Position numbers and translations under genes: made by a program. From a bacterium EF100-94H03 bin56 (GTDB lineage: Bacteria; Pseudomonadota; Alphaproteobacteria; SP197), in contig MPMV01000027.1 in the NCBI GenBank assembly GCA_002238685.1, forward strand, positions 1 through 58,263: DNA of 58,263 nt, given 5' to 3'. The notes under the pieces were generated by a model. It searched no databases. It worked only from the letters and a program-made list of their open reading frames with translations, and was not told the DNA's origin. Positions 1 to 58,263 of the stretch are shown here, one piece after another. The stretch's first letter is position 1; each line of letters begins with the position of its first letter.

Positions 1-209
1 GCATGAACCGGGCCGGCGCGTCAGACAGCTGGACCTCCATACGTCATGCCCTGAGATCCCTGCAGCGCACCACGACAACCTTCACCCGCAGGGACGGCAG
101 AACCCTGCACGTGCGAAAGACGGCGCTGGCCGACGACCAGCAGGCCGTCATCTATCACGCCATGGGGATCACGGCGCCGCCACGAAACGTCCGCAAGACC
201 GTGGTCTGA
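1..209 (+). pseudogene. C-terminal end of an IS1634-type transposase (5' part outside window)
   Basis: The reading frame is open from the window edge to the stop at 209. It encodes a tail with the pattern TTTFTRRDGRTLHVRKTA followed by a short AIYHAMGI-like segment, which resembles the C-terminus of IS1634/IS4-like DDE transposases. Only about 68 residues are visible, so it is unknown whether the upstream part is complete. The family assignment is from memory of the family tail, not from a search. Confidence 0.5.
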
Positions 210-611
210 CGCCACATCCTGCCTGAGCCAGGAAAGCGGCCCGTCAGCCGCAACACCCCACTTGTAGTGCCACTCGGAATCTTACCCCTCTGACTCTACG
301 CGGCTTTTTGCACTGAACGTTAAAGATGGGTTATCGTCGCACCTGATCTCATTCAGGACTCCTCGGGAAGGAGGCAGATCCATGCGTTGCCACGCTGGTC
401 AGTGTCCAATCGGTCCACCGAACAACACCCGCAGTTTGTGCTACCAGGCGTCACAGGCGCGGGCGAGGTAGCCACCCTGCATGAAGTCACGTGCCTTGGT
501 CGGGCAGAACCCGGAATCGCCGTTGTCTCGGCGATGGCATCACCCGATGTCCGGGAAATCAGCCCCGTGCCGGCACCATTCTTTCCGGCCGACCATCGAT
601 GAGGCCGTCAA
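210..611. other. Non-coding stretch between IS remnant and ABC transporter
   Basis: I see no convincing gene. The stretch lies downstream of the minus-strand transporter operon and would contain its 3' end. A TGACTCTAC string at 291-299 matches the 3' end of the group II intron at 11332, but no domain V accompanies it. Confidence 0.4.
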
Positions 612-2261
612 TCAGGTGCGGGCCGCCTCGCCGATGTTGTCGACGCCGCGTTCCTCGAGAACCGTGTTGAGCCAGTTGGGATCCATTTCCGGCACCGAGG
701 AGAGCAGGAGATCCGTGTAGGGGTGATGGGGTGGCGTGAACATGACGTCCTTGGGGCCCATCTCGACGACACGCCCCTCCTTCATGACGACGACCTCGTC
801 GGCGATGGAGCGCACGGTTGCGAGATCGTGGGTGATGAACATGTAGGCGAGATTGAGTTCGTCCTGCAGGCGGTCGAGAAGCCTCAGGATTCCCTCGGCG
901 ACCAGCTGGTCGAGGGCGCTCGTCACCTCGTCGCAGATGATGAAGGAGGGTTCGGCCGCCAGGGCCCTGGCGATGCCGATCCGCTGTTTCTGCCCGCCGG
1001 AAAGCTCGGGCGGAAAGCGGCTGTAGAACTGGGACGGTTCAAGCTCGATGAGGTCGAGGAGTTCGTCGACGCGGGTTTTCAGCGCCGCCCCCTTCAGTCC
1101 ACTGTAGAACTCGGCCGGACGGCCGATGATGTCGCTGATCCGGACCTTGGGATTGAGCGCCGTATCGGCCATCTGGTAAATCATCTGCGCCTGGCGCAGC
1201 TGGTCCTTCGACCGTGCCCGGAAGTTGGCCGGGAGTTCTTCCCCGGAAAACAGGATGCGCCCCTTGGTGGGCGGCAACAGTCCGGTGATGCAGCGGGCTG
1301 CGGTTGACTTTCCGGAACCAGACTCTCCCACCACCGCGACGGTCATGCCGGCATGGACGTCGAAGGAGACATCCTCGAGCACCCTGGTCTGGCCATAGGC
1401 CGCATCGACATTGTCGACGGTGACGATCGGAACGGCGCCATCCGCCGGCCTTGACTTCTGGGGCCGCTGGAAGCTCCGCACGGCCCACAGGGTCTTGGTG
1501 TAGTCCTCCTTCGGGGAGTCGAGCATGGTCACGGTATCCGCTTCCTCGACCTCGTCGCCCTTGAGCAGGACCTTGATGGTGTCGGCCATCTGGGCGACGA
1601 CGGCAAGGTCGTGGGTGATGTAGATGGCGGCGGTATCGAACTGGTCGACGATGTCGCGTATGGCCGCGAGCACCTCGATCTGCGTGGTGACGTCGAGCGC
1701 CGTGGTGGGCTCGTCGAAAATGATGAGATCCGGCCGGCAGGACATCGCCATGGCCGTCATCGCCCGTTGCAGCTGCCCGCCCGAGACCTGATGCGGGTAG
1801 CGGAACCCGATCTCCCGGGGATTGGGAAGACGCAGGCGCCCGTAGAGCTCCATGGCGTCCTCCTGGCTCTCCATGCGCTTGCGGATGCGGTAGTGAACCG
1901 GTGCTTCCGTGTGCTGATCGATCAGCTTGTGAGCCGGATTGAACGACGCCGCCGCGGACTGGGCGACATAGGCAATACGCGAGCCCCTGAGAACGCGGCG
2001 GTCGGATTCGGCGGTCGTGGTCAGCTCCATGCCGTCGAACTCGACCGAACCTGCCGATATCCGGCAACCGTCCCGCGCGAAACCCATGGCTGCCAGTCCG
2101 ATCGTCGACTTGCCGGCGCCCGATTCGCCGATCAGGCCAAGGACCTCGCCACGATTCAGGGTCAGATCGACGCCGTGGACGATCTCGATCCACTTCTCGT
2201 CCGAATAGCCCTCGATCCGGAGACCCTGGATCTTGAGGAGAACGCGCTTGTCGTCGGCCAT
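612..2261 (-). CDS. Dipeptide/oligopeptide ABC transporter, fused double ATP-binding protein
   Basis: This 549-residue protein carries two complete ABC ATPase domains of the DppD/DppF type in one chain and would power peptide (or related solute) import at the inner membrane. Domain 1 has Walker A GESGAGKST (about residues 45-53), signature VSGGQ (about 159) and Walker B with FDEPTTALD. Domain 2 has GESGSGKST (about 312), LSGGQKQR (about 420) and CDEVTSALD. The frame is open much further upstream, but the ATG at 2261 follows a GGAG ribosome binding site and sits 5 bp after the permease stop, so it is the start. It is the last gene of a minus-strand operon with both permeases. Substrate is inferred from family only. 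Confidence 0.9.
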   Translation of the reverse strand: MADDKRVLLKIQGLRIEGYSDEKWIEIVHGVDLTLNRGEVLGLIGESGAGKSTIGLAAMGFARDGCRISAGSVEFDGMELTTTAESDRRVLRGSRIAYVAQSAAASFNPAHKLIDQHTEAPVHYRIRKRMESQEDAMELYGRLRLPNPREIGFRYPHQVSGGQLQRAMTAMAMSCRPDLIIFDEPTTALDVTTQIEVLAAIRDIVDQFDTAAIYITHDLAVVAQMADTIKVLLKGDEVEEADTVTMLDSPKEDYTKTLWAVRSFQRPQKSRPADGAVPIVTVDNVDAAYGQTRVLEDVSFDVHAGMTVAVVGESGSGKSTAARCITGLLPPTKGRILFSGEELPANFRARSKDQLRQAQMIYQMADTALNPKVRISDIIGRPAEFYSGLKGAALKTRVDELLDLIELEPSQFYSRFPPELSGGQKQRIGIARALAAEPSFIICDEVTSALDQLVAEGILRLLDRLQDELNLAYMFITHDLATVRSIADEVVVMKEGRVVEMGPKDVMFTPPHHPYTDLLLSSVPEMDPNWLNTVLEERGVDNIGEAART

Positions 2262-2266
2262 GACGG

Positions 2267-3328
2267 TCACTCCTTCAGTCCGGACGAACGGAACAGCATC
2301 CAGTCGACCACAAAGTTGACGGACACGGTCAGCAGGGCGATGGCCGCGGCCGGGATGAGTGGCGTGATCTCGCCAAACGAGATGAGTGTCGCGTTCTCGC
2401 GCACCATCGACCCCCAGTCCGCCGTGGGCGGCTGGATGCCGAGGCCGAGGAAGGACAGCCCCGCCACGAGGAGGAAGACGAAACAGAACTCCAGCCCGAA
2501 CTCGGCGATCAGGGGCGCCGTCGAGTTCGGCAGGATTTCCTTGCGGATGAGGTACCACATGCCCTCTCCACGCAGGCTTGCAGCCTCGATGTAGTCCATG
2601 ACCACCACGTTGCCGGCGACGGCACGGGTCAGGCGGAAGACGCGCGGTGCATAGATGATGCCGATGATGATGACCAGAATGATGAGGTTGGTGCCGAAGA
2701 TGCTGAGCAGCAGCAGGGCGAAGATCAGTCCGGGGATGGACATGACGACGTCGATGATGCGTCCCATCAACTGGTCGAACCAGCCTCCCTTGACGGCGGC
2801 GACCATGCCGAGAAGCACGCCGATGACGAAGGCGATCATCGTTGCCACCAGGGCCAGTCCCACGGTGTTCCTGGCGCCATAGACGATGCGGCTGAAGAGG
2901 TCGCGGCCCAGCTGGTCGGCGCCCAGCAGCATGTTTTCGTCGGCCGGTGCAAAGGACTGGGAAATCACCTCCCCCTCGCCGAAGGGTGCGATCACCGGAG
3001 CGAAGATCCCGAGCACGGCGTATGTGAAGATGACGAACATGCCGAAGGACGCCGTCAGGGGCGCCGTACGCAGGGCCTTGGCGGTCTGGGTCCCGCTGAT
3101 GATGACGAGGAATTCGCGAAAGGCGTAGGCCGTCCCCCCGGCGAGCGCCAGCAGGCCAGCGGCGATCGACACGGCCCACAGGGCGTCCTGCCCGCCGACA
3201 ATGCCCATGACGAACGACGCCAGGGTCAGCGAGAAGAGAGCGAGGAAGATCTCCCGCCTCTTGAAGTAGGCGGCCAGGCAGGACCCGCCGATGAGGAGGG
3301 CGTAGTAGACGATGACAAAGTAGTTCAT
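2267..3328 (-). CDS. Peptide ABC transporter permease, DppC/OppC type
   Basis: A 353-residue inner-membrane permease of the binding-protein-dependent transport family. The N-terminus (about residues 1-75) carries extra hydrophobic segments not usual in DppC, followed by the standard DppC core. The EAA loop that contacts the ATPase is visible as YIEAASLRGEGMWYLIRKE, and the FLGLGIQPPTADWG segment is typical of DppC. It ends 5 bp before the ATPase start and begins 10 bp after the other permease stop, so the three genes are one operon. Confidence 0.9.
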   Translation of the reverse strand: MNYFVIVYYALLIGGSCLAAYFKRREIFLALFSLTLASFVMGIVGGQDALWAVSIAAGLLALAGGTAYAFREFLVIISGTQTAKALRTAPLTASFGMFVIFTYAVLGIFAPVIAPFGEGEVISQSFAPADENMLLGADQLGRDLFSRIVYGARNTVGLALVATMIAFVIGVLLGMVAAVKGGWFDQLMGRIIDVVMSIPGLIFALLLLSIFGTNLIILVIIIGIIYAPRVFRLTRAVAGNVVVMDYIEAASLRGEGMWYLIRKEILPNSTAPLIAEFGLEFCFVFLLVAGLSFLGLGIQPPTADWGSMVRENATLISFGEITPLIPAAAIALLTVSVNFVVDWMLFRSSGLKE

Positions 3329-3338
3329 GGCCGCCCTC

Positions 3339-4295
3339 CTACTTCGGATGGCGCAGGCGCGGGTTGGTGAGAATGGCGCCCACGTCTGCTGCCAGGTTGA
3401 GGAGAATGAACGTCGCGGCGAAGATCAGGCAGCACGCCTGCACCACCGGGAAGTCGCGCTTGGTCACGGCGTCCACGAGAAGCTGGCCGATACCGGGATA
3501 CACGAAGACCACCTCGACGAGGACGACACCGGTGATGAGGTAGGCGAGATTGAGGGCCACGACGTTGATGATGGGGGCCCACGCATTGGGCAGCGCATGC
3601 CGTGCGATCACCTTCCAGGCCGGCGTTCCCTTCAGGCGTGCCATCTCGATATAGGGGGAGGCCAGCAGGTTGATGATGGCCGCCCGGGTCATGCGCATCA
3701 TGTGGGCGACGACCACGAGGACCATGGTCAGCGCCGGCAGGAAGGTCCGTTCCAGGAGTTCGAAGAACGTCAGGTCATCGCTCAGCTTGGCGATGGCCGG
3801 GAACATGCCGGTCTTGACCGAGAAATAGAGGATCAGGATGTAGCCGAGAAAGAACTCCGGCGACGAAATCGATGTCAGGGTGGCGACATTGGCGACGCGG
3901 TCGAACAGCGTGTTGCGCAGCAGGGCGACGATGACGCCGAGAATGATGGCGACCGGAACAGCGATGACCGCGGCGTAGCCTGCCAGGAACAGGGTGTTGG
4001 CAAACCGCGGAGCAATGGTGTCGGTGACCGACGACTGGGTCAGAAGCGAGAGGCCGAAATCTCCCACGATGGCCCCCGACAGCCAGTCGAAGTAGCGGAC
4101 CGGCGCCGAGCGATCGAGACCGAGCTCGGTCCGCAGCGCCCTCAGGTTGTCTTCCGTGGCGCCCTGGCCGAGAACGGCCTGGGCGATGTCGCCGGGGAGA
4201 AGTTCGACTGCGCCGAAGATGAGGACGGATATCACCAGCAGGGTCAGCAGTCCCAGCCCCAGCCTGGTGATGATGATACGCGTCACGTCACCCAT
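3339..4295 (-). CDS. Peptide ABC transporter permease, DppB/OppB type
   Basis: A 318-residue inner-membrane permease, first gene of the minus-strand transporter operon. The N-terminal hydrophobic helix, the ELLPGD motif and the AP(V)RYFDWL segment are typical of DppB, and the EAA-like loop reads MARLKGTPAWKVIARHALPN. The open frame extends upstream to 4766, but the ATG at 4295 is preceded by GGGAGGA at good spacing and matches the family N-terminus. It is divergent from the substrate-binding protein gene at 4501. Confidence 0.9.
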   Translation of the reverse strand: MGDVTRIIITRLGLGLLTLLVISVLIFGAVELLPGDIAQAVLGQGATEDNLRALRTELGLDRSAPVRYFDWLSGAIVGDFGLSLLTQSSVTDTIAPRFANTLFLAGYAAVIAVPVAIILGVIVALLRNTLFDRVANVATLTSISSPEFFLGYILILYFSVKTGMFPAIAKLSDDLTFFELLERTFLPALTMVLVVVAHMMRMTRAAIINLLASPYIEMARLKGTPAWKVIARHALPNAWAPIINVVALNLAYLITGVVLVEVVFVYPGIGQLLVDAVTKRDFPVVQACCLIFAATFILLNLAADVGAILTNPRLRHPK

Positions 4296-4500
4296 GCGTC
4301 CTCCCTCACATCCCGGGAGAACACGGTACCCCATTCCATGACGCCCTGTCACCCCAACCCCTGGTGTCCGCCATGGCGGACAAGGCCATGCAACCTTGCC
4401 ACGCGCAGCACCTGTCGCGTATCGTGACGACAGCCGGGCAACCAAAAAAATGATCAAGCCCGATCCGACCTGAACAGGCTCACCATGGGGAGACCAGACA
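4296..4500. promoter_or_regulatory. Divergent intergenic region of the peptide transporter
   Basis: The 205 bp between the permease operon (minus) and the binding-protein gene (plus) must hold both promoters. An A-rich patch at 4443-4450 stands out from the GC-rich surroundings, but no convincing -35/-10 pair or operator could be fixed by eye. Confidence 0.35.
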
Positions 4501-6108
4501 ATGTCGTCACATGAAAACAGCACCCTGCTTGAACGCATTGTCCGCGCTGGCAGGCAAAACAGGATTTCACGCCGGAACTTCATGGCGGAGGCATCGGCGG
4601 CCGGCCTGACGATCGCAGCGGCTTCCACGCTGTGGGCCGAGAACGCCGCGGCAGAGACACCGCAGGCCGGCGGCACGTTCCGCCTCGGTCTGCACGACGG
4701 GAACACCGCCGATACGCTTGATCCGGGCAAGTACCAGAGTGTCAGCGAGATCCAGCTGGCCCACACGTTTCGCAGCTACCTCACGGAGATCACGGCCGAC
4801 AACGGGCTTGGCGGCGACATGGCGGTGTCGTGGAGCGCCTCTCCGGACGCGAAGGTGTGGACGTTCGAACTCAGTCCGGACGCGACATTCCATGACGGGC
4901 GCGCCTTCACGTCGAACGATGCGGTCGCCTCGCTCAATCACCACCGGGGTGACGACACGACATCGGCGGCCAAGCCGCTTCTCTCCAACGTCACCGATGT
5001 CAGGGCCGATGGCGACCATGCGATCGTCATCGAAGTCGACCAGGGATTTGCCGATCTCCCCTGGGTGATGGCGGACTACCACCTCACCATGCTGCCGGCG
5101 ACCGAGGACGGCGGCGTCGAGTGGGAAAGCGGCCTCGGAGCCGGCCCCTACAGGATCGTCAACAATGAGCCGGGTGTCGGCGCCAATCTCGAGCGTCATG
5201 ACGGCTGGCACCGCGAAGGGGCCTGGTTCGACGGGATCGAGATCACCATTCTCAACGACCCCAACGCCCGCCAGACGTCGCTGATCACCGATGACGTCGA
5301 CGCCATCTCGTCGGTCGATCTCAAGACACTCACACTGCTGGGGCGCGATCCCAACATCGAGATCGACAACGTGCCGAGTGGTTCGGCCATCACCCTGCCG
5401 ATGTTCTGCGACCACGCGCCCTACGACAACGTCGATGTCCGCCTGGCTCTCAAGCACGCCATCGACCGGGAAGAGATCGTCGAGAAGATCCTGTTCGGCA
5501 CGGGCACTCCCGGCAACGACTTCCACGTCTCGCCGAACATGCCCTACTGGCCGGATATCGAGCAGCGCACCTATGATCCGGACAAGGCGAAGCATCACCT
5601 CAAGCAGGCCGGCATGGAGTCGCTCAGGGTCGAGCTTTCGGCGGCCGACAGCGTGTTGCCGGGTGCCGTCGACATGGTCGTTCTCTACAGCGAGCAGGCC
5701 AAGGCGGCCGGCATCGACCTCGTGCCCGTGCGGGAGCCCAACGATGGCTACTGGTCGGACGTGTGGCTGAAGAAGCCCTTCGTGTTCGTCAAGTGGGGCG
5801 CGCGGCCGACGCCGGACAACATGTTCACGCTGGCCTACAAGGACGACGCCCCGTGGAACGAGGCGCATTGGCAGAATGCACGGTTCAATGAACTCCTGCT
5901 GATGGCGAAGGCGGAGCTTGACGAGACGCGGCGCGGCGAGATGTACCGCGAGATGTGCCAGATCGCCCGTGACGACGGTGGCACCATCATCCCGCTCTTC
6001 GTGAACTTCGTCTACGCACGGCGCAGCAACGTGCGCCATGGTCCGAGTGTCGCGGCCAGCTGGGAATGTGACGGCGCCCGTTCCGCTCACCGCTGGTGGT
6101 TCGCCTGA
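4501..6108 (+). CDS. Peptide/nickel-type ABC transporter substrate-binding protein, Tat-exported
   Basis: A 535-residue periplasmic binding protein of family SBP_bac_5 that would deliver peptide or a related solute to the divergent permease/ATPase operon. A Tat-type signal is visible: SRRNFM at residues 23-28 followed by a hydrophobic AASAAGLTIAAAS stretch and an AXA-like cleavage region near residue 50. Family features include TFRLG near the mature start, the DPGKY segment, the CWTFEL-like WTFELSPDATFHDG block and an ALKHAIDREEIV block. It is separated from the rest of the transporter by strand, which is uncommon but consistent with joint control from the shared intergenic region. A strong hairpin follows at 6122. 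Confidence 0.9.
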   Translation: MSSHENSTLLERIVRAGRQNRISRRNFMAEASAAGLTIAAASTLWAENAAAETPQAGGTFRLGLHDGNTADTLDPGKYQSVSEIQLAHTFRSYLTEITADNGLGGDMAVSWSASPDAKVWTFELSPDATFHDGRAFTSNDAVASLNHHRGDDTTSAAKPLLSNVTDVRADGDHAIVIEVDQGFADLPWVMADYHLTMLPATEDGGVEWESGLGAGPYRIVNNEPGVGANLERHDGWHREGAWFDGIEITILNDPNARQTSLITDDVDAISSVDLKTLTLLGRDPNIEIDNVPSGSAITLPMFCDHAPYDNVDVRLALKHAIDREEIVEKILFGTGTPGNDFHVSPNMPYWPDIEQRTYDPDKAKHHLKQAGMESLRVELSAADSVLPGAVDMVVLYSEQAKAAGIDLVPVREPNDGYWSDVWLKKPFVFVKWGARPTPDNMFTLAYKDDAPWNEAHWQNARFNELLLMAKAELDETRRGEMYREMCQIARDDGGTIIPLFVNFVYARRSNVRHGPSVAASWECDGARSAHRWWFA

Positions 6109-6121
6109 TCATCACGACCTT

Positions 6122-6153
6122 GAGGCGGGGCCGGGAATTCCCGGCCCCGCCTC
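6122..6153 (+). terminator. Strong hairpin after the binding-protein gene
   Basis: A perfect 16+16 bp palindrome, GAGGCGGGGCCGGGAA and its complement, begins 13 bp after the stop codon. Only a short pyrimidine run follows, so it is a probable but not classical intrinsic terminator. Confidence 0.7.
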
Positions 6154-6249
6154 TCTACTCCGCTTGAGGGTCAGCAGTTCCAGGGGATTCCCGGATTCGG
6201 GGAGCGCCCGAAGACCCGCGTGCCCCCGGAACCCTGCACCGGTTAGACA

Positions 6250-6954
6250 TCTTACGAAACCATCTGGACATCTGTAGCATTTCTGCAAGATCGTCACTGG
6301 GCGGAGTCAGTTCGTAGGAATAGGTGACAAAACCCCTGTCACTCTCGAGTCTGTGCTGAGTTATCTCGTTCAGCCCCATCCACCGCTTCATCCCGCACTC
6401 GATTTCGAATTGCAGCCCAGCAAGGTCTTCCGTCACTCTTCAGGTGTCGTAACGCTCGGGCAGTGCAGCGCGTAGCTGCGCCCAATCGGCCCCCGTGACA
6501 GGTTCCCGCGCCAGGCAGGAAAGAAAAGGGCTTTCGAGTCCTTCGTTACTAACTTTCAGGTTTTGGATCACCTTCCATCGTCCCCTTCCTGTGGGTTCGA
6601 GTTCGAGATCTGGATCGTCGAGCTCGCGGGCGAACAATTCCCGGAATTGCTCAGTTTCCCCCGACTCCGCTCGCTCCTACACTTCCTTTGGGATAAGCAG
6701 AGAAAACAGTTCGTTTGGCTGCCATTTTACGGTCAGTTCGACACTGTATCGTCCGCGATTCGAACCTCTCCCTCTCGTTGATCTCCCAAACCGTCTTCTT
6801 CGTCTATGGCCCGATACAGTGTCGGCTTGCTTAGCCGCAAGCCGCCTGACGCTTCCGGGCAGTATTGTTTCTCCCAGCCTCTGATCAACCTCATCGCGAG
6901 TCTCTCCTTACACAAGTCGCCTGCTGCCGGCTCCACTGCCAAGACCGCGCTCAA
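6250..6954 (-). pseudogene. Decayed gene of unknown function
   Basis: Reading the minus strand from 6954, a coding-like sequence (SKPTLYRAIDEEDGLGD) runs into a frame change near 6735. It continues as ELTVKWQPNELFSLLIPKEV, an in-frame stop, ELFARELDDPDLELEPTG, a second in-frame stop at 6440, and then DLAGLQFEIECGMKRWMG. All three pieces after the frame change share one frame, which suggests one former gene broken by two nonsense mutations and a frameshift. I do not recognise the family. It lies directly downstream of the AbiE-type pair on the same strand. Confidence 0.45.
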
Positions 6955-7003
6955 TCACAGCTCGGGAAAATTGGGAAAGGCGCGGACATGCGGACGCATA
7001 CAG

Positions 7004-7924
7004 TCAGGGGAAGACTGCGGCAAGTCGCTGAACGGCCGTTAGGGTGGTTGTGAATGCAGGTACTTGATCCTCGCGTCCGTAGCACATCGCGGCGACGAAC
7101 TGGCTGTATCGGGTCGAATGTTTGTGCTCGGCTTTGAGAATGTCCAGTGCAGCGAAGACGCGCTCGGCCGGTCGAAGTGCCGCGACGCCGGCGGCACTTC
7201 TGCCCCTTGAGGCGTCCTCGATGATGCGTTTCTCGAGGAGGGCCGGAAAGCCCGGGTGTTCCAGTGCATGGTTCTCGAGGGCCGCCAAATCATGAAGGTG
7301 CCGGACGACGTTGGGATCGTCATCCGCTCCATGATGCTGCGACAGTATCCGCCAGGTGAGGGCGCTGAGTTTGTCCGCAGCGGTTTCCGCTGGCGTGACG
7401 CAATGGATACTGAGAATTTCCGGGGGATTCTCCAGTGCCTCGGCCACCAGCGATTGCAAGGGTCTTCGTTCCGGAGGGAGTGCCGGAGCCCTCAGCGTCA
7501 TTTCCAGCCTGATGAATGCGCGCAGGGGCTCGGAGGGAGTGTAGATCGGAGAGTATGCGACGTCGCAGCGAAGGAAGCGGCCTTGATCGGCGACGAGAAT
7601 GTCGTGCTCCGACAGTGTCCAGGCTGCATCGGCCCGAATCGCATCTATGAGCGTGGCACGATAGTTGCGGCGGGCATCGCGATCGATACCGGAACCTGGA
7701 AGCAGGAGCTTGAAATCGATGTCTTCGGAGAAGCGCTGTATGAGGTGGAAACCCTTCGACAGGCTGGTGCCGCCCGAGAAGACCGGCGCCAGTTCGTGGG
7801 ATTCCCGTTCGGCAATTCTCGCGATGATCTGAGTGGCATGCCAATCCTTCTCGACGAAGGAAGGGTCGACGGCGAGATCGGTAGCGACCGCCTCAAGAAG
7901 CTCTTGACTGGGAGCGTCGCTCAA
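7004..7924 (-). CDS. AbiEii-type nucleotidyltransferase toxin
   Basis: A 306-residue protein of the AbiEii/AbiGii family, the toxin of type IV toxin-antitoxin/abortive infection pairs. The nucleotidyltransferase motif is visible: SGGTSLSK at about residues 50-57 and RFSEDIDFK at about 64-72, spaced as in the family, followed by a conserved helical C-terminal half with the AADKLSAL segment. Its start overlaps the 3' end of the upstream antitoxin gene by 32 bp, so the two are translationally coupled. In characterised AbiE systems the toxin acts intracellularly as a nucleotidyltransferase and the pair can block phage growth; the role here is inferred. Confidence 0.85.
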   Translation of the reverse strand: MSDAPSQELLEAVATDLAVDPSFVEKDWHATQIIARIAERESHELAPVFSGGTSLSKGFHLIQRFSEDIDFKLLLPGSGIDRDARRNYRATLIDAIRADAAWTLSEHDILVADQGRFLRCDVAYSPIYTPSEPLRAFIRLEMTLRAPALPPERRPLQSLVAEALENPPEILSIHCVTPAETAADKLSALTWRILSQHHGADDDPNVVRHLHDLAALENHALEHPGFPALLEKRIIEDASRGRSAAGVAALRPAERVFAALDILKAEHKHSTRYSQFVAAMCYGREDQVPAFTTTLTAVQRLAAVFP

Positions 7925-8354
7925 AGGAGACGTACTTGCCGTCGTAGCCGATCTTGCGGGAGATACGGCTCCGGACGGCGATTACGCGTCCGGTGGGGAC
8001 CTGGGTGCTAGCGCCTGCGGTATTGGCCTGGGCAAATGTGGACGGCATGGCTTCGACGTCCAGGCGCTCGAGGGCCTCAAGGGTGAGCGAGGGAAGGGGC
8101 TTCGCGGCGACAGTCTTGCCTGATATGGGGGAAACGGTGGTGCGAGCGTAGAGACCATAGCCGATCTTGACGAGCTTACCTTTGGCTGTAAGGCGTTTCA
8201 GCGCGCGACCGACCTGGTCGTAGCCACCGAGGTCCTCGAAGTCACGGCGCAGGAAGACGTTGGAGTTCTTGCGCGCGACGCGCCGGGCGATCCGCTTCTC
8301 CAAAGGCTGTGGTCGTGGTGATGGCATGGTCATCGATTTGCAAAAATACGACAC
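7893..8354 (-). CDS. AbiEi-type antitoxin (DUF6088-like)
   Basis: A 153-residue protein upstream of and overlapping the AbiEii toxin. An N-terminal winged-helix region is visible as SNVFLRRDFEDLGGYDQVGRALKRLTAKGKL followed by KIGYGLYAR, the pattern of transcriptional-repressor antitoxins of this family, which bind their own promoter. The open frame begins with GTG at 8354; ATG codons at 8333 and 8327 are alternatives and none has a clear ribosome binding site. Such antitoxins commonly autorepress; no operator could be fixed by eye. Confidence 0.78.
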   Translation of the reverse strand: MSYFCKSMTMPSPRPQPLEKRIARRVARKNSNVFLRRDFEDLGGYDQVGRALKRLTAKGKLVKIGYGLYARTTVSPISGKTVAAKPLPSLTLEALERLDVEAMPSTFAQANTAGASTQVPTGRVIAVRSRISRKIGYDGKYVSFERRSQSRAS

Positions 8355-8628
8355 TTGACGGTATGTAGATATGGTTTGGGCGGGCTGGCGTCAATACTTC
8401 TCGAAGAAGGGCGAGGGAGGGCTGTCCGTTTCGCGCTGAGCGAGAGACGGGGAGTGGCGCGGCGTCATGCCGTGAAGGATGGCACGATGTGCAGACCCAA
8501 GCGATCCTCCTCAATGGAAATCCGATGCTTCCACGCCAGCGTTGTGCAGCGCGGCCTGGCGAACCCGAGAAGCGTCTCGCCAGACGCCTGCGATCGAGTT
8601 CGAGGCTGCTTGAGACCCATCAGGGTTA

Positions 8629-8748
8629 ACTGTTCGAGGCATGCTGCACGGCATCCAAGTCGCTCTCGATGCTGTCGCCGATGCGCGCCGCGGACGCCTT
8701 CACGGTATCGCGGGCAAGGTGAGCGTAACGGGCGGTCGTCTGCTCGGC
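8629..8748 (-). pseudogene. Tyrosine integrase C-terminal fragment (repeat copy 1, minus)
   Basis: The fragment reads AEQTTARYAHLARDTV and then ASAARIGDSIESDLDAV before a stop at 8626. The RYAHL block with its catalytic tyrosine and the alanine-rich C-terminal helix are typical of phage-type tyrosine recombinases. The rest of the gene is absent. Confidence 0.65.
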
Positions 8749-8862
8749 CACGCCCGGGTCGGCACCAACGCGAAGTACGCCCACCTGGTGCACGATGCCG
8801 AGAAGGCCGCCGCCGCTTGGACCGGCGACAGCATCGGCAGCGGTCTCGTCGCTACGCCATAA
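8731..8862 (+). pseudogene. Tyrosine integrase C-terminal fragment (repeat copy 1, plus)
   Basis: The fragment reads GGRLLGHARVGTNAKYAHL and AAAAWTGDSIGSGLVATP to a stop at 8862. It retains the LLGH and KYAHL motifs (second catalytic histidine and tyrosine) of tyrosine recombinases. The catalytic domain upstream is missing. Confidence 0.65.
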
Positions 8863-8869
8863 GCCGTCT

Positions 8870-9256
8870 ATGGACATAACGCCAATCAGATGCGAGGCCG
8901 ACTACGATGCCGCGCTGGGTATGATCGACAGCCTCGTGGGCGCAGCGCAAAGCACCCCGGAAGGGGATCGGCTGGAGGTTCTGGTGACGCTTGTCGAGGC
9001 CTACGAGGCCCGTCGCTGGCCGGTGGAAGCGCCTGCCCCCGTCTCAATGATCAAGCATGCCATGGAAGCCCGCGGCTATCGGCAGAAGGACCTGGCCGCC
9101 GTGATCGGGTCGCAGCCGCATGCCTCGGAAGTGCTGCGCCGCCGTCGTCCCCTGACCTTGCCAATGATCCGGGCTCTCTCGGCAGAATGGAAACTCCCGG
9201 CCGACATGCTGGTACGCGAGTACGACCTGGCGCCCTCGATGCCATCTGATTCTTGA
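8870..9256 (+). CDS. higA: HigA-type antitoxin / HTH regulator, orphan
   Basis: A 128-residue protein of the COG5499 group. The N-terminal part (AALGMIDSLVG, then GDRLEVLVTLVEAYE) is the typical HigA lead, followed by a Xre-type helix-turn-helix around residues 63-105 (MEARGYRQKDLAAVIGSQPH, then ASEVLRRRRPLTLPMIRAL). HigA normally neutralises the mRNA interferase HigB encoded just upstream. Here the upstream position is taken by the 401-bp repeat, and no HigB is visible. The open frame continues upstream into the repeat, but the ATG at 8870 matches the family start. There is no clear ribosome binding site. Confidence 0.8.
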   Translation: MDITPIRCEADYDAALGMIDSLVGAAQSTPEGDRLEVLVTLVEAYEARRWPVEAPAPVSMIKHAMEARGYRQKDLAAVIGSQPHASEVLRRRRPLTLPMIRALSAEWKLPADMLVREYDLAPSMPSDS

Positions 9257-9827
9257 TCGTGTTGGCCGAGGTGTCCATTCAGACTCTCTCCTCCTGCTCG
9301 AGCCGCAGCGGGGAAGCGTAAATCAGAACCTCAAGTGCGCCGTGGAAAGGCGCGTTTTCCTTGCGGGTGCGAACCCCGCCCAACAGTTATCGCTTCGGTT
9401 GGTAGCAGCCGCGGCAGATCATGGAGGTAACGACATGGTTTGAAGCACTGCGGTGACAAAGGGCTGCCTTGGGCAGTTCAGCGACCATGCAGGTCGGAAC
9501 GTGAGTGAACGCTGAGCAGGCCTCGAAAAGATTCACGTGGAAGCCGACCCACCTTGAGTCTGGGGAAGGCCGATGGCGCACCGGGAAGCAAGCGATATGG
9601 GCACCGGGGCGTTTCCACCGGGGTAGTGGTGCCGACATGCATGGAAGATGGAAAGCGTTGCAACACGGGAAGCCCTGTCGGTGGTGTGGCACGCACCAAC
9701 CGGAAGCCCGCGAGGGCCAGGCCGGGCCGGCAGGGTGGCGGATGGGTCCGCACTACTGAAGACGCCGGGTAACGCCGGTCGAGGGAAGGGGCCCTGAGTT
9801 GGGAGTTGTGTGGAAAGGAGGCAAGGC

Positions 9828-11168
9828 ATGCCTACTGGCGAACGTCTAACAGGGGCACAAAGGGTTCGGAAACTCCAGAACACACTGCATGAGAAAGCGA
9901 AGGAAGAACCTGACCGGCGCTTTCACGCTCTGATCGACAAGGTGTGGCGCGAGGACTTTCTGCTGGAGTCCTGGAAGCGGGTCCGCCGCAAGGGCGGATC
10001 GGCGGGGGTCGATGGCGAGACGATTGCGGACATCGAGAAGGCGGGGGTGGAAGGCTGGCTTGGGGACCTGTCGCGGGACCTGAGGGACGGGACCTATGTG
10101 CCGCAAGCGGTGCGTCAGGTCATGATTCCGAAGAAGGAACCGGGGAAGTTCCGGCCTTTGGGCATTCCTTGCCTGAAGGACCGGGTTGCGCAGACATCGG
10201 CCATGCTTGTGCTGGTGCCGATCTTCGAGGCGGACCTGCAACCGGAACAGTATGCCTACCGGCCGGGACGCAGCGCGAATGATGCGGTCAGACGCACTCA
10301 TCGCCTGTTGTCACAGGGGCACCATGAGGTGGTTGACGCCGACCTCTCGAACTACTTTGGCGAAATACCGCATGTCGACCTCCTGAAGAGCATCGCCCGG
10401 CGCGTCAGCGACGGGCGGCTCCTGGGGCTCATCAAGGCATGGCTGGAAGCGCCGGTGGAAGAGGATGACGGGGAAGGCGGCAAGCGCCGCACGAACCGGG
10501 CACGGCGGGAGCGCAAGGGGACCCCCCAGGGGTCACCGGTGAGCCCGCTGTTGAGCTCCATCTACATGTGTCGCTTCATTCTCGGCTGGAAACTCAAGGG
10601 CTACGCCCGACGGTTCGGGGCGGAGATCGTGAACTATGCCGATGACTTCTGTGTGCTCGGAAAGGCACCGGCAGCAGAGATGCTGGCGGCGGTCAACCGG
10701 ATGATGGGAGTGCTGAAGCTGCCGGTCAACGCCCGCAAGACCCGATGTCTTCGATGCCCGCAGGAGCCGTTCGAGTTCCTCGGATACCGCATCGGCTGGA
10801 CCTGGCGCCGGACCGACGGCAGCCGCTATGTCGGCACCCGCCCGAGCAAGGCGAACGTCCAGGACATCTGCCACCGGATCAGCGAGGTGACGGATCGCAA
10901 GTCCGTCTGGATGGACACCGGGGCGAAAGTGGCCGAACTCAACCGGATGATCTCCGGCTGGGCGAACTACTTCACCCTGGGGCAGGTCTCACCGGCCTAC
11001 AGCACCATCGACCGACACACGACCCGGCGGCTGCGACGGTGGCTCGGTCACAAGCACAAGACGAAGTCCGGACAGTATGTGCGCTTCCCGGACGCCAGAC
11101 TGAGGAAGGACTTCGGTCTGATACATCTTGCGCCGACGACAAAGGCCTTTCCGTGGGCGAAGGCATGA
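9828..11168 (+). CDS. ltrA: Group II intron reverse transcriptase/maturase
   Basis: A 446-residue protein encoded in intron 1. It shows the reverse transcriptase blocks in order: RKGGSAGVDGETI (RT1), FRPLGIPCLKDRVAQ (RT2), QYAYRPGRSANDAV (RT2a/3), GTPQGSPVSPLLSSIYM (RT4), YADDFCVLG (RT5, catalytic YADD) and the FEFLGY block. A group II intron maturase domain with GWANYF follows. No HNH endonuclease domain is visible at the C-terminus. The start at 9828 has GGAGG at 6 bp spacing; a longer frame begins at 9810. It would splice and mobilise its host intron. Confidence 0.92.
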   Translation: MPTGERLTGAQRVRKLQNTLHEKAKEEPDRRFHALIDKVWREDFLLESWKRVRRKGGSAGVDGETIADIEKAGVEGWLGDLSRDLRDGTYVPQAVRQVMIPKKEPGKFRPLGIPCLKDRVAQTSAMLVLVPIFEADLQPEQYAYRPGRSANDAVRRTHRLLSQGHHEVVDADLSNYFGEIPHVDLLKSIARRVSDGRLLGLIKAWLEAPVEEDDGEGGKRRTNRARRERKGTPQGSPVSPLLSSIYMCRFILGWKLKGYARRFGAEIVNYADDFCVLGKAPAAEMLAAVNRMMGVLKLPVNARKTRCLRCPQEPFEFLGYRIGWTWRRTDGSRYVGTRPSKANVQDICHRISEVTDRKSVWMDTGAKVAELNRMISGWANYFTLGQVSPAYSTIDRHTTRRLRRWLGHKHKTKSGQYVRFPDARLRKDFGLIHLAPTTKAFPWAKA

Positions 11169-11178
11169 TCCCGACTGA

Positions 11179-11211
11179 GAGCCGGGTGCGGGAAAACCGC
11201 ATGCCCGGTTC
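11179..11211 (+). ncRNA. Group II intron domain V (intron 1)
   Basis: The hairpin GAGCCGGGTGCGG, loop GAAA-like, CCGCATGCCCGGTTC has the form of the catalytic domain V. It lies directly downstream of the maturase stop codon, as expected. Confidence 0.8.
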
Positions 11212-11355
11212 GACGAGCAGGGGAGTGGAAACGGACCGGAACCACGGACCCGGGGATCCGGTCGAGCTTGAGTGCCGGCCTATGGATACCCCCCTCCGGT
11301 GCCCCGGAAACCGCGTCACCCCCTGACTCTACCTCGGACGGGTGTAGCACTCGCC

Positions 11356-12297
11356 TCACGATGCCGGCATCGCCGCAGGCTTCCCGTGTGCGCTGCTCTT
11401 GCGCGCCTCGGCCCGGAGCCAGTCCCGGAACACCCTTGCCTCGGGCTTCTCCCCGGACCCGGGAGCGATCACGAGGAAGTAGCGCGCCGGGGCCGCGACC
11501 GGCGGCTTGAACAGCTCCATCAGCGTTCCGCGGTTGAGATAGGGCACAATCAGCATGGAGTGACCGAGCGCGACGCCCATACCCTCGACCGCTGCCTGGA
11601 TCATCATCGAATAGAGACGGTAGCCCGAAGCCCGGGACATGTCTGACGCGCCGACCTCACGGCTCGCGAACCAGTACGCCCAGTAGTCGTCCCAGGCGAG
11701 GTCGTACAGCAGCGGCCACTCATGCAGGTCGGACGGTCGCTCGGGCCGTTCCCTCGATTCGAGGAATGCGGGGCTGCACACCGGGACGAGCGTTTCCTCA
11801 AACAGCACCTCGCTCTGCACGGTGGGCGGGACCGAGCCCACGAATGCAATCCAGACATCGAACTCACGCCGGGCGGGATCGACCTCGTGGTGATCGCTGA
11901 GCGAGGTCTCGAACTTGATGACGATCTCGGGATGCGCGGACCGGAACGCGGCAAGCCGCGGCATCAGCCACATCTCGGCAAAGGCCTCGACGGCGACCAA
12001 CCTGAGCACCCTGGCCTCGGAGCCGACGCGGAAACGCTCCGCGCTCCTGTCGAGAGTGGACAGGGTATTCTGGACCTCGACCAGAAACGTCTGTCCGTGC
12101 TCGGTCAGGGCGAGACCGTGCGGCTGGCGCTCGAACATCTCCGTCTCGAGGTATCGCTCGAGCGTCCTGACACGATGCGCGACAGCGCCCCGCGTCACAC
12201 CCAGCTCGCGTGCCGCCTTCGCGAAACTCTGGTGCCGCCCGGCGGCATCGAAGAAGCGGATCGCTTCGAGGGGCAGTCGGCCTACCGCCTTTCCCAT
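11356..12297 (-). CDS. LysR-family transcriptional regulator, GcvA type
   Basis: A 313-residue regulator. The N-terminal winged helix-turn-helix (about residues 8-67) reads LPLEAIRFFDAAGRHQSFAK, then AARELGVTRGAVAHRVRTLE, typical of the GcvA/AmpR subgroup, followed by a LysR substrate-binding domain (about 95-295). The open frame reaches 12456, but the ATG at 12297 matches the family start. It stands alone, with no co-transcribed gene; the target is unknown. A truncated copy of the N-terminus of a related LysR gene is found at 16.0 kb. Confidence 0.9.
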   Translation of the reverse strand: MGKAVGRLPLEAIRFFDAAGRHQSFAKAARELGVTRGAVAHRVRTLERYLETEMFERQPHGLALTEHGQTFLVEVQNTLSTLDRSAERFRVGSEARVLRLVAVEAFAEMWLMPRLAAFRSAHPEIVIKFETSLSDHHEVDPARREFDVWIAFVGSVPPTVQSEVLFEETLVPVCSPAFLESRERPERPSDLHEWPLLYDLAWDDYWAYWFASREVGASDMSRASGYRLYSMMIQAAVEGMGVALGHSMLIVPYLNRGTLMELFKPPVAAPARYFLVIAPGSGEKPEARVFRDWLRAEARKSSAHGKPAAMPAS

Positions 12298-13042
12298 GCT
12301 ACTCGCCCCGGTTGTCGCTGCATCGTTGTGCCTGTCGCCGCTCCACCTCGACCGCTTGCGCCGCTGTCCCTTTTCAGACCAGGGGAAAGGCGGCAGATAG
12401 CGGTGCGATCCCGGAAGATCCCTCCTGCCAGCGTCCAATTCTCCCTCGCGAGCCACGGTCCTTCCGGGCCACTACCCGCTCCAGCGTCCGGAACCTCAAG
12501 GAAAGGCTACCGAGTCGTCTCGCACGATCAGGCCAACGACAGCCATCGGCGGTCTCCACCGAAATCAAGCCGGGGGACGTTAATCGAAGTTGCGAAAATT
12601 CTTTATGTACAGATAGATGTTTTCTTAAATACAACGGCTGACCGGTACGCCCGTTCGCTCCGTTGGGTGCGCCGCACGCGCCGGCGACGACACAGTCGCA
12701 AGTCCCATGCACCCCGTCGTCAACGCGAGTGCCGGGCGAATGCGTGCCCGACAGCGCCGCGCTCTCTCCCGACGGGACACGAACGAATTTCGAGTAACGG
12801 CAATCGGGGCCGCTCACCACGCGTCGTCAGCCGTCTTGCGGAGTGCCGGCCCCTTCGCGTCGGAATTCCACGCCTTTCGTGGGGTAGACCCGTCCTTCGG
12901 GAGGGCGACGAAGAGTTGAGGGCATTGCAGCATCACCGTGCGGTTCTGGAGCAGACGGACCGCGCAACCGGGAATTCAAGGATGGTCCGGAGGTGTCCGC
13001 GCCGGGCCAGAGCGGCGGGGGCATGATCGGTCAGGCGCGATA
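12298..13042. other. Non-coding stretch between LysR and LuxR genes
   Basis: No gene could be supported in these 745 bp. An AT-rich island at about 12590-12640 contrasts with the GC-rich surroundings and could hold a promoter, but no -35/-10 pair was convincing. Confidence 0.35.
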
Positions 13043-14201
13043 GTGGGTTCGCTGCACGCAGCGGCGTTCGATGACGCGCACTGGCCGGCGACGTCCGGGC
13101 TGATCGACGAGGCGCTCGGCTCGAGGGGCAGCATACTGGTGATCGGCGATGGGATGAGACAGGCGGCGGTCCAGGTCTTCTTTGCCCGGTTCTGCTTTCG
13201 TGGCGAGCGCCGCGCCGATCTGGAGCAGCTCTGTTTCAGCGTCTATCATCCACAGGACGAAGCGCTCCCGCGGGCCAGGCAGGCTCCCGTCGGCGAGGTG
13301 GTCCAGCCCTCTTCCCTCTACACCGAAGAGGAGAAGAAGACGTCCCTCGCCTACAACGAGGGGTTGCCGTTGCTGCACCTTCGCAAACGATCTGGGTACG
13401 CGCCTCGTTGGGTTGGAGAGATCACGCATCCTCTGGGCGTTGTCCGAACCGGTCGACGGCAAGGGCTGGTCGTTCTCCCAGGTCAATGCGATGAAGGAAT
13501 TGATGCCGCACCTGCGTCAGTTCCTGTCCGCGCGCCAGGCACTGGTCGATGCCCGAGCGCTGGGTACCTCGGCGATAGAGCTGCTGTGCAACGACCGTTT
13601 GGATGTGATCCGGCTCGACCGGCGTGGGCGGATTGTTGCTGCGAACGACCGTGCCCTGGCGATGCTGAACGCGCGCGACGGGCTCCGGGGCGAAGACGGC
13701 TGCCTGCGCGCGGCGCTGCCAGCGGAGGATGCGCGGCTACAGCGGCTTCTGGCTCGGGCGCTGCCCTCGCCGGGCGGGGTCGGCGGTTCCATGCTGGTGA
13801 CCCGCCGGGAGACACTGCCCCGGCTTGCGCTCCATGTCAGCCCGGTCGGTGCGGCGGGCCCGGATTCACACGAAAGCCGAATCGGCGCGCTGGTGCTGGC
13901 CGACGATCCGGCGGTGCGGGCCGGCCTCGAGTCGGCACGTCTCGCCGAGGTGCTCCACCTGACGCCGGCGGAGAGCAGGGTCGCGGCGCTGCTCGTGGAG
14001 GGCCGGAACATTGACGCCGTGGCGGCCGCGATGGGGCGGAGCCGGACCACGGTGAAGTGGCACCTCCGGCACATCTTCGCCAAGCACGACCTTACCCGCC
14101 AATCCGAGCTGGTGCAGTTGGTGAGGTCCCTCTCGGATCTTCGGGGTCCTGCACCCGGGGGCGACGAGACCGACACGGAGACGCCGGAGCGATACCGATA
14201 G
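13043..14201 (+). pseudogene. LuxR-family regulator with a frameshift
   Basis: Two frames together make one LuxR-type protein. The first, from GTG 13043, reads SLHAAAFDDAHWPATSGLID, then GSILVIGDG and VFFARFCFRGERRADLEQL up to about SLAYNEGLPLLH. After a frame change near 13375-13395 the second frame continues with NDLGTRLVGLERSRILWALS, a PAS-like middle and a C-terminal GerE/LuxR helix-turn-helix (LTPAESRVAALLVEG, then TVKWHLRHIFAKHDL) ending at 14201. Length and domain order fit a standard LuxR-type regulator without a known inducer domain. The break may be real or a sequencing error; nothing else in the gene is damaged. Confidence 0.75.
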
Positions 14202-14305
14202 GTCTTCGCGCTCGCTGCACACCTGGAACCTCGCGCCATTCGCCATGGCAACGATCTGCGGGGTCTGGCCTGATGCGCGCGATAATGAGCGCCGCCTGCT
14301 GACGG

Positions 14306-14336
14306 GCCCCGCCTGGCCCTTTCTCCGTGGCGGGGC
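14306..14336 (+). terminator. Hairpin downstream of the LuxR gene
   Basis: GCCCCGCC and GGCGGGGC form an 8-bp stem with a 15-nt loop, followed by TCTT. It lies about 100 bp after the LuxR stop. The rest of 14202-14729 has no gene I can support. Confidence 0.45.
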
Positions 14337-14729
14337 TCTTGGTGGATGGTCGTGGAGATCATGTGGTTTCCTGCCTCACGCAAGCAGCGAGAATGGGCGT
14401 TTTCCCCGAACCACGGCATCCCGACATCATGTTCCTAGATACCTGGAGGGAAATTCAGCGCCCGGACCTCATTCGAGTTGGCCGCGGTCCGGTCCAGTAG
14501 CCCGTGATCGAAGATCGGTGGCTAGCGCCGAGGCTGTCATGTTCGAAGTATCACGCATTCCTGGGACAGAACTTCAGGACCGAACAAGAATGTCAGAAAA
14601 TTGCCGCCGTCTTCGGGCGAACTGAACGCACTGGCGGTCAGGAGGTTCAACGCCGATCGAGGCGGCGCGTGTGCCGTGGTCGTCACCCCGGGCTTGGCTT
14701 GCCTCGTGGAGTTATCGGGAGAACAGGAG

Positions 14730-15251
14730 ATGCGCCGTCTGATCGCTGCGGTACTCTTGGCCTCCTTGGCGCTTGCCGGTCAGGCCGGAAACGCTTTTGC
14801 AACGGACAGTGTCGGCGCCTGCACCGTTGGCCTGATGCTGTCGCTGGGGCGAAGCTGCGAAATCCAGGACGAGGAGGTATCTGCCTCCTCAGCCAACAAG
14901 ATGTACCTCGGCTTTCCGTTGGCACGAAATCCAATCCTGGTGGGCCGAGAACTGGCAATCAAACTGTTCGGACACCCGGACATTCCCGACCACAATCCGA
15001 ACGCCAGGACAGGCGCAGCAAGATTCGCGCTTCGATCGAACGGATGCCCCGGTGAAATAACCGTGTACTGTCGCACGATCAAACAATGGCCGATTGGCCT
15101 AGGCGCGATTTCGAGCAAGGAGATCAGAGCCGGCGGGCGTCTCTGTATTTACGGTCATTTTGAAATGGGCGACTTCAAGGCCACGGAGCTTTCAGATACC
15201 TCCTCTTTGGCGAATCGACGCCGTACCGCAATTGGACTGTCCGCAATTTGA
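14730..15251 (+). CDS. Small secreted protein of unknown function
   Basis: A 173-residue protein with a clear Sec signal peptide: MRRLIAAVLLASLALAGQAG followed by a NAFA-T cleavage site near residue 24. The ATG at 14730 follows a GGAGAACAGGAG purine run. The mature part has five cysteines and no family I recognise. The C-terminal region looks odd: in another frame the text after about 15190 continues as LFGESTPYRNWTVRNLTNFF. A frameshift that replaced the original C-terminus is therefore possible. Confidence 0.5.
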   Translation: MRRLIAAVLLASLALAGQAGNAFATDSVGACTVGLMLSLGRSCEIQDEEVSASSANKMYLGFPLARNPILVGRELAIKLFGHPDIPDHNPNARTGAARFALRSNGCPGEITVYCRTIKQWPIGLGAISSKEIRAGGRLCIYGHFEMGDFKATELSDTSSLANRRRTAIGLSAI

Positions 15252-16407
15252 CGAATTTCTTCAAAGTCTCTCAGCGCCAGAAGGTCGTTGGTTCACAGTT
15301 CAACGACCGATTCAAGGCCGTCAGCCGATTGGCTGGATCGCTTCAACGAAGTCTGCCGATAGCACAGCGGTAGGATCGCGGGCATTGCGGCGACCTGAGC
15401 GTGTTCCGCGTCACAAACGGCATGGCCGATGGACTAGCGAACCACGCCGAGCTTGTCCGGGACTGCTTTGAGTGAGCACTTTGTTCATTCTCGCGGCGCT
15501 CCCCGGAAAACCGGATGTTTTGACCAGAACGCACCAGAACGTTCTTGTTGGGCGACAGTGAATCCCAAGAAATGTTTGCGGTGAGACGGTGCGCAATTCG
15601 AACTGCCGACTCGCAAATCGAAACTCGAGACAAGTCAGCATATCAGAACGCAGTCTCGACTTGAATGTGCCCGGAAGCCTGCCGAACACGGCCTGTTCGC
15701 GAGTCGGTCCGAACCTCCGGGTCATCGAAGAACGATCGCCGGCGTGTGCGGACTCAACGGGTTCGGACAGCGGTTCATCGATGCGAGCGTTTCTGCGGCC
15801 CGGGAACCGACGAGCCGGCCCGAGAAAGATTGAGACTCGACCGCGGCGGTCCGGGAAGCAGGTCGGGAAAACAGACCCAAATGGATGAGGGGGTTCCACA
15901 ACCGGATGACCTCTCTGGTCCGAAGTCCAGAAGTCCGATCGAATTGCGGCAGGGCCGGCGCAAGATGGTCTGCGGTGAACCGGCATCGGGACCGGCGCTT
16001 CAGGCAGGGGGAGTCGCCAAGCCGACCGCCGCTCGAAGTGTTTCGATTCTTCGCTATGTCCGGGCGGCACCAGAGTTTCGCCTACGGCAGAAAATAGAGC
16101 AGAAATTCGGATTGTGATGAGCGACGCGTGTTGGCGTCGTTGAGCTCAAGTGATTTGCGACGAGCAATGTCTCCCTGGCCGACGTTCAAGGCGTCGGGCC
16201 GCCGAACCGATCGGTATCGGCACCGTTGAGGCGAATGGACGCCTCGGGAATCGATCCCCCATACCCACAAAATAATTGCCCCTAGGAACAAAAAGAAACC
16301 CATCTGGACAACCCCGCACAGTTGGGAAGACTTGCCCATTCTTGTTCAGAAAGTTCTTGCACGGCGGCTCTATCGGGCGTGCCGATTAAATGGTTCAGGA
16401 GATGATC
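15252..16407. other. Gene-poor stretch with a LysR remnant
   Basis: Apart from the short LysR remnant at 16009-16085 no gene could be supported here. Short open frames on both strands look like shadows of degraded DNA. The last 150 bp (16250-16407) are richer in A and T and probably hold the promoter of the lipoprotein gene. Confidence 0.35.
16009..16085 (+). pseudogene. Truncated N-terminus of a LysR regulator
   Basis: The fragment reads RPPLEVFRFFAMSGRHQSFA, closely matching LPLEAIRFFDAAGRHQSFA of the LysR gene at 11356-12297. Nucleotide similarity continues through GGGCGGCACCAGAGTTTCGC and then stops abruptly at about 16081. Confidence 0.55.
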
Positions 16408-17757
16408 ATGAGAAATTCACGACTACTCACCTTGACTGTTGTTGCTTGCCTTGCATTGGTGGCGGCTGGCTGTGGCGGTGGCGGTGGCACCTCACCCATG
16501 GCGGACGGCGGTTCGATGATGCCGGACGATGGCTCGACGATGCCGGACGACGGCTCGACGTCGCAACCGCCGACAATGGTTCCGACGCGGACACAGGCCC
16601 TCGCTGACCCGACGACGGCCGTCAATGTAGCGGGTGCAATGACGCAGGCAGCAGAAGCCCTGCCCGGTGCGGGCAGCGTCACGCAGTCCTCGAATGTCGA
16701 CAGCGGAAACATCACCACCGACCGGGTGCAAGTCACGCATCGGTACTCGGACACGGGAGCCGGGACCATTGAGATTCGCAACGGGACAAGATGGTCGATT
16801 GATATCAGTGAGGAAAACCTTCGCGAAATCCCTTACGTCGAAGATCCTTGGATTGGTGTCGAAGCGGGCAAGCGCATCCAAGGCGGCACCTTGTATGTCG
16901 ATCTCTACACGGACGACGACTCAGGATATTCGGAGTACACAACTACGGTTGGTGCCGACTATGACTTCACGTTTCCGGGAATCCAGGTCGGCGGCCAATA
17001 TGTGAGTGAAGGCTCGAACATCGACCTTCCCGCCGAGTTGAACGGAGTTCCAGGGCGAGCCACATGTACGGGCTGTTCGTTCGTATACACCACCGGACAG
17101 CTTTCAATGACCGGTGGCAGCATGACCTTCACCCCCTCGAGCGGATCTCCTGCGACAACTCTCACACCCGGGGCTACCGAGACCTTCTCTGAGTTGGAGT
17201 TGGATGCAGACTATCTGTCAGGCGGGATCTGGATGATCGTTCCCGACGACACGATGAGCGCCGATGACTATGCATTCGGTGCGTTCGCGGATGGCAATGA
17301 TCCGTTTGGGAGCAACATTGCCGCGTTGCAGGGCACGGCGTCCTACGACGGGGACGCGACCGGAGTGTACTCGGACAAGACGGGCGGCTCCACCCAATTC
17401 GGATACTTCGACGGTGACGTCTCGCTGACGGCAATCTTCGGCGGCGGGAGCGACCTCGGCACGATCAGCGGCGCGATCACCAATTTCGAGGTGGACGGTT
17501 CCCCTGCGAATGGTCGGTTGGACTTGGGAACAGCCAGTATCGGATCCGCGAACAGCGGTTTCTTCAGAGGTTCGGTGACCGGCTCCGACGATGAGCACAG
17601 CTACACCGGCCATTGGGGCGGCCAGTTCTTCGGCAATGGGGAAGCTGACGGCAGGCCCGGCTCGGTCGCCGGAACATTCGGCGGTCATTCGACGGACGAT
17701 GTCGTGAGCTTTGTTGGTGCCTTTGGCGCGCACAAGCAGCAGGCGGCCGTGCAGTAA
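16408..17757 (+). CDS. TbpB-like surface lipoprotein
   Basis: A 449-residue lipoprotein. The signal peptide ends in a lipobox (ALVAAGC, Cys about residue 21) followed by a glycine run and a low-complexity linker with MPDDGSTMPDDGSTS repeats. The C-terminal part has the features of the transferrin-binding protein B beta-barrel domain: AIFGGGSDLGTISGAI, FRGSVTGSDDEHSYTGHWGG and the closing GSVAGTFGGH. The ATG at 16408 has CAGGAG at 6 bp. Such lipoproteins are often moved to the cell surface by Slam proteins; a Slam gene is present at 43.5 kb but not adjacent. The ligand is unknown. Confidence 0.75.
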   Translation: MRNSRLLTLTVVACLALVAAGCGGGGGTSPMADGGSMMPDDGSTMPDDGSTSQPPTMVPTRTQALADPTTAVNVAGAMTQAAEALPGAGSVTQSSNVDSGNITTDRVQVTHRYSDTGAGTIEIRNGTRWSIDISEENLREIPYVEDPWIGVEAGKRIQGGTLYVDLYTDDDSGYSEYTTTVGADYDFTFPGIQVGGQYVSEGSNIDLPAELNGVPGRATCTGCSFVYTTGQLSMTGGSMTFTPSSGSPATTLTPGATETFSELELDADYLSGGIWMIVPDDTMSADDYAFGAFADGNDPFGSNIAALQGTASYDGDATGVYSDKTGGSTQFGYFDGDVSLTAIFGGGSDLGTISGAITNFEVDGSPANGRLDLGTASIGSANSGFFRGSVTGSDDEHSYTGHWGGQFFGNGEADGRPGSVAGTFGGHSTDDVVSFVGAFGAHKQQAAVQ

Positions 17758-17899
17758 CTCTCCGCGTAGAGCGAGGCAGGGCGGCCGGAGTGCTGCCCTG
17801 CCTCGCTCGCGTCCTTCATGGTTGCCGGTTCACGGCGCACACGTTGTTGTACGGGCAGTTCGCGACCGCCGGATTCGAAGTGGATCTCGAAAGTCAGCG

Positions 17900-18008
17900 T
17901 CTCCTGGCCGGCCTCGCCCCGGTCGGGCGAGTCGGGGTAGGCCATCAGCGGCCCGGACCAGTGCCGCCTCAGCATCGCCAGGGCGTCCGGGTTCACCTCC
18001 GGCAGGTC
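17900..18008 (-). pseudogene. Possible fragment of a homocysteine S-methyltransferase-like gene
   Basis: The minus strand reads LPEVNPDALAMLRRHWSGPL followed by MAYPDSPD, which resembles the region around the YPNSG motif of homocysteine S-methyltransferase family proteins. The reading ends exactly at the edge of the 401-bp repeat (18006). The assignment rests on one short motif and is weak. Confidence 0.3.
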
Positions 18009-18406
18009 ATGCCGTGAAGGATGGCACGATGTGCAGATCCAAGCGATCCTCCTCAATGGAGATCTGATGCTTCCACGCCAGCGTTGTTCAGCGCGGCCTG
18101 GCGAACCCGAGAAGCGTCTCGCCAGACGCATGCAATCGAGTTCGAGGCTGCTTGAGACCCATCAGGGTTGACTGCTTGAGGCATGCTGCACGGCATCCAG
18201 GTCTCTCTCGATGCTGTCGCCGATGCGCGCCGCGGACGCCTTCACGGTATCGCGGGCAAAGTGAGCGTAACGGGCGGCCGTCTGCTCGGCCACGCCCGGG
18301 TCGGCACCACCGCGAAACACGCCCACCTGGTGCGCGATGCCGAGAAGGCCGCCGCCGCTCGGACCGGCGACAGCATCGGCAGCGGTCTTGTTGCCACGCC
18401 ATAAGC
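18006..18406. repeat. 401-bp repeat, copy 2, with back-to-back integrase 3' ends
   Basis: This is the second copy of the block at 8464-8864, in the same orientation and of identical length. The minus-strand integrase tail reads TAARYAHFARDTVKASAARI (18290 downwards) and the plus-strand tail reads RLLGHARVGTTAKHAHL (from 18273). The tyrosine of the plus-strand motif has changed to histidine here (KHAHL). It ends 60 bp upstream of a Phd-type antitoxin gene. Confidence 0.85.
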
Positions 18407-18466
18407 ATTCATTTCTTCGGATTATACGTATATTGAGGCAAGTCCCCGTTGCCCAGGAAGCCTGCC

Positions 18467-18721
18467 ATGCCCACCGTGAGCGCCCTCGAGTTCCAGCGCA
18501 AGTTCGGTCGATTCCAGCACGAAGCGCAGCGCGAGCCGGTGGAGATAACCCGGCATGGGCGCCGCGAGTTCGTCCTCATGTCCGCGGAGCAGTATGACTG
18601 GCTTCGGGCTGCGGCGCAGCGTTGCCGTCGCACGGACGATGCCGCCGATTTGGTGATCGACGCCGTGGAACGCGCCGAAATGGGTGTGGAGCACAAGCCC
18701 CTCGACGACCTGCTGACATAA
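18467..18721 (+). CDS. Phd/YefM-type antitoxin
   Basis: An 84-residue protein with the Phd/YefM fold pattern: TVSALEFQRKFGRFQHEA, then PVEITRHGRREFVLMSAEQY with the following DWLRAA helix. Such antitoxins bind DNA through the N-terminal half and neutralise a toxin through the C-terminal tail. The ATG at 18467 has AGGAAG at 6 bp; a TTG start at 18449 is the alternative. The AT-rich TTATACGTATATT just upstream (18422-18434) may contain the promoter. The companion toxin gene follows after 10 bp but is truncated. Confidence 0.85.
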   Translation: MPTVSALEFQRKFGRFQHEAQREPVEITRHGRREFVLMSAEQYDWLRAAAQRCRRTDDAADLVIDAVERAEMGVEHKPLDDLLT

Positions 18722-18731
18722 CGACGGAACG

Positions 18732-18815
18732 GTGGCGCTTCCGGATCCGAAGCCGGGCCTCGTCGTCCGCTACGACTGTTTCTGGACTCACGAGGCCGCC
18801 GCCGGTCGCCGAGCC
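18732..18815 (+). pseudogene. Truncated toxin gene paired with the Phd-type antitoxin
   Basis: From GTG 18732 the frame reads ALPDPKPGLVVRYDCFWTHE and AAAGR. This is the characteristic start of a small plasmid-maintenance toxin that follows Phd-type antitoxins in alphaproteobacteria (PemK/MazF-like, from memory). Similarity ends after about 27 residues, where the sequence changes into an IS66 fragment on the opposite strand. The toxin is therefore inactive and the antitoxin is left alone. Confidence 0.6.
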
Positions 18816-19013
18816 CACACCATGGACGTCGTAGAACTTGCGGCGCACATGCGCCAGGAATGCGAACTCGCCTACCGGACCTCCTCGGGCCAGTGCACCG
18901 AAGCCGGTATAGCCATCGGAGCGCATCCGCTCGCCAAAGCCTTCGTGATGCCACTTCGAAGGCGCCGCCTTGCGACGAGCCGAAAACCGGTATGTCATTG
19001 AGACGGTCATCAC
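18815..19013 (-). pseudogene. IS66-family transposase fragment
   Basis: The minus strand reads YRFSARRKAAPSKWHHEGFG, then RSDGYTGFGALARGGPVGEF and LAHVRRKFYDVH. This is the central part of the IS66 TnpC transposase (DGYAGF and AHVRRKF motifs). Neither end of the IS is recognisable and the frame breaks on both sides. The stretch 19014-19382 shows no further gene. Confidence 0.65.
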
Positions 19014-19382
19014 CTACCCATGCGATACGATCCACGGTGCCGCAATCCTTCGCGGCCCGCGGGCCTTCCGCACGAACTCGACGATCCGCTTCCCGCGCCG
19101 TATCGGTCAATGCGTCGGCTCGCTCTGCGAGTTCCGTGCAAGGAGGTTTCGAGATGGCTCCGGATGAAGGATGGCAAGTCGTTGCCACGCGCCGCTGGCG
19201 GCCGTCCCGACCTTGAAGAAATCTGCATTCGATTTGATGACCAATCCAGCGCTTCCAACCCAACGTCGTCCGAGACAGAGTATCTTACTCATTGAGACCA
19301 GCTATTTGCTGTACTATCTCTGAAAGTGCTGCGGCAACCGTGTCTGATGAGTCATGGTTGACCTCCGAGGAGGGCCTTGTCG

Positions 19383-21275
19383 TCAGGACAACGGGTCTTC
19401 GTCAGCGGCTCCCTCCAGCAACAGCACCTCGACCGGCGCGGCGCGGCCCTTGACCGGGATCGAACCGGCCGCTGTCGCGGCAATGTCGTGGCCTGCGTCA
19501 CGGGCGGTCTCGGCGCTGATGGTGATGGCCACCTCTGTCAAGGGAGCGACGTCCCTGCCCAGCTGCTCGAGGCGCTGGGCGACGTTCACCGTGTCGCCGA
19601 TCACCGTGTAGTTCAGCCTCGTCGGACTGCCGATGTTGGCCACGGTCGCCTGGCCGGAGTGGATGCCGATGCGCATGCGCAATGCCTTGTCCCCGGAAGC
19701 CTCGCGTGCCCGGTTGTCCTCTTCGATGCGGCGGCGGATGGCGAGGGCGGCACGGCATGCGCGCCTGGCACGGTTCTTTTGCTTCTCCGGTGCGCCCCAG
19801 AACGCCATGACGCCATCGCCGATGAACTTGTCGACGGTGCCACCCTCGGCCTCGATCTCCTCGGTCAGGATCGAGAAATGGTGGTTGAGCAGGGTCGTGA
19901 CTCCGGCCGCGCTCATTCCCTCCGACACCGTGGAATAGCCGGCGATGTCGGTGAACATGACTGTGATGTTGCGGTGATCCGATTCGAGTCCGGCCATGTC
20001 GCCGGCGTGCATGATCTGGCGGACCAGCGCCCGCGGAACATAGGCCTGGAACCATGTCAGGGCGCCGCTCATGGAGTTGAAGGCGTCCGCCTGATGATCG
20101 AGCTCGATGACGCGGCTGGATGGCAGGGTCTCGATATGATCAAGGTCCATGCGCCCGACCAGGCGGGCGGCGGCAGAAAGCCGCTCGAGGGGGCGTGACA
20201 AGCGTTGCCCGATGAGCATCGCGACAACGAGCGAGAGCAGGATGGCTGCAACTCCGATGACGACGGAATTGATCAGGCGGCCAAACTCCTCGTCAAAAAC
20301 CTCGCTGCGATAGTAGGCGCCGACCAGAAGCGGGACGGTGACATAGGCATCGATCGAGCGGTAGACGAAGATCAGGGTCGTGCCGTCGACCTCTACCGTG
20401 TGGCTCTCTATGTTGGCCGTTTCCGGCAGGTCGATTCGTTCAAGGGTTCCAGGGTCCCACATGCCGGCGAGATAGTGATCGGCAAAGGTCTCAAGGGGTG
20501 GCAGGGGATCGGTGTCAGAAAGGCCGGGGTAGCCGCTGGCCATAAGCTCGTGGGCAAGGACCCGGTCGTGGCCGTAGAGGGCAAAGACCTGGCTGCGCAG
20601 GCTCTCGACGGCCGGTCCCATGCGGGCTGAAACCTGCTCGATGTTGATAACGGTGATCAGCGCCCCGAGAAGTTCCGCGTTCCGCCGGACCGGCCATATG
20701 AGTGTCATGATCGTGTTGTGATAGTCGGCTCTCCAGCTCGGCGGCATCCAGAACGGGGCGTCGCCGGCCACAGCCCTCGCGAGCGCTTCCGCGACAATCG
20801 GATCGTCCCCGGCCCAGACGCGGTAGAACCGGGCCGGGGGATCGAGACGATCGACGATCACGACCTCGCCACCGGGAAAGATGAAACCATGACCACTGAT
20901 GGCCGGATCGGCGGCCATGGCGCCCGTCAGCAGCGACTCCAGACGCACGCTGTCGTCGACATCGACCTTGCCCGTTTCCAGCATGCCGGCAACAAAGGCG
21001 GTCTGGGTTCTGGCGGCGGCAAGGTGGAGGTCGATCTCGCGCGCAACGAGCGAGACACCGAGTTCCGCCTCCTTGTGAATGAGGTCGATGGTGTTGCGGG
21101 TGGCGCCCATCACGGTAATGCCCAGCACGGCAGCCATGGAGACGGTGATGAGTGTGCCGAAGCAGACCGACAGGACCAGCGACATTGACAGTCGCCAGTG
21201 CTTCACCCCTTGCGCGCGCGCCTTGACCATGGTGCTCCGGTCCGGTTGTCCGAAAGGCTCGAAGGTAGCAACCAT
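19383..21275 (-). CDS. Membrane adenylate/guanylate cyclase (class III) with sensor domain
   Basis: A 630-residue protein that would make cAMP or cGMP. A transmembrane helix at about residues 31-55 and another at 333-356 bracket a periplasmic double-CACHE-like sensor. A HAMP-like linker (GQRLSRPLERLSAAARLVG) follows, then a class III cyclase catalytic domain from about residue 434. The two metal-binding aspartates are present in VMFTDIAGYS (about D443) and KFIGDGVMAFWG (about D487), and the transition-state region NYTVIGDTVNVAQRLE is intact. The ATG at 21275 follows GGAGGAAG. The gene is divergent from the MFS transporter. Confidence 0.9.
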   Translation of the reverse strand: MVATFEPFGQPDRSTMVKARAQGVKHWRLSMSLVLSVCFGTLITVSMAAVLGITVMGATRNTIDLIHKEAELGVSLVAREIDLHLAAARTQTAFVAGMLETGKVDVDDSVRLESLLTGAMAADPAISGHGFIFPGGEVVIVDRLDPPARFYRVWAGDDPIVAEALARAVAGDAPFWMPPSWRADYHNTIMTLIWPVRRNAELLGALITVINIEQVSARMGPAVESLRSQVFALYGHDRVLAHELMASGYPGLSDTDPLPPLETFADHYLAGMWDPGTLERIDLPETANIESHTVEVDGTTLIFVYRSIDAYVTVPLLVGAYYRSEVFDEEFGRLINSVVIGVAAILLSLVVAMLIGQRLSRPLERLSAAARLVGRMDLDHIETLPSSRVIELDHQADAFNSMSGALTWFQAYVPRALVRQIMHAGDMAGLESDHRNITVMFTDIAGYSTVSEGMSAAGVTTLLNHHFSILTEEIEAEGGTVDKFIGDGVMAFWGAPEKQKNRARRACRAALAIRRRIEEDNRAREASGDKALRMRIGIHSGQATVANIGSPTRLNYTVIGDTVNVAQRLEQLGRDVAPLTEVAITISAETARDAGHDIAATAAGSIPVKGRAAPVEVLLLEGAADEDPLS

Positions 21276-21378
21276 TGTGCTTCTCTTCCTCCAGTCATTT
21301 CGTCCACAGCCCCTGTTCGGGTTGTTTCCACGAGGAGTCTAGGATGCCGGCAACCTCACCGGGCGCGAGGAACAGGGT

Positions 21379-22761
21379 GTGCCACGACTGCCGGATACCT
21401 TCGCGTACTACTTCGAGCCCCGCATGGCCCGCATTTTCCTCCTGGGGATCATCAGCGGGTTCCCCTGGGTCCTGATCGGCAGCAGCCTCAATCTCTGGCT
21501 CCAGGAGGACGGTCTTTCCCGCAGCACCATAGGCTGGGCCGGCCTCATCTTCGGTGTCTATGCCTTCAATTTCCTGTGGGCGCCACTCGTTGATCGCATC
21601 CGGATTCCGTGGATCACGGACTGGATCGGCCACCGGCGCGCCTGGATCGTCATCCTCCAGGTGGTCATTCTCGCAAGCCTGGCCGTCTGGAGTCTCATCG
21701 ATCCCCTTGCCAACCTTGCCGCGGTGATCGGTGTCGGCCTCGTCATCGCCATTGCCTCGGCGACCCAGGACATCACCATCGACGCCCTGAGGATCGAGCA
21801 GGTCGGCCAGGCGGAGCCCGAGGCGATGGCCGCCGGTGCGGCCACGGCCGTGGTGGGCTGGTGGACCGGCTACAAGATCGGCGGGATCATCGCCCTGGAG
21901 ACGGCCCAGCGCTTCCAGGATGCCGGTTTCGCCAACTACTGGCAGATGACGTTCCTGGTGCTGGGAGCCGTGGTCATTGCCTGCAACATTGCCCTGATGT
22001 TCGTGCGTGAGGCGCCGGCCGACGAACGCGTGGCCCGTCAGGCCGCCGACGAGGATCGCGTTGCGCGCACCCTTCCTGGCCCCCTTGCCTGGCTCGGCGC
22101 CACCGTTGCCGGACCACTGATGAGTTTCTTCCGCAAGAACGGCCTTGCCATCGCCATCGCCATCCTCGGCTTCATCTTCCTCTTCAAGATCGGCGAGGCC
22201 TTCCTCGGGCGCATGTCGCTCGTCTTCTACAAGGAAGTCGGGTTTACCAAGTCGGACATCGCGCTCTATTCCAAGGGGCTGGGCTGGATCACCACGCTTG
22301 CCTTTTCCATCCTCGGTGGGCTCCTTGCCATCCGCATCGGGCTCATCCGCGCGATGTTCGTCTCCGGCCTTGCCATGGCGGCGACCAACCTGCTTTTCGC
22401 GCTCCTGGCCTGGACCGGGCGCTCGGAACCCCTCTTCGCCGCCGCCGTGATCATGGACGACCTGACGAGCGCCTTCGCCACGGTGACCTTCGTCGCCTTC
22501 ATCTCGATGCTGGTCGATCGCACCTACACGGCGACGCAGTATGCCCTGATGGCCTCCATCGGCACCGCCGGCCGCACCCTCTTTGCTGCCTCGTCGGGCG
22601 AACTCGTCGACTGGCTCGAGGGTGACTGGGGCACCTTCTTCGTCATCACCACCGTCATGGTGCTCCCCTCGCTCGTCTGCCTCTTCCTCATCCGCGCCCG
22701 CCTCGCCGACATGCTGGCAGGGGCACGCGTCCGGCTCTTCACGAAGGAGGCCGATCCCTGA
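21379..22761 (+). CDS. AmpG-like MFS transporter
   Basis: A 460-residue inner-membrane transporter with about 12 hydrophobic segments. The N-terminus (ISGFPWVLIGSSLNLWLQ, then GLIFGVYAFNFLWAPLVDR), the RRAWI motif and the ATQDITIDALRI segment match the AmpG muropeptide permease subfamily of the major facilitator superfamily. AmpG carries anhydromuropeptides from periplasm to cytoplasm in cell-wall recycling; the exact substrate here is inferred. The start is a GTG at 21379 preceded by a weak GAGGAACA site. No ampC or ampD homologue is near. Confidence 0.82.
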   Translation: MPRLPDTFAYYFEPRMARIFLLGIISGFPWVLIGSSLNLWLQEDGLSRSTIGWAGLIFGVYAFNFLWAPLVDRIRIPWITDWIGHRRAWIVILQVVILASLAVWSLIDPLANLAAVIGVGLVIAIASATQDITIDALRIEQVGQAEPEAMAAGAATAVVGWWTGYKIGGIIALETAQRFQDAGFANYWQMTFLVLGAVVIACNIALMFVREAPADERVARQAADEDRVARTLPGPLAWLGATVAGPLMSFFRKNGLAIAIAILGFIFLFKIGEAFLGRMSLVFYKEVGFTKSDIALYSKGLGWITTLAFSILGGLLAIRIGLIRAMFVSGLAMAATNLLFALLAWTGRSEPLFAAAVIMDDLTSAFATVTFVAFISMLVDRTYTATQYALMASIGTAGRTLFAASSGELVDWLEGDWGTFFVITTVMVLPSLVCLFLIRARLADMLAGARVRLFTKEADP

Positions 22762-23540
22762 TCCGAGGATCACCGCATTCTCGTCATCGACCCGGATCCT
22801 CAATCAGTTCTGGCCCTGTCCACGCCCCACTAGTGATGACAGGTTTCAGCTTCCTGCCCCCTCCATTCCTTGCATGCCCCCCAGGATATGCCGTGGTGCG
22901 ATGCGCCGGCTGTGTTCGTCCTGATTCTCGACGAGCATGAACAGCGCGCGGTGCTCCTGACCGAAGCCGCCAAGAGCATGTATGGGCGGACCCGGCGCCG
23001 CCGCCATCTCATCGAACCCCCCTACCATCTGGAGAGCCACCTCTAGAAGACCATTCAGGCGACGAACTGGATCGCCGGTCTGGCGGGACGGCTGGGGCAG
23101 GTCCGGAGGCATGGTCCGAGAACCATGCGTTCCGGCGGATTTCGAGCGACGGCTCCATCGTGTCAGCCGCAAAGGCGGAATCCGGAATTGAGGCGGTCGC
23201 GCATGCGTGGGAGGCGTTTACGGGCTGGTCAGACGATGGCGGCGGCAGGCGGGAAAGGAAGTTTGAGCACGAAGAAGCATGATGAGTGAGGTAGGTACCG
23301 CGCGATACGACCGGACGCCGTCACCGCGATTGCGCGAACTCCTGGAGCGAAAGCTTGGGACAGCCCATCGGACCTTGCAGCTGGTGCGCCAATTCTCGAC
23401 CCTACCCTTGAGTGGACGGGCGGGGCCGTTCACCTCTTCGGTCCTGTCTTGAGGAAACGGGCTTCAGCCCAATGTTCTTGACATTCTCAGGAAGATTACG
23501 ATGTCACGGAACATTACCAGAACATTCCGGGGCAAGGATC
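22762..23540. other. Mostly non-coding stretch upstream of the relaxase
   Basis: No strong gene is visible. One 57-residue open frame at 23279-23452 (plus) encodes ARYDRTPSPRLRELLERKLG followed by a helical stretch. It might be a small accessory protein of the relaxase, but it has no clear ribosome binding site and no recognisable family. Confidence 0.35.
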
Positions 23541-26342
23541 ATGGTTGCGAGCATTGCCCAGCTCACATCGGCGGCGACATCCGTGAGCTACTATGCCAGG
23601 GAAGGGCAGGTGCGTGACGATGATCCCGAACACCGCCTGGCGAGCAGGTGGCACGGGAAGGGTGCCGCTGCCATCGGTCATTCGGGGCCGGTGGATGCCG
23701 AACCCTTCAGGGAAGTCCTTGAAGGACATGTGCCCGGGACGAGCATCCGCCTTGGATCGATGCGCAAGGGCCGGCATCGGCATGTCCCTGGAGTCGATCT
23801 CGTCTTCTCGGCTCCGAAATCCGTTGCTCTCGAAGCACTGCTGGAGGGCGACGAACGCGTGGTGGGCGCCCATGACCATGCCGTCAGGGAGGCGCTCGAC
23901 TGGATCGAAGGACGTTTTCTCGAAACGAGGGGGTTTGATCGCGAGACGGGCCGGAGACCCCGGGTCAGGTCCGACCATCTGGTGGCTGCGACCTTTCGCC
24001 ACCATGCCAGCCGCAACCACGATCCGCAGGTTCACACGCATTGCGTGATTGCCAACATGACCCGGGACCCGGGCTCCAGGTGGCGTCCGGTGGATCCGAC
24101 ATCTCTGCGCCGCAACAGGAATCTCATCGGGGCCTTCTACCGCAACGTCCTGGCGGCGCGGCTGCACGACCTTGGCCTGATCATGGTGGCGACGATGATC
24201 GGACGTGTGCCGGGTTACGAGATTGCCGGTTATGATCAGGCGCTCCTCGATGAATTCTCGAGCCGTCGCCGCGAAATCCTGGAACACCTCGACCGCCTGG
24301 GATTGCCGCGGACATCGCGTGCGGCCGGTCTGGCTGCTCTCGTCACGAGACGGCGCAAGAAAGACCGTCACATCGATGATCTGCGTCCCGAGTGGAGGGA
24401 ACGTGCGGCGCGTCTTGGGCTGAAACGCACGAGTGCTGCCGATCGCCGGCGCTTCGACCCGCCGTGGCCCGAGCGTTCCGTGCTGGAGATCGTCTGGAGG
24501 GCGCTTGAGTCTCTTGAGGCACGCGTGTCCGTCATTCCGGCAGCACAGCTGGAAGCCGTCGCCCTGGGCCATGCGCCCGGGCGCCACACCCCCGCCGCCA
24601 TACGCGATGCCATCGCCAGGCTCTGCCACGATGGTCATCTTCTCGAGACCGATCATCGTCGCCTCGATCGCGCCTTCACCACGCCACGGATCGTCGAGGC
24701 CGAAAGGGTGCTCACTGCCTGGGTCACGGCCACTCAAGCGGATGCGCTGGCCACCCGCCATCATTTCGGCGCCATCGCCGCCTCCCTCGACATGGCGAGC
24801 AGGCGTTCCCTGGAGGCCCTCGTCTTCACGCCCCGCCAGGTGGTGAGACTCCGGTACACGTCCCACGACGAGCGCATCGCGCTTGTGCGCCACCTGATCG
24901 ACATCGCCCGGGACCGGCCCGTCCTCGGTCTTGCCGCGTCGCCGGCCCTGTTGCGCGAAACCGGCATCGCGGGTTCGACTCTGGAGGCCTTTCTGACCGG
25001 GGCTGCCCGTCCCCGGTCCTTCGCGGGGGGCCTTCTTCTTGTCCATGAAGCCTCAACGATTTCGGCGGTCGACATGGCGGGACTTGCCATGAAGGCCTCC
25101 AGGCTGGGTTTCGACCGTGTTGTTCTCACGACGGGTGCTCGCGAACGACACAGCGAGCCCTTGCGATTCATGGGCGAAGCGGGCCTGCACATCGTCCGTC
25201 ACGGACCTGACCCCGGCCTTGTAGAGACGGCGCATCTTGTTCACGCGAACAACGTTCTCAAGGACGGTGGCCAACCCGTCATCGAGGTGGATCACGATCG
25301 TCTCGCCGACGAGGCCCGCCATCTCTGGATTTCGCTTTCTCCCGCCACACGCGGTACCACCGTCATCCTCGCCGGCACGCCGGAACTCGAGGGCGACATC
25401 CAGGACTCCCTTGGCGAATGGAAGGAGGCAGGCTCCACGATCGTGATCGAGCGTCTCCTTGACCGTGGTCTCGACGCCCGCCAGCTCAGCGATCCGTCCA
25501 GCTACGAAGAGGGGGATGTCCTGGTCTTCAGGCGCAATGCATACGGCTGTTCCCGCGGCTCCGCGACAACCGTCGTTGGCACAGGCGGGACAACCGTGGA
25601 GCACATGGACGCAAGCGGTCGATGCCGCACGTTCAAACCTGACAAGGCGACCGTCCGCAACCTCCGTCTCCACGAATCCCGGCCGTTCTCCCTCCACACG
25701 ACAGACCGTATCCGCGTTCCCGGGATCGGCACGGTCACGGTGACGGCGATCGAGGGACGCACGGTACACCTCGAGGCCGGGGAGGGGGGCTCCCACCGGC
25801 TTGACCGCGACGACGTTCGACTGAGGCTGCTGGCGCCCGGCTGGAGCCACATCGGCCATGAAACGCGCAGCGCCATCGTGGTGCTCGATTCCGGCGATCC
25901 CGCCGGTCAGGCGTCCTTCGCCCGTGACGCCACAAGGGCCTTCGACGAGTGCGTCATCCTCACCGACAACCGCGAGGATCTCGTGGCCGATCACCTCGGG
26001 CATGCGTTGATGCGGGCCCGGAGCCAGGCCCCTGAGGATCGCGAGCTGATGCCCGCCGCGGCGTTTCTGGGAGGAACCGCCGAGACGGCCATCCGGGAGC
26101 ATGCCGCCGGCACCCGCCTTGTCGCCCGGATCGACGCCCACTGCCGCGCCTGGACGGACGTCAGGTCAACCCCTCGTGCCGGCCCCTGGATGGAACACGC
26201 CAGGTCCCTTCTCCGTGAAGCCCGGTCCAGACGCCTTGTCGCCTCCGCCACATGCCTCGAAGATCTCTGCCGGCGCCAGGAGGCCACGAGCCGCCGCATG
26301 GTCATGGACCAGTCACCCGATGTCAGGCTGTCCGTCCGGTGA
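23541..26342 (+). CDS. MobF (TrwC/TraI-type) conjugative relaxase with degenerate helicase half
   Basis: A 933-residue protein. The N-terminal relaxase domain is intact by eye: the SVSYYAREG tyrosine pair (about residues 17-18) that would attack the nic site, and the metal-binding HHASRNHDPQVHTHCVI motif (about 154-170). The second half aligns in layout with the TrwC helicase domain (TPRQVVRL, RPVLGLAASPALLRETGI) but lacks any GxAGTGKT Walker A, and Walker B is changed to LLLVHEAST, so ATP-driven unwinding is unlikely. The open frame starts at 23412; ATG 23541 follows GGCAAGGATC and fits the family. No coupling protein or mating-pair genes are seen. Confidence 0.85.
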   Translation: MVASIAQLTSAATSVSYYAREGQVRDDDPEHRLASRWHGKGAAAIGHSGPVDAEPFREVLEGHVPGTSIRLGSMRKGRHRHVPGVDLVFSAPKSVALEALLEGDERVVGAHDHAVREALDWIEGRFLETRGFDRETGRRPRVRSDHLVAATFRHHASRNHDPQVHTHCVIANMTRDPGSRWRPVDPTSLRRNRNLIGAFYRNVLAARLHDLGLIMVATMIGRVPGYEIAGYDQALLDEFSSRRREILEHLDRLGLPRTSRAAGLAALVTRRRKKDRHIDDLRPEWRERAARLGLKRTSAADRRRFDPPWPERSVLEIVWRALESLEARVSVIPAAQLEAVALGHAPGRHTPAAIRDAIARLCHDGHLLETDHRRLDRAFTTPRIVEAERVLTAWVTATQADALATRHHFGAIAASLDMASRRSLEALVFTPRQVVRLRYTSHDERIALVRHLIDIARDRPVLGLAASPALLRETGIAGSTLEAFLTGAARPRSFAGGLLLVHEASTISAVDMAGLAMKASRLGFDRVVLTTGARERHSEPLRFMGEAGLHIVRHGPDPGLVETAHLVHANNVLKDGGQPVIEVDHDRLADEARHLWISLSPATRGTTVILAGTPELEGDIQDSLGEWKEAGSTIVIERLLDRGLDARQLSDPSSYEEGDVLVFRRNAYGCSRGSATTVVGTGGTTVEHMDASGRCRTFKPDKATVRNLRLHESRPFSLHTTDRIRVPGIGTVTVTAIEGRTVHLEAGEGGSHRLDRDDVRLRLLAPGWSHIGHETRSAIVVLDSGDPAGQASFARDATRAFDECVILTDNREDLVADHLGHALMRARSQAPEDRELMPAAAFLGGTAETAIREHAAGTRLVARIDAHCRAWTDVRSTPRAGPWMEHARSLLREARSRRLVASATCLEDLCRRQEATSRRMVMDQSPDVRLSVR

Positions 26343-26590
26343 CAGGTAGCCGAACAGATCCGCCTGACCCGGCTCGCCCGGTTCGTCCTTCCAAGCCCGA
26401 CCCTGCCGCCCTGGAGGAACCTCTCAAGGGTGCTCCGAACTCCCATTGAACCCACCAGCCGCTGCCTGGCTTTGCATGGTCCCCAACGAGAAGCTGCAGA
26501 TGAACCTCTGGCGCGACGGCTTCAGTGCCGGGAATTGCGCCACCCCCGCGAAGGTCATCGACGGCTTTCCTCCAACACCACGTTTACTTC
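26343..26590 (-). pseudogene. 3' fragment of a sulfotransferase gene
   Basis: The minus strand here matches the 3' end of the intact sulfotransferase at 50556-51401. The stretches GCCGAA, ACCCACCAGCCGC and AACCTCTGGCGCGACGGCTT are shared. Translated pieces (MTFAGVAQFPALKPSRQR, AAGGFNGSSEHP, FGYLS) parallel MTFGEVTRFLGLKPSRQR, AAGGFKERSQHQ and FGYLPEGS. Frameshifts are present. It abuts the relaxase stop codon directly. Confidence 0.6.
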
Positions 26591-26624
26591 GGATGCGGTT
26601 TTTCCGACTGCGGCGCGTTCCCTG

Positions 26625-26864
26625 CTGCAGGACATGACTGCATTGGGCGGCCACGAATCTTGGTTCGATGACGTTGACTGCGTATCAGCTGCGTTCTCCC
26701 GTGATATCCAACTCACGGGGCATCGACAGGTGACCGATGCCTATCTCTTGTTGCTTGCAAGGGCAAGGTCGGGATGTCGGGCGACACTGGATCGTCGCGT
26801 AAGCTGGCTGTTGTCCCGACACCTTCGACCGAATCCGCATCTTCGAATTGTGGAAGCTCGTTAG
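26625..26864 (+). pseudogene. C-terminal fragment of a VapC-type PIN-domain toxin
   Basis: The frame reads ALGGHESWFDDVDCVSAAFS, then LTGHRQVTDAYLLLLARARS and CRATLDRRVSW. The GHRQVTDAYLLxLA and TLDRRV motifs are the C-terminal signature of PIN-domain VapC ribonucleases. The N-terminal half with the first catalytic aspartate is missing, and the region upstream is the sulfotransferase fragment. No VapB antitoxin is nearby. Confidence 0.6.
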
Positions 26865-26894
26865 ACCGGCACCCATCCGACCCGCAGTATCGAT

Positions 26895-27130
26895 GCTGAC
26901 AACCGTCGTCGGCACACGTGGGACAACCGTGGAGCACATGGACGGAAGCGGTTGACACCGCACGTTCAAGCCTTCGAAGGCGACCGTCCGCAACCTTCGT
27001 CTCCACGAAATCAGGTCCATCTGTCTCCACACGACCGACCGTATCCGCGTTCCCGGGATCGGCATGGCCACGGCATGGCGATCGAGGGACGCACAGTGCA
27101 CCTCGAGGCCGGGGAGGGGAGGCTCCGCCG
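26895..27130 (+). pseudogene. Relaxase gene fragment 1
   Basis: Nucleotides here match the relaxase gene around 25570-25790: CGTGGAGCACATGGACG, GGCGACCGTCCGCAACCT and CACCTCGAGGCCGGGGAGG are shared. A stop codon and indels break the frame. It is a partial, decayed duplicate lying 0.6 kb downstream of the intact gene. Confidence 0.65.
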
Positions 27131-27334
27131 GCTTGCCGACGACGACCGCGATCGCCTCGATTCCCTCGGAGCGGATCGAGGGCGAATTGAGGCCAGAGTC
27201 GAAGACGCGCCAGTTGGGCACGCTGCAGTTGTAGACGCATGGCGGTCCGGCTGCCGCGCTGGCCCCACGTGACGGCGCCTGATGCCTGTGTTGCCGGAGA
27301 CCCTTCACGTCAGGTCCCCGCCAGGACGTCGAGG

Positions 27335-28282
27335 CTATTCGTCTGGCTGCCGATTGCCGCCGAACGAGCCGACGACATTGCTGCGTTCGAAGACGCCCAC
27401 GACGCCGCCATGGTGTTCTCCGACGAAGCGGCCCTGGATGTAGTTGTCGCTTCCGGTCGGCTTGGCACCGAAGGAGCCGCCTTCGAGCGGAATGTCCTGC
27501 CAGCCGGCGATCGTCCTGTCGGCAAGCATGGCTCCGGTTCCCAGATCCCGGAAGTCGCCGAAGGCAACATCGATCTCCGGATTGGCGAGATCATCGATGA
27601 CGAGCGTGGCATTGCCACGGAAAAACTGGCCGCGGGTGACGGTATCGCTCACATCCGCACCAATCATCAGGCCAGCCCAGGTTGCCGTCATGCCATCTAC
27701 GGGTGCCGGTGCCGCGTCGTTCGCAACGCCGAGGGCGCTGGCGTCGAAAACGGTGCCCAGGCCCAAGGGCTCACCGCGCTCGCCGCGGACCGTCAAGGTG
27801 GTCTCGTTCACGAAGAACGCTCCATCGTCGAGCCAGGCGCCGTAGAACCTTGCGCTGAACGGCTGCCCTGTAGTGCGCAGTCCGTAACCTTCTGTCAACG
27901 TGACGCCGTTCACGACCCGGATTTGCGGCTTGAGCTCCAGGGAATCCTCGAGCCGCGCCGCAAAATGGCTGCTTCCGAAGTCGAACCGGGCATCGCTGGA
28001 TGCCTGCGCAAGGGCAGTCTCAACGCCCGCGGACGTCGGACTCACTCCGCAGACCGTTCCGTCGCAAGCGGTGAAGGTGCGCGACGATTGGCCGTCGTAC
28101 CGGAACACATGCTGATCGCTGGCGAGCACCGTCGTGGCCGATTGCACCCGTATCAACGTCGCGTGAGCGAGCTGTTCCGAAGTCGGGGCCGAACCGGACA
28201 TTCCGCTGCCGCTGCAGCCCGCAAGCAAGGACGCCACCAGGCCCAACAACGCCCAACGCACCGAACGGCAGTTGTCTTCCAT
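27335..28282 (-). CDS. TbpB-like lipoprotein
   Basis: A 315-residue lipoprotein with a type II signal peptide (RWALLGLVASLLAGC, Cys about 25) and a glycine/serine linker. The C-terminal third ends in IQGRFVGEHHGGVVGVFERS followed by NVVGSFGG, the closing strands typical of the TbpB-like beta-barrel domain also seen at 16408-17757 and 38106-39620. The middle contains a single cysteine pair (TACDGTVCG). ATG 28282 follows GGAGATCAAG; a start at 28321 is possible but would spoil the signal peptide. It stands alone on the minus strand. Ligand unknown. Confidence 0.7.
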   Translation of the reverse strand: MEDNCRSVRWALLGLVASLLAGCSGSGMSGSAPTSEQLAHATLIRVQSATTVLASDQHVFRYDGQSSRTFTACDGTVCGVSPTSAGVETALAQASSDARFDFGSSHFAARLEDSLELKPQIRVVNGVTLTEGYGLRTTGQPFSARFYGAWLDDGAFFVNETTLTVRGERGEPLGLGTVFDASALGVANDAAPAPVDGMTATWAGLMIGADVSDTVTRGQFFRGNATLVIDDLANPEIDVAFGDFRDLGTGAMLADRTIAGWQDIPLEGGSFGAKPTGSDNYIQGRFVGEHHGGVVGVFERSNVVGSFGGNRQPDE

Positions 28283-28506
28283 CTTGATCTCCGAAGTCAC
28301 TTGCACCAACCACCGGCTCACGCTCCGGCGTATTCCTGTTCGCGTCCGGGACGGCAGCAGACCCGTCTTGCCGGTTCACTACTCTGTGCCCAGGTGGCTG
28401 TCGAGCCGATGCCGCCTTGCCGGTAGGACCGTGCCTCGGGTCCCGGTGCCGCGATACCATCATGGTCGCTGCCCTCGTGAAGGTGCTCGCCACGGTATGC
28501 GTTTGT

Positions 28507-28672
28507 TCAGGCGTGGCATGAGCGCGAGCACGCGGTTCTCGGGTCGACGCCTGTCTTGAAGTTCCAGGGGAACAGTTCGTCGATGCGAGTGCCCGAATCC
28601 AGCACGGTTGCGCGTGTCTCGACCATGAACAGCCTCGAAGAGCGATTGAGATGCGCCACCAGCCGGTCGTTC
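28507..28672 (-). pseudogene. Internally deleted IS66 transposase fragment, copy 1
   Basis: The minus strand reads RSSRLFMVETRATVLDSGTR and IDELFPWNFKTGVDPRTA. In complete IS66 TnpC proteins the SSKLFxDET-PVLDPG motif and the RIDELLPWNF C-terminus are more than 200 residues apart. Here they are fused. A second fragment with the same fusion lies at 34383-34481. Confidence 0.6.
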
Positions 28673-28884
28673 ACCGCCCTCGCGCGTCGCCGGTGCCACG
28701 AGTCCTCGTCATCTGTGTTCGGCATGACTGTCATCAGCGCACCGCGACGCACTGATAGCGGCACCGACAGGGCCCGCCCTGAACGTCGCCGTGTTCTCCA
28801 ACCCGAGCATGATCCGTCCGCTTCCCCGCACGGAACGCCCTGTGCTAGAAATCGTGGCCTCCCTTCCGGGCAGGAGAGGCACCG

Positions 28885-29481
28885 ATGACGATGAAGAGCG
28901 AACGGGCGACGGCGATCGATGAAACCATCGCCGGGATACGCGCCATCATGGAAACTGGCCCCACGATCGAGAATCTCGAGCGCAGCAAGGCTCTGCTGAT
29001 CGATCTGGCACAACGCCGGGAACTCTTCGATTTCGAGCACTTTCCGCTGCCGTCCGACGACGCCATGGAGTGTTCCTACCTCCTCCACGAGTATGCCGAC
29101 GGCAGCTACTCTCTTTACGTCAACTCGGGTGCCGCCCATCAGTACTATGGTCCCCATGATCACGGCGATACCTGGGCGATCATTGCCGGGGTCCGGGGAC
29201 GCGAACGCCACAAGCTCTACCTGAAACGCCAGGCCGTCGGCCCCGACGATTGCCTTCTCGAAAAGAAGGGCGAGATCGTCGTTGCGCCGGGTACGGCCGT
29301 CACCATGCAGCCGGACGGCATTCACGAGGTCAATGCCCTCGATGACCAGCCCTTGTTGCACCTTCACCTCTACGCCAGAAACTTCGAACTCCAGGGAGAG
29401 CGTTGGAAGTACGATCTGGAACGGAACCAAGCACTGGCCTTTTCCCTGGATGAACTGGGGAGCATCACGGATGCGCGCTGA
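28885..29481 (+). CDS. Cupin protein, cysteine-dioxygenase-like
   Basis: A 198-residue cytosolic protein with one cupin domain. The metal-binding motif is visible as YGPHDHGDTWAIIAGVRGRE (about residues 91-110), and the second cupin motif lies in MQPDGIHEVNALDDQPLLHL, which supplies the third histidine. Layout fits the cysteine dioxygenase-type (CDO-like) thiol dioxygenases, whose substrates vary. ATG 28885 follows GGAGAGGC. It is the first of three genes pointing the same way (GlcG/HbpS-like and pyrroline-5-carboxylate-reductase-like), 96 and 74 bp apart, likely one operon. Confidence 0.75.
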   Translation: MTMKSERATAIDETIAGIRAIMETGPTIENLERSKALLIDLAQRRELFDFEHFPLPSDDAMECSYLLHEYADGSYSLYVNSGAAHQYYGPHDHGDTWAIIAGVRGRERHKLYLKRQAVGPDDCLLEKKGEIVVAPGTAVTMQPDGIHEVNALDDQPLLHLHLYARNFELQGERWKYDLERNQALAFSLDELGSITDAR

Positions 29482-29533
29482 AGGAACGGGCCCGGCGACA
29501 ACCGAGGGTGACGTCGGCGCCGGCAGGATTGAT

Positions 29534-29569
29534 CCGGCAGAGCGTGACTTGTACCACGCGCTCTGCCGG
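29534..29569 (+). promoter_or_regulatory. Hairpin overlapping the ribosome binding site of the GlcG/HbpS-like gene
   Basis: CCGGCAGAGCG (29534-29544) and CGCTCTGCCGG (29559-29569) form a perfect 11-bp stem with a 14-nt loop. The right arm runs into the GGAGG ribosome binding site (29568-29572) six bases before the ATG at 29578, so folding would compete with translation initiation. Confidence 0.55.
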
Positions 29570-29577
29570 AGGTTGCG

Positions 29578-30039
29578 ATGAACGAACTAAACCTCGACAA
29601 GGCGCGCGCCATCATCGACTTCGCGTTCACGGGTTCGCGTGTTCATCCCTCCATCCTTCTGGCGGCCGCGGTGGTCGATCACCAGGGTTACGCCCTGGTC
29701 CTGACGCGCGAACCGGGAGCGCCGCCGCTGCTGCTGGATATCGCCGAATCGAAGGCCAAGTCCTGCGTCGTCATCGGGATGCCGACGCGCGCCATCATGG
29801 ACCTGGCGCAGAAGAAGCCGACGTGGTTCGAAAGCGCCTCGCGTGTTGCGCAAAGCCGTGTCGGAACGCCGTTGTGGGGGGCGCTGGGAGGGGTGATCAT
29901 CCGCGACGACAGCGGGCAACTCCTGGGGGCCGCGGCTGTCGCCGGCGATACCGGCGCCGGCGATGAAGCCCATGCCAAGGCGGCCATCGAAAGCGTGGGC
30001 CTGGTGGCCGACGTCGAGGGGCTTGATGTCGTCTGGTGA
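29578..30039 (+). CDS. GlcG/HbpS-family protein (heme-binding-like)
   Basis: A 153-residue protein of the GlcG/HbpS (DUF336) family. Typical features are the N-terminal LDKARAIIDFA helix, AAAVVDHQGYALVLTREPGA, the SKAKSCVVIGMPT segment and the closing GGVIIRDDSGQLLGAAAVAG, then GDEAHAKAAIE. Members are small oligomeric proteins; HbpS binds heme, while most, like GlcG, have no proven role. No signal peptide is seen. The gene is the middle of a three-gene operon and its ribosome binding site overlaps a hairpin. Confidence 0.82.
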   Translation: MNELNLDKARAIIDFAFTGSRVHPSILLAAAVVDHQGYALVLTREPGAPPLLLDIAESKAKSCVVIGMPTRAIMDLAQKKPTWFESASRVAQSRVGTPLWGALGGVIIRDDSGQLLGAAAVAGDTGAGDEAHAKAAIESVGLVADVEGLDVVW

Positions 30040-30113
30040 CCCGCGATCCCGTTCGAGCAATATGAGCGCATCGCGTCAATTCAGGTGAGCGGTTGCGCGC
30101 GGGGAGACTGTCG

Positions 30114-30917
30114 ATGGAAGACCTGAAAGGCAAGACGATCGGTATCGTTGGCGCAGGAGCGATCGGCGGCGCCGTCATCGACAGGCTCCTGAACGGCGGG
30201 GACGTCGCACCGTCGATGATCGTGGCCTGCGAGAAGGACGAGGCGCGGCGCGCCGTCGTCGCGCAGCGTTTCGGTGTTCGGATCACCTCCGAGGTCTCTC
30301 AGAGCGCCGCCGCCGATCTCGTCGTGCTTGCCGTGCCACCTCCCGAGGCGCTTGGTGTCCTGGCCCAGGTCGCCGGCCCGACGAGGCCTCGTGCGGTGAT
30401 CGTGTCATTTGCCGCAGCGGTCCCGCTCGCGTCTCTCGAAACCGCGCTCGCCGGGAAGTGTCCGGTCGTGCGTGTCAATCCGAACTCGCCCTCTCTGGTG
30501 GGTCACGGATTCAATCCGGTGGCGTGGGGGAGGGGCTTCACCGACGACGAACGCGCTCTCGCGGAGTGCTTTCTTGCGCTGCTCGGCAACAGCGTCGAAG
30601 TTCCCGACGAACAGATGAATCTCTACACCGCCTTGACCGCGGTCGGGCCGACGTACTTTCTGCCGGTGTTCGAAGCCATGATTGCGGCAGGAACCGAACG
30701 CGGGCTGACGGGCGATGCCGCACTTCGCGCCGCGGTCGAAACGGCCCGCGGAACCGCGGCTCTCGTGGCGAACCGTCCCGAGGCGCCCGAAGCCCTCAAG
30801 CTTTACACCGGCCTGCGACCGCTCAGTGATGACACCGTCAGGAAACTTGTCGCGGACGCCGTTGACGACGCGTTCGGCCGCATGACCGGCGCACAGAAGA
30901 ACATCGTCGGTTCATGA
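30114..30917 (+). CDS. Pyrroline-5-carboxylate reductase-like oxidoreductase
   Basis: A 267-residue NAD(P)-dependent reductase of the ProC family. The N-terminal Rossmann motif reads IGIVGAGAIGGAVIDRLL (about residues 8-25). VVLAVPPPEALGVLAQV, VVRVNPNSPSLVGHGFN and the helical dimerisation domain (YTALTAVGPTYFLPVFEAM, then ALRAAVETARGTAAL) follow. The NPNSP loop replaces the usual MPNTPA of ProC, and TAVGPTYFLPVFEAM replaces TALSGSGPAY, so a substrate other than pyrroline-5-carboxylate is plausible. ATG 30114 with GGGGAGA is preferred over the upstream GTG-type start at 30093. Last gene of the operon. Confidence 0.78.
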   Translation: MEDLKGKTIGIVGAGAIGGAVIDRLLNGGDVAPSMIVACEKDEARRAVVAQRFGVRITSEVSQSAAADLVVLAVPPPEALGVLAQVAGPTRPRAVIVSFAAAVPLASLETALAGKCPVVRVNPNSPSLVGHGFNPVAWGRGFTDDERALAECFLALLGNSVEVPDEQMNLYTALTAVGPTYFLPVFEAMIAAGTERGLTGDAALRAAVETARGTAALVANRPEAPEALKLYTGLRPLSDDTVRKLVADAVDDAFGRMTGAQKNIVGS

Positions 30918-32740
30918 AGTGCCGAAGAGCAGACTGCGGTTGTTGAACCGGCAGCCGCGGCCCGTCCCGTCAGGATGCGTGTCCCGCTATCTCTCCCGCA
31001 ACAGGAACTGCGTCATGCCGCGACCAGAGAGGTCCCTCCGTCGCCTGTCGGAGGAAAGCACCGATCGATGGCGCCCCGGTCGCCCGGCTCGCTGCGTCGC
31101 ACGATGCTGAGATCCCGCTTTGAACACGCCTTGTGTTTGCCGTGCCACCCCGGCCGAAGCCGCCTTTGGACCGGCAGCCCCTGCACCGGTGTCCGGTTGG
31201 CGGGCTTCGCCGGGGGGCCCGGCAGCCTGCGGATCGGGATGGAGTCGGTCGAAGCCGGAGCTCTCCGGCCATGGATTCCCGGATGATGTTTGCCGGCTGC
31301 GCCCCGGCGCCGGCGAGCCTCAGCCGGGCGTGCAGTCGCCAGGACACCTCGCGCTCATCGAGTCCACCTGGCGCATGGCCCACGTGCTGGCGACCCTGAA
31401 CCGCAAGCAATTGCTCGACGCCAACCGCGAGGACAACCTCGACGAACTCGTGACCGAGGCGCGCGAGGTGATACAGGAGACCATGACCGAGCGTCCGGCG
31501 TGAGCGGATTGCCAGGCAAGGCCGCCTGCGGCACGGTACGCACCACGTTCGCAGAGAACCATGACCGGTCCGGAACAGTGCGACGGCGGATGTCACGCCG
31601 AAGGCTCCAATAAATCGGGTCAGGCACCCGGGCCTGTCGCCTGCCGTGGAGAAGATGTTCGGCGCTTTGGTCGACGAACAAGCTCCCACCGGCGCGCCGT
31701 CAACCGAGGAATCCGAAGCGCAGCGCGCCCTGCGGCCCGGCGCTGCCTGACCTCGAGACCTGTCTTCGGCACGGCGAACCCCTCGGAGTGCTGTTCGGTG
31801 TTTTCCTCCAGAGAGAGAACGCCGCTCCGGCGGCGCGGGCCCTGACTTTCGCCGAAGCGGGCGCGGTCAGGAGGCCATGTCTGCGCCTCCGCCTTCGGGG
31901 TGATCCAGTCACCATGGCACCGAACCGGGAACGGGAAGAGGCCAGCGCGAGGCCGCTGACCGGGCCATTGCCTGCACGGCAAGGTGGCGTCCTGGTTGGC
32001 GAAGCGATCGTCAGATACCGCTTCAGGATGGATGGCAGGGTGGTGCATTGCGGTCGACCTGGCGCACCGCGGGCGAGAACAGGCCTACGGGCCGTATTGA
32101 GGCCACGCGCACAGAAGCCAGGAAGCGGGAGAGCAGCGCTTCCGTTCCGCTACCTGCCGGCTTCGCAGGGATTTCTCACCGGGGCAGGCGGACACGGAAA
32201 AGACCGTGTCCCGCAATCATGTCGTCGTCTCCGGGACCGGGTTCCCGGAGTGCCGCCCCCCATCGACAACGTTTGCAACGATGCCCTCGACTTCACTGAC
32301 GCTGACAGGGGGCCACTTCGGGATGTCGGCCCACTGACAGGCAGCGCCAGCACCACACCATCCAGACACAGGGACTGCGAAACGCCTTGCAAGGCACGCG
32401 TTCGAAACATGGTATCGAGGCGCACGGGCCACATGTCACCAAGGCAATGCCTGTTGCGGGAGCGCAACAGATGAGACGGGGGTGACGGGCCAGGGGCCTT
32501 GCCTCGGACACAACCATGGGGGTGCCATCGTGGTATCGGCCTTCCGGGTGATCCGGCGGCCGTCATCCCGCAAGTCGGCGGCGGTCGAACAATGAGAAGC
32601 TTGCAAGAATGGTGTCGCGGCGCCGATCGCTTGCGCAGCGGTCCTCGTGCGGACTGATGTCACTGCCGACGAGTTCACGGACAAGTTCGCGCGGGGCGAG
32701 ACCCCGCACCGCAACACCGGCAAGACGTGGCGGACACAAC
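30918..32740. other. Degraded DNA without a supportable gene
   Basis: No intact gene is visible in about 1.8 kb. One frame ending at 31503 (plus) closes with WRMAHVLATLNRKQLLDANR and a helical EDNLDELVTEAREVIQET tail that looks like a genuine protein C-terminus, but its upstream part is lost. The rest consists of short overlapping frames on both strands with no consistent coding signal. Confidence 0.4.
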
Positions 32741-32746
32741 TACCCG

Positions 32747-33010
32747 GTCTTCGTTGTCGGGGGCGTTCCGGAGGGCACGGCCACCATCACGTTCGAGCTG
32801 CGAGACCTTGATGACGCACCCGGCTATGCCACGGGGGCGGCAAGGTTTCACAACGATGGAGAGACGACACCGTCCCGGACGGCGCCTTCAGCAACAAGGC
32901 TCCGTGTCCCCCTCGCGGATCGCACGACCGCCGGTGGTCCGCCACGGCATTCGACTCCAGAGGCGATGAACTCGGGAAGGCCGCTGCGACGCGGTCCCTC
33001 CCGGAGCGAG
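32747..33010 (+). pseudogene. Decayed PEBP-family (YbhB/YbcL-like) gene
   Basis: Two frames together give a phosphatidylethanolamine-binding-protein-like sequence. The first is VFVVGGVPEGTATITFELRD (32747 onward), where GVPEGTxxLxxxxxDLD is the family core. The second runs from 32869: TVPDGAFSNKAPCPPRGSHD followed by RRWSATAFDS, matching the GPCPPxGSHxYxWTxxAxD motif. The DPDxP region between them is scrambled by indels. The N-terminal part is not recognisable. Confidence 0.6.
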
Positions 33011-33126
33011 AGGAAGCCCGAACTGCGCTCGAATGGGCGCCGAGTTGATGACGGATTGTCCTCACCCCTCCGGCTCGATGAAACCAGGCCCAAAGGCAGT
33101 CAGTGCGCCACTTCCGGCAATGCGGA

Positions 33127-33684
33127 TCAGGTGTCGAGCCAGACCTTCACGCTCTCGGCGAACTCCTCAATCGCCTCATCCAGCATGTCGTTGCTTCCGG
33201 CATCAATCACGTTCTTGGTGATCTCGACCAGAATTCCGATGTTTCCGGTGAAGGAAACATCCTTCTCCTGTTCCCGGAAGTACCGTTCAGCAATGACCTC
33301 GCGTGTCGTTGCGTCCAGGACGCTGACGCTCCCCCCGATGTAGCTCTCGCTGCCAAAGAAGGCCCTGCCGGCGTCGCTGGCAATGTTCATTTCATTCACG
33401 TGAACGGACATGTGGACGGGCTGTTCACCGGAAAATGAGGAGCCCAGCGCACTGTACATCACGGTTTCGAGTCGTTGCTCGAATTGCCGCGCAAGTTCTT
33501 CGTCGTCGATGTCATCGAGTCTCTCGAAGACGCCGGTACGGACGTTCTCATCGACCGTGACTTCGACGCTCGTGAGCGTGTAGCCGCCGACCTGATCCCC
33601 GATTCCCGCCTGCGTGGTCATGCAACCCGCCAACAGAACGGCGACCAAAGCCACCGTCGTCAATCTCCGCCAGTTCCGTGGCAT
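33127..33684 (-). CDS. Small lipoprotein of unknown function
   Basis: A 185-residue lipoprotein with signal peptide RLTTVALVAVLLAGC (Cys about 21) followed by MTTQ. The mature part (YTLTSVEVTVDENV, then GGSVSVLDATTREVIAERYF and a long C-terminal helix EAIEEFAESVKVWLD) resembles the DUF4410/lipoprotein type found in many alphaproteobacteria, but I cannot name it. ATG 33684 follows GGAGGGAG; the frame continues upstream without a better start. No operon partner. Confidence 0.6.
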   Translation of the reverse strand: MPRNWRRLTTVALVAVLLAGCMTTQAGIGDQVGGYTLTSVEVTVDENVRTGVFERLDDIDDEELARQFEQRLETVMYSALGSSFSGEQPVHMSVHVNEMNIASDAGRAFFGSESYIGGSVSVLDATTREVIAERYFREQEKDVSFTGNIGILVEITKNVIDAGSNDMLDEAIEEFAESVKVWLDT

Positions 33685-34137
33685 GTCGCGCTCCCTCCAT
33701 GACTGTCGCCAGGGATGTCGAATACCACTCTGCGGGTATGTGGTGTCGCGGACGCAGGGCGTGGAACCAGATCTTGTCCCTCCGGTCTCGTCGATGCGGG
33801 CTACCGCCATCTCGCGGCCTCCCACGACACCGCCAGGGAGGTTACCTCGTCCCGGCAGGCGGTGGACGTCAATGCGCAGGAGACCGGTTGCGAGGAAGAG
33901 GACGGCGCATCGACCGTTCGGTTCGGGATCGTCCCTGTTCTGAGCTGCGCCATGCCCGTCTCGTTCAGCGACACCGTCAGGGCTTCAGCTGTCCGCATCG
34001 GCGGCAGTGCTGATTTCAATCTCGAAGTCTCAGTTGATCGGGCTCGCAATCCGGAACGCCGCCAGGTGCAGCGAACCACAGACCACGAACCGACTCTACG
34101 CTGAGCCATGCGCCTTCAACTGAGAGTGTCCCCGCTT
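33685..34137. other. Non-coding stretch upstream of the small lipoprotein gene
   Basis: Nothing supportable is seen on either strand. The first 50 bp beyond 33684 must contain the lipoprotein promoter. Confidence 0.3.
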
Positions 34138-34362
34138 CATGGCGATCGAGGGACGCACGGTAGAGGGGAGGGGGCGCCATCTGCTTGTCTGCGACGACAG
34201 GCGATTGAGGCTACTGGCGCCCGGCTCGAGCCTCAATCGGCCATGAATCGCGCAGCGCCATCGTGGTGCTCGATTCCGGCGTTCCCGCCGGTCAGGCGTC
34301 CTTCGCCCGTGACGCCAAAAGGGCCTTCGACAAGTGCGTCATCCACGCCGACAACCGCGGTA
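34138..34362 (+). pseudogene. Relaxase gene fragment 2
   Basis: The DNA matches the relaxase gene around 25740-25970. GGCGATCGAGGGACGCACGG, CAGCGCCATCGTGGTGCTCG and GGTCAGGCGTCCTTCGCCCG are identical to that gene, with substitutions and indels in between that destroy the frame. It is a second decayed partial copy, about 8 kb from the intact gene. Confidence 0.7.
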
Positions 34363-34382
34363 CGAGAGGAGCACGCAGTCTT

Positions 34383-34481
34383 CAGGTTGACGCCGGACTG
34401 GAGTTCCAGGGGAGCAACTCGTCGGTGTGGGTGCCGGGATCCAGCACCGTTGCACACGTCTCGTCCATGAACAGCTTCGAG
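34383..34481 (-). pseudogene. Internally deleted IS66 transposase fragment, copy 2
   Basis: The minus strand reads RSSKLFMDETCATVLDPGTH and TDELLPWNSSP to a stop. The join between the LDPGT motif and the DELLPWN C-terminus is the same as in the fragment at 28507-28672. It directly follows relaxase fragment 2. The remaining bases to 34979 show no gene. Confidence 0.6.
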
Positions 34482-34979
34482 GAACGGCCTCCAGCCGGTC
34501 AGCGTCGGGCGCTCCGGATCGAGGGCCGAACGCTGAGTGGATCTGCGACTGAAGGTGAGATGCTGCGCTGCCGACTATGATGCTGAGGTGCCGATTTCCC
34601 ATGGCAAGGCACGGTTCTCCGCAACGTGATCTTCGTGCGTTCACGAACGCGATCACGCGCCATGCGCTGCGCACGCGTTCAGCCGTGCGGTGACGATCCG
34701 TGACCGGGGCGGCGAGGGACGGACTTGCAACAAGCGTTGATGACTACAAGGTTGTCGAACTCTGCACTACGCTTCCTCTCTCTTCAGGGATCGGGTGGAG
34801 GTTGAAACCGACGGATAGCCGGCTCACAAGGCCCCGGGACTCGTGGTCCTTCGCTCAGCTTCGATGCCACAAGTCTGGAGACGGGTTCGGCTGGCGCCGC
34901 CGTTGCAGTGACGTTTCATGCCCCGGGGGCGTCCATGACTGATGGGTCTCAAAGAATTCCAACGAACATGAGGAGAGTG

Positions 34980-37310
34980 ATGCCCCAGACACGCTTCGTG
35001 ACGACGGCCGCCGTCGCAACCTGCCTCCTCTTCGTTGCCTCATGTGGTGGAGGAGGCGGTGGCGGTCCTGGCCCCGGTTCCGTCCTCAACCCACCACCGA
35101 CAGGTTCAATGCCTCCGTCCAATGCCGCAGATCTCCTCGGCACGCCCCGGTTCACCACGCACCAGCCACTCGTTCTGGAACAGATCGGCGCACATCATGC
35201 CTACGCCAGGGGCCTGACCGGCAAGGGCATCAGGATCGGGATCGACGACACGATCGTCGACTACACGCAACACGCCGAGTTCGAAGGCAGGATAGCGCTC
35301 ACGGCGGCTGACGGCGCGGACCTTGCCTACAACCGCCCGGACGGCAACGAGTACTTCAGCGACGTCGGCAACTGCCGGTTCGCCCGAACATGCGACATCT
35401 GGGAGGGCGACAGCGCGGGAGATCCGGAAGCGGTCAACAACTGGGTGCAGCAGATCGTGGACGAAGACGGATGGCCCCTCAGGGACGATTCCGTCTTTAT
35501 CCGGGACGACCATTACAGCGAGTCCGACACTCTCGAACGGCTGTTTCGATGGAAGGAAGTGCCAACACCTTACGGAGAGGGTGCCCACGGAACCACGGTG
35601 GCTTCGGTCGCGGCCGGGAAGAACCTCGGTGTGGCGCCGGCAGCAACCATCATTCCGGTTGCACAGAATCTCACCGACGACCAGAGAGCGGACGTTGTCG
35701 CCGACACCGCGGTACGACAGGCGATTGCGCTGCTTTCCCCTGCAGACCGAAGTCAGCTGGACAACCGGTTCGCAAGCGACCAACGGGCCGAATACGCGAA
35801 GTTCGACATCATCAACCGGTCCTACGGGACGGCCATCTTCGATCCGGAGGTGGTCTCCAGCGCCATTGATTCAGATCTGCGGTGGTACCGGCGGTACATG
35901 CCTCGCTATCTCGATGCCGTGTTGCAGGTCGACAGAGCCGCCGATGAGAGGACCATTCTCGTCTACGCTGCCGGCAACGAGGGAGAGCCCTGGTCCGGTC
36001 TGGGAGCGGACCTGCCCTATTACATCCCGGAGTTGAGAGGACACTCCCTCGCCGTCGCTGCAACGGATCCGCTAACAGGAGCCATCGCCACGTATTCCAA
36101 CCGCTGCGGTCCGCTTCCGCCTGACTGGAACTCCGCCGGACACGGTCCGCACTACTGCCTGGCCGCGCCGGGCACGGTGAGGGGCCTCGTGCCCAACCAG
36201 AATTCACCCGGAGAGGGCGATGTCGGTGACGGACTGAGAGGCACCAGCTTTGCCGCGCCGATTGTTTCCGGAGCGCTTGCGCTGATGATGGAGCACTTCC
36301 GGGGGACGCGCGGCAACACCGAGATCGCAAAGAGGATGCTCGATACGGCGGACCGGAGCGGACGCTACGCCGATCTGGAGATCTATGGCGCCGGGCACCT
36401 CGATCTCGAGGCCGCACTTCGACCAGTCGGTGCGCTGAACGTCGGCCAGTCGGCCCAGGCGATCCACGACACCGCGCTGCAGACGCCCGCGGCCTTCGGC
36501 TCCCTGGCGTCGCGCGCCGCAAGCCTCGAAGTCGCCGCGTTCGACAGCCATGACTTTCCATTCTGGGTGCCCGTTTCGGCACTGATGTCAACCCGGCCGA
36601 ACCCGCGTTCCCCCATTCCCGAGATCGATGCGGCAACCGCCGAGCCGGCCACCGGCCTCGACGTTCTCGGCCTCCGCTGGACCCCCCTCGCAGTCACCCG
36701 AAACCGTGGACTCGCGGCCGACCGAAGTTTGGTGGCGGGCTTCAATCCGACATCCGCCAGCCTCGCGCACCGGCCTCCGAACGGCGGCTGGGGCTACGGC
36801 CTCAGCGTCGATGCAGACAGTTATCTCGGAGCGCGTTCGTCCGGCGCATTCGGATCGGATCTCACCTCCGGCATGATCTGGACCTCCCACAGCCTGAGCC
36901 AGGATCTCCCGAACGGCTGGACCCTGGAGGCCGCGGGAACTCTGGCGCTCGGCATTCCGGCCTACGAGAGGGACGCGATCTTCCAGGCCTCCCCTTCCGT
37001 GCTGTCGGCATTCGCGATGCACGTTGGTACACCGCAAACGCAGCTCACGGTCGAGCAGCCGCTGCGCGCCGAAACAGGCACAGGCACGTTCGTTGTGGAT
37101 AACGGATGGATAGAGAACGGCCGCAGGCTCCATGACGAGCACCGCGTTTCGCTATCTCCCGATGCCCGGGAGATGCGCATCACGCTTCGTCACGAGGCGG
37201 ACGCCATCGGTGGCCGCATCGCCCTCGAGATAGGAGGCGCGCTCAATCCCGGTCACATCCCAGGCGAGCAGGAAGCGAACGTGGGCCTGGCCTGGCGCTT
37301 CCTCTGGTAG
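34980..37310 (+). CDS. Subtilisin-family (S8) lipoprotein protease with C-terminal barrel-like region
   Basis: A 776-residue secreted protease anchored by lipid. The signal peptide ends in the lipobox ATCLLFVASC (Cys about 22), followed by a glycine/proline-rich linker. The S8 catalytic triad is visible: Asp in IRIGIDDTIVDYTQHAEF (about 89-90), His in GEGAHGTTVASVAAG (about 203) and Ser in GTSFAAPIVSGALALM (about 423). The last 300 residues are rich in alternating polar/hydrophobic strands and end in LAWRFLW, an aromatic terminus typical of an outer-membrane barrel, so self-presentation at the surface is plausible. ATG 34980 follows GAGGAGAG. A small lipoprotein gene follows after 4 bp. Confidence 0.85.
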   Translation: MPQTRFVTTAAVATCLLFVASCGGGGGGGPGPGSVLNPPPTGSMPPSNAADLLGTPRFTTHQPLVLEQIGAHHAYARGLTGKGIRIGIDDTIVDYTQHAEFEGRIALTAADGADLAYNRPDGNEYFSDVGNCRFARTCDIWEGDSAGDPEAVNNWVQQIVDEDGWPLRDDSVFIRDDHYSESDTLERLFRWKEVPTPYGEGAHGTTVASVAAGKNLGVAPAATIIPVAQNLTDDQRADVVADTAVRQAIALLSPADRSQLDNRFASDQRAEYAKFDIINRSYGTAIFDPEVVSSAIDSDLRWYRRYMPRYLDAVLQVDRAADERTILVYAAGNEGEPWSGLGADLPYYIPELRGHSLAVAATDPLTGAIATYSNRCGPLPPDWNSAGHGPHYCLAAPGTVRGLVPNQNSPGEGDVGDGLRGTSFAAPIVSGALALMMEHFRGTRGNTEIAKRMLDTADRSGRYADLEIYGAGHLDLEAALRPVGALNVGQSAQAIHDTALQTPAAFGSLASRAASLEVAAFDSHDFPFWVPVSALMSTRPNPRSPIPEIDAATAEPATGLDVLGLRWTPLAVTRNRGLAADRSLVAGFNPTSASLAHRPPNGGWGYGLSVDADSYLGARSSGAFGSDLTSGMIWTSHSLSQDLPNGWTLEAAGTLALGIPAYERDAIFQASPSVLSAFAMHVGTPQTQLTVEQPLRAETGTGTFVVDNGWIENGRRLHDEHRVSLSPDAREMRITLRHEADAIGGRIALEIGGALNPGHIPGEQEANVGLAWRFLW

Positions 37311-37314
37311 TCCC

Positions 37315-37578
37315 GTGCGCTCTCTTCTGACAGTTGCATGCGTCGCCACCCTGGCGACCGCGTGCGCGGAGCCACGAGGACGGGAAACCCCCTCTACTCC
37401 GATCATGCAGGACGGCGCCATCTACACCCCCGCCGATGTCGGCCCCCAAGGGTGCGTGCTCTACAGCGTCGAGATTCCGGGAGGCCTGGCACCGGCAGCC
37501 CTGGTCTACAGAAGTGTCGATGGATCATTCAGTTATGCCCGGCCGAAACGCTGTGAAAAGACAGATGAAAAGGGTTAG
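37315..37578 (+). CDS. Small lipoprotein co-transcribed with the S8 protease
   Basis: An 87-residue protein with a short lipoprotein signal (LLTVACVATLATAC, Cys 17). The mature part reads AIYTPADVGPQGCVLYSVEI followed by PGGLAPAALVYRS and ends in a single further cysteine (RPKRC). It starts with GTG 4 bp after the protease stop, so it is translationally linked to it and may assist or inhibit the protease. I do not recognise the family. Confidence 0.6.
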   Translation: MRSLLTVACVATLATACAEPRGRETPSTPIMQDGAIYTPADVGPQGCVLYSVEIPGGLAPAALVYRSVDGSFSYARPKRCEKTDEKG

Positions 37579-38105
37579 TTATCACGTACTCGGCAAGGCC
37601 TTGGCTTGCTTCGAATGGTCATGTTTCAGGCAGGAACGAGGATCATGGCACAGTCCATTCCTCTTTCCCTTGCATGGCGGCAACATTTCGCTTGCGTGCG
37701 CATCTCCCTCCAACATTGCGACGGGGACTGATCAGTGCGCATTGCAGCAATATTCTTCATTCGTCCCGCTCGCTGTGACTCATCCCGCCTGTCAGAGCAT
37801 GGGTCCGGCCTGGGTTTCGCGGAATCGGGCGGCGTCCACGGGGTCATGTTGACGACCGGAGATAGCGGGGGTTACACTTGACGTGCGGTTGAGGGATATG
37901 AATATGGCCGTACTCACATCGCAAGAGGCGATTCGCCGGTGAGTCAGGAGAATGAGTGTCCTGTCCCGAGGGGTGTGTCCTTTTTGCAACATGGTCTGAA
38001 GGATCGCCCCTTGACCGGTTGTCCCCCGACGGGGTTAGATGGTTTTGTTTGCACACCCGATTCGATCGGGCCACGCATCATCCTTGCAAGGGAGAAATGT
38101 AACCT
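37579..38105. other. Intergenic region upstream of the TbpB-like lipoprotein
   Basis: No gene is supportable in 527 bp. A TTGACG at about 37878 with an AT-rich GATATGAATATGG 13-25 bp further could be a promoter, but the -10 match is poor. Confidence 0.3.
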
Positions 38106-39620
38106 ATGACCAGATTGAACAAACTTTCCGCACTTGCGGCAGTCGTGGCCCTGTCGGGCGGGCTTGCTGCGTGCGGCGGCGGGTCGTCCAAGACGACTGG
38201 CATGGACGAGATGGAGATGGAGCCAGAGCTGACGGATCAGCAGGTTTGCGAAATGGCTGGCGGCCGTTGGAATGACGACATGTCCTGCACGGATTCCGCG
38301 GGGTTGGCGGCCGAAGTAAAGGCGGCGACCGCAGCAGCAGCTACGAAGGAAACGGCCATTGGCGAGGAGGCCGAGCAGGAAACCGAAGCCGGTCTCGGTG
38401 GCAGCGCTGTTACTGCCACCGGTAACGCCGAAGGCGCTTACAATGCCACCGTTGCGGCTGATGGCATGGTTACGGTCACCGTGGAAGGCGCCGACGACGA
38501 CGCCGACGAGGATTTCGTACAGGCCATGGACCTGGGCCACGGTTCCACCATGCACACCCGCACGATGGACGCCGATAGTGACGGCAATGTGGTGCAGGAA
38601 ATCGCGATCGTCACCACCAACAGGGACGCGCCTGTGCCGGTGGCGTTTGCGAAGTTCGAAGTTACGGCTATGGACGGAATGACGACGACACCTCAAGCGT
38701 TGGATACGTCCACCAACACGGAGAACGATACTCCAACAGCCACGAATGAAGCTCTCGCGGTCGCTCAGAACGCAGCCACTTACGCGCTGGTCAAGTCGAG
38801 TGGCTTTAGCGCCACCGGTACGGGCGAACTGTCCTTCGATGGCGACGATCCGGCTGACGACGAGGACGCGGCATACATGACCGATGGCACCTACAACGGC
38901 GCCATGGGCACATACATGTGCAATGGCGGCGCGACCGGTTGCACGGTCACGCTCGGCGCTGATGGGATCACCGCCATGAGCGCTGGATGGGTCTTCACGC
39001 CCGACGAGGGTGCTACCTCCGACCAGCCGGACTACGACTACCTGACCTATGGCGTCTGGCTGCAGAAGACGACCGATGCGGACGGTGCGGACACGTACAA
39101 CGAGGTCCAGACCTTCGCGATGTCGTCGATGAACGCCTCTGATGGTGGCACGCTTGATGACGTCAATGGCAGTGCCTCTTACAGCGGTGGTGCCACGGGC
39201 GTCTATGTGCGGCACGTCTACAGCGCAGGTGGCGGCGAGCTCGAATCGAGCACCTCCGGCCACTTCAGGGCGATGGCCAATCTCACGGCTCACTTCGGTG
39301 GCGGGTCCATTCCTGCGGACGACCACAACACCGTTACCGGCATGATCAGAAACTTCATGCTGTCGGGCGGTGAGGCGAACGATTGGTCCGTGGCCCTGAA
39401 GGGCACCCGTGCCGATGGTGCCAACATGATCACGGGCACGGCCAACGGCGGTGGAGCTGAGGCCATGTTCAGCGGAACGTACTATGGTGCGGTCACGGCC
39501 GATACCGACGGTACGGACGAAAATGAGAGTGTGTACCCGTCCTCTGTTGCTGGTGAGTTCAACGCCAACTTCAGCAACGGTACTGTTGCCGGAGCGTTCG
39601 GCGCCACGCAAGACGAGTAG
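38106..39620 (+). CDS. TbpB-like surface lipoprotein, probable Slam substrate
   Basis: A 504-residue lipoprotein. The signal peptide ends in LSGGLAAC (Cys about 22) followed by GGGSS and an acidic linker containing a cysteine pair (DQQVCEMAGGRWNDDMSC). The C-terminal half shows repeated beta-strand text with the TbpB-barrel signature LTAHFGGGSIPADDHNTVTG and the closing VAGEFNANFSNGTVAGAFGA. The gene precedes a Slam homologue on the same strand. TbpB-like lipoproteins beside Slam genes are normally its exported clients, so surface display is the likely fate. Two group II introns now separate the genes. Ligand unknown. Confidence 0.82.
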   Translation: MTRLNKLSALAAVVALSGGLAACGGGSSKTTGMDEMEMEPELTDQQVCEMAGGRWNDDMSCTDSAGLAAEVKAATAAAATKETAIGEEAEQETEAGLGGSAVTATGNAEGAYNATVAADGMVTVTVEGADDDADEDFVQAMDLGHGSTMHTRTMDADSDGNVVQEIAIVTTNRDAPVPVAFAKFEVTAMDGMTTTPQALDTSTNTENDTPTATNEALAVAQNAATYALVKSSGFSATGTGELSFDGDDPADDEDAAYMTDGTYNGAMGTYMCNGGATGCTVTLGADGITAMSAGWVFTPDEGATSDQPDYDYLTYGVWLQKTTDADGADTYNEVQTFAMSSMNASDGGTLDDVNGSASYSGGATGVYVRHVYSAGGGELESSTSGHFRAMANLTAHFGGGSIPADDHNTVTGMIRNFMLSGGEANDWSVALKGTRADGANMITGTANGGGAEAMFSGTYYGAVTADTDGTDENESVYPSSVAGEFNANFSNGTVAGAFGATQDE

Positions 39621-39684
39621 AAGAAGACCAAGTTGGTCCGGAACCTTTCGTCGAGGTTCCGACCATCTGGATCGGACTTTTGGA

Positions 39685-39711
39685 AGAGGGTGGCACGTGG
39701 TGCCACCCTCT
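39685..39711 (+). terminator. Intrinsic terminator of the TbpB-like lipoprotein gene
   Basis: AGAGGGTGGCAC, loop GTG, GTGCCACCCTCT is a perfect 12-bp stem followed by CTTCTT. The tandem group II introns begin 10 bp after the stem, a position favoured by terminator-targeting introns. Confidence 0.85.
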
Positions 39712-40125
39712 CTTCTTGGTGTGCCGAGCATGATCGACAGCTCGGAGGTGTAAGTCCTCTATCCAGCCCGATGGCGGCGAAGGATTAGCGAAGCGCAAGG
39801 GCGTCGTTGCGAAGCGGGGTCTGAAGGAAGCGTGGAGCAAAGCCGCGACCCGATGGACAAGAACCGGATACGAGGCCTACCCGGCCGGACGAGCGGGCCA
39901 ATGATCGCGAAGTCCAGAGCCATCAAGGGCCGGGGTGGTAAATTCGGCGGGTGCGCGGTGAAGGCGGTCGGTCTTACCTCGGGAGGTCTGCGTCGTGTCT
40001 GGAAGTCCCGGACTGAGCGGTTCCGCAAGGGCCGTGATTGCGGCGCAGAAGTCAGCAGAAGGCATAGTAGCCGGCTTGCCGGTGAAGGCCTGAACGATGG
40101 ACAGGGCTACCAGGACGGCACGCTC

Positions 40126-41514
40126 ATGCGGACCAGGCGGCAGAACATCCAGTTGGAACTGGCCTTGGAGCCGGCGTCGAAGGGTGAAGCCCGGAGCGCC
40201 GGCCGCCAAGGGACCGAAGCCCGCATGGCGCGCGTCGCGCCCGAACGCCCGGCGGCCGGGCAGGGACCGTCGATGGAGGCGGTTATCCAGCCCGGCAATT
40301 TGAGGAAGGCGCTGGCGCGTGTCCGGCGCAACAAGGGGGCGCCCGGCATCGACGGCATGACCGTCGATGATTTGGGTGACCACCTGAAAGGCCATTGGCC
40401 TGAGATCAGGTCCCGGCTTCTTGATGGCACCTACACCCCGCAGCCGGTGCGGCGGGTGGAGATACCGAAAGCATCGGGCGGGGTTCGTCCGCTCGGCGTG
40501 CCCACGGTGCTCGACCGCTTCATCCAGCAGGCGGTGATGCAGGTGCTGCAGGAGGAGTGGGACCCCAGCTTCTCGGACGCGAGCTACGGGTTCCGGCCCG
40601 GACGCTCAGCTCATCAGGCGGTCAAGTGCGCGCAGGAGCATATCAGCGCGGGCTTTGGCGTCGTGGTCGACCTTGACCTCGAAAAGTTCTTCGACCGGGT
40701 CAATCACGACATCCTGATGGGTCTGGTGGCCAAACGGGTGGCCGACAAACGCCTGCTCAGGCTGCTTCGCGGCTTTCTGACCGCGGGCGTGCTGGAAGGT
40801 GGGCTGGTTGGCCCAAGTACCAAGGGAGTCCCGCAGGGTGGGCCGCTCTCGCCGATTCTGTCGAATCTGATGCTCGACGTTCTGGACAAGGAACTGGAGA
40901 AGCGCGGCCACCGCTTTGTGCGCTACGCCGACGACTGCAACATCTACGTGCGGTCTCGACGGGCGGGCGAGCGGGTCATGGCGAGCGTGACCGACTTCCT
41001 CGCCCGGCGGCTCAAGCTGACGGTGAACGCAGACAAGAGCGCGGTGGACCGTCCGGCGGCGCGGGCATTCCTGGGCTTCAGCGTCACGGCCGGGCGGACG
41101 CCCAGACGGCGCATCGCACCGCAAGCGCTCGTCCGGTTCAAGACCCGGGTCCGGGAACTGACGCGCTGTACGAAGGGCGTCAGCCTCACCCGTCTCGTTA
41201 CGGAGCTGTCCCGCTACCTCATCGGGTGGCGGGGCTACTTCGGCTTCTGCGAGACCCCTTCGGTGTTGCGCCGCCTCGACCGATGGGTCAGACGGAGGCT
41301 CCGCGCCATCGTCTGGCGGCACTGGAAGCGCGGACGCACCCGCTTTGCGGCGCTGCGCCGTCTCGGCGTCAACAAGCACTTGGCGGCGAAAACCGCCGGC
41401 AGCGCCTGTGGCCCATGGCGGCTCAGCAACAGCCCCGCGCTCTCCTACGCGCTGCCCAACGCCTTCTTCACCCGGCTTGGTCTCCCCTCTCTGGCGAACC
41501 ATGCCTTGGCTTAA
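40126..41514 (+). CDS. ltrA: Group II intron reverse transcriptase/maturase (intact)
   Basis: A 462-residue maturase inside intron 2. Reverse transcriptase blocks run in order: RRNKGAPGIDGMTVDDLGDH, RPLGVPTVLDRFIQQAVMQV, SYGFRPGRSAHQAV, VVDLDLEKFFDRVNHDILM (first catalytic aspartate), GVPQGGPLSPILSNLMLDVL and FVRYADDCNIYV (YADD). The maturase region ends with RYLIGWRGYFGFCETPSVL and a basic tail. No HNH endonuclease is seen. The frame is open from 39832, but that part overlaps ribozyme sequence; ATG 40126 is chosen from the family N-terminus (IQLELALEP) and has no strong ribosome binding site. Confidence 0.9.
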   Translation: MRTRRQNIQLELALEPASKGEARSAGRQGTEARMARVAPERPAAGQGPSMEAVIQPGNLRKALARVRRNKGAPGIDGMTVDDLGDHLKGHWPEIRSRLLDGTYTPQPVRRVEIPKASGGVRPLGVPTVLDRFIQQAVMQVLQEEWDPSFSDASYGFRPGRSAHQAVKCAQEHISAGFGVVVDLDLEKFFDRVNHDILMGLVAKRVADKRLLRLLRGFLTAGVLEGGLVGPSTKGVPQGGPLSPILSNLMLDVLDKELEKRGHRFVRYADDCNIYVRSRRAGERVMASVTDFLARRLKLTVNADKSAVDRPAARAFLGFSVTAGRTPRRRIAPQALVRFKTRVRELTRCTKGVSLTRLVTELSRYLIGWRGYFGFCETPSVLRRLDRWVRRRLRAIVWRHWKRGRTRFAALRRLGVNKHLAAKTAGSACGPWRLSNSPALSYALPNAFFTRLGLPSLANHALA

Positions 41515-41521
41515 ATCCATT

Positions 41522-41555
41522 GAACCGCCGTGTACGGACCCGTATGCACGGTGGT
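41522..41555 (+). ncRNA. Group II intron domain V (intron 2)
   Basis: GAACCGCCGTG and its pairing CACGGTGGT enclose an inner stem TACGGACCCGTA. The equivalent hairpin of the second copy lies at about 43398-43431 with compensating changes. Confidence 0.7.
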
Positions 41556-41596
41556 GTGGGAGGGGTGAAGCCGTGAGGCTTCCCCCTATCCCGATT

Positions 41597-43471
41597 GTGC
41601 CGAGCATGATCGACAGCTCAGAGGCAAGTCCTCTATCCAACCCGATGGCGGCGAAGGATTAACGAAGCGCAAGGGCGTAGTCGTGAGGCGGGGTCTGAAA
41701 GAAGCGTGGAGCTAAGCCGCGACCCGATGGACAAGAACCGGATACGAGGCCTACCCGGCCGGACGAGCGAGCCAATGATCGCGAAGTCCGGAGCCATCAA
41801 GGGCCGGGATGGTGAATTCGGCGGGTGTGCGGTGAAGGCGGTTGAACTTACCTCGGGAGGTCTGCGTCGTTTCCGGAAGTCCCGGACTGAGCGGCTCCGC
41901 AAGGGCCGCGATTGCGGCGCAGAAGTCAGCAGAAGGCATAGTAACCGGTCCGCCGGTGAAGGCCTGAACGATGGACAGGGTTACCAGGACGGTACGCTCA
42001 TGCGGACCAAGCGGAAGAACATCCAGTTGGAACTGGCCTTGGAGCCGGAGGCGAAGGGTGAAGCCCGGAGCGCCGGAGGCCGAGGGACCGAAGCCTGCGT
42101 GGCGCGTGCCGAACCCGAACACCCGGTGGCCGAGCAAGGTGTCTCGATGGAGGCGGTGGTTGAGCCCGGCATTTTGAAAAAGGCGCGTGCGCGTGTCCGG
42201 GGTAACAAGGGGGCGCCCGGCTTCGACGGGATGACGGTCGATGATCTGGGCGATCACCTGAAGGCCCACTGGCCCGAGATCAAGTTCCGGCTCCTCGACG
42301 GCATGTACACGCCGCAGCCGGTGCGGCGTGTCGAGACACCGAAGGCATCGGGCGGTACGTGCTGGCTTGGTGTGCCCACGGTGCTCGACCGCTTCATCCA
42401 GCAGGTAGCGATGCAGGTGTTGCAGGGGGACTGGGACCCCAGCTTCTCGGACGCGAGCTACGGATTCCGGCTCGGACGCTCCGCCCATCAGGCGGTCAAG
42501 TGTGCGCAGGAGCATATCAGCGAGGGCTTTGGCATCGTGGTCGACCTCGATCTCGAAGAGTTCTTCGACCGGGTCAATCACGACATTGAGATGGGTCTGG
42601 TGGCAAAACGGGTGGCCGACAAACGCCTGCTCAGGCTGATCCGCGGCTTTCTGACCGCGGGTGTGCTGGAAGGTGGGCTGGTTGGCCCGAGCACCAAGGG
42701 AGTCCCGCAGGATGGGCCGCTTTCGCCGATTCTGTCGAACCTGATGCTTGATGTCCTGGACAAGGAACTGGAGAAGCGCGGTCACCGCTTTGTGCGCTAC
42801 GCCGACGACTGCAACATCTATGTGCGGTCCCAGCGGGCGCGCGAGCGGGTCATGCCAAGCGTATCCGACTTCCTCGCCCGGCGGCTCAAGCTGACGGTGA
42901 ACGCAGACAAGAGCGCGGTGGACCACCCGGCGGCACGGGCATTCCTGGACTTCAGCCTCACCGCCGGGCGGACGCCCAGGCGGCGCATCGCACCGCAAGC
43001 GCCCGTCCGGTTCAAGACCCGAGTCCGGGAACTGACGCGCTGTACGAAGGGCGTCAGCCTCACCCGTCTCTCTACGGAGCTGTCGCGCTACCTCATCGGG
43101 TGGCGGGGCTACTTCGGCTTCTGTGCGAGACCTCTTCGGTGCTGCGCCGCCTCGACCAATGGGTCGGACGGAGGCTCCGCGCCATCGTCTGGCGGCAATG
43201 GAAGCGCGGACGCACCCGTTTCGCGGCGCTACGCCGCCTTGGTGTCAACAAGCACTTGGCCGCGAAAACCGCCGGCAGCGCCCGTGGCCCATGGCGGCTC
43301 AGCCACAGCCCCGCGCTCTCCTACGCGCTGCCCAACGCCTTCTTCACCCGGCTTGGTCTCCCCTCTCTGGCGAACCATGCCTTGGCTCAAATCCATTGAA
43401 CCGCCGAGTACGGACCCGTACGCTCGGTGGTGTGGGAGGGATGGAGCCGCGAGGCTTCCCCCTATCCCGAT
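41597..43471 (+). mobile_element. Group II intron 3 (second of tandem pair, decaying)
   Basis: A second 1875-bp intron of the same family, starting GTGCCGAGC at 41597 and ending CCCGAT at 43471. It differs from its neighbour by scattered substitutions and small indels and carries a broken maturase gene. Its ends and domain V are still recognisable, so it could perhaps splice with the maturase of the intact copy. Only one base separates the two elements. Confidence 0.85.
42000..43399 (+). pseudogene. ltrA: Group II intron maturase, inactivated copy
   Basis: The reading frame follows the intact copy but carries damaging changes. The GVPQGGPLSP block has become GVPQDGPLSP, VRPLGVPTV has become TCWLGVPTV, FRPGRSAHQ has become FRLGRSAHQ, and FLGFS has become FLDFS. 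Two extra bases near 43123 (CTGTGCGAG against CTGCGAG) shift the frame, so the C-terminal thumb/maturase end is read in another frame to 43399. YADD is retained. Inactive as an enzyme in my judgement. Confidence 0.85.
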
Positions 43472-43521
43472 TTCACCCCATTGCGACGTCCTGGATGTCG
43501 CCGACTGTGCTATGAGGCGCA

Positions 43522-44895
43522 ATGCTCTCTTCTTCCGCATCACCCTGCCGCGCGCTGGCGCTTGCCGCCTGTCTCCTCTTCGCCCTGCTTTCAGCGCCCC
43601 ACGCCGGGGCGCAGTCCTCCGACGCTGACGCCGCGGTCGAGGCGCCAAGCCCGCAGGAGTTGATCGACGCCGGACGGTTCGAGGAAGCCTTTACCCTGCT
43701 GCAGCCCCGACTCCTCGAGGAGACGGTCGAGCCCAACACGCTGTTCCTCTACGGCCTCGCGGCGGTCGGGGCGGCTCAGCGCCCTGGCCGCACCGAGGAG
43801 GATCGTGATGCCCTGCTGGGCGAGGCGATCGCCGCCTTCCACACCATGCTGGTCCACGATCCGAACTTGGTGCGGGTGCGCCTAGAGCTGGCCCGCGCCT
43901 TCTTCCTCAAAGGCGAGGACGAACTCGCCCGGAGGCATTTCGAACACGTGCTGGCGGGCGAGCCGCCCGAAGCGGTGGCCGACAATGTCAACGTCTTCCT
44001 CGCCGAGATTCGCGCACGCAAGCGCTGGAGCTTCAATCTGGGTTTCGCGGTGGCGCCGGACACCAACATCGGCGGCACGTCCGACGAGCGCACCATCACC
44101 ATCTTCGGCCTGCCGTTCGAGCGGGACGCAGAAGAGCTGACCAGGTCGGGCATCGGCCTGTCGTTCTGGGGTGGAGCGGAGTACCAGGCGCCGGTCTCCG
44201 ACAGTCTGCGCATCCGCGCCGGCGCGCAGGCATCTCGGCGGGAGTACGCCCGCTCCGACTTCGACCAGCACTTCGTTGCCCTCCATCTCGGCCCGCGCTG
44301 GCTTCTTGATGCCTCGACAGAGGCGAGCCTTCTGGCGAGCGCCCGGCAGCGCTGGTCCAGCGCGCCCGACTACCATGACCTGGGCGTCCGTCTCGAGGCC
44401 GCCCACCGGCTGGGCCCGCGGGTGACCGCCAGCGCCCAGACATCGTGGCACGACCGCCGCTACCGCACCCGGACACACCTGGACGGTCCGGTCTGGGATG
44501 CGACCCTGCGCGGCTCATGGGTGGTCACACCGACGGTGCGGGCCGACGTCTCTGGTGGCTACGCGCAACAGCGGCCGAAGGCCCGGAACGAGCGTCACCG
44601 CGGCCGGTGGCTCGGCACGGGGATCACCGTGGCCCTCCCCTTGGGCTTCACGGTCGGCGGCAGCGCGGAGATGCGCTGGACGGACTACGAGCGGGGCTGG
44701 TTCCCCTTCGTCGCCGACAACGGCCCTCGCGAGGACCGCACCAGGTCCTACAGGCTTTCCGCCTTCAACCGGGCGGTGACCCTGCTTGGCTTCAGCCCCG
44801 AGCTCGCGGTCGTCCGAGAGACCCGCGACAGCAACGCCCAGCTCCACGGCTACAGCCGCACCTCGGGCGAACTGCGCTTTGTCCAGCAGTTCTAG
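43522..44895 (+). CDS. Surface lipoprotein assembly modifier (Slam)
   Basis: A 457-residue outer-membrane protein of the Slam (DUF560) family, which moves lipoproteins such as TbpB to the cell surface. A Sec signal peptide (CRALALAACLLFALLSAPHA, cleavage near residue 30) precedes TPR-like helices (about 45-150: PQELIDAGRFEEAFTLLQ, LVRVRLELARAFFLKGEDEL, ARRHFEHVLAG). A beta-barrel follows from about 165, starting RARKRWSFNLGFAVAPDTNI. It ends in GELRFVQQF with the expected terminal phenylalanine. Its upstream neighbour on the same strand, across the two introns, is the TbpB-like lipoprotein, the probable client. Decayed copies of its 3' end lie at 46.4 and 47.6 kb. Confidence 0.87.
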   Translation: MLSSSASPCRALALAACLLFALLSAPHAGAQSSDADAAVEAPSPQELIDAGRFEEAFTLLQPRLLEETVEPNTLFLYGLAAVGAAQRPGRTEEDRDALLGEAIAAFHTMLVHDPNLVRVRLELARAFFLKGEDELARRHFEHVLAGEPPEAVADNVNVFLAEIRARKRWSFNLGFAVAPDTNIGGTSDERTITIFGLPFERDAEELTRSGIGLSFWGGAEYQAPVSDSLRIRAGAQASRREYARSDFDQHFVALHLGPRWLLDASTEASLLASARQRWSSAPDYHDLGVRLEAAHRLGPRVTASAQTSWHDRRYRTRTHLDGPVWDATLRGSWVVTPTVRADVSGGYAQQRPKARNERHRGRWLGTGITVALPLGFTVGGSAEMRWTDYERGWFPFVADNGPREDRTRSYRLSAFNRAVTLLGFSPELAVVRETRDSNAQLHGYSRTSGELRFVQQF

Positions 44896-44926
44896 GGCAT
44901 CGGCGCCGCACTCCTCGCCGATGCCC
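44895..44926 (+). terminator. Intrinsic terminator after Slam
   Basis: GGGCATCGGCG and CGCCGATGCCC form a perfect 11-bp stem with a 10-nt loop, starting at the last base of the stop codon. The U-tract is weak (CTGCCC). Confidence 0.65.
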
Positions 44927-45062
44927 CTGCCCGACGGCAGCGTGATTCCAAGATCACTGTACGTACTCGCCGCGACGAAGGTGGAGGCGATCTGTGAGAC
45001 TACGCTACGTCCTGCCATGAGTTTGGTGGCTGTAAGGACGGGGGAGCAACAAACCCGGGGAC

Positions 45063-45176
45063 ATGACAATTCAAACGCGCGATTTTCCGGAGCGCGGGCT
45101 CAAGCAGACGGTCAACGCGCTGAGAGGTCGTCTGGTGGAGTTCGGGGCCGTCGCGTCGCAGGCCCTCAATTTCTGA
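45063..45176 (+). other. Short open frame before the DUF3187 gene
   Basis: An ATG-initiated 37-residue frame reads TIQTRDFPERGLKQTVNALR followed by LVEFGAVASQALNF. It ends right at the start of the next gene. It could be the tail of a lost gene or a small leader. I do not recognise it. Confidence 0.25.
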
Positions 45177-46233
45177 ATGCCCACAGGCAGCAGGGCCACA
45201 CTGATGCAGGGAATTCTCCGCCTATCCGGGCGCTTCGTCCAGCCTGTCCGAAAGCTCATTTTGGCGTTGTCCTGCGTTCTGCCGTGGGCGGCCGTGTTCG
45301 GCGCGGCGTCTGCGGAGGACCAATGTGATGGTGCGGTGCCGCGGCGCATCGAGAATCTCAACCCGTTCCATTTCCCCGGTATGCCGGCATCGTTCGACGC
45401 GTGCGTGTTGCGGTCGGACGAGACAGAGCTGATTCTGTCGTTCGACGCCGCCTCGCATCTGGTCGCGGCTCTTCGAACGGGGAACGGCTGTTGATCGACG
45501 GCGAGACCTACAGGCCAGCGCTCGTCGCCAAGAGCGGAATGGGGCAAGGATCGGAGCTCTGTATCGAGCTGTCCGCCGTCTCGCACATGGCGGGCGCATT
45601 CGACGGGTTCATCGAGTCTTGGCACGACGTCTTCGGCCGTCCCCAAGGTGGTCGTGACGCCGCTCCCCGCAACCAGCTCGCGCAAGGACGGGAGGAGCCG
45701 CGCGGATATTGGCCGCAGCATCTTCTCGCCCGGGGACGTCGCACTGGGAATTGGCCGGGCGGTGGCGTTTCCGGTGAACGACGGATTGGTATTACGGGCA
45801 GCGGTGACACTGCCGACGGGCGATGCGACCGCGCTCGCCGGGGGCGTCTCCGCGGCCGTGTGGGCAGAGACCTCGGGGAGGCTGTTCGGTCCGGGCAGCT
45901 CGCGCGCCTGGCTCTACGGCGTGACGCTTGGAGGACTTGTCGCGTCCCCACCTCCGGTACTGGCGCGCGGGTGGAGACTGGTTGCGTTCGGTCGTCTGGG
46001 CGTGACCTGGCGGCTTCTCGCCGCCCTCGCCCTCAAGGTGCAGGTGGATGCGAATTCGTCCCGCTATCGGTCCGAGGCGGCACCGCTCGGCGGTCCGGCG
46101 GTGATGATCGGTATGGGAGGCACGGTGAAGCTCGGCGCGCGCGACGCTGGAGATCGCCGTCGTTGAGGACGACGGCTTGAACCGAGCGGCGCCGGATTTC
46201 GGGGTACATGTCGTCTTGCGTTGGAGGATGTAG
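45177..46233 (+). pseudogene. DUF3187-family outer-membrane protein, broken by three frameshifts
   Basis: Four pieces in alternating frames together give one DUF3187 protein. The pieces are a hydrophobic signal and NPFHFPGMPASFDACVLRSD (frame from 45177 to about 45480), ERLLIDGETYRPALVAKSG with GFIESWHDVFGRPQGGRD (to about 45680), DIGRSIFSPGDVALGIGRAV with LRAAVTLPTGDATALAGG (to about 46140), and ATLEIAVVEDDGLNRAAPDF ending VVLRWRM at 46233. The family is a barrel-like outer-membrane protein of unknown function. Without the three breaks the gene would be of normal length (about 350 residues). Confidence 0.7.
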
Positions 46234-46355
46234 GGGCCGGTTCCGGCGTTGCCGGCGCGAGTCGGCTCCCGGCCGCCACGCGGCCGGTTCTTCGACCGGC
46301 GGGATCTTGGCCCTGGAGTGCTTTGCGTACCCCAGTGCGTCCTCCACCTCATGCC

Positions 46356-46779
46356 CAGCGCTGCCGAACGCGAATCCGTCTGGGCGGCTCGGTGTGGGAC
46401 GCGTCGCTACGCGGCGCGTGGATGGAGAAGCCCAAGGTGCGGCTCGACCTCTCCGGCGGCTACGCGCAGCAGTGTTCGAAGGTCCGCCACGAGCGTCGCC
46501 GCGGCCGGTAGTTCGGCACGGGAGTTACCGTTGCCCTTCCCCAAGGCTTCTCCGTCGACGGCAGCGCGGAGATGAGCCGGCCAGTCTACGAGCGGGACCG
46601 GTTCCCCTTCGTCGCCGCCAACGTGCGAGGACCGCACCCGGTTCTACAGGCTTCCCGCCTACAACCGGGCGCTGACCCTGCCGGAGCTCAGTCCCGAACT
46701 CGCGGTCGTTCGCGAGACTCGCGACAATGCCCAGCTCCACGGCTACCGCCGCGCCTCGGCCTCGTCGATTGCCCCATAG
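46356..46779 (+). pseudogene. Slam C-terminal barrel fragment 1
   Basis: The reading RTRIRLGGSVWDASLRGAWM, then VRLDLSGGYAQQCSKVRHER, an in-frame stop, FGTGVTVALPQGFSVDGSAE and SPELAVVRETRDNAQLHGYR follows the Slam protein at 43522-44895 closely over its last 140 residues. It contains a nonsense codon (Trp to stop at 46509) and frameshifts. The N-terminal TPR part is missing. Confidence 0.8.
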
Positions 46780-46834
46780 CATCTACTTTGGATGACATTG
46801 GGCGGCCAAATTGGGGGTATTCTGCAACAAGGCG

Positions 46835-47044
46835 TCAGTCGACGAGCGTGACAGTCCCGGCGGCTGTCTTTCCGTCCCGTCCGGGCACAATTTCGAAAGA
46901 CACCTTCTGGCCTTCGTGCAACTCGGCAAGGCCGGAATGCTCGAGGGCGCTGATATGGACGAATATGTCCTTGGAGCCGTCCTCCGGTTCGATGAAACCG
47001 TAACCCTTGGACGTGTTGAACCACTTGACATTGCCGACGGGCAT
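46835..47044 (-). CDS. cspA: Cold-shock protein, CspA family
   Basis: A 69-residue single-domain RNA/DNA-binding protein. The RNP1 motif KGYGFIEPE and RNP2 motif DIFVHISAL are both present, as is the N-terminal [11 protein letters not shown] and the closing [12 protein letters not shown]. It would act as an RNA chaperone in the cytoplasm. The start codon at 47044 is preceded by GGGAGAGGAT. It lies between two Slam fragments on the opposite strand. The product is complete. Confidence 0.95.
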
Positions 47045-47589
47045 ATCCTCTCCCTTTCGCGGTGGTTGATGCGAGTCGCCGCGACCATACAGGCAAGCGC
47101 CGGATGTGCAAGCGCTTGGACTGTCCGGGCTCCGGCGACGCTACGTCGGCATGTCGACGTGCGATGCTCCAGACGGCACTGACGCGCCAACGTCCGGGAC
47201 GCTCAGAGACCGCGGTAGCCGAGCATCCGGCAGCGGGCAGTTGTGTCCTGCCCGGAGAGGGCCACTCGGGCTCGTCGGGGTTTGGCGGCGTCCGTGCCGT
47301 CGGTTCGCCTTCGCTGGGGCCCATGCCGTGGTTCCCGGTTGCCTGATTGCGGACCGCGAAGAAATCGAGGCAGCGCATGTGTGAAAGGTCGGGCACGATC
47401 CCGGTCGGTGAGCGTGTCTCAATGCCGTGCGGTCGAACGCGACGCAGCCGTCCGGACAGCCTATGGTCGTCGGGAGCAGGCCCGTCGCGGCGGACTCAAT
47501 GGCCAGCCATCGTGCGTGCTACTTCGCTCGTTGCAAAGGAGGCGCCTGCCGGTTGTGGGCTCGAAGTGCGCGCCGCAGCGGGCGCAAGG
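47045..47589. other. Degraded stretch between cspA and a Slam remnant
   Basis: No gene could be supported. The first bases hold the cspA promoter and 5' leader. Confidence 0.3.
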
Positions 47590-47682
47590 CCGCCCCGGGT
47601 CCACGAGACCCGCGGCAGCAACACCCAGTTCCACGCCAATCGCCGCACTTCGGGCGAACTGCGCTTCGTGCGGCAACCTTGA
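47590..47682 (+). pseudogene. Slam C-terminal fragment 2
   Basis: VHETRGSNTQFHANRRTSGE followed by LRFVRQP and a stop corresponds to the last 30 residues of the intact Slam (VRETRDSNAQLHGYSRTSGE and LRFVQQF). Nothing more of the gene is recognisable upstream. Confidence 0.7.
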
Positions 47683-47752
47683 TGGCGGACATACGTCTCT
47701 TCCGGCATTCAGCCGCCTCCTTGCGGCGGCAGGAGTCGCTGCGAGCCACTCG

Positions 47753-50056
47753 CTATAACGCCGTGCGCCAGCCGGCCAGGAGGACGACTCGCGGCCGGGC
47801 ATCGCCGTCGTGGCCGGGGTGGCGGGTCGCGATGGCGCCCAGGCGGAAATCGCCTTCGGCGAACGGTCGGTCCCAGCGCACAGCGAGGTCGAGTTGTCGG
47901 CCAGTGGGCGTCACGTCGGCGGAGAACTGTTGGCGCACGATCCCGCCTTCTTTGGTGCGGCCCACGGGGACGGAAAGCCGGACGTCGCCTCCCTCCACCC
48001 GCAGAGGCTGGGCGAGCGTGACCTGCAGCATGCCGTTCGTGCCGATCGGCCGGGTGCCGTGGACGGCGAAGGCGCTGGTCGCAAGCGGCGACACGCCGGC
48101 GATTATGCCGTCCTGCGCGCGGGCGTGGACGACGCCGACTTCCGGCCCGCCGCTCAACCGCCAGTCGCCCACGCGCTGATCGATCTCCAGACCGAGCGAG
48201 ACGGAATGGGCGCCAAGAGCGCCGAATGCTCCCTCAGCTGTGGTGGAAAGCATGCTCTGGCGCTCGGAAAACCAGCCGACCCGCAAGCCAAGCGGCGCGT
48301 CCTGCGCGCGCCACGAGAGCGACGCGCCGGAGGCAGGCAGCAGGTTGTCGATGCCCTCGGTCGTGAAGGCCGTCGCGACAATGCCGTCCGCCCGGCTCAT
48401 CGTCAGGCTGAGCGAATTCCGCGCGAGTGGCGCATGGCCGATGCCGGCCACGTCCGGAGTCTTGCCCAGATCGAGGCGCAGCGCGGCAGGCGGCGCGATC
48501 CCGACCGGACCGGTGTCGTCCGCCGGCCGCTCGGGCGTCGGCGCCGACATGAAGTCGCTGACCTGCGTGCCGAACCAGGGCTCAGCGGATGATGCGACAA
48601 GGCGGCCAAGGTCGTACCAGAACGGCGCGCCCAGCGCGTCGAAGGCGACAACCTCCCGGCCGGACAATGCGCTCAAAAGACCGGTGCCGAGCGCTCCCCC
48701 GAGCTGGAAGCCGGATTGCTGCACAAGAGCGCCGGCTCCTCCGACCGTGTCGCCGGCGGTGACGACCGGCGCGCCAACCGGCGACAGCGCGGCGCCTAGG
48801 TCCATCAACCCGTGGCCGTAGACGGCGCGGTCGGCGTAGCGACCGCCGCGGTCCGCGGTATGGAAGAGCCGCGTCACGAGGTCCTCGCCCGGGAGCTGGC
48901 CACGGAACATCTGGGTCATCAGGGCGAGGCCGCCGGAGACCATGGGAGCCGCGAAGGACGTTCCGCTCAGGAGCGCGTAGCTGCGAATGAGTTCGCCCTG
49001 CCAGGTCCCGAAGAAGGCGGCCCAAACACGGTGACCCGGAGCGGCGATGCACCAGTCGGCCGCGATGCCGCAACGGGCCGAGAAGGGTGCGATTTCACCG
49101 TCCTCGCCGGTCGCCACGGCCGCGATGGAGTGGCCTCGAAGCTCCTGGATACGCGCCATCATGCCCGCGTAAAGGTCGGGAGAGCTGGCGTCCAGGCGGC
49201 CCGCCGCCCGGCCGAGGTAGTCGATCTCCGAGTCGCCAACGCAATTCTCGCTGCCGGCGATGCACAGCTTGTCATGGCTGTTGCCGGCCGCCCATACCAG
49301 GATCGTCTTGTCCGTCCGGTCGGCTTGGGCGAGCGTCTCGATCGTCTTGCTCCGCGCGGCCCGAATGGCAGATGCGTCGTAGAACTCGACCACGCCGCTC
49401 ACTCCGAAGCTCAGGTTCAGAACATCCAGACCGTGCGAGAGAACGTCGGAATAGAGCTCCGCGTCTTCATCGTCGAACTGCGCCAGTTTGGAGAGCGGGA
49501 AAGCCTCGATAGGCGTGTCCGGCGGAGGCAGCGAGCCCAGCGGAATCGCGAACATCCTGATCGTGGCGTAGGGGGCGACGCCTGTGTACGGGCCTTTGTG
49601 CATCGGGTTCGCCCTGCCCGCGATGATGCTGGCGACAGCGGTGCCGTGCGAGAGGTTATCCGCACCGGTCTCGTCCACAGCGCCCAGGAAGAACTCTTCG
49701 GTCACCTCGCCTGTCGCCGCTCCTTCAACAAAAGTGCCGTGGGCGAGGTCGATACCGGTGTCGATCACGCCCACGGTGACGCCGGTGCCAGGCCGCTCCA
49801 CGCCGCGAACGGTTCGCAGGTGTGCCCAGGCTTCCGGGAGGTCGATTGCCGCCAGGGACCAGCGATCCTCGAAGACCGGGGCGGAGGCGATGTCCTCGGC
49901 GACGCTTTTGACCCGGGCGAGGTAGGTGTCCACGGAAAGGCATCCCTCCACCGTCTCGACCGGGCACCGGGCCACACCTGAGCCGCCTCCTCCGCCGCAG
50001 GAGGTGAGAAACAGCAAACTTGCGCCGGCCAGCGTCAGGTATGTTCGCAATGCCAT
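47753..50056 (-). CDS. Subtilisin-family (S8) lipoprotein protease with C-terminal barrel-like region
   Basis: A 767-residue secreted protease, second of its kind in the window. A lipobox signal (LTLAGASLLFLTSC, Cys 20) is followed by a glycine run. The S8 catalytic residues are Asp about 99 in VGVIDTGIDLAHGTF, His about 137 in NLSHGTAVASIIAG and Ser about 367 in LSGTSFAAPMVSGG. The oxyanion-region AAGNS is intact. The last 270 residues are strand-rich (LRLDLGKTPDVAGIGHAPLA, SLSLTMSRADG, RQLDLAVRWDRPF) and the protein ends RVVLLAGWRTAL. It reads towards the Slam remnants. Domain layout equals that of the protease at 34980. Confidence 0.87.
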   Translation of the reverse strand: MALRTYLTLAGASLLFLTSCGGGGGSGVARCPVETVEGCLSVDTYLARVKSVAEDIASAPVFEDRWSLAAIDLPEAWAHLRTVRGVERPGTGVTVGVIDTGIDLAHGTFVEGAATGEVTEEFFLGAVDETGADNLSHGTAVASIIAGRANPMHKGPYTGVAPYATIRMFAIPLGSLPPPDTPIEAFPLSKLAQFDDEDAELYSDVLSHGLDVLNLSFGVSGVVEFYDASAIRAARSKTIETLAQADRTDKTILVWAAGNSHDKLCIAGSENCVGDSEIDYLGRAAGRLDASSPDLYAGMMARIQELRGHSIAAVATGEDGEIAPFSARCGIAADWCIAAPGHRVWAAFFGTWQGELIRSYALLSGTSFAAPMVSGGLALMTQMFRGQLPGEDLVTRLFHTADRGGRYADRAVYGHGLMDLGAALSPVGAPVVTAGDTVGGAGALVQQSGFQLGGALGTGLLSALSGREVVAFDALGAPFWYDLGRLVASSAEPWFGTQVSDFMSAPTPERPADDTGPVGIAPPAALRLDLGKTPDVAGIGHAPLARNSLSLTMSRADGIVATAFTTEGIDNLLPASGASLSWRAQDAPLGLRVGWFSERQSMLSTTAEGAFGALGAHSVSLGLEIDQRVGDWRLSGGPEVGVVHARAQDGIIAGVSPLATSAFAVHGTRPIGTNGMLQVTLAQPLRVEGGDVRLSVPVGRTKEGGIVRQQFSADVTPTGRQLDLAVRWDRPFAEGDFRLGAIATRHPGHDGDARPRVVLLAGWRTAL

Positions 50057-50555
50057 GTTCGCCCCAAGGAACTGTGCTTCGAGGATACAGCAGGCTGAGG
50101 CGGGTTAGCGACCCTCCGACGAGGTGCACGCTTCGGGCCGCTTCCGAAAGATGGATACAGTCCGGTACCACGGCACATCCGCACGGCCTGCGACTGGTGA
50201 ATGGAGCGCGCAACCTTCCCAGGAGTGCAACCGGACCGTCTTCAAGCACCCCCTGGAAGAGATGGGCAGGAACTGCATCGCAATAGTCGAAGTCGGTGAT
50301 TTCCCGGGCATTCAGCAGCACACCGAACAGGGCCGAGCCTGGCTGATTCCCTTGCCTTCGGACTCGGCCTCAACCTGGTCCCCACGGCAGTCCAGTACCT
50401 GCCGGGCGTTCTCCACACCATGGCCGTCTCCGGCCTGCTTCCCACGGCCGTCATCGTCATCGTGCCGGACCTGATTCTGCCCGACGACATCTGACAAGGG
50501 AAACCCGGCTGTGTCGCCGATCAGCACAGCGTGCCCCGAGCGCTGCGCCCTCCTG
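50057..50555. other. Intergenic region with a 90-bp repeat
   Basis: No gene is supportable. The region holds the promoter of the minus-strand protease and one copy of a 90-bp repeat (50181-50270) shared with 55073-55162. Confidence 0.4.
50181..50270 (+). repeat. 90-bp repeat, copy A
   Basis: It aligns without gaps to 55073-55162 at roughly 75-80 percent identity by eye. Shared blocks are GGTGAATGGA, CGCGCAACC, TGCAAC and CCTGGAA followed by GGGCAGG. On the minus strand both copies read a similar peptide (FQGVLEDGPVALLGRLRAPF here, FQEVLKEGPVAFPERLRGPF in copy B), which suggests they derive from a coding sequence. Confidence 0.6.
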
Positions 50556-51401
50556 TCAGGATCCTTCGGGCAGGTAGCCGAAGCGTTTCATCTGCTCGCC
50601 ATGGGTCTCGCAGATCCGCATGACCTGGCTCTCGCTCAGTCCATCCTTCCAGGCCCCGGCCTTGCCGCGGCGGAAAAACCTCTTCTGGTGCTGCGACCTC
50701 TCCTTGAACCCACCAGCCGCCTCCTGACTCTCCAGGGTCCGGAACGACGAGTGACGGATGGCCCGCAATAACCTCTGGCGCGACGGCTTCAGCCCCAGGA
50801 ACCGCGTCACCTCTCCGAAAGTCATGGAAGGCCTCTCCAGCATGTCCTCGTAGCGGACCACATGCAGGCGCTCACTGGTCCTGCCAGTCCAGCTCGCCAC
50901 GTGCTGTGACCAGCTTCCCGTGAAGATCGAGACATTGTTGCGTTCCGGGTTGTGGGGCATCTCCAGGTAGTCGGTCGCCATGATCTCGATTGCCTGGTCA
51001 AGACCGGTTCCCATGAAGTCTGCCGACGACACTGCCACGTCAAGCGGGTTACGCACGATGTAAATGGCGCCCGATGTCACGCCCAGATTGATGGTCGAGT
51101 GCCCATGCACCGTCAGCAGGGCATTGTGTGTCTTGCAGAAGATGGATCCCGGCTGCCCCCGGGCGATCAGTTCACAGACCTTCGGTCGCATGGCAGCTAC
51201 ATCCTCGGGCGACCATTCGCTCACCGGGCGTTTGTCGACCATCCTGAACCACATCAGCGAGCCGTCGCTCTGCAGGATCTCGCCCTGCATCCTGTTCAGG
51301 TCGGCCGGCCTCGCCTCGTTGCGGAAGAGATTGTGCAGGAACGCTCGCATCCACGTGTTGCCCGACTTCGGATAGCTGGCCAGCCAGACGATGTCGCCCA
51401 T
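50556..51401 (-). CDS. Sulfotransferase (PAPS-dependent)
   Basis: A 281-residue cytosolic sulfotransferase that would transfer sulfate from PAPS to an unknown acceptor. The 5'-phosphosulfate loop is visible as VWLASYPKSGNTWMRAFL (about residues 5-22) and the 3'-phosphate motif as IYIVRNPLDVAVSS (about 113-126). The C-terminal RFLGLKPS and the FRRGKAGAWKDGLSESQ segment are typical of the Sulfotransfer_1 family. Start and end are clear. A decayed copy of its 3' end follows the relaxase gene at 26343-26590. Confidence 0.9.
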   Translation of the reverse strand: MGDIVWLASYPKSGNTWMRAFLHNLFRNEARPADLNRMQGEILQSDGSLMWFRMVDKRPVSEWSPEDVAAMRPKVCELIARGQPGSIFCKTHNALLTVHGHSTINLGVTSGAIYIVRNPLDVAVSSADFMGTGLDQAIEIMATDYLEMPHNPERNNVSIFTGSWSQHVASWTGRTSERLHVVRYEDMLERPSMTFGEVTRFLGLKPSRQRLLRAIRHSSFRTLESQEAAGGFKERSQHQKRFFRRGKAGAWKDGLSESQVMRICETHGEQMKRFGYLPEGS

Positions 51402-51421
51402 TCACAAGACCCTCAACGAAA

Positions 51422-51447
51422 GGGAGCGGCCACAAAGGGCCGCTCCC
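51422..51447 (-). terminator. Terminator of the porin gene
   Basis: GGGAGCGGCC and GGCCGCTCCC form a perfect 10-bp stem with a 6-nt loop. Read on the minus strand it is followed by TTTCGTT. It lies 32 bp after the porin stop. Confidence 0.8.
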
Positions 51448-51478
51448 CAAAGACGCTCGAGATATCAGATGACGTTGA

Positions 51479-52705
51479 TCAGAAGCTGATCCCCATCGCG
51501 ATACCGGCAAAGGTGGTGTCGCCCTTTTGGGTGCCAACGTCAAAGGAGTCCTCGCCGACCACACCGGCAAGATTGATGCCAGGACCGAGATTGTAGTTGG
51601 CCATCAGACGGGCGTAACCGTTGTCGGTAGTTGTGCCAGTGCCGTCGTCATCCTGGGTCTTTTCGCCATAGTTGGCACTGACAACCCATGGGCCCTCGCC
51701 ATACATGATGCCGAAATCATACTGCACGAGGTCGTCTGCGCCCATCACGTCGCTGTCCGTGACCCTGTAGGATCCGCCGACAGACACTCCGGACATGGTC
51801 ACTACCACACCTGCTGCCCAATCGGTCACGGTGCGGCCGGGCTTGGCAGTCACAGCTTTCTTGCCAGGATCACCAGGTTCGGCGGGTACTGCATCGGCGG
51901 CCGCTACCGCCGGAACGTCCTTGCTGGCATACCCGACAGAAACCGTTACGCCGGCATCCCCGAAGGCGCCGTCGTAGCGAGCGCCAACCCCGTACAAGTC
52001 GCCTCCATCGCTTCTGCTCGCTGTGGCGCTTCGTGCTTCCTTGGTTGCCTCAGGCGCATAGGACAGACCAAACTGGAAGCCGTTGATGACCGGCGAGAAG
52101 TACATGACGGAAGCATCGTCATTGCTGGCGGCGCCGTCGGGAAATGTGGAGTGCCAGTTGGAGACGGAACCGGCGGTGTTGAGGCCACCGCTGAAGCTTC
52201 CCACCCAGTAAGGCGTGTTGATGCCATAGAAGTACGTGGCGTAAGGTGCCGCCGTAGCCATCGAGTAGCTCGCGGGATCGTCATTGCCGACGCGAATTGT
52301 TCCGAACGAGCCTTCAATGTACATGTAGGTCTCGTCACCTTGGTCGCTGCTCTGTTCACCTTCGATCTCGATGCGGATACCGACCTCGACACCACTGTCG
52401 AGAACCGTCGAGCCGGCGAACCTGAGTTCAACGTCATTGGAAATCGCCAGATCGTCCGTCTCGCCATTCGCATCGGCTGTGTCCAGCTCATTGTCAACGA
52501 CAGCGATACCCCAGTGCGAATTGCCGCCGATAGTCAACGAGATCGGCTCCCCCCCCCCCCCCCCCCCCGCCCCCCCCCCTGGTGCCACCTCATTGTCAAC
52601 GACAGCGATACCCCAGTGCGAATTGCCGCCGATAGTCAACGAGATCGGCTCGGCTGCCATCTCCTCGGCAGCTACACCAGTGGTTGCACTCATTTGTATA
52701 AACAA
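51479..52705 (-). CDS. Outer-membrane porin lacking its signal peptide (separated 5' end)
   Basis: A porin of the Gram-negative porin_4 type: strand-rich, LTIGGNSHWGIAVVDNELD near the mature start, SFGTIRVGNDDPASYS, and a terminal FAGIAMGISF ending in phenylalanine. The open frame begins at 52705 with FIQMSATTGVAAEEMAAEP and has no signal peptide. Codons from 52684 (ACC ACT GGT GTA) onwards continue in frame from the isolated start at 55343-55390 if the segment between the 11-bp inverted repeats is flipped. In the present orientation it is not exportable and has no proper promoter. It also carries an in-frame 63-bp duplication separated by a G-tract (see 52487-52651). Confidence 0.85.
   Translation of the reverse strand: MFIQMSATTGVAAEEMAAEPISLTIGGNSHWGIAVVDNEVAPGGGAGGGGGGEPISLTIGGNSHWGIAVVDNELDTADANGETDDLAISNDVELRFAGSTVLDSGVEVGIRIEIEGEQSSDQGDETYMYIEGSFGTIRVGNDDPASYSMATAAPYATYFYGINTPYWVGSFSGGLNTAGSVSNWHSTFPDGAASNDDASVMYFSPVINGFQFGLSYAPEATKEARSATASRSDGGDLYGVGARYDGAFGDAGVTVSVGYASKDVPAVAAADAVPAEPGDPGKKAVTAKPGRTVTDWAAGVVVTMSGVSVGGSYRVTDSDVMGADDLVQYDFGIMYGEGPWVVSANYGEKTQDDDGTGTTTDNGYARLMANYNLGPGINLAGVVGEDSFDVGTQKGDTTFAGIAMGISF
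52487..52651. repeat. 63-bp direct repeat split by a long C/G homopolymer inside the porin gene
   Basis: Two identical 63-bp copies (52487-52549 and 52589-52651, shift 102 bp, in frame) encode the same mature porin start LTIGGNSHWGIAVVDNE twice. Between them lies a run of 20 C, one G, 10 C and TGGTGCCAC, read as a glycine-rich insert (PGGGAGGGGGG) on the coding strand. Confidence 0.9.
52674..52684 (-). repeat. Left recombination site of the invertible segment
   Basis: ACACCAGTGGT, inside codons 8-11 of the present porin open frame (TTGV). Its inverse complement occurs at 55391-55401. Confidence 0.7.
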
Positions 52706-52708
52706 ATG
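52691..52708. promoter_or_regulatory. Palindrome between the left site and the recombinase promoter
   Basis: CATTTGT, ATAA, ACAAATG is a perfect 7-bp inverted repeat with a 4-bp spacer. It lies 6 bp inside the left recombination site and 10 bp upstream of a TATAAT, so it is placed to act as an operator or as an accessory recombinase binding site. Confidence 0.5.
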
Positions 52709-52717
52709 TTAACAGTT

Positions 52718-52723
52718 TATAAT
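52718..52723 (+). promoter_or_regulatory. -10 element of the recombinase operon
   Basis: A perfect TATAAT lies 77 bp upstream of the first recombinase gene in a locally AT-rich patch. A weak -35 (TTGTAT, 52694) with 18-bp spacing overlaps the palindrome at 52691-52708. Confidence 0.45.
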
Positions 52724-52800
52724 GCTTCTCTGAGAATTGCGGAATCGGGGGGTTCATTCGTGATTCTTCCCATGCCTGCAATTCCAGCGGGGGAAGAATC

Positions 52801-53928
52801 ATGGCCAAGACACGGCTGACCGAAAGTCGAATCAAGGCACTGCGGCCCCGGAAGAGTGTTCGTGATGTTCGGGACTTGCATCTGAGAGGCTTCGGCGTAC
52901 GTGTCTACCCGTCCGGTCGCAAACGCTACTTCATTCACATTCAGCACGAGGGACGCCGTACCTGGAACGTTGTAGGTGACGCTGCCGTCACACGTCTTGC
53001 AGACGCCCGGGAAAAGGCACGCACAATGATGGTGGCGACACGGAGGGGAGCCTGTCCACAAACGGATCAGACACTGTTCGAGACAGTCGCCGCAGAGGTC
53101 TTCCACCGTTACGGACGCAGCAACTGGAAGCCCGGGACATTCAAGGTCAACGGGTATTATCTGAAGAACCAGCTCCTGCCGTGGTTCCAGGGGCGCCAGG
53201 TCGCAGACATCACGACTGCAGACGTGCAGAACTGGTTTGCTTCCCTCCACAAGACTCCCGTGTCAGCCGACCGCGCCGCGCCGGTTCTCTCGGTCATCAT
53301 GGCCTGTGCGGAGACATACGGGTACAGAACCGAAGGCAGCAATCCGTGCAGGGACATCAAGCGTTACCGCAGGCAGGGAAGGGAGCGGTTCCTCTCCGAG
53401 GAGGAAATCAATCGGATTGGGGTCAGCCTGAGGAGGCACCAGGACACCTGCCCGACGTTGGTGGCGATCATACGGCTTCTCCTGTTGACCGGCTGCCGCA
53501 AGACAGAGTTGGTGACGCTCCGGTGGAGAGATTACCGGAACGGACACATTCATCTAGGCGATTCCAAGGTGGGGCCACGGATGGTCTGGCTCTCGGCGCC
53601 GGCACGCGAGATCCTGGATGGCCTTCGCAGGAAATCGACGTGGGTTTTCCCGTCACCCCGGACCGCAAGGTCACTGACCACCGCCCCTGTCGAACGCTTC
53701 TGGCAACGTGTTCGCTCGGAAGCCGGACTGCAGGATGTACGCCTTCACGATCTTCGCCACTCCTACGCCAGCGTTGCTGTCAAGCAGGGTGAGAGCATCG
53801 TGACCATCGGCCGGCTGCTTGGCCACAACAACCCGGAGACAACGCTGAAATACACGCATCTTGGTGACGACAGAGTGGTGGAAGCCGCCCGGGCCATGGG
53901 CGCCGTTCTTGGGGCACATGCGCGATGA
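52801..53928 (+). CDS. Tyrosine recombinase 1 of the invertible segment
   Basis: A 375-residue site-specific recombinase. An N-terminal arm-binding region (MAKTRLTESRIKALRPRKSV, GFGVRVYPSGRKRYFIHI) and a core-binding domain precede the catalytic domain. Active-site residues are visible: Arg about 233 in LLLTGCRKTELVTLRW, Lys about 256 in GDSKVGPR, His about 316 and Arg about 319 in LHDLRHSYAS, His about 342 in LLGHNNPETT and the nucleophile Tyr about 351 in LKYTHLGDD. It overlaps the start of the second recombinase by ATGA, so both are made together. ATG 52801 follows GGGGGAAGAATC. Its probable job is inverting the segment it sits in. Confidence 0.9.
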   Translation: MAKTRLTESRIKALRPRKSVRDVRDLHLRGFGVRVYPSGRKRYFIHIQHEGRRTWNVVGDAAVTRLADAREKARTMMVATRRGACPQTDQTLFETVAAEVFHRYGRSNWKPGTFKVNGYYLKNQLLPWFQGRQVADITTADVQNWFASLHKTPVSADRAAPVLSVIMACAETYGYRTEGSNPCRDIKRYRRQGRERFLSEEEINRIGVSLRRHQDTCPTLVAIIRLLLLTGCRKTELVTLRWRDYRNGHIHLGDSKVGPRMVWLSAPAREILDGLRRKSTWVFPSPRTARSLTTAPVERFWQRVRSEAGLQDVRLHDLRHSYASVAVKQGESIVTIGRLLGHNNPETTLKYTHLGDDRVVEAARAMGAVLGAHAR

Positions 53929-55055
53929 ACCGGAGGGTGAAACTGACAGATTCCCTGGTCGGAAGACTCAAGCCGGGCGCTCGCGAGTTTACGGTCCGGG
54001 ACACCCTCGTGCCGAACCTCGGGGTTCGGGTTCATCCTTCAGGGGGGAGCAGCTACGTACAATTCGGCAACGGAACGAAGGTATCGCTCGGTCCCACCAT
54101 GCACGTGACGGTCGAAGAGGCTCGCTTCCGGTGTCTTGCCCTCCTGACGGACGGACACTCCCGCAAGGATCCGGTTCCCCTGTTCCGGGATTTCGCTGCG
54201 AATGAATGGAAGGAGTCGTGGATCCATCGGAGCAAGCCCGCCACGATCGACTGGCGGGAAAGGTGCCTGAAACGTCAGTTGCTCCCAGCATTCGGCGCCC
54301 ATCGTCTGGACAGGGTCACCCCGGCGATGGTTCATCGGTGGTTCGACAACTACAGCAGAACCGCTCCGGGTGGTGCCAACCACTGCCTCAAGATCCTTCG
54401 CCAGGTTTTCAACCATGCGATCTCCTGCGACCACATCACCTCGAACCCGGCGAGGAACGTCAGACCCAACCGCAGAAGGAAACTCACCCGTTTCCTTTCG
54501 AGCGAAGAGCTTGGACGTTTGCATTGTGCGCTCGACCGCCATGATCGCGAGACCTCTCACAGGCGACCGCACCGTCAACAGATCGACATCATTCGCCTCC
54601 TCCTTCTGACCGGATGCCGAAAGAGCGAGATCGTCCGCCTTCGCAAGAATGAGGTGTCCGGTGACTGTCTTCACCTGGTCGACAGCAAGACGGGACCACG
54701 TACCGTGTATCTGAACGCAGAGGCGCGAGCCATCATCGATCGCCGCATGTCAGGCAACAGTGCCTTCGTGTTTCCGTCGCCGAGAGATCCGGAGCGTCCT
54801 CTCGGCGGCGAACTCGCGCTTTGGTACACGATTCGAAAGGAGGCAGGCATCGAGGATGTCCGCCTCCATGATCTGCGTCACACTTATGCCAGCCATGCCG
54901 TCATGCAGGGAACACCCCTGCCGGTCGTGTCGCGCTTGCTTGGACATGCGCAGCCGACCATGACAATGCGGTACGCACACATGGGCGACCGGGAAACCGA
55001 GGCGGCCGCGGAACGCATCGGAACCGTGATCGCCCGAATGCTGGACATCGGATGA
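53925..55055 (+). CDS. Tyrosine recombinase 2 of the invertible segment
   Basis: A 376-residue tyrosine recombinase, same layout as recombinase 1 but clearly different in sequence. The arm-binding region reads VKLTDSLVGRLKPGAREFTV followed by NLGVRVHPSGG. Catalytic residues: Arg about 232 in LLLTGCRKSEIVRLR, Lys about 255 in DSKTGPR, His about 315 and Arg about 318 in LHDLRHTYAS, His about 341 in LLGHAQPTMT and Tyr about 350 in MRYAHMGDRE. The start codon lies inside the stop of recombinase 1 (ATGA). Two intact, paired recombinases suggest a heteromeric complex or opposite directional preference. Confidence 0.9.
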   Translation: MNRRVKLTDSLVGRLKPGAREFTVRDTLVPNLGVRVHPSGGSSYVQFGNGTKVSLGPTMHVTVEEARFRCLALLTDGHSRKDPVPLFRDFAANEWKESWIHRSKPATIDWRERCLKRQLLPAFGAHRLDRVTPAMVHRWFDNYSRTAPGGANHCLKILRQVFNHAISCDHITSNPARNVRPNRRRKLTRFLSSEELGRLHCALDRHDRETSHRRPHRQQIDIIRLLLLTGCRKSEIVRLRKNEVSGDCLHLVDSKTGPRTVYLNAEARAIIDRRMSGNSAFVFPSPRDPERPLGGELALWYTIRKEAGIEDVRLHDLRHTYASHAVMQGTPLPVVSRLLGHAQPTMTMRYAHMGDRETEAAAERIGTVIARMLDIG

Positions 55056-55072
55056 CGGGTGAAGGTACTCTC

Positions 55073-55162
55073 GCACGGTCGGTGATCGGTGAATGGACCG
55101 CGCAACCGTTCCGGAAATGCAACTGGACCTTCCTTGAGCACCTCCTGGAACGGACGGGCAGG
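55073..55162 (+). repeat. 90-bp repeat, copy B
   Basis: Second copy of the repeat at 50181-50270, 17 bp after the stop of recombinase 2 and inside the invertible segment. At present both copies point the same way; flipping the segment would put them in opposite orientation. Confidence 0.6.
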
Positions 55163-55321
55163 CAGCGTCACTCAGCCTGAGGTTGTGGCTGTGGACAGTT
55201 TCTGTTGCAATAGTGCAACACCTGTTGACCTTGCGCCATACATGCTTTGACCGGATCGTGGTATCGCGCTACCAAACCCTTGCCAGCACCGGTTGTGCCG
55301 GCAATTCCTTGAATAGGATCC

Positions 55322-55336
55322 TATAATGAAAGGAAG
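55322..55336 (+). promoter_or_regulatory. -10 element and ribosome binding site of the detached porin start
   Basis: TATAAT at 55322-55327 is followed by AGGAAG at 55331-55336, six bases before the ATG at 55343. The TATAAT lies very near the start codon and no good -35 is seen 16-18 bp upstream, so the transcription start may be elsewhere; the ribosome binding site is convincing. Confidence 0.5.
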
Positions 55337-55342
55337 TGAACA

Positions 55343-55411
55343 ATGAAAAAGGCCCTTATGGGAACCACTGCCCTTGTGGCGGCCGCGGTGACCACTGGTG
55401 TGACCCAGTAG
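55343..55411 (+). pseudogene. Detached 5' end of the porin gene (signal-peptide codons)
   Basis: ATG 55343 starts MKKALMGTTALVAAAVTTG, a typical porin Sec signal, and then hits a stop after VTQ because the sequence beyond the right recombination site is unrelated. Up to codon 16 this is exactly what the porin body at 52684 lacks. In this orientation only a 22-residue peptide can be made. Confidence 0.85.
55391..55401 (+). repeat. Right recombination site of the invertible segment
   Basis: ACCACTGGTGT, inverse complement of 52674-52684. It covers codons 17-20 (TTGV) of the detached porin start. Confidence 0.7.
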
Positions 55412-55785
55412 GTCAGCACTAATAGCGCCACATCCTTTCATTGACGCACTACCTTCTCTCCCACTAATACCTCACGTTATCCGATAGATGAGCGGCCTGT
55501 CAACGGCGTTGTTGCGCTGTCTCGATAACCGCAAGATATGGCTCCTGTATCGATCAGGAGTTGCATTTCCGGAAAAACACTATCATCAATATATGATCCG
55601 CTGTGAGAGGCTCATTCTGCGGGCCTCCGACGCATCTGCCATCGCGTGTGCCGCTTTACCCTGGGTAGACACACGGTAATCTTGCGCTATCCTGAATCCA
55701 CAGACATGTTGGTCGTCCGCTTTGTGGTCATTGTGCCCGCACCTTTGCGAACTGACGCAGGGCGTCAGTCTCTGCCAGATACGCA
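55412..55785. other. Intergenic stretch right of the invertible segment
   Basis: No gene could be supported. The sequence is less GC-rich than the surroundings. It lies outside the right recombination site. Confidence 0.35.
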
Positions 55786-55989
55786 GACCATAACATGACC
55801 ATAAGACTGGGAATGCGCGTGGAAACCTGCCGGACCACATTTTGACCACAAGAGGGACCCGGCGCCATCGTCACGGTGGCCACAAGTTGACCATAAGAAG
55901 TACAAGCATCATCGCTCACCGTGGCCACAACATGACCATAAGAAGGGTCTTGCACCATCAGTCGCGGTGACCATAGTCTGACCACAGGA
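55786..55989 (+). repeat. Array of TGACCATAAGA-type repeats
   Basis: The 11-mer TGACCATAAGA or close variants begin at 55796, 55843 (TGACCACAAGA), 55888, 55933, 55968 (TGACCATAG) and 55979 (TGACCACAGGA), plus GACCATAA at 55786. Spacings of the first four are 47, 45 and 45 bp. Two units share a longer match including GTGGCCACAA. The last unit abuts the ribosome binding site of the ribbon-helix-helix gene at 55997. Likely binding sites of a DNA-binding protein, for example iterons or relaxosome sites. Confidence 0.7.
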
Positions 55990-55996
55990 GCAGCCC

Positions 55997-56299
55997 ATGA
56001 AGGACACCACAAGGAAGCAGCGCACGGTGATGATGACCGATGCCGAGTGGCAGGACCTCAAGGAGACCGCCGCAGCCGCCGGCATGCGTGTCTCGGCCTT
56101 CATCATCCACCGCCTCGCGGTGGCGAGCGGCACTGCCGGGGACGCCCGCATCGGCGACACGCTGGCCCGCATGGAGCGCTCGCTCGCCTGTCTCGAGGAG
56201 ATCGAGCGGCTGCGCCTCGCCGATGACCCGGACACCTGGAAGACCATCAACGAGAGGGTGGACGCCCGTCTCGCACTGGAACGGAGGCTCGACCGGTGA
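55997..56299 (+). CDS. Ribbon-helix-helix protein 1, MobC-like
   Basis: A 100-residue protein with an N-terminal ribbon-helix-helix pattern: KQRTVMMTDAEWQDLKETAA, then AAGMRVSAFIIHRLAV, the form found in mobilisation accessory proteins and plasmid regulators. A helical C-terminus follows (LARMERSLACLEEIERLRLA). The ATG follows CAGGAGCAGCCC. It directly follows the TGACCATAAGA repeats, which it probably binds, and overlaps the next gene by GTGA. The relaxase gene is far away (23.5 kb), so a link to it is only a possibility. Confidence 0.6.
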   Translation: MKDTTRKQRTVMMTDAEWQDLKETAAAAGMRVSAFIIHRLAVASGTAGDARIGDTLARMERSLACLEEIERLRLADDPDTWKTINERVDARLALERRLDR

Positions 56300-56574
56300 C
56301 CGGCGATCGCGCGCGACAACACAACTACTACTGCACGGCGAAGCAGCAGGCGATCATCGCCAGGCGGGCGAAGAAGGCCGGCATGAGCCGCTCGGCGTTC
56401 ATGGTCGACTGCGCGCTTCACGACGAACCGGCGGGCGCGGAGCTGATGCCGGCGCCGGCGGAACACAAGGCCCTCCTCGATTATCTCCCGGCCACGGCCG
56501 ATATGGTGACGCGCCTGATGGCGCCGGTGCCGGACCTTGGCATGTCCGTCATCGACGCGCTCGAGTGTGAGTGA
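56296..56574 (+). CDS. Ribbon-helix-helix protein 2, MobC-like
   Basis: A 92-residue protein beginning with GTG inside the stop of the preceding gene. It repeats the same pattern, NYYCTAKQQAIIARRAKKAG, then MSRSAFMVDCALHD, and has a short helical tail (EHKALLDYLPATADMVTRLM). This is the usual layout of a second relaxosome or copy-number regulator. The two proteins are probably made in fixed ratio. Function inferred from pattern and position only. Confidence 0.55.
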   Translation: MTGDRARQHNYYCTAKQQAIIARRAKKAGMSRSAFMVDCALHDEPAGAELMPAPAEHKALLDYLPATADMVTRLMAPVPDLGMSVIDALECE

Positions 56575-56658
56575 CGGCCAGAAACTGCACTTATTTGATG
56601 AAGTCAGCGGTTGATCGCTTCACGTTCATGTGCCCGCGGTTGGACGTTGCTCGGTGCA

Positions 56659-56726
56659 GCTGTGGGTAAGTAGCCCGCCGCAGCGACTATCAGGGTTAAG
56701 GCGGCGGCGGGCTACTTATCCACAGC
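56659..56726. promoter_or_regulatory. 23-bp inverted repeat with DnaA-box-like sequences
   Basis: GCTGTGGGTAAGTAGCCCGC and CGC pair with the arm at 56704-56726 (22 of 23 bp) around a 22-nt loop. The right arm contains TTATCCACA (56716-56724), identical to the DnaA-box consensus; the left arm contains its one-mismatch inverse. It could be a replication origin element, a terminator for the ribbon-helix-helix operon, or both. The rest of 56575-56958 shows no gene. Confidence 0.5.
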
Positions 56727-56958
56727 GGGCAAACGCGATGGTGTCCGTTCTGGCGTTCCGTCTGGCGCTGGTTTTGAGGATCTGACAGCGGGAGCGCGGA
56801 CGCTACACTGGGGCCGTCGAGAACGATGCGGCGCCAGCTCGGTTTGCTGGCCAGCAACAGCCAGCGCCGCACCCTCCGAGCCATGCAAGGCGCGGCCCGC
56901 AGGCGCAGTATCGTGCGTGTTCGGGCGTGGGTCCACCCCGTTCTCATCGGTTGCCGCG

Positions 56959-57393
56959 ATGAAGAACACCGCCCGCCTGTTCACCTGTGCTTCGTGCCGT
57001 CGCCAGGTCGTTCTCTGCCAGCGCTGCGACCACGGCAACATCTACTGTTCGCGGGCCTGCAGCGGCCGGGCGCGGCTACGGTCCGTAAGGCGGGCGGGAC
57101 AGCGCTACCAGACCAGCCGCCGCGGCCGTCACAAGCATGCCGAGCGCCAGCGGCGCTACCGTGAGCGCCGCCGATGTCCGGCACCGGCAAGGCCGGCCTC
57201 AACGCAGAAAGTGACGCATCACCCTTTGACCACGACCAGGCGACGTCCTCTTGTGGCGCCCATGCCAATGGGGCGGTCCGGAACATGGCCTTTCGGGCAC
57301 GACCACCGCGCCAGGGTGTTGCGTTGTACGCGCTGCGGCCGGTTCTGCGGCCGGACGGTCTATCCGGGCCTGCGCCCGACACGAAGGGAGTGA
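56959..57393 (+). CDS. Small zinc-ribbon protein of an IS21-type element
   Basis: A 144-residue basic protein. Two Cys pairs at the N-terminus (FTCASCRRQVVLCQRCDHGN, then IYCSRACSG) and a further CXXC near the C-terminus (LRCTRCGRFCG) suggest a zinc-binding fold. The middle is rich in arginine (RGRHKHAERQRRYRERRR). Such a gene precedes the transposase in a group of IS21-like elements. It ends 2 bp before the transposase start. The frame is open from 56917, but ATG 56959 fits the cysteine-rich start. Confidence 0.55.
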   Translation: MKNTARLFTCASCRRQVVLCQRCDHGNIYCSRACSGRARLRSVRRAGQRYQTSRRGRHKHAERQRRYRERRRCPAPARPASTQKVTHHPLTTTRRRPLVAPMPMGRSGTWPFGHDHRARVLRCTRCGRFCGRTVYPGLRPTRRE

Positions 57394-57395
57394 CG

Positions 57396-58263
57396 ATGGC
57401 CATCAATCCGAGGACCCGCGCCGAGATCCTGCGCCTTTACTGTGCCGAGACATGGAAGATCGGCACCATCGCACGCCAGCTCGGCCTTCATCACAACACG
57501 GTGCGGCGTATCGTCAGGGAGGCCGGGGTGCCCCGGCACCCGGGCAAACGCAGGTCCTCGAAGATCGACCCCTTCATGCCCTTCATCCGGCAGACCCTGA
57601 CGACCTGGCCCGGACTGCCCGCCTCACGGCTCTATCACATGATCGTTGCACGCGGCTTCCGCGGGAGCCAGAGCCACTTGCGCGCCATGATCGCGCCCGA
57701 GCGTCCCAGACCCGTGGCCGAGGCCTATCTGCGCCTCGATGCCCTTCCCGGCGAACAGGCCCAGGTCGACTGGGGTCACTTCGGCAAGGTGACGGTCGGC
57801 CGGGCAACACACCCGTTGATGGCCTTCGTCATGGTGCTCAGCCATTCCCGGCGCATCTTCCTGCACTTCTACCTCGATGGCGCCATGCACAACTTCCTGC
57901 GCGGCCATATCGAAGCCTTCGAGGCATGGCAGGGAGTGCCCCGTGAGCTCTGGTACGACAACCTGAAGAGCGTCGTGCTGGAGCGGCACGGCGATGCCAT
58001 CCGCTTCAACCCCATGTTCCTCGACTTCGCCGGACACTACCACTTCCTGCCAAAGCCCGTCGCCGTCGCCCGGGGCAACGAGAAGGGGCGTGTGGAACGG
58101 GCCATACGCTATGTCCGCGACAACTTCTTCGCCGCCCGCACCTGGGACTCGATCGACGACCTCAACAACCAGGCCCGGCAGTGGTGCGACACCATCGCCG
58201 TCGACCGTCCATGGCCCAACGACCACGCCATCTGTGTGGGCGAGGCCTTCGAACGCGAGCGCA
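57396..58263 (+). CDS. istA: IS21-family transposase IstA (truncated by window end)
   Basis: The frame is open from ATG 57396 to the window edge (289 residues visible). An N-terminal helix-turn-helix (RAEILRLYCAETWKIGTIAR, then QLGLHHNTVRRIVREAG) is followed by the DDE catalytic core. Catalytic residues visible are Asp in GEQAQVDWGHFG, Asp in ELWYDNLKSVV and Glu in ARGNEKGRVERAIRYVRDNF. GGGAG lies 5-9 bp before the ATG. The IstB helper ATPase gene would lie beyond the window. It would move the element carrying the zinc-ribbon gene. Confidence 0.92.
   Translation, partial: MAINPRTRAEILRLYCAETWKIGTIARQLGLHHNTVRRIVREAGVPRHPGKRRSSKIDPFMPFIRQTLTTWPGLPASRLYHMIVARGFRGSQSHLRAMIAPERPRPVAEAYLRLDALPGEQAQVDWGHFGKVTVGRATHPLMAFVMVLSHSRRIFLHFYLDGAMHNFLRGHIEAFEAWQGVPRELWYDNLKSVVLERHGDAIRFNPMFLDFAGHYHFLPKPVAVARGNEKGRVERAIRYVRDNFFAARTWDSIDDLNNQARQWCDTIAVDRPWPNDHAICVGEAFERER

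What the first reader, a model, noticed from the sequence alone, without database searches (positions are those of the whole stretch)
52674..55401. Self-encoded DNA inversion switch of an outer-membrane porin, captured OFF
The porin body (minus strand, 51479-52684) lacks promoter and signal peptide. The missing parts (ribosome binding site, ATG, 16 signal codons) lie on the plus strand at 55331-55390. Both halves end in the same 11 bp, ACCACTGGTGT, as an inverted pair, and the two tyrosine-recombinase genes lie between. Flipping the segment on paper joins MKKALMGTTALVAAAV to TTGVAAEE without frame error and yields a complete 417-residue porin. Recombinase-driven inversions of surface genes are known in other phyla, but I know of no porin split within its signal peptide with its own two recombinases inside the segment.
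Basis: partly seen in the sequence, partly recalled or inferred. Interest (0 to 1): 0.95.

Follow-up and report, generated by a model that had tools for sequence, protein, structure and literature searches.

The report
Flip-switch porin with island recombinases
In the draft genome of an alphaproteobacterium, a porin gene is cut in two at its export signal by a segment that carries two recombinase genes between two inverted copies of one 11-base site, and this segment would likely flip to join or separate the two halves, as sister loci with joined and unjoined porins suggest.

Summary
Observation confirmed: the porin body without signal peptide (SP), two tyrosine recombinases, the RBS/ATG/16 signal codons and the 11-bp inverted site pair lie where stated, and a join would be in frame. 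The inversion reading rests on comparison, not on reads. In this genome and two relatives of its genus, 11 porin bodies with a 5' end fall into two classes that differ exactly at the site: 2 are fused to the SP, 9 abut a recombinase-unit end. At one syntenic position the body has the SP in one species and the recombinase end in the other. Two sister units have an SP-less body on one side and the joined porin on the other, so the design is probably an alternator within a porin-sulfotransferase array, not a lone on/off switch. New: the recombinases belong to a family of island integrases (19 strong matches in this genome), the site is that family's attachment site, and the right flank is an island terminus, so the SP now reads into a 22-codon dead end. 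The 417-residue figure includes a 34-residue insert that is probably an assembly artefact. Activity is untested; the orthologue in G005 is also OFF.

The parts
50556..51401 (-). sulfotransferase gene downstream of the porin; the same pairing recurs in sister cassettes
   Evidence: Sulfotransfer_1 E 4.3e-30; all five G006 porin cassettes are followed by one (one of the five tested in Pfam)
51479..52684 (-). porin body without start codon region and signal peptide
   Evidence: Porin_4 E 2.8e-37; alignment A1
52549..52579 (.). poly-C run beside a duplicated stretch, probable assembly artefact inside the porin body
   Evidence: absent from P0001, otherwise identical at 370 of 370 residues
52674..52684 (-). 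left recombination site (attL-like: porin body | recombinase-unit end), core AGTGG
52685..52800 (+). left end of the recombinase unit; lacks the usual GCACC-NNN-GGTGCTAA motif of the island copies
52801..53928 (+). tyrosine recombinase A (recA), with arm-binding domain
   Evidence: Phage_integrase and Arm-DNA-bind_3; dN/dS 0.19 against the G005 orthologue
53925..55055 (+). tyrosine recombinase B (recB), overlapping A by 4 nt
   Evidence: Phage_integrase; dN/dS 0.20 against the G005 part
55056..55330 (+). leader; its 3' part is conserved in C93 and G006; presumed to hold the promoter (none detected by consensus scan)
   Evidence: 55165-55395: 90% and 88% identical to C93 and G006; scan without hit here; TGCAAC/GTTGCA candidate arm sites
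55331..55390 (+). RBS-like stretch, ATG (55343) and 16 signal-peptide codons
55343..55411 (+). present dead-end frame: 22 codons and stop
   Evidence: sequence
55391..55401 (+). right recombination site (attR-like: signal peptide | island end), core AGTGG
55397..56565 (+). island terminus GGTGTGACCC... and the DNA shared with contig C4
   Evidence: 90% identity to C4 over 1189 columns, window 55379-56565; one of 8 island ends found
55997..56574 (+). two NikA-like mobilization genes of the island (55997-56299, 56296-56574)
   Evidence: NikA-like E 6.7e-06 (just below the curated cut-off) and 7.5e-08

Best explanation
A segment carrying two tyrosine-recombinase genes plus the ribosome-binding site and signal peptide of a porin lies between two inverted copies of one 11-bp site, and it is predicted to flip by site-specific recombination so that the signal peptide is either joined to the neighbouring porin body or pointed away from it. 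Shown by sequence: the halves, sites, orientation and in-frame geometry; the same signal peptide joined at the same site in two sister loci; bodies without signal peptide abutting a recombinase-unit end in nine. Inferred: recombinases A and B exchange strands within the short core next to CACACC, in the signal-peptide region of the gene. In two sister loci the unit sits between two divergent porin bodies, so flipping would select which porin, and probably its downstream sulfotransferase, is made. Also inferred: the recombinases are domesticated island integrases. The present window has the attL and attR pair that island integration into a porin would leave, but with the porin halves facing opposite ways. 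One flip would give an intact porin and an attP-like junction.
For: Junction classes: of 12 porin copies in G000, G005, G006 one fragment was dropped; of 11, 2 carry the SP and 9 abut a recombinase-unit end, with the break at the site. Syntenic porin a (C3) and porin 4 (G006:C104) differ exactly there. C93 and G006 units lie between divergent porins. Five-base cores agree across each of three units: AGTGG, AGTCG, CGAAG. Purifying selection on the recombinases, dN/dS 0.14-0.20. The porin a body, OFF here, is found with SP in P0020 (99.1% over 326 aa). Of 14 recombinase copies whose left site could be tested, only the window's has an inverted 11-mer partner downstream; 0 of 13 others within the DNA fetched.
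Against: No reads. Window, G005, P0001 and P0003 all lack the SP. Only the window unit has intact A, B, SP and both sites: C93 lost most of the recombinases, C3 lost the SP, the G006 unit is a remnant with an intact pair elsewhere, and G005 recB stops near residue 322 close to a contig end. The sites differ at the base after the shared 11. G006 porin 5 has core AGTGG, unlike the G006 SP site (CGAAG). No promoter was detected. P0020 is a 1117-bp contig of masked source, and its C-terminus differs from porin a.
Confidence: 0.7

Rival explanations
1. Ordinary island damage: islands integrated into the porin's attachment site, as in an aminotransferase gene of this genome, and later rearrangement left the halves inverted. 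The porin is dead and nothing switches.
For: The recombinases belong to the island family; an aminotransferase gene is cut the same way; the right junction is an island end; both known orthologues are OFF.
Against: Plain insertion keeps the two halves in one direction; here they face opposite ways. recB, leader and SP form one conserved unit in several loci of two species. The recombinases stay under purifying selection. Sister units join the SP to porins at the same site.
Confidence: 0.15
2. Slow shuffling only: site-specific exchange happens between species or strains, but too rarely to be a phase switch.
For: Differences are seen between species and paralogues only; several units are decayed.
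Against: Selection on the recombinases; porin a body seen with and without SP at 99.1% identity.
Confidence: 0.1
3. The window arrangement is a mis-assembly among repeats.
For: Draft in 102 contigs, a poly-C artefact inside the porin body, many repeated recombinases and island ends.
Against: The left junction type recurs in G005 from another assembly, and P0001 reads through the same SATTGV junction. The recB-leader link recurs in C3. The right junction has the structure of eight island ends.
Confidence: 0.05

Closest known systems
Bacteroides fragilis SusC/RagA intergenic shufflon (PMC5729914, passages read)
   Same: Inverted repeats at the start of outer-membrane protein genes; inversion brings alternative genes behind one promoter.
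   Different: Other phylum, SusC/D gene pairs, inverted repeats overlapping the start codon downstream of an invertible promoter; here a classical porin cut in its signal-peptide region, with two recombinase genes inside the segment.
Dichelobacter nodosus Omp1 inversion (Moses 1995; seen only as a reference entry in PMC5903667)
   Same: By title: multiple site-specific inversions control phase and antigenic variation of an outer-membrane protein.
   Different: Details not seen; gammaproteobacterium and recombinase arrangement are recall, not a call.
Mycoplasma variable lipoprotein shufflons, e.g. Vpma with XerC (PMC11868660, passages read)
   Same: A recombinase chooses among silent surface-protein genes by adding the expression part through inversion.
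   Different: Lipoproteins of wall-less bacteria, a single recombinase; here a porin and a pair of recombinases of the island-integrase family.
GInt genomic islands (PMC5385486, seen only in a search listing)
   Same: Islands with their own tyrosine integrases.
   Different: GInts are defined by four genes (title); here two recombinases, and the porin units use them without an evident island of their own.

Membership tests
Recombinase-driven invertible switch of a surface protein | recombination sites in inverted orientation at both ends of the segment | tested here: met
   11-bp pair
Recombinase-driven invertible switch of a surface protein | intact recombinase gene(s) linked to the segment | tested here: met
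   open frames, Pfam matches and active-site motifs
Recombinase-driven invertible switch of a surface protein | both orientations present at one locus in one population | tested here: inconclusive
   only across species and paralogues and one database protein of masked source
Recombinase-driven invertible switch of a surface protein | orientation changes expression | not testable with these tools
   needs RNA or protein data
Island integrases of this genus | recombinase A within the island-integrase tree | tested here: met
   tree of 32 rows
Island integrases of this genus | left end ACAC[CG]-N6/7-GCAC | tested here: met
   17 of 17 other copies and the window
Island integrases of this genus | GCACC-NNN-GGTGCTAA at the left end (up to 2 mismatches) | tested here: not met
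   16 of 17 other copies have it, C12 and the window do not
Bacteroides SusC/RagA shufflon | SusC/RagA-type outer-membrane proteins | tested here: not met
   the body is Porin_4
GInt islands | four essential genes in the recombination module | not tested
   two recombinase genes seen in a row; no comparison with GInt genes was made

The most novel reading that the evidence does not exclude
A genomic-island integrase pair has been turned into a surface-protein selector: its integration reaction, run inside one chromosome between inverted partners, switches a porin off by writing attL and attR, and its reverse switches it on by restoring attB and attP. Because islands use the same site, islands and porin cassettes compete for one signal-peptide expression site, building arrays of silent porin-sulfotransferase cassettes in a whole group of host-associated bacteria.
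Probability: 0.35. Interest if true: 0.82.

Novelty: new variant of a known kind. Interest (0 to 1): 0.66.

Why it matters
If it flips, it is a classical porin controlled by DNA inversion, cut in its signal-peptide region, and run by enzymes whose relatives move genomic islands. It would show a path from integrase to invertase with both kinds of copy still in one genome, and would make surface variation of these (probably sponge-associated; my inference) alphaproteobacteria testable by counting junctions in metagenome reads. Ten literature searches in open PMC papers listed no title or abstract that describes such a porin switch; subscription papers are mostly not held.

Tried and rejected
Plasmid collection: no match to 50500-57000. 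Viral contigs: SP pattern 0 hits; porin alignment none; recA one distant locus. SP pattern in 16 genomes of the order: G000 and G006 only; in 385 genomes drawn from the class: G000 only (G006 was not among those drawn). SP/leader DNA in 16 genomes of the family: G000 and G006 only. Genome contigs: 3 loci. JAPPGE010000014.1 (MAG RHO1_bin_48) has the length of G006:C104, and JAJEHK010000057.1 (Alphaproteobacteria MAG) the length of G005:C323, so I take them as the same contigs. Simple ON/OFF pairs could not be read from the 120 listed database proteins, because the collection is clustered at 90% identity. Rejected: a phase-variable poly-G tract in the porin (absent from the otherwise identical P0001). 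Rejected: a complete island on G006:C54, because its left core GTAATAC and its island-end core TGATTTC do not match; no island with both ends on one contig was shown. One-SP-per-contig test: of 12 contig lengths with two or more listed porins (38 porins), 8 have one SP-bearing porin, 4 none, 0 more; chance 8766 of 200000 shuffles, weak support only. It groups by each cluster's longest contig and covers 120 of 137 proteins. DNA hairpins at three left ends: z -1.6 to -1.9, not decisive. The C-terminal half of the aminotransferase gave no Pfam match (68 aa); its hisC identity is recall.

Full report
What is there. The window is the whole contig C99 of a 4.53-Mb draft genome in 102 contigs. The two ends share ACCACTGGTGT, inverted. 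Sixteen codons precede the site on one side, and 402 codons, stop included, start at it on the other, so a join would be in frame. At present the signal peptide (SP) reads on through TTGVTQ to a stop.

Is it chance? An inverted 11-mer between two random 160-bp stretches of the window occurs in 243 of 20000 draws, so the repeat alone is about a 1% event. Its position is more telling: in C93 of the same genome and in C104 of G006 the same SP is joined to a porin body at this very place (DNA 90% and 88% identical over the leader and SP).

Junctions. In G000, G005 and G006 one search finds 12 porin copies; one (C3:1910-2245) lacks its start and was dropped. Of the other 11, 2 are fused to the SP. 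Nine abut left-end-type sequence of a recombinase unit, with recombinase A intact in 4 (window, G005, C3 b, G006 porin 5) and a remnant in 5. The downstream side is alike in all, the upstream side is one of two classes, and the break lies in the site. Five other genomes of the genus have porin matches that start at the first residue of the SP (G001, G002, G007, G008, G009); G003 and G004 have none. The split state is therefore likely derived.

Both orientations. Relative to the block porin-sulfotransferase, C93 has the unit pointing at the porin and the window has it pointing away; these are paralogous loci. C3 and G006:C104 are syntenic: porin a / porin 4, sulfotransferase, coiled coil, then recB, recA, site, porin, sulfotransferase and a Xan_ur_permease gene (C3 10527-12717 with G006 11099-13308, 85.5%; 13082-15879 with 13525-16318, 83.7%; 17535-17960 with 17989-18411, 93%). 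At this shared position porin 4 has the SP in G006, while porin a has the recombinase-unit end in C3. So halves were probably exchanged at the site after the species parted. The porin a body is also found with the SP in P0020 (99.1% over 326 residues), from a 1117-bp contig of masked source.

Alternator. In C93 the unit lies between porin 1 (joined) and porin 2 (SP-less); in G006 between porin 4 (joined) and cassette 3 (SP-less). Flipping would trade one for the other. G006 has two further silent bodies with the same CGAAG core, so a shufflon-like choice among four porins is possible there, with the intact recombinase pair next to porin 5 acting in trans (inference).

Where the enzymes come from. 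The genome has 19 matches to recombinase A at E 1e-70 or better, the window's included. Left ends were read for 17 other copies: 17 of 17 read ACAC[CG], 6-7 bases, GCAC; 16 of 17 carry GCACC-NNN-GGTGCTAA with up to 2 mismatches, not C12 and not the window. They behave as island integrases: an aminotransferase gene (PF00155, E 6.7e-20; hisC by recall) ends at a recombinase unit on C23, and what looks like its missing end starts from an island end on C66 with the same seven bases CGGTGAC. That 68-aa end has no Pfam match of its own. The island end GGTGTGA(A/C)CCA..AGGTCA occurs in 8 copies with unrelated flanks among the loci fetched, the window's right junction among them. In a tree of 32 recombinase A proteins the porin-linked ones form two groups, window with G005 (100/100) and C3 with G006 (100/98), inside the island family; a single origin of the label appears in 0% of bootstrap trees. 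Both groups are under purifying selection (dN/dS 0.14-0.20; recB of G005 over 316 codons only).

Core. The C23 and C66 ends agree over seven bases, and C9 and C21 (paired by core only, host gene not checked) over CTGGAA. The three porin units agree over five: AGTGG, AGTCG, CGAAG. GTTGCA lies 163 bases inside 8 of 8 island ends. TGCAAC lies at -63 to -66 and/or -24 to -31 from recombinase A in 16 of 17 other left ends (not C32; the window has none there). TGCAAC/GTTGCA stand at -178/-188 from the site in the three SP leaders. These could be arm-type sites for the arm-binding domain PF13356; inference only.

Reading of the window. It holds body|recombinase-unit end and SP|island end, the attL and attR types of this system. 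Plain island insertion would leave SP and body in the same direction; they face opposite ways. Either an island landed on the second porin of an alternator and the displaced body lies beyond the contig end, or the unit flipped between the porin and an attP-like junction. In both cases one flip would give an intact porin. That the flip happens is inferred.

Against it. No reads. The orthologous G005 body and the twins P0001 and P0003 start without the SP. Among SP-bearing database proteins the one closest to this porin's G005 orthologue is P0002 (86% to G005, 76% to the window; P0031 and P0004 are about as close to the window). Most sister units are partly decayed: only the window has A, B, SP and both sites intact. 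The promoter scan found nothing in the leader. The G005 recombinase B match ends at residue 322, close to a contig end.

Artefact. The 34 extra residues around the poly-C run are absent in P0001, identical at its 370 residues, so the length 417 should read about 383.

Literature. Closest systems were seen as passages only (PMC5729914, PMC11868660, PMC5903667). Dichelobacter Omp1 was seen only as a reference entry, and GInts only as title and start of abstract in a listing. That the genus is sponge-associated is my reading of a bin name and recall, not a call.

Noticed in passing
window 52549-52579 and the duplicate beside it: Poly-C run with a duplicated stretch of the porin gene on both sides; absent from the otherwise identical P0001, so probably an assembly artefact.
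   Followed up: partly
L030 about 3622-4020 and L160 about 1302-1508: An aminotransferase gene (probably hisC) is cut by an island; the two ends share the seven bases CGGTGAC.
   Followed up: partly
L045 1031-1576: IS110-family transposase gene whose 3' end runs into the same type of island end as in the window (PF02371).
   Followed up: partly
window 51423-51448: GC-rich hairpin GGGAGCGGCC...GGGCCGCTCCC between porin and sulfotransferase, also seen by eye between these genes in C93 and G006; possible attenuator or RNA stabiliser.
   Followed up: no
window 55109-55124 and 55559-55574: Perfect 16-bp inverted repeat, one arm in the leader of the unit and one inside the island; the island arm recurs in other island copies. 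Candidate arm-type binding sites.
   Followed up: partly
L095 2-2368: TrwC-type relaxase with helicase domains beside porin cassette 1; related DNA lies in C93, so the array borders on mobile-element genes.
   Followed up: partly
window 47753-50056: Large subtilase-family protein on the minus strand next to the porin cassette (PF00082).
   Followed up: no
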